A DNA stretch of 64,000 bases, taken from contig CM033118.1 of assembly GCA_019321725.1 (NCBI GenBank), forward strand, positions 14,410,071 to 14,474,070, in the 5' to 3' direction. A program made the translations under genes and the position numbers. The DNA is from Paulownia fortunei. Taxonomy: Eukaryota > Streptophyta > Magnoliopsida > Lamiales > Paulowniaceae. The notes below the pieces were generated by a model. The model saw only the letters and a program-made list of their open reading frames with translations. It did no database searches and was not told the origin of the DNA. Positions 1-64,000 of this stretch are shown here, one piece after another (within the stretch, counting starts at the first letter, position 1; each line of letters starts with the position of its first letter).

Positions 1-1239
1 TATTTTGTCTTTATGTTTTAAGAAATTGAGTTGTTATATATCCTTAACCAGTATATGACATTAAGCTCTTGTTAGAATGCTCATAGGTCGCACGATCCAT
101 TTGCTTATATAAAATTAGTGGTGTGTATTTATGATCATAATAAACATTAGTCCAGCCCTTATGTGTGATTAGAGATGTAAGAAATATTAAAGTTAAATGG
201 GTTAATGGGTCACTCATGAGGGCTGACATGACCCAAATGATTTGAAGTTGAATTTTGATGGGAGTGATGTTTTGTAGTAAAAAACCACCCCACAACCACG
301 TTTACTTCTCCCCATGTTTCTCCCACTTTGATATCTACATTCTGTGAAGAGAGAAAATGAAAGAAAGAAAATAAAAAGCAGAAGGGATATTCTTATGAGC
401 ATAATATTGAAAGGTTAAGTTGTGATAAATTTTTTTGAAGAAGAACACTACTTGAGGAAGCATTTGGATTGTGGATCAAAATCCCTTCCGTATGTGATTG
501 GGTTTAGATGAAAGTGATCCAAAAATCAAGAAGATAACATAGATAATTCAACCATAGCAAAAAAGTCTGAATTTTGCTAAGTTTTTTTTAACTTACATCA
601 TATAGATTGTGTTTAATTTCCATCAGTTTCCTAAATCATACTCAATCTCTCCTATATAGTCAATAATAAGCATATTCCATGAATATGCATCTAATCATCG
701 TGCATCATCGAATTATGACATACAAATAGCATGATTGGACGAACATGAATAATTGCTACTATATGCTCCAGTTATGCTGTAATATGTATTAGTATATGAA
801 ATATGAGATCAAACTTTTGTTTCTTGATTTAACATAATTCTTAAGTGCCTTTTGTAGTGAAAAGTTCGGTATCTCAGTTAAAGAAGATTGATGTGTTGAA
901 TGACCATGAAATGAATTATTCGTATTGCTCCATACGTTTTACATTCTAAAGTGATTATTTGCCTAAATATTTGCTTTAAATATGTTTCAATTAGCTAAGA
1001 ACTAAAAGTATGCAAAATGGTGCAATTTAATTAGTTGGTTGACTAGGTTGCAAGAAATCATTCTAAACTACATTGCACTTGATTATAACACAAAAGTATC
1101 AATTTTTGTCATCTCCCTAGCCCATAAACGTGGCTTTTGGCATGAGAAGACACCAAGTATAATGCAACCAATCATCACCCTCCACTTACCTCTCTTTGAA
1201 ATGTCAAAGAAGTCATTTTAGCCATATTTTCTTATGGAA
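1..1239. other. AT-rich DNA without a recognisable gene
   Basis: Only short open frames occur on both strands (longest about 80 codons) and none shows a motif I know. No LTR end, primer-binding site or RNA gene was recognised. It is probably old repeat or intergenic DNA. Confidence 0.5.
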
Positions 1240-2572
1240 GCTCCTAAAAAATGACCAGACCTTGTTCTTCAAGTTCATCCCAAATTTCTACACTATCATA
1301 CTCACAAAAATTGAATTCAATGAAAATCATTGATTTTGGAGTTTAATTCTAATCAAATCAAGGTATATTCTTTTTTAATGTTTCTTATGATGAATTTATG
1401 GTATCTTGGATGGTTACATATTTTAGTATCATTTTGTATGATTGAAAACTTAACTGGGTTACACTTGAAGTCAAAACTAAGGTAATTAAGTTTGTTTCAA
1501 GAAAAATTGATAGCCTTATGAAATATGCCTAATTTATTTGTTTCTATTTATCTTGTAATGCTTATATTATAATTGGAAGTGCCTATGAATGATTGTGAAC
1601 AATAGCAATTAGTTTACTTAATTGAAGGTTACAATTAATTTAAGTTTGAATTGAGTTTACATCATTGTTAATTTAGATTATGTGCATATTTTAGGGGTTG
1701 CCCTAATAATTATGTTTGAATTATTAGTTATTTAATGGCTACCCTAATGTTTAATGTATTGAATTAGTAGTAAAATATGGAGTATGCATTGTTTTTGAGG
1801 TCATGTAATTGATATAGAATTGTTTACAAAAGATTGAAAAGTGTATGTGATTTTAATTAGAATAGATTATGTGTTTTATTAAAAGGATATTGAAAGGTAC
1901 ATGATTTGATTATGGTAGATCTTTAACACATCCTATCTTCCAAAGAGATTGACCTTTTAACTTAGCACAAAGTGGACTTGAGGTAAGTTGAAACTTTCAT
2001 TTGTTGTATGACAAGAATTATATAATATTGTTCATGTTTTAATGTGATTGTCATTATTTATCAAATGATGTAATGTTTGATGCATTTATGGTTCATGAAG
2101 CATGATACTATTAAGAGTATAATGAGGTTTTTTAAAAAGAAGTATGGTACTTGATTGATGGTCGAGTAGATAAGGGAAGCAGGAGGGATCGACGGACCCA
2201 ACAAATGGTGGCAAATACTTGAGGTTGAAAAATTGGTATAGGAAAGCCACAATGAATGAGACAGAATAAAGCTAATACCTGAGGTTGAAAGAGCAAGTAT
2301 GGAAATCCTATATTATTTCTCTTATTGGTCAATCATTATGAACAGGTTTTGAAAACTACGATCTATTGTTATTAGTTTGGTACCACACTTCAACGGCCAT
2401 AAAGAATGAATTATGAATGAAAGTTATTAAATTGAATAATGTATTCAATTATTTATGGGACTTGCATGTACGCTATTTGTTACTGCATTAGTTTCACCTT
2501 ACTGAGCCTTTAACATTTCTTGACTTAACGGTATCAGCTTATTTAGGTTCTATAGTTAGGTTAAGGGGTGTT
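1240..2572 (+). repeat. Possible highly diverged LTR of the A/B type
   Basis: The right end reads GGGGTGTTACA, the same terminus as LTRs A and B. Short stretches resemble the order of features in LTR B: a sequence near 1248 like the LTR B stretch near 26170, a sequence near 1975 like the 27410 region, and TACTGAGC near 2501. No primer site follows the end and the left end cannot be placed. The similarity is patchy, so the call is tentative. Confidence 0.3.
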
Positions 2573-2659
2573 ACATCCTCATTCCTTCTTAAGTACTTTT
2601 CGATCATCTTAATAGCTTTTCAAGATTTTTCCCCTGGATTGGACTGATATCTGCTTGTG

Positions 2660-3545
2660 ACACTCAGTGCAAACTCATGCATCAAAAATAGTTCATTCAA
2701 AGTCATTTTCCATCATTAGGCCCTTGGCCCAATTACTATGTATTGGATAGAACTCTCAATAATATCAATAATTACATGGCCATAAAAAGATTGACACAGT
2801 CCGGGGGCCATCTCCTGAGATCACCAGAGGTCCACTCCCTATCTTCCCCTGTGATCTTCTAGAAGTCTTCCCACCAGCAGTGTCGATGAGGGCACAGTCA
2901 AGAGGTCCACCCTCTCGTGACCACCAGGGGCACAACCCTTGTCTACCTCTATGATCCTCCAAGAAGTAATACTCGCGGCCCCCCAAAATATCATATAAAT
3001 AAGCCATATAGGCCTCGGTACACTAGTAGTGGCCAACCAAAACATTTTGTTTCTTAAAATAATGTCATGTATGCAAAACCTTAACTATGAGCATGTGTTA
3101 AGCATGCACATGTAAATATTGATGAATGGCATGTTCAATGACAAAACGGATCCCATCTCCCATCATCTAAGCCACGTATTCACTATAAGATATTTATAAT
3201 ACTCATAATATACTCATCAAGACACAAGGATCACATTTAATATAGTTAAGGCAAGAAATACTATGCCCATGTATTATAGTTGCAAATGAATTTTCACTTA
3301 CCTTTGATCGGTTGTGTGTTAAGAAACTACTCCCCAACCCTAGATGTGAAACAATATGTAAAAATATAAGATATCAATCACCATCCTCAATTAACAGGCT
3401 CATTATACCTAATGTAGTATAAATATCTTGAATCTCAATTTAATTAAACAACCTTACCACTTAGAAACTATAACCGAATACAACATTCTACGCACCTTTG
3501 TTCCACATCTTAAATATATAGGTTGTAGACAGATAAATAAGTAAT
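2660..3545 (-). repeat. LTR A fragment, minus orientation
   Basis: This stretch is the reverse complement of part of LTR A (about 23200-23960 and its copy at 30730-31460). It includes the GC-rich block (GTCCGGGGGCCATCTCCTGA at 2799-2818) that stands out in an AT-rich region. It is clearly diverged from the two LTR A copies of element A, so it is an older insertion. Both LTR ends are missing. Short open frames inside it are by-products of the LTR sequence. Confidence 0.8.
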
Positions 3546-4628
3546 GAGAAACACTAGGTTAGGGCTGCATAATGTGTGAATAACATCATATTTAAATCAC
3601 CACTTGACACCTCAAGCTTTGCCACCTCAAGCTTCCACCTCAACCTTTCTTCATTTCTATCATTGAACCACGACCATAAACCATTTTTTGAGATATTTCA
3701 CATCCCAAACCTTCATATTGAATTTTATAATTTGCTCTCAAGTAATTCCAAAAAAAGAAAAAAGGTGAAGGAGCAAGTACGAATTGTGCATAGGCAAGTT
3801 TAACTCATGTTTTTTATTTGAGTTCTTGAATTGTTTGAGGGTTTATGATTTTTAAAGCTTCTATTATTGTTTATAATCTTGTTGGGAAGTTATTTTTGGT
3901 CTTATAATTCACAAAAGAAGGATTTTTAGTAGCAAAATCACTAGGGACATAAACTGTATACTTGCTGATTTTTTTATATTAAAGCTTTATATATGTATAA
4001 TAACTTGATTAAAACTTGTTCATTGCACCATATATGTGTTTATATAGGAGTATAGGTTATGTATGAAAGTTTAGAGAGGTTATAAATTGAAATATAGTGT
4101 GATAATTAAAGAGATGCTCAAAACTGTCTTATTTGAATTTCAGATTGTGTCCTATGTGAATGGCTGGTTTTACAGAAATAAATCCACTAGTTTTGGAAAT
4201 ACTTTGACCTGGTTATCTCTTTATGTATGTTATATAAGTATGGTGAAAATTTTGGAGTGATTGAATATACTTAAGGGTGCCAAAACCATTAATGTCAGGA
4301 AGTGTGCAAAACTGTCATGGTAGGAAAAAAAATCTGTTTCAGTATGTTGTGAACAGAGCTGAATTTGAGAAGCTATATCCATGATTTTTAGCAATTCTAT
4401 AGCATGGTTACATTTTTTTGATGTTGTCTAAGTGTGATAAAAATTAGGGAGTGAATGCATATGTCTAAGGGTGTCAAAATCATCACACAATTTAATGTGA
4501 CAGCAGGAAAATGTGCAGTTGTGAATCTGTCCCATTTGGTTCGTTAAAATGTTCTAGCATGGATGTGGTTCATTTGATCCCTAAAATTTATGGGGATGTT
4601 GTAAGAGTTATAGTACATCAATTAAGTA
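3546..4628 (+). repeat. LTR B fragment, plus orientation
   Basis: It matches the middle of LTR B (about 26040-27150) in the same direction. The best stretch is around 4190-4460, where GGTGAAAATTTTGGAGTGAT recurs at 26778. Both LTR ends are missing. It begins directly after the minus-oriented LTR A piece and stops where an LTR D end starts. Confidence 0.75.
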
Positions 4629-4714
4629 AGGAATCCTTGTGGATACGATACTCAACTCATCATTATATTAAAACTTGACACCGTACACTTGTGGTTTGCA
4701 TAATTTCACGAACA
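4629..4714 (+). repeat. 3' terminal fragment of LTR D
   Basis: About 85 bp match the end of the solo LTR at 54744-56282 (shared TTAAAACTTGACACCGTACA, ending CGAACA). The rest of the LTR is absent, so only the terminus survives here. Confidence 0.65.
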
Positions 4715-4715
4715 A

Positions 4716-4826
4716 TCTCCAAGGCGCATCTTAAGGTGTTGCAAAATAATTCGATTGGTAACCTCTGTCTGACCGTTTACTTGAGGATTTCTAACTGATG
4801 TGAAGAATTGCTTGATTGACAAACCA
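4716..4826 (-). pseudogene. Ty3/gypsy integrase fragment
   Basis: Read on the minus strand, this short stretch gives a peptide with FFTSVRNPQVNGQTEVTNR. That is the integrase core pattern (proline and NGQ-E-N) in which the glutamate is the last residue of the D,D,E catalytic triad. It is about 37 codons long with no start or end. The spelling is closer to Tat/Ogre-type integrase than to the Athila-like copies elsewhere in the window, so it comes from another family. Confidence 0.55.
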
Positions 4827-4929
4827 TGGCATTCTTAATCGTTAGACTTCCAATACTATCACATAATGTTAGTGGTTGAGATACTATAACCTAATTAAGT
4901 AATTCTATATTTAGATAAGATAAAGAATA

Positions 4930-5225
4930 TATTGGTCAATATAGTGAATATTCATAGGTTATATGTTATAATTTTATAAGTGATAAAGGTGTCACTAGTA
5001 AGCTTATATGATTCGATTCAATTAGATCGAGGTGTTTTAAAGGTATATATCCATAGATTAACATACTTGGATATCGGACATGATATACTATGATTTAAGT
5101 GTCATAATACAAGGTTCATATGTGCATGTGATTTTAGAAAATAAAAAGTAGACAATCATTTAAGAATCGAATGTTGATTAGTTTGTAGATCGAATGAACG
5201 GTGAAGAAATTATGGCATGATGTAT
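4930..5225 (+). repeat. LTR B fragment (upstream part), plus orientation
   Basis: It matches LTR B at about 25730-25990 (shared TACTAGTAAGCTTATA-like text, GACATGATATA and AGATCGAATGAACGG). In the intact LTR this part lies before the part seen at 3546-4628; here it lies after it. Two insertions or a rearrangement are needed. Confidence 0.65.
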
Positions 5226-5343
5226 TATCCGATCATATGGAAATTAAAGATGCCATATAGATGTTAATGCAAATTAGCATATAAAGAGCATATCATGCAT
5301 GAATCATATTGGCCAAGTGAGTCGTGTGAGGCTTGGGTATTAT
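5226..5343 (-). repeat. 5' terminal fragment of an A/B-type LTR, minus orientation
   Basis: The reverse complement starts near TATAATACCCAAGCCTC and continues with a CTCAC-TGGCCAATAT stretch, which corresponds to the starts of LTR A (21843) and LTR B (25483). It lies head to head with the plus-oriented LTR B piece on its left. Confidence 0.55.
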
Positions 5344-5520
5344 AGGGAGTCCCTCTTCTTTGTTCTCTAATAAAAAATCATACCTACGAGGCACCCTTGA
5401 GACCCTTTCGAATCTACAGAAAAGTTGTGCCTTAGAGGGCCCAACATCCACTATTATGTCAGGGCATTCTGTGGTTAACTTCTTCAAGTTCCATAACTTT
5501 TCCACTTCTCTCTAAAAGAA
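5344..5520 (-). pseudogene. Possible Ty1/copia pol fragment upstream of RT
   Basis: The minus strand is open for about 70 codons and contains RVSRVPRRYDFLLENKEE. This resembles the linker before reverse transcriptase in copia polyproteins (R-S-R-x-P-x-R-Y-x-F-L). No catalytic motif is included. The plus strand also has a short open frame here, which I take as a shadow. The assignment rests on one motif. Confidence 0.35.
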
Positions 5521-5598
5521 ATTCTTCTTCAAGAAAGGTGGTATTCCTTAAAGCGAACACCTTTTGTTCTGAGGTGTCATAGAAATAGTATCCAATAG

Positions 5599-7042
5599 CA
5601 GTTTTTTGTAGTTTGAGCATAGTTTCATGATCAAAAGCCCTATGGTCCTCAAACTTGTTTCAACTTTTCTGTTGGAAGTTTAGCCCAATTCAATCTTGAT
5701 TATAGCACAAAATTCGTCCAAGTGGTTGCACAAAATAAATCACCAAAATTCATATCAGAGTTCAGCCCTGTATTAACTTATTTGACCAATTTATCTCTTA
5801 AGCCCAAATTTATTTTGGGTTAAATTTTGGATATGTTATACACAAGATATAAGCAAGTTTTCTGAAGAAAAAATGGTGAGAAAATGTGTCAAAATGGTAA
5901 AAACATAGGCTGCAGTTGCTGCTGCTGTTAAAGGATGGCTCTTGGACATGATTCGGTAATTTGACCATATCTTCTTCATCCGACTGCCAAATTTGACAAA
6001 TGATATATGATAATATATTAGCACTGAAAGATCTATAATTTTTATTCTTTACACATCATCAAAGTATGGTTGTATCTGACCAAAAAATACAATTCAATTT
6101 GGTAGGTGAGAACTTGGTGCAACAACTTACCAACTCTTGGCAATTAGCATAGCACTTGATTAACTCCTCCATTATTTGTTTGGCCTCTAACTTACTCCAA
6201 GTACTATAAATAGGCCACGTATTAAGCTTGTAAGAGAGGGGGTAGAGGGTTTCTTTAGGCTAACTTTTCTAGTATGTACGTTGTCTAGTAATGTAAGTTT
6301 TCTTGTGGTAATATAAATGCATTCTCTAGTTTCTCTTCTATTTTTACTCTTTCCTACTTTTATTATGTCTTTCTAAATTTTATTTTTCTGAGAAAAAAGG
6401 GTGAACCTCTTGATGGAGGAGAAGGAATGTTTATAAAGGTAGAAAATATTTAAGTATGTTGTATTATTATTTTGAGTTTTTGATCTAAACCCTGCTTGTT
6501 TTATGGTGATTCTTGATTTATGTATTTCCAATGGCACAACAACCACTTGGGTTTATTTAGCTTATTGTATAGTTTTACCCCACTGACTGCTAATGTGAAA
6601 TATTGATTTATTGTAGACAAAGGTGTGCATAAATGCTTGATCCCATAAATAAGTGTTGGCATTAAGAGATAATTTGCAATAGTAAGACAATATCATGGTT
6701 ACCTAATTGCATGAGTTATTTGATAATATCTTCCCATTGGAACCTTCATTATGTATGGATTCCAATAGTGGCAATTAATAGAGGTAAAAAGAATAAATAA
6801 CCATTTCTCTATCTAAAACTCAAAAGTGGTTCCCTAATTCTCAGTACTTTTAATACTTTGGTTTTTCTTTAGTTACAGCATACATTAAATTTTTCATATA
6901 TTTTGAATCACATAAACTCCATCTCTTTAGACATACAAACTTGAATTCTTCAAAAAACTTTTCTGTGGATCAACCTCGGAGTTATGAGAAATTTTTTACT
7001 TAATACAACTTGCACTTAGGTTTGCAACCTTATAGTTGTAGT
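5599..7042 (+). repeat. LTR C1 copy, 5'-truncated, plus orientation
   Basis: It matches LTR C1 of Ath1 (16351-17960) from about 135 bp inside the LTR to the end (TTGCAACCTTATAGTTGTAG). The first part, with the TGATAAG terminus, is missing. No PBS or internal region follows, so it is a truncated solo LTR. Divergence from the Ath1 LTRs is visible throughout. Confidence 0.8.
6205..6212 (+). promoter_or_regulatory. TATA box of LTR C1
   Basis: TATAAATA in the context ACTATAAATAGGCC is conserved at the same place in every C-type LTR of the window (also 17122, and on the minus strand 9576, 21352 and 42054). It marks the likely U3/R transcription start region. Confidence 0.65.
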
Positions 7043-7669
7043 AGGGTTCATTTTAGCCTAGACCTCATCATATAAAATTAGATCGGTTATGTAATAAATG
7101 ACATCATAATATCATTCCGCAAGCATAAAAGCAATAAATAAAATTCTAAGTGTACATTAGGAACCAGTCCTATGCTGTCCATTTGAGCTAAAAATAGACT
7201 CAAGATCAGTGCAAGTTAATAAAATAGAATATAGCCTATTCTATTACATAATTGTAAAATATAATGGGCCTTCATTGGAACCTCCATCGTAATTCTCCTT
7301 CGTCCTCCAAGGAAAAAGAAAAACATCACCACCTATTCTATTCTTTTTGCAGAAAATAAATAACTTACATAGATGGAATAAGATGCTTGCAGGCCTCATT
7401 TTAAAACCCAAAATTAATAAATAAAATCAATCACATTGGTCCAATGACTCATGATCATCCCATACATGCTTATAATAAACATCAAATGCAATTATCAAAG
7501 CATGTAAATTTATCAAGTTATTAAACACAATTTTTAACTTGAGATAATTTTAATTGCTTGAAAAAATAATTTTCCAGAAATGACTAGAATTAATATTTAA
7601 TTTTAAATTTTTTAGAAAATTAAAAATAATTTTGATCCCATTTTATGTTCCAATTATTCCTGATGAATA
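7043..7669. other. AT-rich DNA without a recognisable gene
   Basis: Only short open frames and no motif, LTR end or RNA gene that I recognise. Confidence 0.45.
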
Positions 7670-7810
7670 CTAGTGTCATCTCTTCAATTCCCACAAAATA
7701 CTTTAGATGCTTAGCATTTGTTCATATTAATCCTCATCACCATAGTAAATAGTTAAATCAAAGTCTACCAAGTGCATCTTAAATCAATAGACTTGTATCT
7801 ATATAAATAC
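7670..7810 (+). pseudogene. Ty1/copia integrase remnant
   Basis: One frame gives LRCLAFVHINPHHHSK, which fits the conserved FGC-FVHIP-H-RSK stretch of copia integrase just after the core. The DNA also resembles the same place in CopI (49310-49440). Stops follow at once and no other part of the element is seen. Confidence 0.5.
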
Positions 7811-8757
7811 TCTTGAGATATATGAAAGAACTTAATAAGCTAATTTATCAATTAAACCATTAAATATCCCAGTAATGAATCAGTAAAGTCCATTGAACTT
7901 GAACTGAAAAGAAACTTAAATCATATTCTCTAATTGCAAGAAGAGAAATAAAATTGGTGCATTAAATATCAAGCTACATGAAAGCTTCTGGTGAAGTGGC
8001 TCAGGTACTACAATATTATTTACTAGAATTACTATTAGTGGGTGTATCCAAAATAATCTATAATGGGTGGATTTAGTTAAATCTATGAGTATAGGTTTCT
8101 TCTGCCACTTCTACTCCTCATTGAATTCCATTGGGAGCCTAAAAAAAATCATACATGAGTTTTGTGAACATAATGTTCACCACGGCCTTTGTCTCCTAGT
8201 TTTGTACAGGATTTTCTAATCAGACATTCCAAACTATCCCATTGTGTCATTGTATCACCACATTTCAACTATTAGTTGAAGAAAGGGTCTATCACTTGTG
8301 TTTAATCTTTATAAACCTCTCTCTGTATACAAAATGACAACATATGAGAAGTTAGGGGTCCAGTTTTTGTGATGATAGTTTTGCCCTTAAATGTTGGTGG
8401 AAGTAGGCTGCTTATCACTCAATAGGGAGAGCAAAAAGTTTTACTTGATTTCAAGTGGCAAGAAATTGTTTCAAAGCCTTTTAAAGAAAAATATATGATG
8501 ATTTTTTGGGTTGTCTTGGACTTGGTACTGTTGTATGGTGTTGGTATTCATCCTAATATCTTATCTTACATATTGGGATGTGGGCATCCAACAATTTTCT
8601 CCTATTTAAGTTTCTCTCTAAGTTAAGGTAGAACGACTTTGATTAGTTGTGGAGAGATCAAATGTCTATGATGTGCTTTTTAGATTCATTATTAATATAA
8701 TAGTTGCCCTAGTTTCCATATGACATCAGTATTTCATGTTTTTCAAAAGAGTGGAAG
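7811..8757. other. Unassigned DNA left of Ath1
   Basis: There are no long open frames. I found no clear match to the repeats in the rest of the window and no RNA gene. It may be decayed retroelement DNA. Confidence 0.4.
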
Positions 8758-8762
8758 TATCA
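8758..8762. repeat. Target-site duplication of Ath1, left copy (TATCA)
   Basis: TATCA directly precedes the LTR boundary at 8763. The partner is TGATA, its reverse complement, at 16346-16350 just outside the other Ath1 LTR. The reversed orientation of the partner is expected if 15291-21079 has been inverted. Confidence 0.8.
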
Positions 8763-10356
8763 TGCTACAACTTTAAGGTTGCAAATCCAAGTGCAGGTTG
8801 TAGTAAGTAATAAATTTCTCGTGAGTCCAAGGTCGATCCACAGGGAAGTTGTTTGAAGAATTCAAGTTTATATTTCTAAAAAGATGAAGTTTATGTGAAT
8901 CAAAATATATGAACAATTAATGTATGATGTAACTAAAGAAAAACTGAAGTAATAAAAGTACTGAGGATTAGGGATCCACTCTTGAATTTTGGATAGAGAA
9001 ATGGTTATTTATTCTTTTTACCTCTATTAATTGCCACAATTGGAATCCATACATAATGAAGGTTCCAATGGGAAGATATTATCAAGTAACTCATGCAATA
9101 AGGTAATCATGATATTGTCTTACTATTGCAAATTATCTCTTAACGCCAACACTTATTTATGGGATCAAGTATTTATGTACACCTTCGTCAACAACAAATC
9201 AATATTTCACATTAGCAGTCGGTGGGGTAAAACCGTACAATAAGCTAAATGAACCCAAGTATTTGTTGTGCCATTGGAGATATATAAATCAAGAATTACC
9301 ACAAAACAAGTAGGGTTTAGATAAAAAATAAAAATAATAATACAACATACTTAAATAATTTCTACCTTATAACCATTTCTCTTCCTCCATCAAGAGATTC
9401 ACCCCTTTTCCTCAGCAAAATAAAGTTTAGAAAGACATAATAAAAGTAACAAAGACTAAAAATATAAGAGAAACTAGAGAATGCATTTCTATTACTACTA
9501 GAAAACATACAAACTAGATAACTTAGCCTAAAGAAACCCTCTACCCCCCTCCTCTTACAAGCTTAATACATGGCCTATTTATATTACTTGGAGTAAGTTA
9601 GAGGCCAAACAAATAATGGAGGGGTTAATCAAGTGGTATGCTAGTTGCCAAGAGTTGGTAAGTTGTTACATAAATTTCTCATCCACTGAATTGAATTACA
9701 TTTTTTGGTCAGATACAGCCAGATTTTGAAGATACATGCAGAATACAAATTGTAGATATTTCAGCACTGATATATTTTCATATATCTTTTGTCAACTTTG
9801 GTAGTCGGATGAAGGAGATATGGTCAAATTACCGAGTCATGTCCAAGAGCCGCCCTATAACATCAGCAGGAACTTTCAGCCTATGGTTTTACCATTTCAA
9901 CACATTTTCACACCATCTTGTATTCAGCAAACTTGTTTATTTACCTCTTGGATATAACATATCCGAATTTCAGTCCAAAATAAATTTGGGCTCAAGATAT
10001 ATAACCGAATTGGTAAAATAAGTCAATACTGGGCTGAACTCTTATCCGAATTTTGGTGATCCATTTTTTGCAACTACTTGAATGAATTTTCTGCTATCAT
10101 CAAGACTGAATTGGGCTGAGCCTCCAACATAAACGTTGTACCTCTATCTCTTGGCTTTCAAATAAAATAAGCTTCAGGTCCATAGAGCTTTTGATCATGA
10201 AGTTATGCTCAAATTACAAAAACTGTACAAGTTTGGAAACATGCTTCCATTTATTCCCTAACACAAAACATTAATAAAACAATAATATTAACAAGAATAA
10301 AGCAAAAAAAGTATAAAGGATTTGATACAAAAATATGTCAAAATATTCACTTATCA
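8763..10356 (-). repeat. 3' LTR of Ath1 (subfamily C1)
   Basis: The reverse complement begins TGATAAGTGAATATT and ends GTTGTAGCA, bounded by a polypurine tract on the inner side and TATCA outside. Its length, 1594 bp, is close to the 1610 bp of the partner LTR at 16351-17960. Both share the C1-specific stretch with AGAGGAGGGGGGTAGAGGG, which C2 LTRs lack. A TATA box lies at 9576-9583. Confidence 0.9.
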
Positions 10357-10375
10357 AATTCCCCCACACTTAACC
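10357..10375 (-). promoter_or_regulatory. 3' polypurine tract of Ath1
   Basis: On the minus strand AAGTGTGGGGGAATT directly abuts the LTR start TGATAAG. This position and purine run are those of the plus-strand primer for reverse transcription. The same tract adjoins the Ath2 LTR at 32242. Confidence 0.85.
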
Positions 10376-12099
10376 CTTGCTTGTCCTCGAGCAAGCTTAA
10401 AATAAACATAAACTAATCCACTTTCGTAGGAAATCACGATTGCATTTAACATATGCAACAAGCCTTTAAACCCCTAGGTGGCCCATAGAGGACGAGTTAT
10501 AGTCTCGTGAAGGTTTCCAGCAGTAATACCTACAAACACCTATAATAACTATCTTCCAACTTTTATTCTCATGAAGCAACAAAGTAATATGGAAATAAAA
10601 TCAAACAAGTGTTGAGTTTAACTCTTAGTCATTCAAAAATCAATATATTTCCACAATAAGCATACTCAAGTGTGTGTGTGGACAGTTAATGTCAATAGTG
10701 ATGAAACTATGCATGTTTCAAATAAGTGAATTCTCATAAAACCTTGCAAAAACCATCACCCAATCTCTAACAGAAAAGTTAAACATCATAGGCTCTTCCT
10801 TTGGTGCAAATCTCCACTACACTGAAGGCACCACACGAAATCAAAAGATTTTCAACAAAGGTTGTAATGGGGCCAAAGGGTGGTGATGTAGCTAAGAAAT
10901 AAAAGGATAGGATGCAACAAAGGTTCTAAAATCTTCATGGAATTAGAGACATAAAATTTATCGATTAAGAATTCTCAAACTCCACAAATTTCACACTGGG
11001 TCTATTATTATTGAATTAGACCCCTCTTATTCATCTTGCAACATCTTATTTTTAGTTGCAACTTATAGCACTTTGCAAATTTTTTATTATTATTGTTTTT
11101 CTTTTTTTTCTTTTTTTTAAGAGAAACTCCCCCACACTTATCTTCTATCCCAACCTGAATTTCTTTTGTAAGTTCAAGCTTTCAGTTGAATGTCTCTTAA
11201 ACTCCAATCATTTTTAGAACAAGGGTTGGATAATAGTGTATTTAGGCTAGGTAAAAATATATGGTTACAAAAAAAATATTTATTTATTGTAATGCTCAAA
11301 GTGCTTTACTAGGGGGATGTTTTCTTTAAACATCATATAGGGAACAAGCTGATTTGGCAATGGTGCTAGAAAGCCTAATGCCTTAATCATTTTTCTAGTG
11401 GTGCACTATCAGTCGTTCGCCTCGACAGACCAAAAGTAAAAGTTCTAATACTCAACCCCTACATGTTGAAGATTCAAGTGATGATTAGAGCAAGGGCATA
11501 AGAACTATCTATTTTGACATGATTGTCTTCACACTAAATAACATAACTATTTGTGCAAAATAAAATTTGAGTATAATTATCGCAAAAATATATTAACCAA
11601 ATAACAATATCAAAGTCCAAAACAACACCCATCATCAATCAAATCATATTATTCATGCCTAATTTTAATCATTGAAGTTGGAAGAACCTATACGACTAAA
11701 AAAAAATTGATAATTCACAAACACTTGTTAAAAACTTTACAAACCTGCCATGTTATGCAAAAAATAGGGATGCGTCTCAAGAGTGTTACAATTACCCTTT
11801 ACTCAGCCACCTTTTTTTCATGCTTTCAACGGACCCATCAAAAAAACACGCTTGATTTATATTTATTTTTTTTATTTTTATTTTTATTTTTTTTATTTTT
11901 TTAAATACTAGAAAAACACACATTGAATATACAAGTCATGATATCAATTATCCCTCCCCCCAACCTAATCGAGATATTGTCCCCAATGTAAAAAATAGAT
12001 AGGAAAGTAGAGTTTGAAAGATATCACCTGAAATGCGGCTAATAAAGCTAAAACAAAAAAAAAACACATACTATTAGATAAAATTATTAACAATAAGTA
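10376..12099 (-). other. Long noncoding 3' tail of Ath1
   Basis: About 1.7 kb between the LOG-like pseudogene and the 3' polypurine tract lack any long open frame. The segment is conserved in Ath2 (32259-33950), including the inner purine-rich tracts. Its length and conservation suggest it was part of the active parent element. Confidence 0.7.
11121..11147 (-). promoter_or_regulatory. Internal polypurine-tract-like sequence
   Basis: The minus strand reads AAGTGTGGGGGAGTTTCTCT, nearly the same as the 3' polypurine tract about 765 bp further on. Ath2 has the same tract near 32990-33010. A third purine-rich stretch (GGTTGGGGGGAGGGA on the minus strand, near 11951-11965) also has an Ath2 counterpart near 33778-33795. 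These could be extra plus-strand priming sites or relics of earlier element ends. Confidence 0.5.
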
Positions 12100-12753
12100 T
12101 CACAGACTGAGAGTTAAATTCAATTTGCATTTTCGACCATTGTTCCTATTGGACCAATTCATATTGGCCAAGGCTGGATCAGGTTTTGGCACATATGCTA
12201 GAAGTTGATCAATCAGCTGGTTAGGTGTTGGAGCAGAAATGATGATTCTTCTCGCAGAAGTTGAAATAAACCCTTTTTTCGCAGCATGATCTACAAAAGA
12301 TAGCAAACCATCATAAAAACCATTAATATTAAGAATACCTATAGGTTTTTGGTGAATGTTGAGTTGTGCCCAAAAGACAATTTGGAATAATTCCTCTAGT
12401 GTACCAAAACTGCCAGGTAGAATGATGAATGCATCCGCATTGTTTAACATGTTAGGCATTCTGTCCTGAATATGTGACACTTTTAGCTCATCTCCAATGG
12501 TCATACCTGTGATATTCTATACTGTTAAAGATTTTGGGATAACTCCCAGAACTTTGACACCTCCTACATAAGCAGAAATAGCAACACTCCCCATTAACCC
12601 CAAACTGCCTCCCCCATACACTAAATGATTTTTTCTTTATGCTAAAGTTCTACCAAGGTTATTGGCTGCCCCTATAAACTCACCATTTTTTCCTAGATTG
12701 GATCCACAAAAAACATAAATGGAATTAAATTTGCGAGTTGAAGAAACTTCCAT
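12100..12753 (-). pseudogene. LOG-like pseudogene carried by Ath1
   Basis: The frame from the ATG at 12753 to the stop at 12100 aligns from end to end with plant LOG proteins, the cytokinin riboside 5'-monophosphate phosphoribohydrolases that release active cytokinin. Seen: N-terminal VFCGSN, then [19 protein letters not shown], an arginine in the helix before the active site (DRMPNM), and PGSFGTLEE near residue 112, where the family has PGGxGTxxE. The glycine-to-serine change lies in that motif. Length is about 217 codons, as in the family, with no frameshift and no introns although plant LOG genes have several. Two in-frame stops (TAA near codon 39, TAG near codon 80) break it; the open part starts at 12504. 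It lies between an unknown frame and the element's 3' tail, and Ath2 has the same gene at the same place. I infer capture of a spliced copy by the element lineage. LOG-type lysine decarboxylase-like proteins of other function cannot be excluded. Confidence 0.85.
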
Positions 12754-12990
12754 TTTTTTTTCTTTTTTATGAAAATAAGTTATGCAAAAATAGAGTGAGT
12801 ACGGTGATATTTATTGAGGTATGAACAGGGAATATATTTATTGCATGTCTTTTTCTTTTGTCAAAAAGGTTGAAAATAAGGACACATATGAAATTTAAAA
12901 ATTACCTACTAACACGTGTATGTGCATGTAGTTATGATTGTGGCTCACATCTTCCTCTGGTTTTACGTCCAGTAACGGCTTAAACGCCCT
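12754..12990 (-). promoter_or_regulatory. Spacer upstream of LOG-like gene with a TATA-like sequence
   Basis: On the minus strand CAATAAATATCACC lies about 60 bp before the LOG-like ATG. In Ath2 the same spot reads CAATAAATAGCATC, closer to a plant TATA box, about 70 bp before its ATG. A thymine/adenine-rich leader follows in both. This may be a promoter for the captured gene, but an AT-rich region makes chance matches likely. Confidence 0.3.
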
Positions 12991-13584
12991 CTATGGGTCA
13001 AGGATATGCTTCCCATCCAGTTTTCTTATAAACTGGCAAACAGAGTCTTTTAATGTTAGATTCCCAAGACTATAAAGCTCATTTTCATTTCGAAAATGAT
13101 CCCATAAATCAAGAATTACACGTTGTACCAATCCACATGAATGCATCTCAAGAGTCAATATAATGTGATCTAAAGACTCCTTACTCAGTCCATCCATAAT
13201 GAATTTAAGTTTATCTTCTCGATTTTTAGAGACCATTCCTAAAGAATGACACTTTGTGTTGCAAGTCCATCTAGCACAAATATAACAAACTTTCATTTTT
13301 TTTTCCCTTCGTTTTTTTAAGTATGTGCTTTTATCAAAACCAGACATGTATCTAGTAAGCAAATCTGGAAACTCATGTGAAAACTCACCTGCCCTTACCT
13401 TTGCTTCAATTATCCATCGTATGTCCTCCGGGATGCCCTTGTGCATAAGCATCCTCAATCTTTCAATCCTGATTTTATAAATTTTCAAAATTGCATTTTT
13501 AGGAAGAAAAGGAAATCTCTTTTTGAGAGTTAGAAAAATGTCACCCATTTTGAAAAGAACAAGAAAAGAGAATGAGAAAAGCAA
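12991..13584 (-). CDS. Unknown 197-codon frame of Ath1 between integrase and LOG-like gene
   Basis: I do not recognise the product. The frame is open from an ATG at 13584; a second ATG at 13548 (MGDIFLTLKKR) is the better start because Ath2 keeps an equivalent (near 35480) while the first 12 residues are only hydrophobic filler. The protein is basic in its first half and has a cysteine cluster CYICARWTCNTKC (spacing C-x2-C-x4-C-x3-C). Ath2 keeps the same four cysteines and the tryptophan in a decayed copy (CPKCAQWICNKKC, minus strand near 35165-35205). This suggests a metal-binding site under selection in the parent element. Its place after integrase is where Athila elements often carry an env-like or extra frame. 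No signal peptide or membrane anchor typical of env is clear. It may be a second captured host sequence. Confidence 0.6.
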   Translation of the reverse strand: MLFSFSFLVLFKMGDIFLTLKKRFPFLPKNAILKIYKIRIERLRMLMHKGIPEDIRWIIEAKVRAGEFSHEFPDLLTRYMSGFDKSTYLKKRREKKMKVCYICARWTCNTKCHSLGMVSKNREDKLKFIMDGLSKESLDHIILTLEMHSCGLVQRVILDLWDHFRNENELYSLGNLTLKDSVCQFIRKLDGKHILDP

Positions 13585-13736
13585 AGAAAATTTCTACAAA
13601 GATTTTAGTTGTTTGGGAAACTGACAAGTCCGACTTTTATAGCCACGGAGTACCGTTATCCGCCATTTAATCGGGAAAAGAAAAAAAATAAAAGAAGAAA
13701 AAAAAATAATGTCAGAGAAAATGAGTATATACAACA

Positions 13737-14566
13737 CTAATCATAACAAGGGTTAGAAAGAAAAAGTATTTCCTCTTGTGAAAATTGATTTTCTAGAAAT
13801 GGTTTAACTTTTTGTCCATTTACTTTGAATATGTTACCATTTCTAGGATTCTCAATGTCAATCGCCCCATAAGGATATACTTTTTTTACAACAAAAGGAC
13901 CACTCCACTTTGATCTCAATTTTCCAGGAAATAAATGCAATCGAGAATTATAAAGCAAAACCTTTTGACCAACCTCAAATATTTTTCTTGAAATTTTATT
14001 ATCATGAAAATCTTTGATTCTTGCTTTATAAATTTTAGAATTCTCATATGCATCATTTTCAGTTCTTGAAGTTCATTGATTTGCAATTTGCGCAATTTTG
14101 AAGCTTCATCAAGGTTGAAGTTAAACATTTTGATTGCCCAATAAGCTTTATGTTCAAGTTCAACAGGTAAATAACAAGGTTTTCCATAAACTATCCTATA
14201 AGGAGACATGCCTAATGATGTTTTGAAAGCAGTTCTATATGCCCAAAGTGTATCGGTAAGTCTAAGAGACCAATCTTTACGGTTTGGGTTAACTGTTTTC
14301 TCCAAAATTTGTTTTTTCTCCCTATTTGCAAGTTCAACTTGTCCATTTGTCTGAGGGTGATAAGGGGTTGCAACTTTATGTATGATTCCATATTTCTTCA
14401 TTAAAGTTCCGAAAACTTTGTTACAAAAATGTTTTCCCCCATCACTGATAATAGATCTAGGAATTCCAAATCGACTTAAAATATTTTCTTTCAAAAAATT
14501 TATCACTATTTTGTGATCATTGTTTCAACAAGGAATTGCCTCAATCTATTTTGAAACATAATCTAT
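13737..14566 (-). pseudogene. Integrase core and C-terminal part, Ath1
   Basis: The product would insert element cDNA into the genome. The main open part (14506-13916) holds SDGGKHFCN with the second catalytic aspartate and [10 protein letters not shown] with the catalytic glutamate. The first aspartate (GIDFMGPF) lies upstream in the preceding frame. A following open part (13958-13737) has [10 protein letters not shown], the GPY/F-type C-terminal module; no chromodomain is present. In-frame stops near 14524 and 14545 and a frameshift near 13950 break the gene. One stop replaces a tryptophan codon (TGG to TAG). Confidence 0.85.
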
Positions 14567-15290
14567 GGCAACCAATATGTAAAGAAAACCAAATGATAAT
14601 GGAAATGGCCCCATAAAATCAATACCCCAACAGTCAAAGATTTCAATCACTAGGATATGGTGTAGGGGCATTATATTTCTCTTTGAAAGGGACCCTAACT
14701 TTTGACAATTTACACAACTTTTGTAGAAAGTGTAAGTATCTTTGAAAAGAGTTGGCCAATAAAATCCACATTGCAAGATTTTTGCAGTAGTTTTCTTTAC
14801 AGAAAAATGACCACCACATGCTTCTGAATGATAAAATTTGACAATATTACCTATCTCATTGTCAGGCACACATCTTCGAAAGATTTGATCCGGAAAATAT
14901 TTGAATAGGTATGGATCATCCCAATAAAAAATTTTAACCTCAGTCAAAAACTTCTTTTTGTCTTGAGAATTCCAATGCGATGGCATCTTTCCAGTTGTTA
15001 CCATGAAGTGACATTTCTCCCAATTGAGCACAAGATTCTTTTCTTCACACCTGATCAAAACCTTTTCTAAATTAGATAAACAATCATCAAATGAATTGCC
15101 AAAAATAGAAAAATCATCCATGAAGACTTCAAAAAAACATTCAACCATGTCACTAAAAATACTAAGCATGCATCGTTGGAATGTAGCTAGTGCATTACAT
15201 AATCCAAAAGGCATCCTTCGATATGTAAAAGTACCAAAAGGACATGTAAAAGTTGTTTTCTCTTGATCTTCAAGTGCAATTGCAATTTGA
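14546..15290 (-). pseudogene. Reverse transcriptase (second part) fused to integrase zinc domain, Ath1
   Basis: Reading leftwards from the inversion junction, the frame starts inside RT just after the first catalytic aspartate block, passes FTYRRMPFGLCNA and FMDDF (the catalytic YVDD-type box) and NWEKCHFMV. It then jumps near 15000 straight to the segment before integrase, with the HHCC zinc site (H and H in FYHSEACGGHF, CVNCQKLG) and GIDFMGPF. The RT connection and all of RNase H, present in Ath2 at 37080-37727, are missing. The join keeps the reading frame. The upstream part of RT is at 20767-21079 on the plus strand. Confidence 0.85.
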
Positions 15291-15291
15291 T
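15290..15291. other. Left breakpoint of the inversion
   Basis: Left of this point is minus-strand RT of Ath1; right of it is plus-oriented C2 LTR beginning in its middle. Comparison with Ath2 (37981-38060) shows that about 11 bp of RT (TACCCAAAATA) are missing between this edge and the edge at 21079. Confidence 0.85.
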
Positions 15292-16024
15292 TAATTTTTG
15301 ATTGAAACCCTCTTTGTTTTGTGGTGATTCTTAATTTATGTATCTCCAAAGACACAACAAGTACTTGGGTTCATTTAGCTTATTGTATGGTTCTACCCAC
15401 CAACTGCTAATATGAAATTTTGATTTGTTGTAGACAAATATGTGCATAATACTTAATCTCATAAATAAATATTGGCGTTAAAACCCTTCTTGTTTAGCGG
15501 CAATTCTTGATTTATGTCCAATAGCACAGTAAATACTTAGGTTCATTTATCTTATTGTATAGTTTTATCCCACCGACTGCTAATGTGAAACCATGATTTG
15601 TTGTATATAAAGGTGTGCATAAATATTTGATCACATAAACAAGTATTGGTGTTAAGAGATAATTTGTAAATAGTAAGACAATGTCATAACCTTGATGCAT
15701 GAGCTATTTGATAATATTTTCCCATTGGAACCTTCATTATGTAAGGATTCCAATAGTAGCATTTAAAATAAGTAAAAAGAATAAATAATCATTCATCTAT
15801 CCAAAACTAAAAAACGGAACTCTAATCCTCAATACTTTTATTGCTTTGATTTCTTAGCTATAACATAATATTTTTTTTATATTCTAAACCATATAAAGCC
15901 CTTATTTTAAGAAATATAATCCTGAAAACTTCAAACAACTTTCCTATGGATCGACCTCGGACTCCTGATAACTTTATTACTTGACATAACCTGCACTTGA
16001 GTTTGCAAACTTAAAGTTGTAACA
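15291..16024 (+). repeat. C2 LTR end piece (part of the Ath2 3' LTR, inverted)
   Basis: It matches the last ~730 bp of C2 LTRs, up to the terminus AGTTGTAACA at 16024. It contains two tandem copies of a unit of about 180 bp (15300-15480 and 15485-15665). Turned round, it joins 21080-21842 and 31977-32241 to give about 1762 bp, against 1768 bp for the Ath2 5' LTR. A CTAGG after the end pairs with CCTTG at 42820 (4 of 5 bases) as target duplication once orientation is corrected. Confidence 0.85.
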
Positions 16025-16350
16025 CTAGGCAGCATTTTCCAATAAATGAAAACATATGAAGGATAAGATAAGACTCAAATGAAAAAACTCTACTTCAAAA
16101 TGTCACATCTACTTGAGACTTCGTACTTGCAAAATATCTAGCCTCCTAGCTTTCAATTTAGACTTATCTCCAACTCCTAAAATTACTTTCCATTCATGTC
16201 TTGCAAGCTTTCTAGCCTCCTATGTTTTCATTAGCTTTGTCTCTGACCATTTCTTTCTTTAACTCATCTGTATGTTGCTCCTCCAGTCTACAGAACTAAA
16301 GCCTTTATTCTTTTTCCATTTTCCTAGAAAGTCCGTTCTAAAATATGATA
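16025..16350. other. Spacer between Ath2 and Ath1 LTR ends
   Basis: These 326 bp lie between two LTR termini and match no repeat recognised here, so they are the DNA that separated Ath1 and Ath2 before the inversion. They include a short imperfect repeat of CTAGCCTCCTA text (16139-16150 and 16213-16224). No gene is seen. The last five bases, TGATA, are the Ath1 target duplication. Confidence 0.6.
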
Positions 16351-17960
16351 TGATAAGTGAATATTTTGATATTTTTGTATCAAATCCTTTATACTTTTCT
16401 TGCTTTATTCTTGTTAATATTATTGTTTTATTAATGTTTTGTGTTAGAGAATAAATGAAAGCATGTTTCCAGACTTGTGCAGTTTTTGTAATTTAAGGAT
16501 AACTTCATGATCAAAAGCTCTATGGACCTGAAGCTTATTTCATTTGAAAGCCAAGAGATAGAGGTACAACTTTTATTTTGGAGGCTCAGCCTAATTCAAT
16601 CTTGATGATAGCATAAACTTCATCCAAGTAGTTGCACAAAATGGATCACCAAAATTCAGATCAGAGTTCAGCCCAGTATTGACTTATTTTACCAATTCGG
16701 TTATATATCTTGAGCCCAAATTTATTTTGGACTGAAATTTGGATATATTATACCCAAGAGATAAATAAACAAGTTTTCTGAAGACAAGATGGTGTGAAAA
16801 TGTGTGGAAATGGTAAAACCATAGGCTGCAAGTTGCTGCTGATGTTACAGGGTGACTGTTGGACATGACTCGATAATTTGACCATATCTCCTTCATCCGA
16901 CCGCCAAATTTGACAAAAGATATATAAAAATATATTAGCGCTGAAAGATCTACAATATTTATTCTTCATATATCTTCAAAATCTAGTTGTATCTGACCGA
17001 AAAATGTAATTCAATTCAGTAGATGAGAAATTTGTGTAACAACTTACCAACTCTTGGCAACTAGCATACCACTTGATTAACCCCTCTATTATTTGTTTGG
17101 CCTCTAGCTTACTCCAAGTACTATAAATAGGCCATGTATTAAGCTTGTAAGAGGAGGGGGGTAGAGGGTTTATTTTGGCTAAGTTATCTAGTTTGTATGT
17201 TTTCTAGTATTGTAAGTTTTCTAGTAGTAATAGAAATGCATTCTCTAGTTTCTCTTATATTTTTAGTCTTTGTTACTTTTATTATGTCTTTCTAAACTTT
17301 ATTTTGCTGAGGAAAAAGGGTGAATCTCTTGATGGAGGAAGAAAAATGGTAATAAGGGTAGAAATTGTTTAAGTATGTTGTATTATTATTTTTATTTTTG
17401 ATCTAAACCCTACTTGTTTTGTGGTGATTCTTGATTTATGTATCTCCAATGGCACAACAAATACTTTGGTTCATTTAGCTTATTGTACGGTTTTAGCCCA
17501 CCGACTGCTAATTTGAATCTTTGATTTGTTGTTGACGAAGGTGTACATAAATACTTGATCCCATAAATAAGTGTTGGCGTTAAGAGATAATTTGCAATAG
17601 TAAGACAATATCATGATTACCTTATTGCATGAGTTACTTGATAATATCTTTCCATTGGAACCTTCATTATGTATGGATTCCAATTGTGGTAATTAATAGA
17701 AGTAAAAATAATAAATAACCATTTCTCTATCCAAAACTCAAGAGTGGATCCCTAATCCTCAGTACTTTTATTACTTCGGTTTTTCTTTAGTTACATCATA
17801 CATTAATTGTTCATATATTTTGATTCACATAAACTCTATCTTTTTAGAAATATAAACTTGAATTCTTCAAACAACTTCCCTGTGGATCGACCTCGGACTC
17901 ACGAGAAATTTATTACTTACTACAACCTGCACTTAGGTTTGCAACCTTAAAGTTGTAGCA
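16351..17960 (+). repeat. 5' LTR of Ath1 (subfamily C1)
   Basis: It runs from TGATAAGTGA to AGTTGTAGCA (1610 bp) and is followed by the primer site. It matches the 3' LTR at 8763-10356 in inverse orientation over its whole length. Together they form a 1.6-kb inverted repeat about 6 kb apart. TATA box at 17122-17129. Confidence 0.9.
17122..17129 (+). promoter_or_regulatory. TATA box of the Ath1 5' LTR
   Basis: TATAAATA in the context GTACTATAAATAGGCC, at the same relative site as in other C-type LTRs. It would drive the genomic transcript of the element. Confidence 0.65.
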
Positions 17961-17966
17961 AGTTTT

Positions 17967-17984
17967 TGGCGCCGTTGTTGGGGA
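17967..17984 (+). promoter_or_regulatory. Primer-binding site of Ath1, tRNA-Asp type
   Basis: TGGCGCCGTTGTTGGGGA, six bases after the LTR end, complements the 3' end of plant tRNA-Asp(GUC) except for two positions (GTTGTTGG where GTTGCCGG is expected). This primer is typical of Athila-type elements. Both differences are C-to-T changes. Confidence 0.85.
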
Positions 17985-18160
17985 AGGCAAGGTAAGTATT
18001 TAGGTTTGTTAATATTTTTCCTTTGTAAATATAATTTGTTTATTTTCTTTATGGATATATGGTTATATTGTATTGTAGTCATAATTCTCGACGTTTAGTA
18101 AGAAATAATTCCAAAACTTTGTTTGGAATTTTGTTTGAATCATCTCCACACACTTCCACT

Positions 18161-19634
18161 ATGGCTAAAAATGAAAGTATCCAGGATGAAAATGAGAATC
18201 AACAGGTGCGTACCATGCGTTATTACTTGCAACCTCCTCGAAATTCTTCTCCTTCTTGTTTCATTTTTCCTCTAAATGCAAATAATTTTCGATTCAATCC
18301 AGGTATGATCCCTTTACTTCCTAATTTCCATGGTTTAGACTCTGAAAGTCCTTACTTGTATTTAAAAGAATTTGATAAAGTATGTGCCACTTTTGATTAT
18401 CAAACTTGCACAAATGAGATTGTTAAGCTCAAATTATTTCCTTTCTCTTTAAAAGATAAAGCAAAAAATTGGCTTAATTCTTTAAAACCCAGGTCAATTG
18501 GCACTTGGCAAGAAATGCAAGCTGAATTCTTGAAAAAATTCTTTCCAACTCATAAAACTAATGCTTTGAAAAGACAAATTCAAAATTTTTCTCAAAATTC
18601 GAATGAGGTTTTCTTTCAATGTTGGGAAAGATTTAAAGATTTGTTGAATTCATGCCCACATCATGGTTTTGAAAAATGGCGCTTAATTAGTTTTCTTTTA
18701 TGAAGGTTTAACTCCTGAAACAAAATAATTTGTTGAAGCAATGTGTAATGGTGAGTTTCTTGATAAAGAACCTGATGAAGCCCTAGAATACCTAGATCAT
18801 TTGGTAGAAAACTCTCAATCATGGCATAGTGTTAATTCTTCTAAAGGTTCTATTAGATCTAATCTTGCTAATAGTAATAAAGGAAAATATTACCTTAGCC
18901 AAGAAGATGATCTAAATGCTAGACTTGCTAGTTTAACAAGAAAAGTTGAAGCCATGGAACTTAAAAAAGTAAAGGAAATCAAATCTGTTCAAGAGGAAGA
19001 AGTTTGTAGCAATTGTGAACTTTTGGGACACTCCACCAATAAATGTCCAAACCTTCCAGTACAAGCAAATTTTATGAACACATTCAAAAAGCCTTTCCAT
19101 TCTCCATATTCTGAAACTTACAATCCACAATGGAGAAATCATCCCAATTTCAGTTGGCGAGATGATAACCGTGCCCAACCACCACATTCACAAAAACCAC
19201 AAAACTTTCATTCTTATCCACCTCCACATACAAAATCCATTGAGGAGACTCTGCAAGCATTTAAGCATGAACAAACAAACATCAATAATCAGACTTCACA
19301 AGCTATCAATGAGATCAGAAGCACACTTTCAACACTGACAACTTCTTTGTGTACTCATGAAAAAGGTAAATTTCCTGCTCAACCTCAACCTAATCCTTCT
19401 ACTCAGTGCCATGTTTCTTCTTCAGGTGAAAATGCAGTCAAGGAGGCTAATTTAGTTACAACTCTTCAGAATGAAAAAATTGTTGACAAGACTATTCATA
19501 CCAAGGAGAAAGTTTCTAATCCACCTCCAGAAATGAAAAATGGAAATAGTCTTAACGATGAAGGTAAGTTTGAAGAAGGTAAGCATGAAAATGATGAAAA
19601 AAAAAATATATTTACCTCCAGCACCCTTTCCTAA
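18161..19634 (+). pseudogene. gag of Ath1 (broken)
   Basis: Gag forms the virus-like particle. I place the start at the ATG at 18161 (MAKNESIQDENEN) because Ath2 (40857) and Ath3 (62679) have the same start; the frame is open further upstream only by chance. The first part (to 18703) is the capsid-like domain with FPFSLKDKAKNWL. A one-base insertion near 18697 shifts the frame and a stop follows near 18727. The second part (18741-19634) carries a CCHC zinc knuckle CSNCELLGHSTNKC (near 19001-19045) that binds the RNA. A second frame change near 19600 leads into the protease segment. Confidence 0.85.
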
Positions 19635-20766
19635 AAGATTGCAAGCAACTCAGAAATTGAACTCAAATGCTGAAATTTTTGAAATTTTTAAACAAGTCAA
19701 GATTAATATTCCATTATTGGATGCAATCAAGCAAGTTCCACCTTATGCCAAATTTTTGAAAGATTTGTGTACAATCAAAAGAAAACATCATGTACAAAAG
19801 AAGGCATTTTTAACTGAAAGTGTTAGTTCAATTATTCAATAATTCACTCCACCCAAGTACAAAGATCCAGGTTGTCCAACCATTTCATGTATCATAGGAA
19901 ACACTAGAATAGAGCGTGCTTTGCTTGATCTTGGTGCTAGTGTAAATCTTCTACCTTTCTCAGTTTATGAACAGTTAGGTTTGGGAGAACTTAAAACAAC
20001 TTCTGTTGTACTCCAACTAGCTGACCGTTCGATTAAAGTTCCAAAGGGAATAGTAGAAGATGTGTTGGTACAAATTGATAAGTTTTACTTTCCAGTTGAT
20101 TTCATTATTTTGGACACAGAGCCTGTTGCACAAATACATACACAAATTCCTATCATTTTGGGTCGTCCTTTTCTTGCAACTTCAAATGCTTTGATCAATT
20201 GTAGAAATGGTATTTTGAAGTTATTATTTGGAAATATGACTTTGGAACTAAATGTGTTTAATATTTGTATGCAACCTGCAGAAGATGTCGAAGTACATGA
20301 AGTGGATTCAATTGAGGAACTTGTTCATGAATACTTTACTACTACTAACTCTTCAGATTCTTTGGAGACTTGTTTTGAAAGTGAAAGTATTTATAAAAAG
20401 GAACACACTAATACTATCTCTGAATTTTTGCAGGTACAAGAAAAATATTTTTGGAAGCCAAGGTTCGAAGAACTTTCATCATCAACAGTAAAATCTATTC
20501 CATCAAGTATTAAAGCTCCCGTGGTTGAATTGAAACCTTTGCCAGTTAATTTGAAATACTCTTTCTTGGGTGAGAATGAAACTTTTCCAGTAATAATTTC
20601 TTCCAAACTTGATGCATCTCAAGAAGGTAAGTTGATTGAAACTTTGAAAATGAATAAGAATGCTTTAGGATGGACTATTGCTGATATTAAAGGTATTAAT
20701 CCTTTCATTTGCACACATAACATCTATATAGAGAAAAATGCTAAACCATCTAGAGAAATGCAATGA
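19600..20766 (+). pseudogene. Aspartic protease and linker of Ath1 (broken)
   Basis: The protease would cut the polyprotein. The active-site motif is LLDLGASVNLLP near 19921-19960, in the Athila form in which the residue after D varies. PIILGRPFLAT near 20148-20178 is the second conserved motif of retropepsins. The segment before the active site is open from about 19600 to a stop at 19840, where Ath2 has a CAA codon. The linker to RT contains a repeated SIEELVHEYFTTTNSSD-like stretch shared with Ath2 and Ath3. It ends at a TGA (20764) at the position where related elements have an arginine codon. Confidence 0.8.
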
Positions 20767-21079
20767 AGGCTAAATCCTAATATGAAAGAAGTAGAAAGAA
20801 ATGAAGTCATTAAACTCTTAGATAATGGAATCATTTATTCTATTTCTGATAGCAAATGGGTAAGTCCTACTTAAGTTGTACCTAAGAAATCTGGAGTTAC
20901 TGTAGTCAAGAATGAGAATGATGAATTAATTCCAACTAGGACTGTTACTGGTTGACGAATGTGCATTGACTATAGAAAACTCAACTCAGTTACTAGAAAA
21001 GATCATTTTCCATTACCTTTCATGGATCAAATTTTTAGAAAGAGTTGCAGGACACGAATTTTATTGCTTTTTAGATGGA
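20767..21079 (+). pseudogene. Reverse transcriptase, first part, Ath1 (cut by the inversion)
   Basis: The translated frame shows the RT entry motifs: SDSKWVSPT, VVPKKSG, RMCIDYRKLN and the block ending FLDG, which holds the first catalytic aspartate. Stops at TAA (20872) and TGA (20955) and an extra T near 21032 break it. The DNA then leaves RT at 21079. The very next RT residues appear on the minus strand from 15290 leftwards. Confidence 0.85.
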
Positions 21080-21080
21080 T
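21079..21080. other. Right breakpoint of the inversion
   Basis: RT of Ath1 (plus) meets a C2 LTR (minus) in its middle. Turned round, 15291 onward would continue into 21080 onward with about 6 bp missing compared with the LTR at 63738-63770. Confidence 0.85.
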
Positions 21081-21842
21081 AATACAACACACCTAAACAT
21101 TATGCACCTTTATAACCATTCCTCTTCCTCCATCAAGAGGTTCACCCTTTCTCCTCGGCTAAATGAAATTTAGAAAGACATAATGAAAGTAGAAAAGACC
21201 AAAAACAGAAGAAAAACTAGAGAATACATTTCTATTACTACTAAAACACTTACATTACTACTAGAAAAATTAGTGTAAAGAAAGACAACAACAAAACTTT
21301 CTTTCCCCCTCTAAGGGTTTTTTTGTGTCTTGAATGACATCCAAAAGCCTCTATTTATAGTAGAAGAGTGCCTAAATTAGTATCTCAAAATTCACTCAAA
21401 ATTAACTTCGATTGTGCTCTAAATTCACATGCCCTTTTCAGATCCAAATTTTGTCACATATTTTTCTCTATGAAATCAGCTATATTTGGGAAAATGATCA
21501 ACATAAAAGTTGTATATTTATCTATTGGCTTCATTTTTAAATTTGAATCACCAAATTCCAACCACTAGGGATAAGGTTATCCTTGATTTAAGAAAATATA
21601 TCAGCTTAGATAGATCCTTTCCAATCCATATACTTGGATGAATTTTCTACTATAATTAAAACTGAATTGAGCTGAACTTCCAACAAGAATGTTGTAGTTA
21701 TATCTCTTAGTTTTCAAATAAAGTAACACTTAGGTCTATAGGATTTTTGGTCATAAAGTTATGCCAAAAACACAAAAACTACACAAGTTTAGAAATATGT
21801 TTATTTTGAATTTAATGTAAGCTCAATAATCACTTGTAAAAT
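21080..21842 (-). repeat. Middle piece of the Ath2 3' LTR (C2)
   Basis: Reverse complement of the central part of C2 LTRs, with TATA box at 21352-21359. Element A interrupts it at 21843 and it resumes at 31977. The bases next to element A are AAAAT here and AAAGT at 31977-31981, a target duplication with one mismatch; the uninterrupted LTR (42534-42539) reads CAAAGT. Confidence 0.9.
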
Positions 21843-24468
21843 TGTAATACTCGAGCCTCGCGCTACTCACCTGACCAATATAGTTTATGCATTTCATGCT
21901 ACGTATGTGTCATTTGTATTTTTAATTGATATTTCATAATGCATTATATTTTATATGATATTTTTAATAATTAAACTTTTGAAGTTGTTGCCGATATTAG
22001 TTTCCAAATTTTTTAACCTAATTGGTTGAGTTGGTACTAAGATACGAGAATTTAGATGTCAACTATCAGATACCATTATGATACACGTAAGTGAAAGATG
22101 GCATCGTTGTGTTTATCGAGAAAATAGTGATAGTAATGATAATAATAATAATAATAAAACAAAATAAGGACATTATCATATTAATTAAGAGGGTATAAAT
22201 TCTTACTAGAAAATAAATTTGGGGGTTTATAAATAAATATCAAAATATTATGTATTAATTATATATATATATATATAAATATAATATATTTATATAGATG
22301 TATGAAATATATATATATATATATGTATAGATGTATGAAATATATATAGATATAAGTATATGTGTGTAGTATAATAAAATAATATCATAATATATATATG
22401 TGTGTGTACACGTGTATAGCTTATGTTTAGATAAGCATGTATATATATGTATATATATATATATGTATACACGTGTATAGTATATAGTAATAGTTATATT
22501 ATATTACACATATGTTATGATATATTATATTATATTAAGGATAAGTATACATATATTATAATATTATATTAGATTTCTTAATAGTTAAGTAATACTTAAG
22601 ATATTAAAACAAGATATTATACATATGTTATAATATATTATACTAGGTTATAATATATTATATTATATTAAGGATAAGTATACATATATTACAATATTAT
22701 ATTAGGTTTACTTAATAGGTAAGTAATAGTAAGATATTAAAAACACCATATACACATATTCACGGCTACAGAAAAGGAAAGGAAAAGAGAAGAAAAGAAA
22801 GAAAAAAAACAAAGGGGGCGGAAGAAGAAATAGCGCGAACAAACTTCTACCGTAGAAATTTGAGAAAATTTTAGGTAAGTCCCTTCTTATTTTTGTACGG
22901 ATAAAAATATATATTTATGCCGTTTATTTCTAATTTGAAAGAAAGTTTTGATTCAAATTAACTAGTTATCTTCTTGTAAGACAATAATTAATATGCACTT
23001 TTAATTCGAAATTAGTTACAAAAATTTGATTTGATTATCTTGTATTAATTGGATGAAAAATCTAATTTAATTGAGGAATTTGTTACGGGGATTATAACAC
23101 ATCAATTAGATAATATTAAAATAAATTCGAGATGAGAAATTAAGGTATTTAAAAGGTTCTAATCGGTGTGAGTATAAATTTTAAGACTTGATTGTTATTT
23201 AATTAAATTTAAGATTTAAGACCCCTTATGAGATTTGATATAGAAACCCATTGATTAAGAATGAAAATTAATACGTTATACTTTTACAGGCAACCTTATA
23301 TCTAAGGGTAGGAAAGAGAATCTTGCTAACCTTCAATAGGATATCAAAGGTGGAAGGTAAGTGAAAATCCATTTGCAACTACAATGCATGTGCATAGTAT
23401 TTCTTGACTTATTTATATTAAATGTGATCATTGTGTCTTGATGAGTATCATAAATATCTTATAGTGCATGCGTTGTTTGGATGACAGGACATGTGATTCA
23501 CTGTGTCATTGAACATGCCATTCATCAACATTTACAAGTGCATGCAAATACGTGCTCACAATTGAGGTTTTGCATGCATAACATTATTTTTAGAAAGAAA
23601 ATGTTTTAGTTGGCCACTACTAATGTACCGAGGCCCATGTGTGGCTTATTTATATGATATTTGGGGCGCCGCGAGTATTACTTTTTGGAGGATCATAGAG
23701 GTTGACAAGGGGTGTGCCTCTGGTGGTCACGAGAGGGTGGACCACTTGACTGTGCCCTTATTGACGCCGCCGGTGGGAATACTTCTAGAGGGTCACAGGG
23801 GAAGACAGGGGGTGGACCTTTGGTGATCCCAGGAGATGGCCCCCGGACTGTGTCAATCTGTTTATGGCCATGTGATTATTGATATTGTCGAGAGCTCTAT
23901 CCGGTACATAGTAGGTGGGCCAAGGCCCAGTGATGGAAAATGATTTTTAAATAAAATGATTTTGATGCATAAGTTCGCATTCTTGTCATAATCTCGTAGA
24001 AATATATTGCATTTATGTCGGATTATCCCTTCAGCATGCATGATTTTCATTTACTGAGCATTAGCTCACGTAGTTCATGCATTGTAGGTGAGTTTGATGA
24101 TACTTGAAGCCATGGACTTACTGAGCGAGCGGCTGGAGTTCCTACAGGTTCTGAGGATCAGTGTACATGGATGACGACCTGTTGGGCTGGTTGTTAACTT
24201 ATTTGATTTTGGAGTTTATTGTATTAGGTTTTAGGATTTGTAGTGTGTGTTACTTTTAAAACCTTTCTGTACATGGGTATGTAAATATTATGGTTGTTAT
24301 GGGTCCTCTGCAGGTATATATATATTAGTTTGTGAGTGAGAAAAATAGTTTATTATTTATTATGCTGTTACAGGAACAAAAAAAATTTGTATATGCACAC
24401 AGGATTTATTATGTCAAAATTATTATATCTATAAATATATATGTGTGTGTAGTATTAGGGGTGTTACA
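21843..24468 (+). repeat. 5' LTR of element A (LTR A)
   Basis: It runs from TGTAATACTCGAGCCTC to GGGGTGTTACA, 2626 bp. It contains an (AT)n-rich tract (22258-22480), diverged repeats with TTATAATATATTATA text (22540-22740), a purine-rich run (22770-22830) and a GC-rich block (23620-23860). The GC-rich block is itself partly duplicated: GAGGATCATAGAGGTTGACA and GAGGGTCACAGGGGAAGACA begin two related halves. The 67-codon open frame at 23623-23826 is part of this block, with no evidence that it is used. Confidence 0.9.
22258..22500. repeat. AT-rich microsatellite-like tract in LTR A
   Basis: Runs of (AT)n mixed with GTATA/TGTGTG and two repeats of ATGTATGAAATATATATA text. The corresponding part of the 3' LTR copy (25375-25482) is shorter and ends where element B is inserted. 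Confidence 0.8.
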
Positions 24469-24471
24469 GAG

Positions 24472-24484
24472 TGGTATCAGAGCG
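24472..24484 (+). promoter_or_regulatory. Primer-binding site of element A, tRNA-iMet type
   Basis: TGGTATCAGAGCG, three bases after the LTR end, matches the complement of the 3' end of initiator tRNA-Met for 12 bases. Confidence 0.9.
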
Positions 24485-24943
24485 CGGTTATAGGTTCTGT
24501 AGACTGTCCATATACATAAACTTGGTACTTGTGGAAGCACCGCCTTGCTCGTAAGTTTTATTTTATTATGTGATGCATTATTGTTTCATGAATTATATTG
24601 GCCATGTTTTAAAACAATATTCCATCCATGACAAGAACAAGGAGTGAAGAGTTGTAGTGGAGGTAGAAACCAAGAAGGGGAGACACCTATGTCAAATGAT
24701 GATCGGGACACTGTTATAAACTGACTTGACCTACCTACATCAATGCCTTAAGTACATAATGTATTCCACCTATCTATGTTGAGATAATATATTGCAAATC
24801 CATCTCATATTCTGAAGAATGAACTTATAGAGCTAAAAGCAGATTTGAGTTATAAAGAAGAAGCTACTTAGGAGAGGGAGGATGATATGAAAGTTAAGTA
24901 TCCAGAACTCTTTCGGTAAGTAAATTTCGGGGACGAAATTTTC

Positions 24944-24958
24944 ATAAGGAGGGGAGAA
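24944..24958 (+). promoter_or_regulatory. Polypurine tract of element A
   Basis: AAGGAGGGGAGAA directly before the 3' LTR start TGTAATACCC. Confidence 0.85.
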
Positions 24959-25371
24959 TGTAATACCCGAGCCTCGCGCTACTCACCTGACCAATATAGT
25001 TTATGCATTTCATGCTACGTATGTGTTATTTGTATTTTTAATTGATATTTCATAATGCACTATATTTTATATGATATTTTTAATAATTAAACTTTTGAAG
25101 TTGTTGCCGATATTGGTTTCTAAATTTTTTAACCTAATTGGTTGAGTTGGTACTAAGATACGAGAATTTAGATGTCAACTATCAGATACCATTATGATAC
25201 ACGTAAGTGAAAGATGACATCGTTGTGTTTATCGAGAAAATAGTGATAGTAATGATAATAATAATAATAATAAAACAAAATAAGGACATTATCATATTAA
25301 TTAAGAGGGTATAAATTCTTACTAGAAAATAAATTTGGGGTTTATAAATAAATATCAAAATATTATGTATT

Positions 25372-25402
<31 letters not shown>

Positions 25403-25482
25403 TAGATGTATGAAATATATATAGATATAAGTATATGTGTGTAGTATAATAAAATAATATCATAATATATATATGTGTGTAT
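24959..25482 (+). repeat. 3' LTR of element A, left part
   Basis: It matches 21843-22404 of the 5' LTR with only few differences, mainly in the AT tract. It is interrupted at 25483 by the start of LTR B. Confidence 0.9.
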
Positions 25483-28358
25483 TGTGGTACCCGAACCTCT
25501 TACTACTCACATGGCCAAATATAATTCATGCATTACATGTTAATTTTATATGCTATTTGCATTTCTATTGACATTGCATAATTTATTTCATTTTATACGA
25601 CATTCTTGAATATTAAACTTAATTCTGAAGCTCTTGCACGGTATTAGTTAGTGAATTTCATAATCTAAGTAATTGATTTTATATTGAAATAAGAAGAAAA
25701 TGAGGTGGATCAATATTAGATATAGATGGGATATATAGGTTATAATTTGGAAGTGTTAAAAGTGTTACTAGTAAGCTTATACGGTTTAATTTGATTTGAT
25801 CAAGTTATTTCAAAAGTATATATTTGTAAATTAGCATACTTGGGATATTGGACATGATATAATGTGATTCAAGTGTCATATTACAATGCCCATATGTGCA
25901 TATGATCTTAGAAATGCAAACTAGATAATTCTTTAAGAATCGGATGCGAATCGGTTTGGAGATCGAATGAACGGACGTAGGAATTACCTATGGAATGAAT
26001 GGGGATTAAGATAGGTTGCAACCAAATAAAAATAGATGAGATACACAAGATTAGGGCTGCAAGATAAGAGAGAAAATCAGATTTTCCATTTACTTGCCAC
26101 CTCATGCTTTCTTATTAAGCTTAAGCTAACATCTCAAGCTAACACCTCAAACCCTTCACCCTTAAGAAACGACCAGACCCTCATTTCAGCCATTTTCATC
26201 TGCCAAACACACATCTTAAGGTCTCCAAGTGATCCAAATTGATTCCAAGTTGAAATAAAAGCAAGAAAAGCAAAGAAGAAGTGATTACCATCAAGTTAGC
26301 CTCAAAATCTGCATAGGTAACACTTATCTACGGTTTTGCCTTTGGTTTTCAGATTATTATGAATGGTTTTATGGTTTATTAAGCTTTCAATATCTCTTAT
26401 AAAAGTTTTAGGAAGTTTTTAATTAGACTTTGGTGCTCAAAGAAAGGGTTTTTGATCACAAACACTTAATAGGAAATACTTGTGGCAGAAACTGCCATCT
26501 TACTGTTTTCTTGTGTTTTAGGCTTCAAAAGTGTATGGTATGTTGAATAAAACCTATAATTATTATCATTTACATGACCATATATGAGTTAAGAGTATTG
26601 GAATGAATTTTATCAGTTGGAAATTGAAATAGAGAATGATATTGGAGAAACACTCAAACTGCCAAAATAGCAAAATCTGTTTTGGTGTGCTGTGAAGGAA
26701 ACTGAATTAAGGGAGCTAAATCCATGATTTTTGGTAATAATATGACCTGGTTGTCTCCTTATATATGCTATCTAAGTATGGTGAAAATTTTGGAGTGATT
26801 GAATATACTTAAGGGTGCCAAAACCATCAATGTCATGAAGTGTGCAAAACTGTCACGGTAGGAAACAATCTGTTTCAGTATGTCGTGAAGATAGCTGAAC
26901 TTGGGAAGCTATATCCGTGATTTTTAGCAATTCTATGATATGGTTACATTTATATACATGTTATATAAGTGTGGTAAAAATTTGGGAGTGATTGGATATG
27001 CTTAGGGATGTTAAAATTATCATGCAACTAAACTTGACAGCAAGAAAATATGAAAATGTGAATCTGCCACATTTGATCACTTAGCATGTTTCAACCTTGA
27101 TATGTTGCTATTGAGTGTTAACAATTAGGTACATGCTATTAGAGTTATAATACTTCAATTACATGATGTTTGCATGCATTTAAGATGAGAAATTGAGGTA
27201 TTTGAGGGGCTATATTGGGTTCTAGTTTGTGAAAGCTTGATTGTTAGCTTATAGCTTGGTGTTTAAGGTCTAGTATGAGATTTTGTGCTTTCAACTTGCC
27301 AAATTGGGAATGGTGCTTGATGTTGGGTAATATTACAGGCTATTTTACATCTAAGGTTGGAGAGGAATACTAAACAAATTTAGACTAAGCCACCAACCAA
27401 GTGAAAGGTAAGTAAAGATTCATTTGCAACCACAATGCATAGACATAGTAGATGTGTGAATTATATGTGATATCATAAATCATATGTGCATAGTAGAGGG
27501 CTCTCCATTGAGAATACATACATGGGCATTGTCATTAGCACGTGCATGCATCATATACGAATATTGTGATAAATCTTGCATTGCACGGCATGATTCAGAG
27601 AAAGGAAAATGTTTTGCTGACCACTACTAGTGCATCGAAGCATGCATGGATTTGCATGGTTTTATGCATGGATTTGCAGGTTCGCGTGCATGGATTTGCA
27701 TGCGTATGAGTATGCATGGATTTGCATGCTTATATGATTATTGGCCATTGGATTATGGCGGTGTACAGAGCTCTTTTCCGGTGCATGGGATAGTAGCGTT
27801 GGTCAGGGGCCCAAGGAAAGAAATGATTTTGAGAGAAATATTTTGATGCATAAAATTGCATTGTGAGCATAGCATTTTGAGTTGCATGACTTGATATTGT
27901 GGATTATTCTTTGACATGCATAATCTTTACTTGCTGAGCGTTAGCTCATATAGTTTATGCATTGTAGGTGAGTACGACGATGCTTGAAGCATCTTTGGCT
28001 GGTTGGTCGGCTGTTGGAGCTCCTGCAGGTGTTTGAGGGAGTGTGTACATGGATGACGACCTGTTGGGCTATTTTGTTGGCTTGTTATATTTTGAGTCTG
28101 GTGTATTATGTGTTTAGATTGTACTATATTTCTCTTTTAAAATTTTATTGTAAATAAGTATGTAAATATTATGGTCGTTATGGGTGTTGTGTTTTTATAT
28201 AAATACTGATCCTTCTATTTTAAACAGGGTTGTGTATGTAAGAAGTGATATATCTTTTCTTAAAGTGTTACAAAAAAAAAATATTCCATGCATGCACACA
28301 AGTTCTATCATGTCAAATTATACAATATATAAGGTTGTGTAGGAATGGGGGTGTTACA
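25483..28358 (+). repeat. 5' LTR of element B (LTR B)
   Basis: It runs from TGTGGTACCCGAACCTC to GGGGTGTTACA, 2876 bp. Its first ~40 and last ~450 bp resemble LTR A, while the middle differs. It includes a small tandem repeat at 27641-27731. Older pieces of the same LTR lie at 3546-4628 and 4930-5225. Confidence 0.9.
27641..27731. repeat. Minisatellite in LTR B (GCATGGATTTGCA units)
   Basis: GCATGGATTTGCA occurs four times within about 90 bp with spacers of 10-16 bp. The short open frame over it (27646-27846) is a by-product of the repeat. Confidence 0.8.
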
Positions 28359-28361
28359 GAG

Positions 28362-28374
28362 TGGTATCAGAGCC
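28362..28374 (+). promoter_or_regulatory. Primer-binding site of element B, tRNA-iMet type
   Basis: TGGTATCAGAGCCC, three bases after the LTR end, matches the initiator tRNA-Met complement. Confidence 0.9.
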
Positions 28375-28529
28375 CAGGTCTTGATTCTGTAGACTGTCCA
28401 TGTACATAACCTTTGAAACTTGCAGAGCGCAGCCATGCCAGTAGGTTTTATATTATCATATATTGCATTTCATATTTCATAAATTATATTGGCCATATGT
28501 TGTCAAACTTGTATAAACAGTGCTGCAAA

Positions 28530-30218
28530 ATGGTGAGAACTCGTGGTGAGAGCAGTGGTGGTGCCAGAGCACAGAGGAATGAGACACCCATCCCGGTTAA
28601 TGATCGAGATACCATGATTAATCGGTTAACAGAATTGATTGAACGACAGTCCGAACAGATTCAACAATTGATTCGGCAGAGGGATAATGGTGAGCAACCA
28701 CGGGTGGAGGTAAACCAACAGCGGGCAGACTATATATATATGGTGGGAGAACGATTTCGGAGACTGGATCCCCCAACATTTGAGGATGCTATTGATCCTA
28801 CCACTGCAGAGGACTGGTTGAGGACCCTGGAGAACATGTTCCAGTACAGCAGGGTGCCAGTAGAGGAGAGGGTAATGTGTGCCACTTTCATGCTTCGCGG
28901 TAGTGCAGGCCATTGGTGGGACATGATTAGCAGTATAGAGGACATTACTACCATGAGCTGGGATAGATTCAAGGAGTTATTCCGAAACAAATATTTCACA
29001 GCTCCAGTTCGCATGATGAAGATGAACGAGTTTATACAACTGCGACAAGGAGCGATGACTGTTGGGGAATATATTCGTAAATTTGAACAACTGTCCAGGT
29101 TTGCTACGCACATGGTCAGCACTGAAGTACTGAAAGTAGAGAGATTTCTGGAGGGTTTGAGGCCAGAGTTATACCGGGATGTGAATATGGCGGGTACTCA
29201 AGGGGTGACATTTTCACAGGTGGCTGCGAGGGCGTTGGTGGCAGAACAGGCTGAATTAAGAATCGTTCGTGCACATGAGGCTCGACAGCAGTTCAGACAG
29301 CAGGGACAGAGATGGACTGTGGGGCAAAAGAGGTCATTCCAAATGCAGAAGCCGATCCAAATACAGAAGCCGGGATTTAAATTTCAAGGAGAACAAGGCC
29401 AACAACATGAAGGTCAAAATAAGAGGCCACGGGTCGAACAAGGAAAAACACTCATGCCAGAAGCTGTGTGTCAGAAATGTGGTAATCGACATACTGGAGG
29501 CTGCTATATAGAAACCAGGGCGTGTTTTCGATGTGGAATACCGGGACATATTGCTAAATTTTGCCCAGGTAAACAGAATCAGACCATCCAAAAGAATGTA
29601 CCAGCCAAGGTGTTCACCATGACCAGGGCGAATGCAGAAGCGAATCCATCGGTGGTAACAGGTACACTTTATATTTCTAGTGTTCCAACACTTGTATTAT
29701 TTGATTCTGGAGCCACGCATTCATTTGCATCCACTGAGTACGTGAAGAGGTTGGGTAGAATACCAGATGTAGCAGAAATCAGTTATAGTGTAACAGTTCC
29801 CTCTGGAGATGCTAGACAAACCGATCGGATTTTGAGAGCTTGTGCTATACTTGTTGAAGGTAGAGAATTACATGCTGATTTGATTGTACTGGATATGAAT
29901 GATTATGATGTTATTTTGGGCATGGATTGGTTGTCAAAGTATGGGGCTACTATCAACTGTAAGGAAAAGACGGTGACATTTCAACTTTTTGGGAAAAAGT
30001 CTTTCACATTTGCCAGTATTGTGAAGAATTTCAGATTTCCTATGATTTCAGCAGTGAAGGCACAACGATTACTCGATGATGGTTGCGAAGGGTACTTGAT
30101 GGGTGTCATGAACATTGAGGAACAACACCCACCAACTCTGAGTGAAATACCAGTGGTACGGGAATATACTGAAGTATTCCCAGATGATCTCCCGGGACTG
30201 CCACCAGATCGTGAATAG
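28530..30218 (+). CDS. gag-protease of gypsy element B (pol truncated)
   Basis: This is the longest intact frame of the window. I place the start at the ATG at 28530 (MVRTRGESSGG), because the element A remnant has its gag start at the same point; the frame is open 39 codons further upstream. The 562-residue product has a gag capsid domain (about residues 80-245, LDPPTFEDAIDPTTAEDWL, GHWWDM), two zinc knuckles near residues 313-345 (CQKCGNRHTGGC, which is short of the standard spacing, and CFRCGIPGHIAKFC), and a retropepsin with DSGATHSF near residue 392 and VILGMDWL further on. It ends at LPGLPPDRE, the point just before RT, where a stop comes from the adjoining LTR A sequence. Gag and protease are free of stops, in contrast to all Athila-like copies here. 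This fits a recent insertion with a later deletion. Confidence 0.9.
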   Translation: MVRTRGESSGGARAQRNETPIPVNDRDTMINRLTELIERQSEQIQQLIRQRDNGEQPRVEVNQQRADYIYMVGERFRRLDPPTFEDAIDPTTAEDWLRTLENMFQYSRVPVEERVMCATFMLRGSAGHWWDMISSIEDITTMSWDRFKELFRNKYFTAPVRMMKMNEFIQLRQGAMTVGEYIRKFEQLSRFATHMVSTEVLKVERFLEGLRPELYRDVNMAGTQGVTFSQVAARALVAEQAELRIVRAHEARQQFRQQGQRWTVGQKRSFQMQKPIQIQKPGFKFQGEQGQQHEGQNKRPRVEQGKTLMPEAVCQKCGNRHTGGCYIETRACFRCGIPGHIAKFCPGKQNQTIQKNVPAKVFTMTRANAEANPSVVTGTLYISSVPTLVLFDSGATHSFASTEYVKRLGRIPDVAEISYSVTVPSGDARQTDRILRACAILVEGRELHADLIVLDMNDYDVILGMDWLSKYGATINCKEKTVTFQLFGKKSFTFASIVKNFRFPMISAVKAQRLLDDGCEGYLMGVMNIEEQHPPTLSEIPVVREYTEVFPDDLPGLPPDRE

Positions 30219-30219
30219 G

Positions 30220-31976
30220 TATTAGGTTTACTTAATAGGTAAGTAATAGGTAAGATATTAAAAACACCATATACACATATTCACGGCTACAGAAAAGGAA
30301 AGGAAAAGAGAAGAAAAGAAAGAAAAAAAAAGGGGGCGGAAGAAGAAATAGCGCGAACAAACTTCTACCGTAGAAATTTGAGAAAATTTTAGGTAAGTCC
30401 CTTCTTATTTTTGTACGGATAAAAATATATATTTATGCCGTTTATTTCTAATTTGAAAGAAAGTTTGATTCAAATTAACTAGTTATCTTCTTATAAGACA
30501 ATAATTAATATGCACTTTTAATTCGAAATTAGTTACAAAAATTTGATTTGATTATCTCGTATTAATTGGATGAAAAAGCTAATTTAATTGAGGAATTTTT
30601 TACGGGAATTATAACACATCAATTAGATAATATTAAATAAATTCGAGATGAGAAATTAAGGTATTTAAAAGGTTCTAATCGGTGTGAGTATAAATTTTAA
30701 AACTTGATTGTTATTTAAGTAAATTTAAGATTTAAGAAGATTTGATATAGAAACCCATTGATTAAGAATGAAAATTAATACGTTATACTTTTACAGGCAA
30801 CCTTATATCTAAGGGTAGGGAAGAGAATCTTGCTAACCTTCAATAGGAAATCAAAGGTGGAAGGTAAGTGAAAATCCATTTGCAACTACAATGCATGTGC
30901 ATAGTATTTCTTGACTTATTTATATTAAATGTGATCATTGTGTCTTGATGAGTATCATAAATATCTTATAGTGCATGCGTTGTTTGGATGACAGGACATG
31001 TGATTCACTGTGTCATTGAACATGTCATTCATCAACATTTACAAGTGCATGCAAAATACGTGCTCACAGTTGAGGTTTTGCATGCATAACATTATTTTTA
31101 GAAAGAAAATGTTTTGGTTGGCCACTACTAATGTACCGAGGCCCATGTATGGCTTATTTATATGATATTTGGGGCGCCGCGAGTATTACTTTTCGGAGGA
31201 TCATAGAGGTTGACAAGGGGTGTGCCTCTGGTGGTCACGAGAGGGTGGACCACTTGACTGTGCCCTTATTGACGCCGCCGGTGGGAATACTTCTGGAGGG
31301 TCACAGAGGAAGACAGGGGGTGGACCTTTGGTGATCCCAGGAGATGGCCCCCGGACTGTGTCAATCTGTTTATGGCCATGTGATTATTGATATTGTCGAG
31401 AGCTCTATCCGGTACATAGTCGGTGGCCAAGGGCCCAGTGATGGAAAATGATTTTTAAATAAAATGATTTTGATGCATAAGTTCGCATTCTTGTCATAAT
31501 CTCATAGAAATATATTGCATTTATGTCGGATTATCCCCTTCAGCATGCATGATTTTCATTTACTGAGCATTAGCTCACGTAGTTCATACATTGTAGGTGA
31601 GTTTGATGATACTTGAAGCCATGGACTTACTGAGCGAGCGGCTGGAGTTCCTACAGGTTCTGAGGATCAGTGTACATGGATGACGACCTGTTGGGCTGGT
31701 TGTTAACTTATTTGATTTTGGAGTTTATTGTATTAGGTTTTAGGATTTGTACTGTGTATTACTTTTAAAACCTTTCTGTACATGGGTATGTAAATATTAT
31801 GGTTGTTATGGGTCCTCTGCAGGTATATATATATTAGTTTGTGAGTGAGAAAAATAGTTTATTATTTATTATGTTGTTACAGGAACAAAAAAAATTTGTA
31901 CATGCACACAGGATTTATTATGTCAAAATTATTATATCTATAAATATATATGTGTGTGTAGTATTGGGGTGTTACA
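30220..31976 (+). repeat. 3' LTR of element A, right part
   Basis: It matches 22700-24468 with few differences (small indels near 22810/30325 and 23222/30733) and ends GGGGTGTTACA at 31976, followed by AAAGT of the Ath2 LTR. The short ORF at 31131-31334 is the copy of the one at 23623. Confidence 0.9.
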
Positions 31977-32241
31977 AAAGTCCAGACTACACATAATGTA
32001 CTTAGGTAAAAATGACCTTTTTCTTCTATTTGTGATGCTTCTTTAATCTAATAAAATATTATCTCCCAATTTGCTCACGAAACATATTGTCTTCTTCAAT
32101 TTTATTTTGGCCTTTTTTGATCTCTTTTTGTTCATTGATTCCCTAACACAAAATATTAATAAAACTATAATATTAACAAGAATAAAGAAAGGAAAGTATA
32201 AAGGAGTTGATATAAAAATATATCAAAACATGCACTTATCA
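31977..32241 (-). repeat. 5' terminal piece of the Ath2 3' LTR (C2)
   Basis: Reverse complement begins TGATAAGTGCATG at 32241. It continues the LTR interrupted at 21842 by element A. Confidence 0.9.
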
Positions 32242-32258
32242 AATTCCCCCACACTTAA
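32242..32258 (-). promoter_or_regulatory. 3' polypurine tract of Ath2
   Basis: Minus strand AAGTGTGGGGGAATT directly before the LTR start TGATAAG, as in Ath1. Confidence 0.85.
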
Positions 32259-33950
32259 CCATTGCTCGTCCTCGAGCAAGCTTAATATCTAAACTAATCC
32301 ACTTTAGTAGGACATGACGATTGCATCTAGCATATGCAACAAACCTTAAACCCCTAGGTGGCCTATAGAGGACGAGTTATAGTCTTGTGAGGGTTTCTAG
32401 TTGTGATACCCACAAACACCTATGATAACTAACTTCCAACCATTATTCTCAGAAAGCAACAAAATAATATGGAAATAAAATCAAACAGGTGTTGAATCTA
32501 ACCCTTAGTTATTCAAAAGTCACTACATTTCCATAATAAGAATACTCAAGTGTGTGTGTGAATAGTTAATGTTAACAGTGTCAAAACCATACATGCTTCA
32601 AAAAAGTGAATTTCCATAAAACCTTACAAAAACCATCACCCAATTTTTAATGGAAGAGTTAAACATCATAGGATCTTCCTTTGGTACAAATCTCCATTAC
32701 ACCGAAGGCACCACAAGAAATTAAAAGGTCTTCAATAAAGGTTATAATAGGCCAAAGGGTAGTGATGTGGCTAAGAAATAAAAGATAGGATACAACAAAG
32801 GTTCTAAAAACTTCATCGGATTAGAGACATAGAGTTAATCAATGAAAAATTCTCATACTCCACGAATTTCAATACTAGGAGTTATTGTTATTGAATTGGG
32901 CCCTTCTTCATAATTCTTATTAATTTAGCAACATCCCATTTTTAGTTGCAACTCGTAATATTTTTAACACTTTGTAATTTTTTTTAGAAGAGAAACTCCC
33001 CCACACTTTGCTTTTATTCCAACTCAAATTTCTTTTGCAAACTCACCTTATTAATGGAATGTCTCTTAAACTCCAAATTATTTTTAGAAAAATGGTAGGA
33101 TAATAGTGTATTTAGGCTAGGTAAGAAGACATGCTTACAGAAAAAAAAGATTGTTTATTGAAATGCTCAAAGTAGCTCACTATGGGGATGTTATCTTGGA
33201 ACATCACATGGGGAACAAGTTCATTTGGCCATGGTGCTAGAAAGCCTAATGCCTTAATCATTTTTTAAGTGGTGCTCAATTAGTCCTTCACCTCGACAGA
33301 CTAAAAGAAAAAGTTCTAACACTCAACCCCTACATGTCGAAAATCCAAGCGATGATTAAAGTTAGGGTATAAGAATTACCTATTTTGACATGCTTGTCTC
33401 CACACCGAATACCATAACTATTTATGCAAAAAGATTTGAATATAATTATTCCAATAATATATTAACCAAAGAACAACATCATAATCCAAAACAACACCTA
33501 TCCTCAATCAAATCACATTATTCGTGCTTAATTTTAATCATTGAAGTTGAAAGATCATATACGACTAAAAAAAAATTGACGATTCACAAACTTTCATTAA
33601 AAACTTTACAAACTTGCCACGTTTTGTAAACAAATAGGGGTGCGTCAAGATTGTTACAGTTATCCTTTATTCTACCACTTTTTTTTATGGTTTTAATAGA
33701 CCTAAAACAAAACACGCTTGATTTTTTTAAAAAACTAGAAAAACATACATTGAACACACAAAACAAGATATCAACTATCCCCTCCCCCAACCTAATCAAG
33801 ATATTGTCCCTAATGTCAAAAATAGATAAGAAAGTAGAGTTTAGAAGATATTACCTGAAATGTGACTTATTCAAAAATAAATCCGAAACAACACAATATA
33901 TATACAGTATTAGTTAAAACTATTAAGGATAAAGTTCATAGGTTGAGAGC
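32259..33950 (-). other. Noncoding 3' tail of Ath2
   Basis: It is homologous to 10376-12099 of Ath1 over its length. The internal polypurine-like tract is at 32990-33010 and the GGTTGGGGGAGGGG-type tract near 33778-33795. Open frames on both strands are short and not shared with Ath1. Confidence 0.7.
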
Positions 33951-33954
33951 TAAA

Positions 33955-34577
33955 TTTATTTTACATTTTCGCCCATTGTCCTTGTTGGACCAATCCACAC
34001 GATCCAATGTTGGATTAGGTTTTGGCACATATGCTAGAATTTGATCAATCAGTTGGTTAGGTATTGGAGCAGAAATGAGAATTCATCTCGCTGACGGTGA
34101 AATAAAACCTTTTTCTACAGCATCATCTACAAAAGATAGCAAACCATCAAGAAACCATTAATATTAAGAATACTTACAAGTTTTCTGATGAATTTTGAGT
34201 TGTGCCTAAGACACAACTTGGAATAATTCCTCCAGTGTGCCAAAACTACTAGGTAGAGTGATGAATACATCCGTATTATTTAACATGTTAGGCATTCTAT
34301 CCTAAATATGTGACACTTTTAGCCCATCTCCAATGGTCATACCTGTGATATTTTGTACTATTAAAAGTTTTGGGATAACCCTTGAAACTTTGACTGCGCT
34401 TACATGAGCAGAAGTAGCAACACTCCCCATTAACCCCAGACAACCTCCCCATACACTAAATAAATTTTTCTTTCTACCAAGGTTATTAGCTGCCCCTATA
34501 AACTCACCATTTTTTCCTGGATTGGTTCCACAAAAGACACAGATACAGTTGAACTTACCACTGGAAGACCCTTCCAT
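33955..34577 (-). pseudogene. LOG-like pseudogene carried by Ath2
   Basis: It is homologous to the Ath1 LOG-like gene from its ATG at 34577 (followed by VFCGTNPGKNGEF) to the end. It is more damaged: about 12 bp are lost near codon 35, a one-base loss shifts the glycine-rich loop, a TAG stop replaces the CAG codon kept in Ath1 (near 34303), and more stops and frameshifts follow after the PSSFGTLEE stretch. In two places it keeps what Ath1 lost: where Ath1 has the TAG stop near codon 80, Ath2 has CAA. The parent gene therefore had neither of these stops and was probably open. Confidence 0.8.
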
Positions 34578-34804
34578 TTTTTTTCTTTTTTCTTTTTTCT
34601 TTTTTTTTCTGAAAGTGAGTTGTAAAAAAATAGAGTAAGTATGATGCTATTTATTGAGGTGTGAATAGGAATGCTTTTAGCACACGTCTTTTTTTTTGTT
34701 AGAAAGGTTGAACATAAGGACATAAAGTTTGAAAATTTGTTACTTATACGTGAATGTATAAGTAGTTGTGATTGTAGCTCACATATTCCTCTAGTTTTAC
34801 ATCC

Positions 34805-35495
34805 AGTAACGGCTTAAACGCCCTATATGGGTCAAGGATATGCTTCCCATCTAATTTTCTTATAAACTAGCAAACATGTCTTTTAATGTCAGATTCCTAA
34901 AACTATAATACTCATATTCATCCCGAAAGTTATTTTATAAATCAAGAATTGCACGTTGTACTAATCTACATGAATACATCTCAAGAGTCAATATAATGTC
35001 ATGTAAAGACTCCTTACTCAGTCCATCCATAATAAATTGAATAAGACTTCTAACTCAGTCCATCCATAATGAATTGAGTAAGACTCCTTACTCAGTCCAT
35101 CCATAATGAATTGAATTTTATCTTATCAATTTTTAGAAACCATTCCTAAGGAACGACACTTTTTGTTGCAAATCCATTGAGCACATTTAGGACAAACTTG
35201 CATTTTTTTCGCACTTCATTTTTTGGCCTTCATTTTTTTGAATATATGCTTTTACCAAAACTAGGCATGTATCTAGTAAGCAAGTTTGAAAACTCATGCG
35301 AAAACTCATGTGAAAACTCACCTGCTACTCTTATGTTTACTTCAATTATCCATGGTATGTCCCCTAGGATGCCCTTATGCATAAGCATCCTTAATCGTTC
35401 AATCCTGATTTTATAAATTTTTAAAATCGCATTTTTAGGAATAAAAGGAAATCACTTTTTAAGAATTAGAAGAATGTCATCCATTTTGAAAAGAA
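34805..35495 (-). pseudogene. Decayed copy of the unknown four-cysteine frame, Ath2
   Basis: The DNA matches the Ath1 frame at 12991-13584 throughout, starting with MDDI (minus strand near 35482). The four cysteines and the tryptophan of the cluster are kept. A tandem triplication of a 37-bp unit (35008-35118), frameshifts and stops break the frame. The function is unknown. Confidence 0.7.
35008..35118. repeat. 37-bp unit in three tandem copies
   Basis: Units start at 35008, 35045 and 35082 and share CTCAGTCCATCCATAAT. Ath1 has a single copy at the corresponding place near 13174-13206, so the triplication arose in Ath2. Confidence 0.9.
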
Positions 35496-35704
35496 CAATA
35501 AAAGAGAATGAGAAAAAGAAAGAAACTTTATACAGAGATTTTAGTTGTTTGGAAAATGATAAATCCGACTTCAATAGCCATGGAGTATGGTTATCCGCCA
35601 CTTAACCAGGAAAATAAAAGGAAAAAAATGAAAGAAAGAAGCCTACAAAACAAACAAAGTTAGTGAAAATATGTATATATATATACTAATCATAACTAAG
35701 GTTA

Positions 35705-36935
35705 GAAAGAAAAAGAATTTGCTCTTGTGAAAAATAATTATCTATAAGTGATTTAAGTCTTTATCCATTTACTTTGAATATGTTACAATTTCTAGGATTC
35801 TCAATGTTAATCGCCCCATAAGGATATACCTCTTTTATAACAAAAGGACCACTCCACCTTGATCTCAATTTTCCCGAAAATCAATACAATCGAGAATTAT
35901 AAACCAAAACCTTTTGACCAACCTCAAATGTTTTTCTTAAAATTTTATTATCATGAAATTCTTTGATTCATGTTTTATGAATTTTAGAATTCTCATTTGT
36001 ATCATTTCTCAATTCTTGAAGTTCATTGATTTGCAATTTGCAAAATTTTGAAGCTTCATCAATGTTGAAGTTAAACATTTTGATTGTCAATAAGCTTTAT
36101 GTTCAAGTTCAAGAGGTAAATGACAAGGTTTTCCATAAACTATCCTATAAGAAGACATGTGTATTGATGTTTTAAAAGCATTTCTACTTGCCCAAAGTGT
36201 ATCGGTAAGTCTAAGAGACCAATCTTTATGATTTGGGTTAACTATCTTTTCTAAAATTTATTTTATCTCCCTATTTACAAGTTCAACTTGTCCATCTGTC
36301 TGAGGGTCATAAGGGGTTGCAAAGTTATATATGATTCCATATTTCCTCATTAAAGTTCTAAAAACTTTGTTAACAAAATATTTTTCTCCATCACTGATAA
36401 TGGATCAAGAAATTCCAATTCAACTTAAAATATTTTCTTTCAAAAATTTATCACTATTTTGTGATAATTGTTTTGATAGAGAATTGCCTTTATCCATTTT
36501 GAGACATAATCTATGGCAAGCAATATGAAAATAAAACCAAATGATAATGAAAATGGTCCCATGAAATCAATACCCTAACAGTCAAAAAATTCAATCACTA
36601 GGATGGGGTGTAAAGGCATCATGTTCCGCTTTGAAATGGGTCCTAACTTTTGACAAATTTCAAAACTTTTGCAAAAAGTGTAAGTGTCTTTAAAAAGAGT
36701 TAGCCAATAAAATCCACATTGCAAGATCATTGCAGCAGTTTTCTTTGCCGAAAAATGACCACACTTGCTTGTGAATGACAAAATTTAAGAATATTACCTT
36801 TCTTATTATTAGGCACACATCTCCAAAAGATTTAATTAGGACAATATTTGAATAGGTATGGATCATCCCAATAAAAAAAAATTCACCTCAGTCAAAAACT
36901 TATCTTTATCTTGGAAATTCTAATGCGGTGGCATC
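35705..36935 (-). pseudogene. Integrase of Ath2 (broken)
   Basis: On the minus strand the zinc domain (GHFSAKKTAAMILQCGFYW and ICQKLGPIS, 36781-36575) is followed by GIDFMGPF with the first catalytic aspartate. Then come a diverged core and the GPF/Y-type end near 35880-35830. Many stops and frameshifts are present. The DNA is homologous to Ath1 13737-14990. Confidence 0.8.
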
Positions 36936-38340
36936 TTTTCTGTCACAAGAAAATTAACAATGTCAGCAACCCAAGGTAAAATAGAAACATTAAATAGTTG
37001 TTCATCAGGAAAAGTATCATTAATGGATATGGTTTGAAATGAGTCGTCACAAGCAAGTCTCGACAATGATCAGCCACCATATTCTCTACTTATTTCTTAT
37101 TTTGAATCGTATTATTGAATTTCTGGAGTAAGAGAATCCACCCAATCAGTCTAGGTTTGGCATTATTTTTTGACAAAAGATATTTCAAAGCTACATGATC
37201 ACTGAAAATAACAACTGGGGAGCCAACAAGATAAGATCTAAATTTATCTAATGCAAAAACTATAATAAGTAATCCTTTTTCAGTTGTTGAATAATTCAAT
37301 TGAGCACTACTCAAAGTTTTACTTGCATAGTAAATGATATATATGGTTTCTTATCTTTTCTTTATCCTAAGACAACTCCAACAGCATAGTCACTTACATT
37401 ACACATTATTTCAAAAGGTAAAGTCCAATCTGGAGACTGCATGATTGGAGCAAACATAAGTATGCTTTTAAGCTTAACAAAAGCATTTTCACAATTTTCA
37501 GTCCATTCAAAAATAGTGTCTTTTGTTAGAAGATTACATAAAGGTTTAGATATTATACTAAAATCTTTGATATATTTTCTATAAAAACTAGCATATCCTA
37601 AAAATGATCTTACCTCTTTTATAAACTTTGGTATTGGCAAATTGACAATTAACTCGATTTTAGATTTGTCTACTTTAATACCTTTTGACAAAATAATGTG
37701 TCTAAGAACAATATTGGTTGTTACCATGAAATGTCATTTCTCCCAATTGAGTGCAAGGTTCATTTCTTCACACCTGATCAAAATATTTTTTAAATTAGAT
37801 AAGCAATCGTCAAATGAATTATAAAAAATAGAAAAATCATCCATGAAGACTTTAAGAAAATGTTCAACCACGTCACTAAAAATGCTAAGCATGCATCGTT
37901 GGAATGTAGCTGTTGTATTACATAATCGAAAAGGTATCTTTGATATGCAAAAGTACAAAAAGGACATGTGAAAGTAGTTTTCTCTTGATCTTCAAGTGTA
38001 ATTACAATTTGATTATACCCAAAATATCCATCTAAAAAGCAATAAAATTCATGTCCCGTAACTTTTTCTAAGATTTGATCCTTAAAAGGTAATGGAAAAT
38101 TATATTTTCTAGTAACTGAATTGAGTTTCCTATAGTCAATGCACATTCTCATTCTTTAATATAGTAATTCCGAATTTCTTATGTACAACTTGAGTAGGAC
38201 TTATCTATTCGCTATCAAAAATAGGATAAATAATTTTATTATCTAAGAGTTTATTGACTTCATTTCTCACTACTTCTTTTATATTAGGATTTAGCCTTCG
38301 TTGCATCTCTCTCAAAGGTTTAGCATTTTTCTCTAGATAG
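36936..38340 (-). pseudogene. Reverse transcriptase and RNase H of Ath2 (broken)
   Basis: Minus-strand pieces show MRMCIDYRKLNSVTRKYNF and CFLDGYFGYNQIVI (38152 leftwards), FMDDFSIF (catalytic box, near 37845), SFLGYASFYRKYIKDFS (RT thumb) and then RNase H with the ALKYLLSKNNAKPR stretch (37314-37090). This copy bridges the point at which Ath1 RT is cut by the inversion, and shows the segment that Ath1 has lost between RT and integrase. Several frameshifts separate the pieces. Confidence 0.85.
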
Positions 38341-38399
38341 ATGTTGTGTGTAAATTAAAAGACTAATATCTTTAATATCAACAATGGTCCATCCTAAAG

Positions 38400-39440
38400 T
38401 ATTCTTATGCATTTACAAAGTTTTGATCAACTTACTTTCTTGGGATGCATCAAGTTTGGAAGAAATTATTACTGGAAAAGTCTCAATCTCACCCATATAA
38501 GAGTATTTCAAATTAAATGACAAATATTTCAAAGCAATCATGGGAGATTTAATACTTAATGGAACAAAATATACTATTGATGATGAAAGTTCTTCAAACC
38601 TTGGTTTCCAAAAATATTTTTCTTGTACCTGCAAAAATTTAAAGAGAGTATTAGAGAGTATCTTTTTACAAATACTTTCACTTTCAAAACAAGTTACCAA
38701 AGGATCAAAGGAATTAGTAAAAGTAAAATATTCGTGAACAAGTTCCTTAATTGAATCCAATTCTTGTACTTTGATATCTTCTGCAGGTTTCTTATAAACA
38801 TTAAACACTTTTAGTTCCAAAGTCATATTTCCAAAAGATAACTTTAAAATACCATTCCTACAATTAATCAAAGCATTTGAAATTGCAAGAAAAGGATGAC
38901 CCAAAATGATAGGAATTTGTGTATGTGTATGCGCAACAAGCTCTATGTCCAAAATAATGAAACACATTGGAAAGTAAAACTTATCAATTTATACCAATAT
39001 ATCTCTACTACTCTCTTTAGAACATTAATCAAATTGTCAGCTAGTTCGAGTACAACATAAATTATTTTAAGTTCTCCATAACCTAACTATTTATAAACTG
39101 AGAAAGATAGAAGATTTACACTAGCACTAAGATCAAGCAAAGCATGCTCTATTCTAGTGTTTCTAAATGGTTAGACAACCTGGATCTTTGTACTTGGGTG
39201 GAGTGAATTGTTGAATGATTGAACTAACACTTTTAGTTAAAAATGCCTTCTTTTGCACATGATGTTTTCTTTTGATTATACATAAATCTTTCAAAATTTT
39301 AGCATAAGTTGGAACTTGCATGATTGCATCCAATAATGGAATATTAATCTTGACTTGTTTAAAAACTTTAAAGATTTCAGCATTTGAGTTTAACTTTTGA
39401 GTCGGTTGCAATCTTTGCGGAAAAGGAGCTAAAGGTGAGT
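38400..39440 (-). pseudogene. Protease and linker of Ath2 (broken)
   Basis: The frame at 39411-39163 matches the pre-protease segment of Ath1 (LNSNAEIF, VKINIPLLDAI). The active site near 39150-39110 reads SASVNLL: the DNA differs from the Ath1 version, so the catalytic region is mutated. The linker at 38967-38413 has PIILGHPFLA and the acidic SIKELVHEYFTFTNS stretch. No function can remain. Confidence 0.75.
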
Positions 39441-40857
39441 ATTTTTCTTTTTCATTATTTTCAAACTCACCTTTCTTAAATTTACCTTCATCGTCAAGAC
39501 AATTTCCACTCCTCTTTCTGAAGGTGGATTAGAAAATTTCTTCTTGGGATGAATAGTATTGTCAACAACTTCTCCATTACAAAGAGTTGTGACCGAATTA
39601 GCCTCTTTGATTGAATTTTCTCCCAACGAGGAAATGTGATACTAAGTGGAAGGATTAGGTTGAGGTTGAGCAGAAAATTTACCTTTTTCATGGGTATGCA
39701 AAGAAGCTGTCAATGTTGAAAGGGTGCTTTTAATCTCATTGATAGCTTGTGAAGTCTGGTTATTGATGTTTGTTTGTCCATGCATAAATTCTTGCAAAGT
39801 CTCCTCAAGAAATTTTGTATGTGGAGCTGGATAGGAAGAAAAGTTTGGTAGCATTTGTGAATGTAGCGATTGGGAATGATTCTCATTTTGCCAACTAAAA
39901 TTGGGATGATTTCTCCATTTTGGATTGTAAGTTTCAGAATAAAGAGAATAAAAAGCTTTTTGAATATGTTCATGACATTTGCTTGTGCTGGAATATTTGG
40001 GCATTAGTTGGTGGATTGTCCAACAAGTTCACAAATGCTACAAACTTTACTGAATATGTTCATCTTGCACATATATATTTTTTTTACTTTTTTAAGTTCC
40101 ATGTCCTCAACTTTTCTTGTTAAACTAGCCATCCTAGCATTTAGATCATCTTATTGACTAAATTAATATTTTCCTTTATTACTATTAGCAAGATTAGATC
40201 TAATAGAACTTTCGAAAGAATTAACACTATGCCATGATTGAGGGTTTTCTGCCCAATGGTCTAGATATTCTAGGGCTTCATCAAGTCCTTTATCAAGAAA
40301 CTCAACATTACACATTATTTCAACAAATTATTTTATTTCAGGAGTTCAACCTTCATAAAATAAACTAATTAACCACCATTTTTCAAAACCATAATGTGGG
40401 CATAAATTTAACAAATTTTAAATCTTTCTCAATACTAAAAGAAAACTTTATTAGAATTTTGAGAAAAAATTTTGATTTATATTTTCAAAGCATTAATGTT
40501 ACGAGTTGGAAAGAACTTTTTCAAAAATTGAGCTTGCATTTCTTACAAAGTGCCAACTAAAGAAGGTTTTAAAGAGTTAAGCCAAGTTTTTGCTTTATCT
40601 TTTAAAGAAAAAAGAAATAATTTGAGCTTAACAATGTCGTTTGTGCAAGTTTAATCTTCAAAAGTGGCACATACTTCATCAAATTCTTTCAGATGCAAGT
40701 AAAGGCTTTTAGACTCTAAACCAGATCGAAAGTTATTTGCATTGAGAGGAAAAATAAAACAAGAAGGAGAAGAATTTCAAGAAAATTGCAAGTAATAATG
40801 TATGGTACGCACCTGTTGATTCTCATTTTCACCTTGGATACTTTCATTTTCAGCCAT
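39441..40857 (-). pseudogene. gag of Ath2 (broken)
   Basis: It starts at the ATG at 40857 (MAENESIQGENEN), matching the Ath1 start. Capsid-domain DNA follows (40780-40220) with stops and frameshifts. The zinc-knuckle region near 40055-40010 is homologous to CSNCELLGHSTNKC of Ath1 but has lost codons. The C-terminal stretch (40004-39430) is partly open. Confidence 0.8.
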
Positions 40858-41026
40858 GGTAACAGTGTGTGGAGGTAACTCAAACAAATTTCCAAACAAA
40901 GTTTCAGGATTATTTCTAACTAAATGCTGAGAATTATGACTACGATACCATATGACCATACAATCATAAAGAAAATAAACACAATATTTACAAAGAGGAA
41001 ATATTAACAAACCTGAATACTTACCG

Positions 41027-41046
41027 TGTTTTCACAACAACACCAA
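41027..41046 (-). promoter_or_regulatory. Decayed primer-binding site of Ath2
   Basis: The minus strand after the LTR end reads AGTTTTTGGTGTTGTTGTG, a mutated form of the tRNA-Asp-type site of Ath1. The changes are mainly C-to-T. Confidence 0.6.
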
Positions 41047-41051
41047 AAACT

Positions 41052-42819
41052 TGCTATAACTTTAAGGTTGCAAACCCAAGTGCATGTTGTGTCAAGTAAT
41101 AATAAATTTCTCAGGAGTCCGAGATCGATCTACAGGGAAGTTATTTGAAATTTTCTGGATTATATTTCTTAAAAGAAGAGCTTTATGTGATTTATAATAT
41201 AAAGACAAATTTGTGCTCTAACTAAGAAATAAAAGTAATAAAAGTATTAAGTATTAGAATAGAGGAATGATTATTTATTCATTTTACCTCTTTTAAATAC
41301 CACTATTGAAATCCAAATATAATGAAAGTTCCAATGGAAAGATCATATCAAATAGTCATGCATTAATGTAATCATGATATTGTCTTACTGTTTGTAAATT
41401 ATTTCTTAAAATCAATATTTTTTTATGGGATCAAGTATTTATACACACCTTTGTCAACAATAAATAAAGGTTTCACATTAGCAGTCGGTGGGGTAGAACC
41501 GTACATAAAGCTAAATGAACCAAAGTACTTGTTGTGACATTGAGATACATAGATCAAGAATCACTACTAAACAAGAAGTGTTTTAATGCCAATACTTATT
41601 TATGGGATTAAGTATTTATGCACATCTTTGTTTACAATAATTTTAAGGTTTCACATTAGCAGTTGGTGGGGTACAACCATATAATAAGCTAAATGAACTC
41701 AAGTATTTGTTGTGCCATTGGAGATATATAAATAAAGAATCACTACAAAATAAAGAGGGTTTCAATTAAAAATTAAAATAATAATCCAACACACCTGAAT
41801 ATTATGCACCTTTATAACCATTCATCTTCCTCCATCAAGAGGTTCATCCTTTCTCCTCAGCTAAATGAAATTCAAAAAAACATAACAAAAGTAGAAAAGA
41901 TTAAAAATAGAAGAAACAATAGAGAATACATTTCTATTACTACTAGAAAACTTGTATTATTACTAAAAAACATAGCCTAAAGAAAGATAACAATACAAAT
42001 TTCTTTCCTCATCTAAGGGTTTTTTTATGTCTTGAATATCATTCAAGAGCCCCTATTTATAGTAGAAGAGTGTCTAAATTAGCATTTCCAAATTCACTCC
42101 AAATTAACTTCAAATGTGATCTAAATTCATATATTTTTTTCAAATTTGAATTTCGTCATACATATTTCTCCCTACAATCAGATGAATTTGGGAAAGTTAT
42201 TAACATGAAAGTTGTGGATTTGTCTGTTAAATTCATTTTCTAACTTGAATCACCTAATTCCAACCACTGGGGAGAAAGTTATGCTTGATTTAAGAAAATA
42301 TTTAAGCATAGATAGATCATTTCCAATGCACACACTTGAACGACTTTTATGCTATAATTAAGGTTGAATTGGGCTGAGCTTCCAACATTGAAGTTTATCT
42401 CTTGATTTCAAATGAAGCAAAACGAAGTTCCATATAGATTTTCAGCATGGAGTTATGCCTAAAATACAAAAACTACGCAAGTTTGGAAACATGCTTATTT
42501 TGAATTTAATGCAAGCCCAATAATCACTTGCAAAGTCCAAGTGATTTCTTGCATATAAGTTGATCTACACATGATGGATTTAGGAAAAAATGGCCCTTTT
42601 CTTCTAATTTTGATGCTTATTTGATCTACTGAAATATTATCTCCCAACTTGCTCACGAAACATGTTGTGTTCTTTGATTTTATTTTGGCTATTTTTTATT
42701 TCTTTTTGTTCATTGATTTCCTAACACAAAACATTAATAAAACTATAATATTAAAAATAATAAAGCAAATAAAGTTTAAAGCATTTGATACAAAAATATA
42801 TCAAAATAAACACTTATCA
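41052..42819 (-). repeat. 5' LTR of Ath2 (subfamily C2)
   Basis: Reverse complement runs from TGATAAGTGTTTATT to GTTATAGCA, 1768 bp. It has two tandem copies of the ~180-bp unit (about 41400-41580 and 41581-41760) and a TATA box (42054-42061). Outside it is CCTTG, which pairs with CCTAG (reverse complement of 16025-16029) as an imperfect target duplication. Confidence 0.9.
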
Positions 42820-42824
42820 CCTTG

Positions 42825-43646
42825 AGCATTAAATATAAAAGCATGTGTAGGATCAACTTGGCTTGTTAGATCTTTTTATCTAAAACATCATAACTACTGC
42901 CATTGAAAATTTGTGACCACCATCTGGAGCTCAGAAATCCTCAGTTGTTTACCTTCATGTATTCATTGTTTTATTAGTCTTCAAATGTAACTAGACAGTA
43001 CTTATAAGCAGTCTCAATGATCTCAGCCTTATTCCATTTGGCTCATCGGTCGATCTTTAGTCTATAAAGTAGTAGGGAAAGCCAAGAATAAATAGCCATT
43101 CCATTCTTAAAATGGTACCATGCACACGAACAGGACAATAAGTATTACTAGAACCCCTACCCCCACCCCCTAGCTCCTTGTTTTTATCTAACTTGTCTGA
43201 AATTTCTTATATGCTTGGTTCTTCTGGAAAAGTTTCTAATAGACTGTCTTAACCCATGGACATGGAGACCTATGTCTGATTGTAGTCTTGGATTAAATTG
43301 ACTGAGATATTTGTTAGTGATAATATAAAATAATGTGGTGTATTTATTGTTGAGAAGGAATAATATGCCAACCAAAGTATTGGGAATTTTCAAATACTAA
43401 GATACGAGATAATTGCCTTGCATTTTCTTGCTTGTTTGGTTGGTAATTTGTGTAGTTCATTTAGAACTTTATATTTTCAACTTATTAACTGCTAATCTGT
43501 GTTTATGCCTCATTCAGAAAGAATCGACACATATCTTTTTGTTCAAGTTGGTTCAAATTTACCTTTTTTATTTTTTGAAACTTTAGTTTGATTATTGCAG
43601 TAGCAGCATTATGGATTAACAACTATAGATTTTGTTTCTTGAGGTT
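42825..43646. other. Unassigned DNA between Ath2 and CopII
   Basis: No long open frame, LTR end or RNA gene seen. It includes a C-rich run at 43157-43170. Confidence 0.45.
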
Positions 43647-44137
43647 TGTTGGAAATTGGATCGAATTTTGGACCCTTAGCCTAGTTGACATCCATATTTG
43701 AGTTGGATGTTATCTCCACAATTTAGGTGGGATTGAGTTTCCTAGTTGGATTGGGATTTTTGCTTATGTAGGAATATATATCTCTTATATATATCAAATC
43801 TCCATCCAACATAAACGCATTCTCCCAAAATGACTCTCTCCATATTGTTCTCTCTACCTATTTCTCTATACTTCTTCCTTGGAGCATCAACATAGACTCC
43901 AAGGATTTGAGGTATGTAATTGAGTGGATAGCTCTAATAGTTATCCACCACCATCGAGAAAAGTGTATATATGCTTGATTCAAGGAATAAACATGTTTGT
44001 GATTCGATCAAAATAGGGTTTGTAGACGAGCTTGATCCGGAATACGTGGATCGACAATCTGCTGCGTATTGGTATACCCAATCTTCTCATATATATATGA
44101 ATATGTTATTCATATTATTGTTTCTTATTTGCTATCG
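43647..44137 (+). repeat. 5' LTR of CopII
   Basis: It begins TGTTGGAAATTGGATCG, the usual copia LTR start, and is followed directly by a tRNA-iMet-type primer site. The right end (GCTATCG) does not show the expected CA, so the exact boundary is uncertain. No matching 3' LTR is present in the window. Confidence 0.65.
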
Positions 44138-44152
44138 TGGTATTAGAGTCAA
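44138..44152 (+). promoter_or_regulatory. Primer-binding site of CopII, tRNA-iMet type
   Basis: TGGTATTAGAGTCAA differs from TGGTATCAGAGC by C-to-T and one further change. Confidence 0.65.
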
Positions 44153-45959
44153 TAGGCTTGTTATCGCCAGTGTTTTAAATGATTGAATTTATTAATAAAA
44201 TTTTATTCTTAATTATTTTTAAAGTATGATATTTTTCCACAAAATTTTCACCATACGTAGATCTCAATTGATAAATCACGTGGTTTAAATTTGGTGAAAA
44301 ACAGATAAGCAATTTGAGAGAAAATTAGTTTTTACTATAACACTCATTTCTTTTGGCTCAAAAATCAAACATGTTTTTTAATATCTTGTTGTAAAAATTT
44401 TATGCCATATTATAAAGAAGAAAAGTGGTTTGAAATGATATAAAACTCATAAAAATAGACTTATAACGAGTCAGATATGAATTTTTAAAGTTTTGCCTAG
44501 AATTTAAATTCGCCGGAAAAACATCGCAGCTTCGAAGAAGGTGCCGGAGGGCTGATGTGGCCGATGGTGAGCTGGTGCACAAGTGGCACCCAAGTAGCAT
44601 GCACGTGGCTGCTACACAACTAAACCTGCGTTTGGCATGATTCTTTGTAAATTCCAAAAAATGTTTTTAAAAAAAAAACCTAAAATCTCGGCTCATGAGG
44701 GGTAGCCTGCTGTAGTAGCTAAGGGCACGTTTGGCTTGTAATTTTTTCAGAAAATTCTAAAAAATTAAAAAAAAAAGAAGTTTGTGGGTGCTGTTTGACA
44801 CTTAGTACCATATACGCTTATAAAATAGGGGTATATGGGAAAAGGTGAGGGAAAATAAACTTGAGGGTTGTGTAGTGATATAATCTTCAAAGAGTTGACC
44901 ATCGATAGAAATATTTCATGGGCTCACAAAATTGGGGTGTGAAATATTTTCGTTGGACCTCAAGCCTACTAGGAAATTTGATTTCCTGAAACTTCCATTA
45001 GGGGTAATGGAGTTCGAAAAAATAGTGCTAGGCATTTAGTATTAAAGGCCTTATATTAAATGAATATGATTTTCTCATAGTTTACTTATTTTTTTGCCTC
45101 GTTGAAGATAATTGCTATCACTTAAAATTCCACTAAAAACTATTCTTGACAATAATAAACATTACTAATCTCCAATTCCATATGGATTACTCTTGAAATT
45201 TGAGAATGATTCTTAAATTTGAGAGGTTAAGAAATATGCAAAATGAGTGTTTCTATAAATAGTTGTAGAAACAACTTCACAAGAATTGTGGAAGTATCTC
45301 CCATTACATATTCTACAAAGAGTTGTAGAGAAACCTTCTAAAATTGTTGAAGAAGGACCTCCCATAAAGATTTATAGGAGATTCTAGCTGGCAAAGGTAG
45401 AGGATTAATCCAGATAAAATTGGTTCATGTCACTACTGCGAGATAATGGGGCATTGGAAAAGGGATGCAAGAATGATTTAGAAATATATTCTAAATAAAG
45501 TTTTGAATTAGAAAGAGTTTTGCTTCAAATTTAAATTTTGTTGAATTAAATAGTCGACATTGAAAATTCTTCTTAAGTATTAGATACTAGATATTGATCC
45601 CATCTCTGTGAAGAGTTGCATGAGTTGATAAGAGGAATACCATCAGTGTTGACGATTCTTCTAGTGTATAGGATATCGAACATCATCCCATCTTTTCAAA
45701 GAGTTGTGAAGAATGAGACTAAGAGTATGATCTTTTAGCTTCGGAGTAAAGCAAATGTTGGTTCATTAGATAAAAGAGCAATCCACTTAACCTTAAATGG
45801 AATTAGGGTAGTTCTTGTTATTTTTCTTTAGTGCTAAAAGACATTAAGAGCATAATCTCTGTTGGACAGAGAACGTTTGGTCAAAATATTAAAGGTGGAA
45901 ATGTTCCCTGGTTCTTAATGTTGGTACATTGACAAATGACTAGAACAACTGCAAATTCC
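44153..45959 (+). pseudogene. CopII leader and gag remnant
   Basis: The leader contains a GC-rich stretch (44505-44640) typical of the start of copia internal regions. Near 45425-45473 one frame gives CHYCEIMGHWKRDA, a zinc knuckle that has lost its last cysteine. Stops are frequent; no long frame remains. Confidence 0.5.
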
Positions 45960-46790
45960 ATGCCAGTTATTCAACAAAATAAAAGAAAAACTAGATAATT
46001 ATAATTCCCAACTTTTATGACATGCTAGATTTAGTCGCATCTCTAAGAAGAGAATTCACAAGTTAGCCCAATTGCTCGATCTTTCGAAAAAGCAAAGAAT
46101 GCCAACATGTGAGTCATGTCTCAAAGGGAAGATGACCAAATCACCATTTGTTTGACAAGTGGATTAATCTAAAGATCTATTGGATTTGATCCATTCAGAT
46201 ATATACGGGTCCACCAACTGTTAGTGCTCGTGGGAACTATCACTACTTCATAACCTTTACCAAAGATTATTCTAGGTATGGTTATGTCTATCTTATGAGG
46301 TATAAATCTAAAGCCTTTGAAAAGTTCAAAAATTTAGATGTAAAGTGAAGAAACAGACTGGGCTAAGTATTAAGGCTCTTCGGTCAGATCTAGGACATGA
46401 GTACTTGAGCACAGAGTTTTTTGATTATCTAAAAGAGAATGTGATTCCCTCACAATGGACTCCTCCTACTTCTCCATAGCTCAACGGAGTTCCAGAATAC
46501 AGGAATCGAACCTTGTTGGATATAGTTCTATCTATGATGAGTTTCACTTCATTATCTCTTTTATTCTGGAGCTATGCCTAAGAAACGGTCGGATACGTAT
46601 TAAATAGGGTGCCATTTAATGTCATGCCCAAAATGCCATATGAGATATAGTATGGTAAGACACCTTCCTATAAATACTTTAGGGTATAGAGGTATGCTGC
46701 TTATGTGAAGCAGCAAGTGGGAGATAAGCTAGATATGAGATCCATCTTATGCAAGTTTGTGGGGTATCCAGAATTGTTTATATACTGTTA
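45960..46790 (+). pseudogene. CopII integrase, first copy (broken)
   Basis: Frames around 46060-46290 give MPTCESCLKGKMTKSPF (end of the zinc domain and start of the core) and LLDLIHSDIYG with the first catalytic aspartate. Further on, LRSDLGHEYLSTEFFDYLKE gives the second aspartate region, and the segment near 46480-46520 fits the glutamate region (GVPEYRNRTLLD). Integrase order is kept but stops interrupt it. It is followed by a second, diverged copy of the same segment. Confidence 0.7.
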
Positions 46791-47334
46791 CTCCCCACAA
46801 TTTAATTCTCACAATTCAACAAAATAAAAGAAAATTAGATAATCATAGTTCCATGAGCCTATGGCACGCAAGATTAGTGCATATTTTTTAGAAAATGATT
46901 AACAAATTGGAACAACTGCTTGACCTAAAGGACGAGCAAGAACTACCAACATGTGAGTCTTATCTCAAAGGAAAGATGACCAAATCTCTACTTTTTGGAC
47001 AAGTGGAGCGAGCAAACATATATTGGATTTGATCCATATAGATGAATGTGGGCCACTAAATGTTAGTGCCTGAGGAAACTATAACTACTTCACACCTTTA
47101 CCGATGACTTCTCTAAGTATAGTTATTATACCTTTTAAAGTACAAGTCTGAAGTATTTGAAAAGTTCAAAAAATTCAGAAGTGAGGTAGAGGAACAAACT
47201 GGCTTAAGTATAAAAACTCTTCAATCTAATCGAGGAGATGAATACTTAAGCATAGAGTTTTTAGATTGTCTAAAAGAGAATGGGATGCTCACACAGTGGA
47301 CTCCTCCTGCTACTCCACAACTTAATTATGTGAT
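46791..47334 (+). pseudogene. CopII integrase, second diverged copy
   Basis: This repeats the segment 45965-46490: TTCAACAAAATAAAAGAAAA occurs at both starts, and CTCAAAGG-AAGATGACCAAATC, GATTTGATCCAT and GGACTCCTCCTGCTACTCC follow in the same order. The copies differ at many bases, so the duplication is old or two related elements are joined. It ends where an LTR D fragment begins. Confidence 0.7.
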
Positions 47335-47596
47335 AATTAGGTGAGTCATTCCTCTAGAATTTCTTGCTCATAAGGTGTTTGTTGTATTACTTCTAAGAAT
47401 TCACTCTTGTCTTTTGCAATTTTTGTATTCTACTTTGCTTAATCATCACTTGATTTTCTAGATAAAATTGAGACTATTTGAATTACAATACTTGCTGAAA
47501 TGTTTTAGTATGGTCCTTGTAGATACTCAACTTAACTCAACATTATATTAAAACTTGACACCGTGCACTTGCGGTTTGCAAAATATTTCATGAACA
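47335..47596 (+). repeat. 3' part of an LTR D copy
   Basis: It matches the last ~260 bp of the solo LTR at 54744-56282 (GATAATTAGGTGAGTCATTCCTCT at the start of the match) and ends ATGAACA. Confidence 0.8.
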
Positions 47597-47616
47597 ATAG
47601 CTCCAAAGCTTCTCTA

Positions 47617-47885
47617 TCTTATTTTAGTCCTAGGTCTTAGGAATTCTGTTAGATAGTTTCCTTATTTAGTTATCTATTTTACCAATAATGAGATTAGGGA
47701 AAGATATTATTGGATTTCTCTCTGAGATATTTCCTAGTTTAAGGCAGGAATAATTTCGGTAAATTAGGTTGTGATTACCAAGACTTAAGAAAACAATTTT
47801 CCTGCCTAAACATGTTCATATTTATGTCATTTTCTCCTTAACGATTAAGAAATATAAAAAACAAAGTTCTTAGTTTTTTTCTTCA
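47617..47885 (+). repeat. 5' LTR of CopI, left end uncertain
   Basis: It matches the 3' LTR 51632-51913 from TTTAGTCCTA onward (shared TAATGAGATTAGGGAAAGATATTA). The first ~25 bp, including the TGTTGGAA start, are missing or replaced. The end TTCTTCA abuts the primer site. Confidence 0.8.
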
Positions 47886-47897
47886 TGGTATTAAAGC
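47886..47897 (+). promoter_or_regulatory. Primer-binding site of CopI, tRNA-iMet type
   Basis: TGGTATTAAAGC, differing from TGGTATCAGAGC at two places, both transitions, directly after the LTR. Confidence 0.7.
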
Positions 47898-47941
47898 GAC
47901 CACTCTAAATACTAATAAATCCTCTCATAACTAAATACGGC

Positions 47942-48400
47942 ATGGCAACTACAAGGCCAAATTTAAATTATTTTGAGGTCACCTCCAAACCAGAGACTAC
48001 TATATTTGAGGATCAAAAAGCTATTTTCTGCCATTCACTGGTAAAAAACTAAATGGTTATAATTTCCTATCGTATGGAATCACTAAGGAAATTTAGGATG
48101 TTGCCAAATAGATGTATTCAAACAACCAGAACACATCTTCCTCAATCATTGGGACAAGTTCAGTAGCACAAAAAGGTAAATTCTCAATTGCCCTCATAAT
48201 GAATAAAAAGAAAACAAGCACACGGATCGTTGACTCGGGGCATATCACATGATCGGAGACTTAATCATCTTTCATAAGTATAGTCCATATCATGAGAATT
48301 ATACAATTCATATTGCTAATTGGTCTCTCTCAAAGTGGTTGGGAAGATCAATTGTACTCTCAAAGAATCTAGACACTTGATTCTATTCTTTTTGTTCCAA
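47942..48400 (+). pseudogene. CopI gag and protease remnant
   Basis: A gag-like ATG at 47942 opens a short frame. Most of gag is missing. Near 48225-48262 one frame reads RIVDSGHITH-like text around the protease active site DSG, but a base is lost so that the alanine and following residues shift. Confidence 0.6.
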
Positions 48401-49340
48401 AACTTCATTGCAATTTGCTATCGATCAACAAACTAACATGTGACCTAAACTGTGTGGTAGAGTTCTCTTCTAATTTGTGTAAATTTCATGTCTTGGATTT
48501 AATGAGGATAATTGGTAGTGCTTATGTGTATTTAGGGTTCTACCTTCTCAATATTAATTCTTCACTTGAAATAAAAACTCAAACTGTAAATTCTATGTCC
48601 TTAACAATTCTATCAAACAAAAGTTCAAGTCCTACTTCTAATAATGTTAAGTGTAGTTATGTTATGGCGCTATTGCCTAGGTTACCCAAATTTTGTGTAC
48701 CTAGAAAAATTATTTCCCTCGATATTCATCCATAAAAGTTCCAAGCTATTCCATCATGAAATATTTCATCTTGCCAAACATACTCGTACTTCATATCCTA
48801 GTCAGACTTACAAACCATCACAACTATTTGCATTAATTCCTATTGTTGTATGGGGAACATCAAGAAGTAAAAAGATGACAAGCTATAAATGGTTCGTTTT
48901 CTTTATTGATGATCATACCCGAATTACTTTAGTTTTTTTAATAAAAGAAAAATCAGAGATAGGTTAAAAATTTAAAAATCTCAACACCATGATTCAAACA
49001 CAGTTTCAGTAAAAAATTCTAAGTGCTCAGAATCGATAATGCCAAACAATACTTTCAGTCAGTCTTGGGAAAGTATCTCTAGAGTTAGGGAATAGTCCAT
49101 CAAATCTCATGTGTCCACACCCCCTAACAAAATGGGATTGTCGAGAGAAAGAACATTCATCTATTAAAAGTGCCTAGATAATTAATATTCTCCACTCATG
49201 TTCTAAAGTATTTTTTGGGTGAGGCTGTCCTTACAGCAACATATCTTATCAATAGATTGCCCTCAAGAATACTCCAATTCCAAACACCATATCAAGACCT
49301 TCTTCATTTATTTCCATCTTTTCAATTCCCACACAAATCT
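48401..49340 (+). pseudogene. CopI pre-integrase and integrase (broken)
   Basis: The open stretch at 48415-48735 has LLSINKLTCDLNCVVEF, the copia pre-integrase motif. The overlapping stretch to 48967 has KWFVFFIDDHTRITLVF, the core with the first catalytic aspartate nearby. Later pieces, near 49130-49330, show the glutamate region and TPYQDLLH. Frameshifts separate the pieces. Confidence 0.75.
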
Positions 49341-50139
49341 TTGGATGTTCAATATTTGTTCATATTAATCCTCACCACTCTAGTAAGTTGATCCAAAGTC
49401 TATAAAGTGCATCTTCATTAAATAGTCTCCAAATCAAAAGACGTATAAGTGTTATTCACCTATTACAAGAAAGATATACAACTTCGTAGATGAAACCTTT
49501 GCGAACATCACCCTTACTACCCCAAACCTGTAATTTAAGGAAAGAGTACAAAGTATTTCAATTTTGGGAAAATAAACAAAAATCAACATATTGTATTTCA
49601 TTCTTCATTTCCACTTATTCCACCAATTGAGTCCATTCCAGGTATGGTTGCGTTCAAGAGTCAAAGTCAATACAAGTAGATCCACAAACTCTTTCATCTT
49701 CATTTCTCTGTCAAAGTCAATCCAACCTAGAACCACAAATTCCATCTTCATCCCTTTATCAAAGTCAATCAAAACTAGATTAAAAAAACTCCTTTATTTA
49801 CACCACCTGTGCAAAGTGAATTTCATATCCCATCAAGTAGAGGAAGAAATGACCAGAAGGTAGGACAATCAACACATTTGAAGTAATACCAAGACTTAGA
49901 ACCGAATCCAAGGTCAAGTAAAATTACTTGAGATGAGAGTGTTTTTGAGAATGTAGATAGTGATGCATCAAATGATGATTTACAATGGCCTATAGCAATG
50001 AGAAAAAAAGTGAGATCATCACTAATCATATAATGCATAATTTTATTTCATATAAAGGATTATCTACTGCATTTCAAGCATTTATAACTTTCGTTGATAC
50101 CATATGAATTTTGAGTAGTATACAAGAAGCACTTAAAGT
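49341..50139 (+). other. CopI spacer between integrase and RT
   Basis: Low-complexity DNA with short repeats of TCAAAGTCAATC text (49667-49770), where copia polyproteins have a variable linker. Open frames are short. Confidence 0.5.
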
Positions 50140-51620
50140 CATAGAATGGAGAAATGTTGTATCAAAAGAAATTCAAGCCTTAGAGAAGAATAGAACATGA
50201 GACCTATTAGATCTCTCATCCAAAAAAGGGCTACTTGGGTGAAAATAGATTTTTACCATAAGACATAAGGTAGATGGGAGTGTGGATAGGTTTAAGGCAT
50301 GACTTGTTGCTAAAAGGTACACTCAATCTTATGGAATTGACTATCAAGAGATATTTAAACCAGTTGCTAAGCTCAACATAATTCCAATTCTTCTCTCCTT
50401 AGCGGCCAACTTGGACTGGCTACTTCATCAACTCGACATTAGGAATGCATTTCTTAATGGGGGACCTAGAGGAGAAAGTGTACATTGAGATCCGATAGTG
50501 CTAATAAGGTTTTCAGACTTAAAAAAATCCATATATAGCCTTAAACAACCCTTTAAGCATGGTTGGACAGATTCTCAGGTCAATAGTCGAGTTTAGTTAC
50601 ATCTAATGCCAAGAAGATCATACTCTCTAGGTTAAACATTCACTAGAAGGGAAAAAAGTAATCCTGATTATGTATGTAGATGACACTATATTGACAGATG
50701 ACTTCAATGAAGAACTAGCTAGATTAAAGAGGTTCATAGCAAAGGAGTTCAAAGTAAATAACTTGGGGTATTTATAAATTCTTAGGCATGGAAGTAGCAT
50801 GATCACAACATGGTATATTCATCTCTCAACAAAAAATTTATCCTAGACTTGTTGCAAGAAATTGGAATGCTTGAGAGTAAACCTATTGATACTTTGGACC
50901 TTACGAAGAACATTAAAACAACAATACATAGTTCACCTATTGATAAGGGGAGATATCAACGACTCAAGGGGAAACTTATTTATATCTCACACACTCAATT
51001 GGATATTATCTTTCCTGTTAGTGTAGTAAGTCAATTTATGAACAACCCAACTGAAGAACACATAAGTTGTCAACCAAATTCCAAGTTACCTTAAGATAAC
51101 ACTAGGAAAATTTTGTTTTATAAGATTTCCCAAGAAAAGTAGTTGAAATCTACTTGGATACGGATTGGCTTGGAGATGTTAAGAGATCAAAGATCCATGT
51201 CACATAATTGTACTTACTTGTGGGGAAATATTGTGTCATAAGAGAAGTTAAAAGTAATTGGTAGTCTCGAAGAGCAGTGAGGAAGCAGACTTTAGGGCAT
51301 TGACACTCGGGTTTTGCAAAAGGAATGTGGTTAAGAAAGTTGCTAAAAGAATTAAACTTTCTAATTAAGAAGCCACTATAGTTGTGTTGTGATAATCAGG
51401 CCTCCATAAGTATCGTAAAGAATCCGATTCACCATGATAGGATGAAACACATGGAGATAGATCATTACTTCATCTTAAAGAAGATAGAACAGGGGATAAC
51501 ACAACTGATCTATGTTCCAACAAGTTCTCAAAATGCAGATATTCTCACCAAAGCATTGCCTAGGATACACTTTGATGATTTCTCAAACAAGTTAAGCATG
51601 ATTAACATATACAACCCAAT
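50140..51620 (+). pseudogene. CopI reverse transcriptase and RNase H (broken)
   Basis: Pieces in order: EWRNVVSKEIQALEKN (RT entry), KRYTQSYGIDYQEIFKPVAK, LHQLDIRNAFLNG (first catalytic block), YVDDTILTDD at 50672-50701 (catalytic box, intact), then GRYQRLKGKLIYISHTQLDI. RNase H ends with the open frame 51382-51624 (NQASISIVKNPIHHDR, SQNADILTKALP). Several frameshifts and stops lie between these pieces. Confidence 0.85.
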
Positions 51621-51631
51621 TTGAGAGGAAG
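51621..51631 (+). promoter_or_regulatory. Polypurine tract of CopI
   Basis: TTGAGAGGAAG directly before the LTR start TGTTGGAA; TTGAGGGGGAG is the usual copia form. Confidence 0.8.
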
Positions 51632-51913
51632 TGTTGGAAATTCAGAATTAATTTAGTCCTACGCTCTAGGAATTTTTTTAGATACTTTTCTTATATAGTT
51701 ATCTATTTACTAATAATGAGATTAGGGAAAGATATTAACAAATTTCTCTTTGATTTATTTCCTAGTTTAGGGTACGAATATTTTCAGTAAATTAGGTTGT
51801 GATTATAATAAATTAACATAGCAGTTTTGTTGTCTAATCATGTATATATTTCTGTAATCTTTTCTCTTTAATGATTAAGAAGTACCATAATTTATTTTTC
51901 AATTTTTTCTTTA
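51632..51913 (+). repeat. 3' LTR of CopI
   Basis: It starts TGTTGGAAATTCAGAATT and ends near TTTTTTCTTTA; the last bases are set by comparison with the 5' LTR. After it comes an antisense copia RT fragment. Confidence 0.8.
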
Positions 51914-51968
51914 AAGTTACTATTTGTAACAATCATGTTATATCAACATAAACGACAAGCAAAGTTAT
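51914..51968 (-). pseudogene. CopIII RT fragment, part left of the solo LTR
   Basis: On the minus strand it continues the RT frame of 53899-54058 with TLLVVYVD, the catalytic YVDD region. The two parts join across the solo C2 LTR when one copy of the GTTAT duplication is removed. Confidence 0.6.
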
Positions 51969-53898
51969 TGATAAGTGCATATTTTAACATATTTTTATAT
52001 CAAATTCTTTATACTTTTCTTGCTTTATTCTTGTTAATATTATAGTTATATTAATATTTTGTGTTAAGGAATCAACGAACAAAAAGATATCAAAAAGAGC
52101 CAAAATAAAACCAAAGAAGATAACACTTCATGAGCAAGTTGGGAGATTATATTTCATTGGATCAAAGAAGCATCACAATTAGAAGAAAAGGGCAATTTTT
52201 TCCTAAATCTATCATGTGTAGATCAAATTAAATGTAAGAAACCACTTGGACTTTGCAAGTGATTGTTGTGCTTGCATTAAATTAAAAAAAACATATTTCC
52301 AGACTTGGGCGGTTTTTATATTTTGGGCATAACTCCATGTTCAAAAGCTATATAGACCTGAATCAAGTTCATTTGAAAGCCAAGAGATAGAACTACAACT
52401 TTGATGTTGGAAGCTCAGCCCAATTCAATCTTGATTAAAACATAAAATTCGTGAAGTGTGTGCATTAGAAGGAATCTATCTATGTTGGCATATCTTTTTA
52501 AATCAAGCATAACTTCCCCTTAGTGATTGAAATGAGGTGATTCAAGTTGAAAAATAAAGCTAACAGAAAAATAAATAGCTTTCCTGTTAATTAATTGTTC
52601 AAAATCAGCTGATTTCATAGAGCAAAAATATGTGACATAATTCATATCTAAAAAGAACATGTAAATTTAGAGCATATTTGAAGAAAATTTGGAGTGCATT
52701 TGGAGTGAATTTGGAGATGCAAATTTAGGCACTCTTCTACTATAAATAGGGGCTCTTGAATGGCATTCAAGATACATAAAAACCCTTAGAGGAGGAAAGA
52801 AAGTTTTATTGTTGTCTTTCTTTAGGCTAAGTTTCCTATTAATAATGTAAGTTTTCTAGTAGTAATAGAAATATATTCTCTAGTTTCTCTTCTATTTTTA
52901 GTCTTTTTTTCTACTTTCATTATGTCTTTCTAGATCTTATTTAGCTGAGGGAAAAGGGTGAACATTTTAATGGACAAAGAGAAACGGTTATAAAGGTATA
53001 TAATGTTCAGGTGTGTTGTATTATTGTTTAAATTTTTGATTGAAACCCTCCTTGTTTTGTGGTGATTCTTGATTTATGTATCACCAATGGCACAACAAAT
53101 ACTTGGGTTCATTTAGCTTATTATATAGTTCTACTCCACCAACTGCTAATGTGAAACATTTTCTTACTGTAAACAAAAGTGTGCATAAATAGTTAATCCC
53201 ATAAATAAGTGTTGGTATTAAAATCCTCCTTGTTTGTAGTGATTCTTGATTTATGTATCACCAACTACACAATAAATACTTGGGTTTATTTAGCTTACTG
53301 TATGATTCTACTCCACCAACTTCTAATGTGAAACCTTGATTTGTTGTAGACAAATATGTGGATAAATACTTAATTCAATATATAAGTGTTGGCATTAAAA
53401 ATATTCTTATTTAGTGGCAATTTATTATATGGTTTATACTCCACGGACTGCTAATGTAAGACTTTGATTTGTTGTAGACAAAGTTGTGCATAAATACATG
53501 ATCTTATAAACAAGTATTGGTGTTAAGAGATAATTTGCAAACAATAAGACAATATCATGATTACCTTAATGCATGAGCTATTTGATAACATCTTTCCATT
53601 GGAATCTTCATTGTGTATGGATCCCGATAGAGGCATTTAAAAGAGATAAAAAGATAAATAATCATTCCTCTATCCAATATTCAAGAGTGGATCATTAATC
53701 CTCAGTAATTTTATTACTTTGAAATCTTAGTTATATCATAAAAATTTTCTTTATAATCTAAACTACATTTAGCCCATCTTTTAAGAAATATAAACCCAAA
53801 AACTTCAAGCAACTTCCATGTGGATCAATCTCGTACTCTCGAGAAATTTATTACTTGATGCAACATGATCTTAGGTTTGCAACCTTAAAATTGTAGTA
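51969..53898 (+). repeat. Solo LTR of subfamily C2 with target duplication GTTAT
   Basis: It runs from TGATAAGTGCATATT to TTGTAGTA (the usual end is TAGCA) and is about 1930 bp long. GTTAT flanks it on both sides (51964-51968 and 53899-53903). Both sides join to one continuous antisense copia RT fragment, which confirms the boundaries. It holds three tandem units (53037-53220, 53221-53397, and a shortened 53398-53526), more than the Ath2 LTR. TATA box at 52741-52748. The internal region was presumably lost by LTR-LTR recombination. Confidence 0.9.
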
Positions 53899-54058
53899 GT
53901 TATATCATCACCAACTCTCTTATAGAATAAAGTGTGATTTGCTAAAGCTTGCTTGAAACCATACTCTTTCATGAGTTGCTCAATTTTCCAAACCATGCTC
54001 TTGGTAATTGTTTCAACCTATATAGAGCCTTCTTCAGCTTACACACCTTACCTTCTTT
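53899..54058 (-). pseudogene. CopIII RT fragment, part right of the solo LTR
   Basis: Minus-strand frame with [18 protein letters not shown], a hallmark of copia RT, followed by a short gap and HTLFYKRV-type text in another frame. It is a small piece of a third copia element in antisense; no LTR of its own is seen. Confidence 0.7.
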
Positions 54059-54420
54059 CAATGATAGCACATCATATTACAACAAAAAAATCATTCCCTC
54101 TCTCCTTAACGCTTTCTCTAATGATACTGAACTCCCTAACCCTAAGCCATCAGATCCTCTGCCTAGATGGACGTTTGCAAACACTTTAAGGCCACCACCT
54201 ATCATAGCTCCGCCGTATCTAAGAGCAACAAAGAAGGGATTAACTAAAATCACATCAGTAATAGGGCAACATATATCACACAAAGGTGATCGAGCATTAT
54301 TCTTGTCTATGAAATCAGTATCTTGTCGATCCCTTTCAAATATATAATTTCTAGAAAGTTTTAGTAGTATTATTTTTAAAATAATTTTTTAAATATTTTT
54401 AAAATTATAAAGAGGGTCTA
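54059..54420. other. Open stretch of unknown origin
   Basis: The plus strand is open from 53949 to 54347 and the minus strand from 54283 to 54077. The section 54110-54300 has higher GC content and a proline-rich translation (NPKPSDPLPRWTF). I do not recognise either product, and the first part of the plus frame overlaps the antisense copia RT. It may be captured or host DNA, but I see nothing that proves a gene. Confidence 0.3.
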
Positions 54421-54743
54421 ATAGGCCTAATAGTATTAGAGTAATGCCCGATGTACCAATTAATGGTCGCTTCTACATTGTAGCTCAAATTTCTTTAATA
54501 AAACTGGCATTTCTTTATATTTAATTACACTTAAGCAATTAGATAAAGTCCCTAGACTATACATAGCTATAGGGATGGTTGCATATGATGGAAACCATGA
54601 AAAATACTTCTATGGATTTCGTCTAAAATTAGTTCTAAGTCGAAAGTTCACTAAGATTAAACATCAATAAGCCCATTAGGCTCATGTAGATGATGTATGC
54701 TCTAAAAGAGGATGTCTCGTTCCATAAGCATCGACATGGTGAC
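54421..54743 (+). repeat. LTR E, left part
   Basis: It is continuous with 56288 onward once the solo LTR D and one GTGAC are removed: the text around the join reads ATGGTGACACAAGTGCATATG. The true LTR start could not be fixed; 54421 is an estimate. Confidence 0.4.
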
Positions 54744-56282
54744 TGATAAGTTGGTTTTATACCAACAATTCATAAACCTTTTGATTAAAATCTTGTAGGT
54801 AATGATAAAAGAAGAAGAAATTGGGAAGAAACCAAAACTTGGTTGAAATGTTGAAAAATCTATATTGTGCTGCTACTGATGGCAGTATTTGTATTTTAAT
54901 CATAAGTATTTGATCAAAAATTATATTGATATAATTCATAATCCATTGGAAAGCCAAGAAATAGATATACAACGTTCATGTTTACCATAAAATCTATTTC
55001 CTATTATTCTAATGAAAAACATCAAGTTCAAAAGTCAATACTGGACTGAACATTACTTGTATGACATATTTCGATATTTTAGGAATAACTCTCTCCAACG
55101 ATGTCCTATTGATATTATTCATGATGATATAGAAAGATAAAAGATAGGGATACAAGTCATATGCAGACACAAAAAGTTGTTTTGGCTTAGAAAGTGGTGA
55201 AAACTCGGTTTAAAGAGGCTACATATGCTGGAGAAATAGGTTTTGGACAGAAAGTTTAATGCCTAGCTGTGTCTAGTTGTCCAGTCAGTGTCTACGCATT
55301 GGGACGTGGATAAAAGGGAAAAATGGGTTTTTAGCCCTCTTTAGGGCATCTCCCTTATGATTTTAAGGACCCCAAAGAGCCTTCAAAGGTATTCTGGGAG
55401 ATGAGAAATTGTTCTTGATAGAAGGAGTGCTGCTGGATAGAAGGGGAATATTCTTGAAGACACGGAAGCCATTCTTGGAGACAAGAAGAGTTTAAACCAT
55501 TTCTCTTACTTCACAAATTTGTGAACAATTTCCATGTTCTTTCTTTTGTATTTCTTGAAGTTATATTCATACATGATAAACTAAACATTTTCTTATAGAG
55601 GATGATGTAACCTTATTTGATCATGTGTTTTGAATTCCAAACAATATTAATTCAAGTTATTTATCTTGTTTGTGTTATCTTGCTTAGTATTGCATCTTGA
55701 TTAAATTGACCATTAATTGAGAGTATTTGATGTATGAGATTCAATACTCGAGAGAGGGAAGATTATACATGATCATAAAGATAACATAACTTAGGAATCA
55801 TAGAGTTGAGAAGTTTATGAAACCTTCGAAGTTTTGAAGAAGAATTCATTGAACTTTTGTAGAGTTTTATTCTTGAGTTTTTACAGAGATATTGAAATTC
55901 ATATTGGAACTCATAGTCAATTCGACACTCAAGAGAGACAATTGATGAGCTTAGGAATTCTTGACTTACATGTGTTGTTGATTTGAATTGGTATGTTTTG
56001 GAAGGAAGAATATAGGTGATAATTAGGTGAGTCATTCCTCTGAAATTTCTTGCTCATAACGTATTTGTTGTATTACTTCTAAGAACTCACTCTTGTCTTT
56101 TGAAGTTTTTATATTCTACTTTGTCTAATCATCACTTGATTTTCTAGATTAAATTGAGACTATTTGAACTACAATACTTGCAGCAATTTTTTATTACAAT
56201 TCTTATGGATACTCAACTCAACTCACTATTGTATTAAAACTTGACACCGTACACTTGTGGTTTGCAATATATTTCATGAACA
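54744..56282 (+). repeat. Solo LTR of family D with target duplication GTGAC
   Basis: It runs from TGATAAGTTGG to TTTCATGAACA, 1539 bp, with GTGAC on both sides (54739-54743 and 56283-56287). Its TGATAAG start resembles Athila-type LTRs but the rest does not match C1 or C2. End pieces of the same family lie at 4629-4714 and 47335-47596. No internal domain of this family is in the window. Confidence 0.9.
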
Positions 56283-56287
56283 GTGAC

Positions 56288-58042
56288 ACAAGTGCATATG
56301 TGTGGTGCTCATTAGGGAACGAGTACACCAAATAAGCCCGTGGGAAATTCTCAATTAGAAATGTTGTATGTTGATTAAGAATTTCCAAGTTAAGATAGTG
56401 CATGAATTAGTCCTTTGACTTGAGGTACCATGGCAGTCTTGTGCACAACAACATGCACTTAGATGTATTTCCCCATTGCATGACAATCACATGGGTTTAC
56501 GTCGGGTGTATGATCCTCGTGTTTGGTGAATGGCTAATAAAGGATTCATCACCTATTTAGCATAATAGGTGAATCTCACATGCATTTTATGGTCCTTGAC
56601 TTAAAAGTCTTTGGCCAAAGTAGGATAAACATTAGATGTGGGTTTTCAAATAATTCATCATGAGTCGATTGAGTAGGAATGAAATTATAGTTATTAAGTC
56701 AATTAGGATTTTGACTAATAATACAAGCACTAGACTTAATTATGAGATTAGTTGATGGAAGGACCAGACTTGTATGGTACTTGTAATTGAAATAATTTTT
56801 CTTACAAAATTCACCTAAGACTAGGTAGTCAAGATGCACTGCTAGGTGCTTACCTGACTTGTGAGATTTTTCGAATAAAGGAGTTATTAATTAGTTGGAT
56901 TTTATTAATAATAATATATTTCTTATATATTTCGTAAGTGGCAAGAGTTGCAAGCTTACTACTAGCTTACTTGTGAATCTAATGGGTCACGTACAAATTG
57001 AGACTATCCACTTCTAATCTAGTATTTTATATAACGTGTTGGATGAAGTTAATTAATGGTGATTAATTCACTTGAGCTATAATTAATTTAAAATTTTAAA
57101 TTAATTCATCCAATAAAATAATAAGATTATTTAATTAAACTTAATTTTGATTAGGGGCTCTTTGGAGTAAATTAATTAATTGATTGGATCAATTAATTAA
57201 AGGGCTTTCAATTAATTTAAGGGATTAAATTAATTTAATTAGTTTAAGTAATGGGATTATTTGAATTGGGCCTAATATAATTAGGTGGTTGTGTGGAACC
57301 CATTAATTAATTGATTGGATCATTTAGTTACGTTGGGCTTGAATTAAATGATAGAGATCAATTAAAGTCCAAGCCTAAAGTTAATGAGCCCGTAGGAGAA
57401 TCCCATTAAGAGTCTTTAATTGGAGAATTAAAGACTCCTTGTCTTTGATGGAGATAAATTGAGACTTTATATCTTACAAGGAAAGAAGTCAAAGACACCT
57501 ATTTTTGATATAAAGGGATAAGATAAGAAGGAAAAATGTAGAGATAATAATGTTGGAAAGGGATCAAATCCTAATAAGATTTGGATTAAACCACCTTGTG
57601 TATATATACACAAGGTGGGAGATGAATTTTAGGGTGGTAGAACATAAGAATTTCATCCTCCCTTCTCTTTCTCTCTTATTCTTGGTCTTTTCATTCACTA
57701 GTAATAATTCCTTCCATCGAAAAGGTTCCACTATTTTTGATACTAACTTCGTTCTTCTAATCACTAGATAATTTAAGAATAAAAAATACACTCCTAAATT
57801 ATAGATTTGCAACTTAAGATTAAAAATCGCTAGCTAGAATTTTAATCCGTGGACTTGCCCGAGGTGTGGATACCATCAGAGGAAAGACACTTGGATTCCT
57901 GTAATGAATCAGTTTCTAATTCAAGGCCACAATTTGAATCATTTAAACATCACCATTAACCAGAGTGCAAATAATTTATGTATTTTGAAATTTACATTTA
58001 TTTATTTAAGAGAGTAATTTATAATGCACTCGTGATTATGCA
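56288..58042 (+). repeat. LTR E, right part (copia-type long LTR)
   Basis: The stretch ends GATTATGCA and is followed after three bases by a primer site, so it is the 5' LTR of a copia-type element, probably of the long-LTR SIRE/Maximus kind. It contains AATTAATTAA-rich DNA (57030-57330) and a sequence with CACAAGGTGGGAGATGAATT near 57608. No coding potential. Confidence 0.65.
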
Positions 58043-58045
58043 AAT

Positions 58046-58061
58046 TGGTACTAGAGCTAGG
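58046..58061 (+). promoter_or_regulatory. Primer-binding site after LTR E, tRNA-iMet type
   Basis: TGGTACTAGAGCTAGG, a variant of TGGTATCAGAGCTAGG that is common after copia LTRs. Confidence 0.75.
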
Positions 58062-58794
58062 TTTTGCATTCCAATTACTTTTGCGATAGAAGCTTGAAAA
58101 TTCATATGATGAATTATTTGTATTTAACTGCGCGTTTTTGTTACGGAATTAAATCTTAAATTTTTGTAAGAAATTTAATTATTTTTAAACAACATATACA
58201 AAAAAAAATATTGACCATAAGATCCTCCAACCACCACCGTGAAAGTCACAGTGGGTGCATGCTTGGCACCGATGCCCCACGAACATCGCCCATCGCCAAA
58301 AAGTTGGATCTTGGCAATGAGGTAAGGCCGAGCACTACCACGTGCATCTAGCATCGAATATTATGTTTCTACACCAAGGCAATAACCTAGGCACTATAAC
58401 AAGTGAGCGTTAGGAGGCGACCCGACACTCAATGAAAGCCCCAATAGTGATGGGCATGGTGACCTAATGTTAGGGTTGAGAAGACGAGCGACAGGCTAGC
58501 AGGCCTATCATCGTGTGTTGCTTATACCAAAAACCATAGGTGTTGGGCACCCAACATGTAGGTTGGTGCAACGTGCTATGACCCATCGCAAGACCAGCCC
58601 ATGTACAAGCAAGCTATTTGACAGCCTGTTGTACACATGGCAAGGGCAGTAAACTGGTTGTGCCTGTTGTGTTATGTTGTGCAAAAATTGATTTTTCATA
58701 TTTTTAAGTTAAGAAATATTATTTTCTTGTAAAATTGTGAATTTATTTCTAAACATGAAAAAAGGCAAGTTAATTATGTGTGTTCATCACGTAA
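58062..58794 (+). other. Leader of the LTR E element, truncated
   Basis: The GC-richer part (58210-58680) is like the leader of CopII in composition, but no gag frame is recognised. The element is cut off by Ath3. Confidence 0.45.
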
Positions 58795-59180
58795 AGTGTT
58801 ATTAGTGGGTGTGGTTTGAAATGAGTCATCACAAATAAGTCTCGACAAATGATCAGCCACCACATTTTCTACTCTTTTATTTTCTCAAATTGTAACGTTG
58901 AATTCCTCGAGTAAGAGAATCCACCTAATCAATCTAGATTTGACATTTTTTTTGACAAAAGATATTTTAAAGCTGCATGATCACTGAAAACGACAACTGG
59001 TGAGCCAACAAGATAAGATTTAAATTTGTCCAATGTAAAAACTACAAGAAGTAATTCTTTTTTAGTTGTTGAATAATTCAATTGAGCACTATTTAAAGTT
59101 TTACTTGCATAGTAAATAACATATGGTTTCTTATCTTCTCTTTATCCTAAGAAAACTCCAACTATATAGTCACTGGCATC
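58795..59180 (-). pseudogene. RNase H part of Ath3
   Basis: Homologous to Ath2 37010-37370, including the text around ALKYLLSK. It breaks off at 58795 against unrelated DNA. No long frame remains. Confidence 0.7.
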
Positions 59181-60122
59181 ACACATTATTTCAAAAGATA
59201 ATGTTCAATTTGGAGGCTGCATGATTAGAGCAAATGTAAACATGCTTTTAAATTTAATAAAAGCATTTTCACGCATTTCAGTCCATTCAAAAATAGTGTC
59301 TTTTGTTAGAAGATTACACAAATGTTTAGATATTGTACTAAAATCTTTGATAAATTTTCTATAAAAACCAGTATGTCCTAAAAATGATTTTACCTCCTTC
59401 ACAGACTTTGGTATTGGCAAAATGGCAATTAACTCAGTTTTAGATTTGTCTACTTCAATATCATTTGACGAAATAATATCTCTAGGAATAATACCAGTTG
59501 TTACCATGAAATGAAATTTCTCCCAATTGAGTACAAGGTTATTTTCCTCACACCTGATCAAAACCTTTTTCCAAATTAGGCAAGCAATCATCAAATGAAT
59601 TACAAAAATAAAAAAAAATCCTCTAATGAAAACTTCAAGAAAACGTTCAACCATGTTATTAAAAATACTAAGCATGCATCGTTGGAATGTAGCTGGTGCA
59701 TTACATAATCTAAAAGGCATCTTTCGATATGCAAAAGTACCAAAAGGACATGTAAAAGTAGTTTTCTCTTTATTTTCAAGTGTAATTGCAATTTAAATAA
59801 ACCCAGAATATCCATCTAAGAATTAGTAAAATTCATGTCCCGCAACTCTTTCTAAGATTTGATCCATGAAAGGGAATGGAACCTGATCTTTTCTAATAAC
59901 TGAGTTGAGTTTCCTATAGTCAATACACATTCGCCAACCAGTAACAATCCTAATTGGAATTAATTCATTATTTTAATTATTGACTACAGTAACTCCATAT
60001 TTCTTAGGTACAACTTGAGTAGAACTTACCTATTTGCTATCAGAAATAAGATAAATGATTCTATTATCTAAAAGTTTAATGACTTCATTTATCACTAATT
60101 CTTTCATATTAGGATTTAGCCT
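59181..60122 (-). pseudogene. Reverse transcriptase of Ath3 (broken)
   Basis: Minus-strand frame 59720-59205 has MPFRLCNAPATFQR, the thumb motif SFLGHTGFYRKFIKDFS and the end KHLCNLLTKDTIFEWTE. In this copy the FMDDF catalytic box is damaged (DNA near 59625). RT entry motifs lie upstream near 59930-60010 with stops. Confidence 0.8.
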
Positions 60123-61010
60123 TCATTGCATCTCTCTAAAAGGTTTAGCATTTTCCTCTAGATAGATGTTATGCGTGCAAATTACAGGACTAATACCTTT
60201 AATATCAGTAATGATCCATCCTAAAACATTCTTATGCATTTTTAGAGTTTTGATCAACTTACCTTCTTGGGATGCATCAAATTTGAAAAAAATTATTTCT
60301 GGAAAAGTCTTAATCTCACTCAAGAAAGAGTATTTCAAATCAAATGGTAAAGATTTCAAATCAATCATAGGAGCTTAATACTTGATGGAACAGATTGTAT
60401 TGTTGATGATGATAGTTTTTCAAACCTTGGCTTCCAAAAATATATTTCATGCAAACATTCAAAGAGAGTATTAGAGTGTGCTTTCTAAAAAAACTTTCAC
60501 TTTCAAAACAAATTTCTAGAGGATCAAAGGAATTAGTTATAGTAAAATATTCGTGAACAAGTTTCTCAATTGAATCCACTTCCTATAGTTTGAAATCTTC
60601 TGCAGGTTGCTTACAAACATTAAACACATTTAGTTCCAAAGGTACATTTCCAAAAGATAACTTCAAAATACCATTCCTACAATTAATCAAAGCATTTGAA
60701 GTTGCAAGAAAAGGACGACCCAAAATAGAATCTATGTATATGTATGTGCAACAGGCTTTATGTCCAAAATAATAAAATCCACTGGAAAGTAAAACATATC
60801 AATTTGTACCAACACATCTTCAACTACTCATTTTGGAACTTTAATCGAACGGTCAGCTAGTTGGAGTAAAACGAGAGTTGTTTTAAGTTCTCTCAAATCC
60901 TAACTATTCATAAACTGAGAAAGGTAGAAGATTTACCCAAGCACCATGATCAAGAAAAATACACTCTATTTTAGTGTTTTCTATGGTACATGAAATGGTT
61001 GAACAACCTG
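60123..61010 (-). pseudogene. Protease and linker of Ath3 (broken)
   Basis: The frames 60368-60123 and 60579-60361 match the linker of Ath1 (SIEKLVHEYFTITNS; HKNVLGWIITDIKGI). The protease region (60950-60700) is homologous to Ath1 19921-20180 but broken. Confidence 0.75.
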
Positions 61011-62679
61011 GATCTTTGTACTTTGGTGGAAAAATTGTTAAATGACTGAACTAACACTTTGAGTTAAAAATGTCTTCTTTTATACATAATGTTTTCTTTT
61101 GAATGTACACAAATCTTTCAAAAATTTGGCATAAGGTGGAACTTGTTTGATTGCATCTAATAATGAGATATTAATTTTGACTTGTTTAAAAACTTCAAAG
61201 ATTTTAGTATTTGGGTTCAACTTTTGATTTGGTTGCAATCTTTGGGGAAAACAAGCTAGAGGTGTGTATTTTTCTTTTTAAACTTACCTTCATCATCAAG
61301 ACTGTTTCCATTCTTCATTTCTGAATGTGGATTATAAACTTTCTCTTTGGAATGAATAATATTATCAATAACTTTTCTATTTTGAAGAGTTATGATCAAG
61401 TTAGCCTCCTTGACTGAATTTCACCTAAAAAAGAAACATGACATTGAGTAGAAGGATTACGTTGATGTTGAGCAGGAAATTTACTCTTTTATGAGTACGC
61501 AAAGAATTTGTCAATGTTGAAAGTGTGCTTTTGATCTCATTGATGGTTTATGAAGTCTAGTGATTGATGTTTGTTTGTGCATGCATAAATATTGCAAAAT
61601 TTCCTCAAGAGATTTTATATGTGGAGCTAGATAAGAAAGAAAGCTTGGTGGCTTCCGTGAATATAGTAGTTGGGCACTGTTCTCATCTCGCCATCTAAAA
61701 TTAGTATGATTTCTCTATTGTGGATTGTAAGTGTTAGAATATGGAGAAGGAAAAGACTTTTTGAATATGTTCATGACATTTGCTTATGCTAGAATATTTG
61801 GGCATTTACTGGTGGAGTGTCCCACAAGTTCACACATGCTACAAACTTCTTCATCTTGCACATATCTGATTTTCTTTACTTTTTTATGTTCCATGGTCTC
61901 AACTTTTCTTGTTAAATTAGTAATCCTAGCATTTAGATCATCTTCTTTACTAAGGTAATATCTTTCTTTATTACTATTAGAAAGATTAGATCTAATAGAA
62001 CCTTTGAAAGAATTAACACTATGCCATGATTGAGAATTTCCTATCAAATGGTCTAGATATTCTTGGGCTTTATCAGGTTCTTTATCAAGAAATTCACCAT
62101 TACATAATGTTTCAACAAATTATTTTGTTTCAAGAGTTAAACTTTCATAAAAGAAATTAATTAAGCGCCATTTTTTAAAAACATAACATGGGCATGAATT
62201 GAACAAATCTTTAAATCTTTCCTAATATTGAAAGAAAGCTTCATTAAAATTTTGAGAAAAAATTTGGATTTGTCTTTTCAAAACATAAGTTTTATTAGCT
62301 GGAAAGAACTTTTTCAAAATTTAACTTACATTTCTTGCCAAGTGCCAACTGACCTAGGTTTTAAAGAATTAAGTCAAGTTTTTGCTTTATCTTTTAAATA
62401 AAAAGAAAATAATTTGAGCATAACAATCTCATTTGTACAAGTTTGAACTTCAAAAGTGACACATACTTCACAAATTCTTTTAGATGCAAGTAAAGGCTTT
62501 CAAAGTCTAAACTATGGAAATTAGGAACTAAAGAGATCATACTTACCTTGAACCGAAAGTTATTTGTATTGAGAGGAAAAATGAAACAAAAACGAGAAGT
62601 ATTTTGAAGAGGTTGCAAGTAATAATGTATGCACCTATTGATTCTCATTTTTATCCCACACACTTTTATTTTCAGCCAT
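61011..62679 (-). pseudogene. gag of Ath3 (broken)
   Basis: It starts at the ATG at 62679, as in Ath1, and soon meets stops. The open frame 62047-61784 includes an intact CCHC knuckle CSMCELVGHSTSKC. The C-terminal region is homologous to Ath1 19080-19840. Confidence 0.8.
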
Positions 62680-62877
62680 AGTGGAAGTGTGTGGAGGTGA
62701 CTCAAACAAATTTTCAAACAGAGTTTTAGATTTATTTCAAGCTAAACAACGAGAATTATAATTACGATACCATATGAACATATAATCGTAAAGAAAACAA
62801 ACACATAATATTTAAAAGGGAAATATTTACAAACCTGAATACTTACCTTGTCTTTCCTAACAACGATGTAAAAAACT

Positions 62878-64000
62878 TGCTACAACTTTAAGGATGCAAA
62901 CCCAAGTACAGGTTGTGTCAAGTAAAAAAATTCTCGAGTCCGAGGTTGATCCATATGGATGTTGTTTGAAATTTTTTGGATTATATTTCTTAAGAAAAAG
63001 TTAAGCTATAACTAAGAAATCAAAGTAATAAAAGCACTAAGGATTAGGGATTTGCTCTTGAGTTTTGGATAGAGGAATGATTCTTTATTCTTTTTACCTC
63101 TTTTAAATGTCACTATTAGAATCCATACATAATGAAGGTTCTAATGAGAAAATGTTATCAAATAGCTCATGCATTAATATTATCATGATATTGTCTTACT
63201 ATTTGCAAATTATCTCTTAATACCAATACTTGTTTATGGGATCAAACATTTATTCACATATTTGTCTATAATAAATCAAGGTTTCATGTTAACAGTCGGT
63301 GGAGTAGAACCGTATAATAAGTTAAATGAACCCATGTATTTATTGTGCAATTGGTGATACATAAATAAAGAATTGCCACTAAACAAGAAGGGTTTTAATG
63401 CCAACACTTATTTATGGGATTAAGTATTTATGCATACCTTTGTCTACAATAAATTAAGGTTTCAAGTTAGCAATCGGTGTAGTAGAACCGTAAAATAAGC
63501 TAAATGAACCCAAATATTTGTTATGCCATTGGTGATACATAAATCAAGAATCCCCACAAAACAAGGAGTGTTTTAATTATTTATAGGATTAAGTATTTAC
63601 ACATACTTTTGTCTACAACAAATCAATATTTCACATTAGTAGTCGGTATAGTAGAACTGTAGAATAAGCTAAATGAACCCAAGTATTTGTTGTGTCATTG
63701 TTGATACATAAATCAAGAATCACCACAAAATAAGAAGGGTTTCAATCAAAAATTAAAATGATAATACAACACACCTGAACATTATGCAACTTTATAACTA
63801 TTCCTCTTCCTCCATCAAGAGGTTCACCTTTTCTCTTTAGTTAAATGAAATTTAGAAAGACATAATGAAAGTAGAAAAGACAAAAAATAGAAGAGAAACT
63901 AGAGAATACATTTATATTACTAGTAGAAAACCTACATTAATAGAAAATTTAGCCTAAAGAAAGGCAATAATAAAACTTTATTTTCCTCTTTAAAGGTTTT
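62878..64000 (-). repeat. 5' LTR of Ath3 (C2), cut by the window edge
   Basis: The LTR end (GTTGTAGCA in reverse complement) is at 62878. Three tandem copies of the ~180-bp unit lie at about 63195-63390, 63391-63565 and 63566-63740. It runs to 64000 without the TGATAAG start. The primer site right of gag (minus strand TTTTTTACATCGTTGTTAGG) is decayed. Confidence 0.85.

Follow-up and report, generated by a model that had tools for sequence, protein, structure and literature searches.

Within a 64,000-nucleotide stretch of a Paulownia fortunei contig (CM033118.1; the window hereafter) a LOG-like frame is found inside a retrotransposon, which raises the question of whether a mobile element has taken up a gene for cytokinin activation, multiplied with it and drawn some benefit from it.

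Two retroelements and their LOG-like frames

The window holds two elements, E1 and E2 (Table 1), with the features of Ty3/gypsy LTR retrotransposons, i.e. the order gag-PR-RT-RH-IN, LTRs of the form TG...CA, a 5-bp target duplication and a tract ahead of the 3' LTR, RH being detected in E2 and absent from E1. The 3' LTR of E1 begins at 10356, after GTGTGGGGGAATT. The two E1 LTRs are 95.2% identical over 1592 sites (K2P 0.050), which at the substitution rates used for LTR dating (1.3e-8 and 7e-9 per site and year) would make E1 roughly 1.9-3.6 million years old. E2 is older, since its 5' LTR and the pieces of its 3' LTR share just 81-86% identity.

Table 1. Positions of the main features of E1 and E2 in the window
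Feature	Position	Strand	Remarks
E1 3' LTR	8763..10356	minus	TG...CA, then 5-bp flank TGATA (element sense)
E1 LOG-like accessory gene	12103..12753	minus	217 codons; terminal TGA 12100-12102
E1 A-rich purine leader	12754..12768	minus	abuts LOG start codon
E1 ORFx	12994..13593	minus	open, 200 codons, Cys-rich (CYICARWTCNTKC); between integrase and LOG
E1 integrase pieces	13740..14524	minus	two overlapping frames; rve match in the second, E 2.5e-6
E1 reverse transcriptase part joined to integrase zinc-binding domain	14549..15370	minus	
E1 5' LTR	16351..17960	plus	inverted relative to 3' half; 5-bp flank TGATA (element sense)
E1 gag frames	18035-18700, 18729-19631	plus	inverted 5' half
E1 aspartic protease frame	19843-20763	plus	inverted 5' half
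E2 3' LTR, in pieces	31987-32241, 21079-21840, inverted 15291-16024		from window self-comparison
E2 LOG-like pseudogene	33939..34577	minus	same place in element as E1 copy
E2 A-rich purine leader	34578-34609	minus	longer than in E1; abuts LOG start codon
E2 ORFx counterpart	34828..35499	minus	broken
E2 5' LTR	41052..42819	minus	ends approximate

E1 is not an intact element. In a self-comparison of the window about 780 bp of E2 (36938-37717) are absent from E1 at 14990/14994, a stretch within which the RNase H match of E2 falls (piece 37365-37733), and the 5' half of E1 (16351-21081) is inverted relative to its 3' half, the breakpoints lying close to 15293 and 21081. The inverted segment of about 5.8 kb (15293-21081) splits E1 and carries the end of the E2 3' LTR (15291-16024). 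Because this end matches the part missing from E2, the simplest reading would be a single inversion of that size after E2 had landed beside E1.

Other retroelement remains are also present in the window. A younger Ty3/gypsy-type element (22700-31976, plus strand) lies within the E2 3' LTR, with LTRs (22700-24468 and 30220-31976) that are 97.6% identical and a gag-protease frame of 602 aa (28410-30215). A third related gag-pol fragment (58770-62970, minus strand) is about 84-86% like E1 and E2 in long matches, and tblastn found no LOG in it. Further LTR-like copies related to the E1 and E2 LTRs occur at 5661-7041 and 51969-53896 (plus strand), and a GAG-pre-integrase fragment at 48605-48964 (plus strand; E 3e-5, under the curated cut-off) is probably of Copia type.

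Athila uses a tRNA-Asp primer, and the primer site after the E1 5' LTR resembles the motif of the tRNA-Asp complement in 16 of 18 bases. Strictly, an Athila element is one that falls in the Athila clade of an RT/RH/INT phylogeny and is without the additional RNase H that marks Tat; the label Athila-like, as applied here, is founded on structure and on the tRNA-Asp-like primer motif. The window elements share with Athila the non-chromovirus-like gypsy order, extra frames and the 5-bp target duplication, and unlike Athila they carry LOG (PMC6317226). In the accessible text of that source tRNA-Asp is among the primers given for non-chromoviruses and 16% of Athila elements have an ORF-1 domain (PMC6317226), to which the pieces of E1 and E2 scanned gave no match.

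The LOG-like frame of E1 belongs to the LOG/TIGR00730 family, scoring 157.7 bits against TIGR00730 (curated cut-off 96.35), matching PF03641 of Pfam at E 4.3e-35 (121.2 against a cut-off of 27) and aligning with Arabidopsis LOG3 (2a33) over residues 6-203 at E 1.6e-58, values that exclude a chance resemblance. Given the identity of element to host LOGs (46% and 51% in the two pairs compared) there is little doubt that the element copies would have the LOG fold. The NCBIfam CtkRMPhLog equivalog model (cut-off 300 bits) gives 105.1 bits for E1, and 132.4 and 133.8 bits for the control host LOGs P0121 and P0137. Since genuine host LOGs also miss its cut-off this model cannot decide for plants, and the low score was dropped as an argument against a cytokinin LOG.

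The first-pass annotation described an intronless frame of family-typical length that aligns end to end with LOG proteins and lies between the integrase and the 3' polypurine tract. The alignment, the lack of any intron-sized insertion and the position all hold, but the frame is not open, and its in-frame stops at codons 39 and 79 mean that the E1 copy is dead. That a second element has the gene at the same place is confirmed by the single other full LOG copy that tblastn found across the window (34577 to 33939), but this E2 copy has several stops and indels, some of which are not multiples of three. Both copies lie 3' of the integrase in the sense of the element and ahead of the 3' LTR, and the similarity between E1 and E2 runs unbroken through both borders of the frame. 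Both are broken, and neither makes a LOG enzyme. The A-rich purine run that precedes the LOG start in E1 and E2 may act as a leader for translation or as an additional primer site for the plus strand. The idea that these are ordinary host LOG genes which happen to lie near or inside retrotransposons has proximity in its favour and nothing more; the shared place in E1 and E2, the lack of introns, the many copies and the element-specific clade described below refute it for the window copies, and we attach next to no probability to it.

Other carriers and the origin of the element LOG

P. fortunei has four annotated, intact LOG relatives of 217 aa, each 93-94% identical to the E1 frame and each on a separate contig, these contigs measuring 27.1 Mb, 24.7 Mb, 41 kb and 25 kb. 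Among the best 120 of 2192 matches the closest twelve (P0001-P0012) are all of 217 aa and 90-94% identical to E1, and all except P0010 (11 of 12) read LPGGFGTLEE, of which PGSFGTLEE in E1 is a decayed form. A length of 205-230 aa is found in 115 of these 120, which include 44 proteins from Reevesia pubescens (Malvales), 20 from Orobanche and 4 from Paulownia (like Primulina, both Lamiales), 6 from Rehmannia, 4 from Populus and 3 from Xanthoceras (Sapindales). One Orobanche hederae cluster among the matches listed comprises 244 sequences, and the other large clusters there, of 205 and 81 sequences, may pool many samples. The Reevesia, Orobanche and Rehmannia LOGs are putatively assigned to the element by their copy number and by the tree rather than by a seen context.

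Such a context was sought in longer proteins that hold an element LOG, using a query padded with X, which gave 39 proteins. A retroelement Pfam domain stands beside LOG in 19 of them (Citrus sinensis 11, C. x changshan-huyou 3, Primulina eburnea 4, P. tabacum 1), including P0276, which has further domains, presumably of Copia type, and may be a chance neighbour. The other 20 comprise 6 Citrus models, of which two have Carla_C4 and the others a kinase, BED-type or MULE-type domain alongside, then 2 Acer models, which join LOG to a gag resembling the window gag, and 12 host, algal, fungal, protist or other proteins. Citrus, Primulina and Acer each have gene models that combine LOG with gag or pol domains. 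The integrase piece of the window matches 18 of the 39 proteins, and LOG follows the integrase in all ten models, chosen from the 19, that were scanned with Pfam. Scans of viral_contigs with Paulownia and Populus-like LOG proteins gave no match, and a scan with alignment A1 gave 28 loci at 25-55% identity.

The second accessory frame, ORFx, has counterparts in 15 of the 39 proteins, 14 from Citrus and one from Primulina, with identities of 38-67% that in some cases span short stretches. Five of the ten Pfam-scanned models have it between integrase and LOG (P0264 of Primulina; P0245, P0253, P0259 and P0267 of Citrus), the other five give no ORFx match, and in P0263 and P0274 the match falls at the N-terminal end of the protein. 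Carla_C4 matches five of six Pfam-scanned ORFx members with E-values of up to 1 (best 1.3e-4), of which P0264 passes the curated cut-off of 20.9 (21.1) and P0253 and P0267 just miss it; the window ORFx itself gave only a non-significant Viral_NABP match in Pfam (0.075). The weak likeness of ORFx to carlavirus nucleic-acid-binding proteins may serve as a lead.

The first-pass annotation knew of no described case of an element of this sort, which proved mistaken. Steinbauerova and colleagues reportedly noted two Athila-like elements with similarity to LOGL4. A 2022 survey (PMC9289625) gives a YgdH/LOG domain for Citrus sinensis and C. clementina, in their Gypsy consensus sequences, and, without its filter, for Populus trichocarpa Gypsy also, and regards this as agreeing with Steinbauerova et al. 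2011 (Genetica 139:1543). In its accessible text the survey names only Citrus and Populus for this domain, and among open-licence papers it is the only one found on YgdH/LOG in retrotransposons; the accessible text of a review of additional ORFs (PMC7264820) has no word beginning with LOG, and open-licence literature gave nothing relevant on Paulownia with Athila, on Orobanche LOG with a transposable element or on carlaviruses with retrotransposons. LOG-carrying Gypsy elements are therefore already known, and the window elements belong to that kind, as they too have a LOG-family domain beyond gag-pol (PMC9289625), LOG follows the integrase in the Citrus models as well, and the Citrus and Populus copies share a clade with those of the window. 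The two differ in that the Paulownia relatives mostly keep the catalytic Glu which the Citrus models lack. What is added here are the Rehmannia, Orobanche and Reevesia copies, the fusions of Citrus, Primulina and Acer, the single clade, the change of the pocket, the loss of the Citrus Glu and ORFx.

In a tree of 70 hand-chosen rows, in which the element rows include proteins known by similarity and copy number alone, 42 element LOGs, both window copies included, lie on one side of a branch (99/94), or with Xanthoceras and Acer added to that side (99/97), and 20 host LOGs group together (99/99). The host LOGs of this tree are LOG1/3/4-like, LOG8 and three odd ones, the LOG5 and LOG7 groups being absent. 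The split between element and host also appears in a quick tree of 59 rows (90 and 98). In the 70-row tree the window copies form a group with Paulownia and one other row (100/96), which is joined next by Rehmannia, Orobanche and a further row (100/99), and separate groups are formed by Citrus (100/100), by Populus with two rows (100/100) and by Reevesia with one row (100/99). Primulina falls with five other sequences (99/96), apart from the other Lamiales, so that descent is not simply vertical, and horizontal transfer of the element LOG between plants may have taken place.

These results bear out the core of the first-pass annotation, that an Athila-like element carries LOG and has multiplied with it: the E1/E2 similarity is unbroken, intact copies exist on four contigs of the same species, and the two window copies, rather than tracing to separate host genes, sit with Paulownia inside the element clade. 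Two of the outcomes that it had named as refuting, a lack of further carriers and an origin of the two copies from separate host genes, were thus not observed, and no insertion footprint was noticed around LOG. The tree of LOG copies and host LOGs that it had called for succeeded in placing the window copies but not in finding the donor gene; 23 of the 67 inner branches of the 70-row tree are open and branches near the root are long, for which reason no donor is assigned, and a nearer one may exist because the LOG5 and LOG7 host groups are outside the tree. One old capture fits best, since a single element clade stands apart from the sampled host LOGs. The simplest reading would be a single capture that predates the divergence of rosids and asterids, and a local capture by this lineage, as first proposed, is less likely than an old one common to rosid and asterid elements. 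Several independent captures by related elements in different orders would agree with the missing LOG5 and LOG7 groups, the lack of a donor and the position of Primulina; we consider them improbable in view of the single element clade and of the IN-ORFx-LOG order that the window shares with one Primulina and four Citrus models. On the reading of one old capture, LOG has probably stayed with a single element lineage over a very long period.

The active site and selection

Residue numbering (CgLOG) and roles were taken from PMC4979012, which ties K100 and E125 to prenyl binding and reports that alanine substitutions at most residues of the active site all but abolish activity. The residues were scored in the 117 non-Xanthoceras proteins among the best 120 of 2192 matches. 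In these listed matches R99 is kept in 109 of 117 and E122 in 114, with R99, E122 and GG.GT kept jointly in 97, and W129 is kept in 96. K100 is replaced by M, I or L in 113 and is K in one, and at 125 the Glu is found in none, Q (77) and H (35) together making up 112. E1 keeps R99 and E122 but reads PGSFGT, and E2 reads PSSFGT, where PGGxGTxxE is expected; the prenyl-binding residues M96, H97, K100, E125 and W129 are I, Q, M, Q and W in E1, which thus lacks the full prenyl-binding set. K100 is present in all 120 host matches scored, and 110 of the 112 with a residue at position 125 have the Glu; these matches are a biased yardstick because they were ranked by likeness to LOG3. Like Arabidopsis LOG3 and LOG8, the element copies have the fold family, the length, R99 and E122 and, in most intact copies, PGGxGTxxE; unlike plant LONELY GUY, they are present in many copies, changed at pocket positions 100 and 125 and, in the window, intronless.

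Among the matches listed, positions 100 and 125 are replaced almost throughout outside Sapindaceae. This and the tie of both residues to prenyl binding (PMC4979012) suggest that LOG may work otherwise in the element, either cleaving another nucleotide or, probably in Citrus, binding one uncleaved, for example to alter host nucleotide signals or silencing. In the Citrus models the loop mostly reads G-D-L-A-T, and E122 has given way to A in 18 of the 20 scored and to T in the other 2. None of these Citrus element LOGs from among P0241-P0278 has the catalytic Glu, which makes them a candidate for a lineage-wide pseudoenzyme, and this enzyme reaction can hardly be the reason for their retention. 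The proposal of another function is possible, though we would not put it first, as a host-like pocket is kept in Xanthoceras (3 of 3, best stretches) and in Acer P0246, Acer P0266 has K at 125, and open-licence literature gave no link between LOG and TIR-derived nucleotides. In the accessible text of PMC11593424, moreover, no clear residue difference is found between plant LOGs of differing activity, and the changed pocket is on that account a warning and no proof. Cytokinin release by the element LOG is plausible. The bolder wording of the first-pass annotation, that the element spreads a hormone-activation gene, is undermined by the changed pocket in nearly all of the 117 proteins and by the Citrus loss.

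Between E1 and E2 the identity of LOG is 85.4% (over 638 aligned bases of DNA), that of the noncoding DNA downstream 84.6%, of the ORFx-LOG spacer 82.1% and of the integrase 90.4%, and the LOG differences are distributed over the codon positions as 31/23/39, an unevenness that is not significant (p 0.09). As LOG is about as diverged as noncoding DNA and its codon positions are not significantly uneven, this pair shows no clear constraint on LOG. The case for constraint would be built on intact proteins of several orders that conserve the active site, in databases that favour intact frames. LOG might instead be a passenger, captured by chance and useless to the element, its intact frames being recent copies from a few masters, as the two broken window copies and the Citrus loss of Glu would allow. 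This is rather unlikely, as full-length frames persist in Lamiales, Malvales and Malpighiales, an argument that is not decisive because the match list is biased to intact predicted proteins, and as R99 and E122 are kept so widely among the matches listed, two cross-order pairs being 49% and 61% identical.

A proposed role and its implications

We favour, as fairly probable, an Athila-like sub-lineage that carries a LOG gene in sense, captured once and copied since, for which local cytokinin release would be the likeliest benefit. Its elements would have the order gag-PR-RT-RH-IN-ORFx-LOG-3' LTR, with LOG in sense at the end of the internal region, the gene stemming from a spliced host LOG transcript taken up once, before the rosid-asterid split, and copied with the element since. 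An intact copy, if transcribed, would yield LOG protein from element RNA, putatively via splicing or internal initiation, and this protein is predicted to hydrolyse a nucleoside 5'-monophosphate at the bond between base and ribose. Local release of cytokinin or a related base may then favour dividing, meristem-like cells, and new element copies arising in such cells could reach the germ line. A more tentative variant, which we consider possible but doubtful, is that ORFx, as a Cys-rich frame of carlavirus type, and LOG formed a two-gene cassette before rosids and asterids split; R99 and E122 would have been retained across most orders and the prenyl pocket remodelled, giving a nucleotide-cleaving enzyme of changed specificity that manages the host cell and that became a pseudoenzyme in Citrus.

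A parallel is the Phalaenopsis Gypsy with an AlkB-type RNA demethylase, where a host-type enzyme has likewise been kept over many copies (PMC9289625). That case differs in the enzyme, in being given for Phalaenopsis only in the accessible text of the survey, and in that activity was shown in vitro (PMC9289625).

For genome annotation these elements carry a warning, as proteins named LOG or cytokinin-activating in Populus, Rehmannia and Orobanche, among the matches listed, group with retrotransposon copies, so that counts of the LOG gene family could be distorted. The proposed single capture of old date deserves to be followed, as do the remodelled pocket, the loss in Citrus and ORFx. Extra genes that are long kept in retrotransposon lineages are rare and hint at how elements manage their hosts, and if a mobile element has indeed retained a hormone-activation enzyme across several orders of plants, it would be a direct and testable case of a transposon acting on the development of its host.
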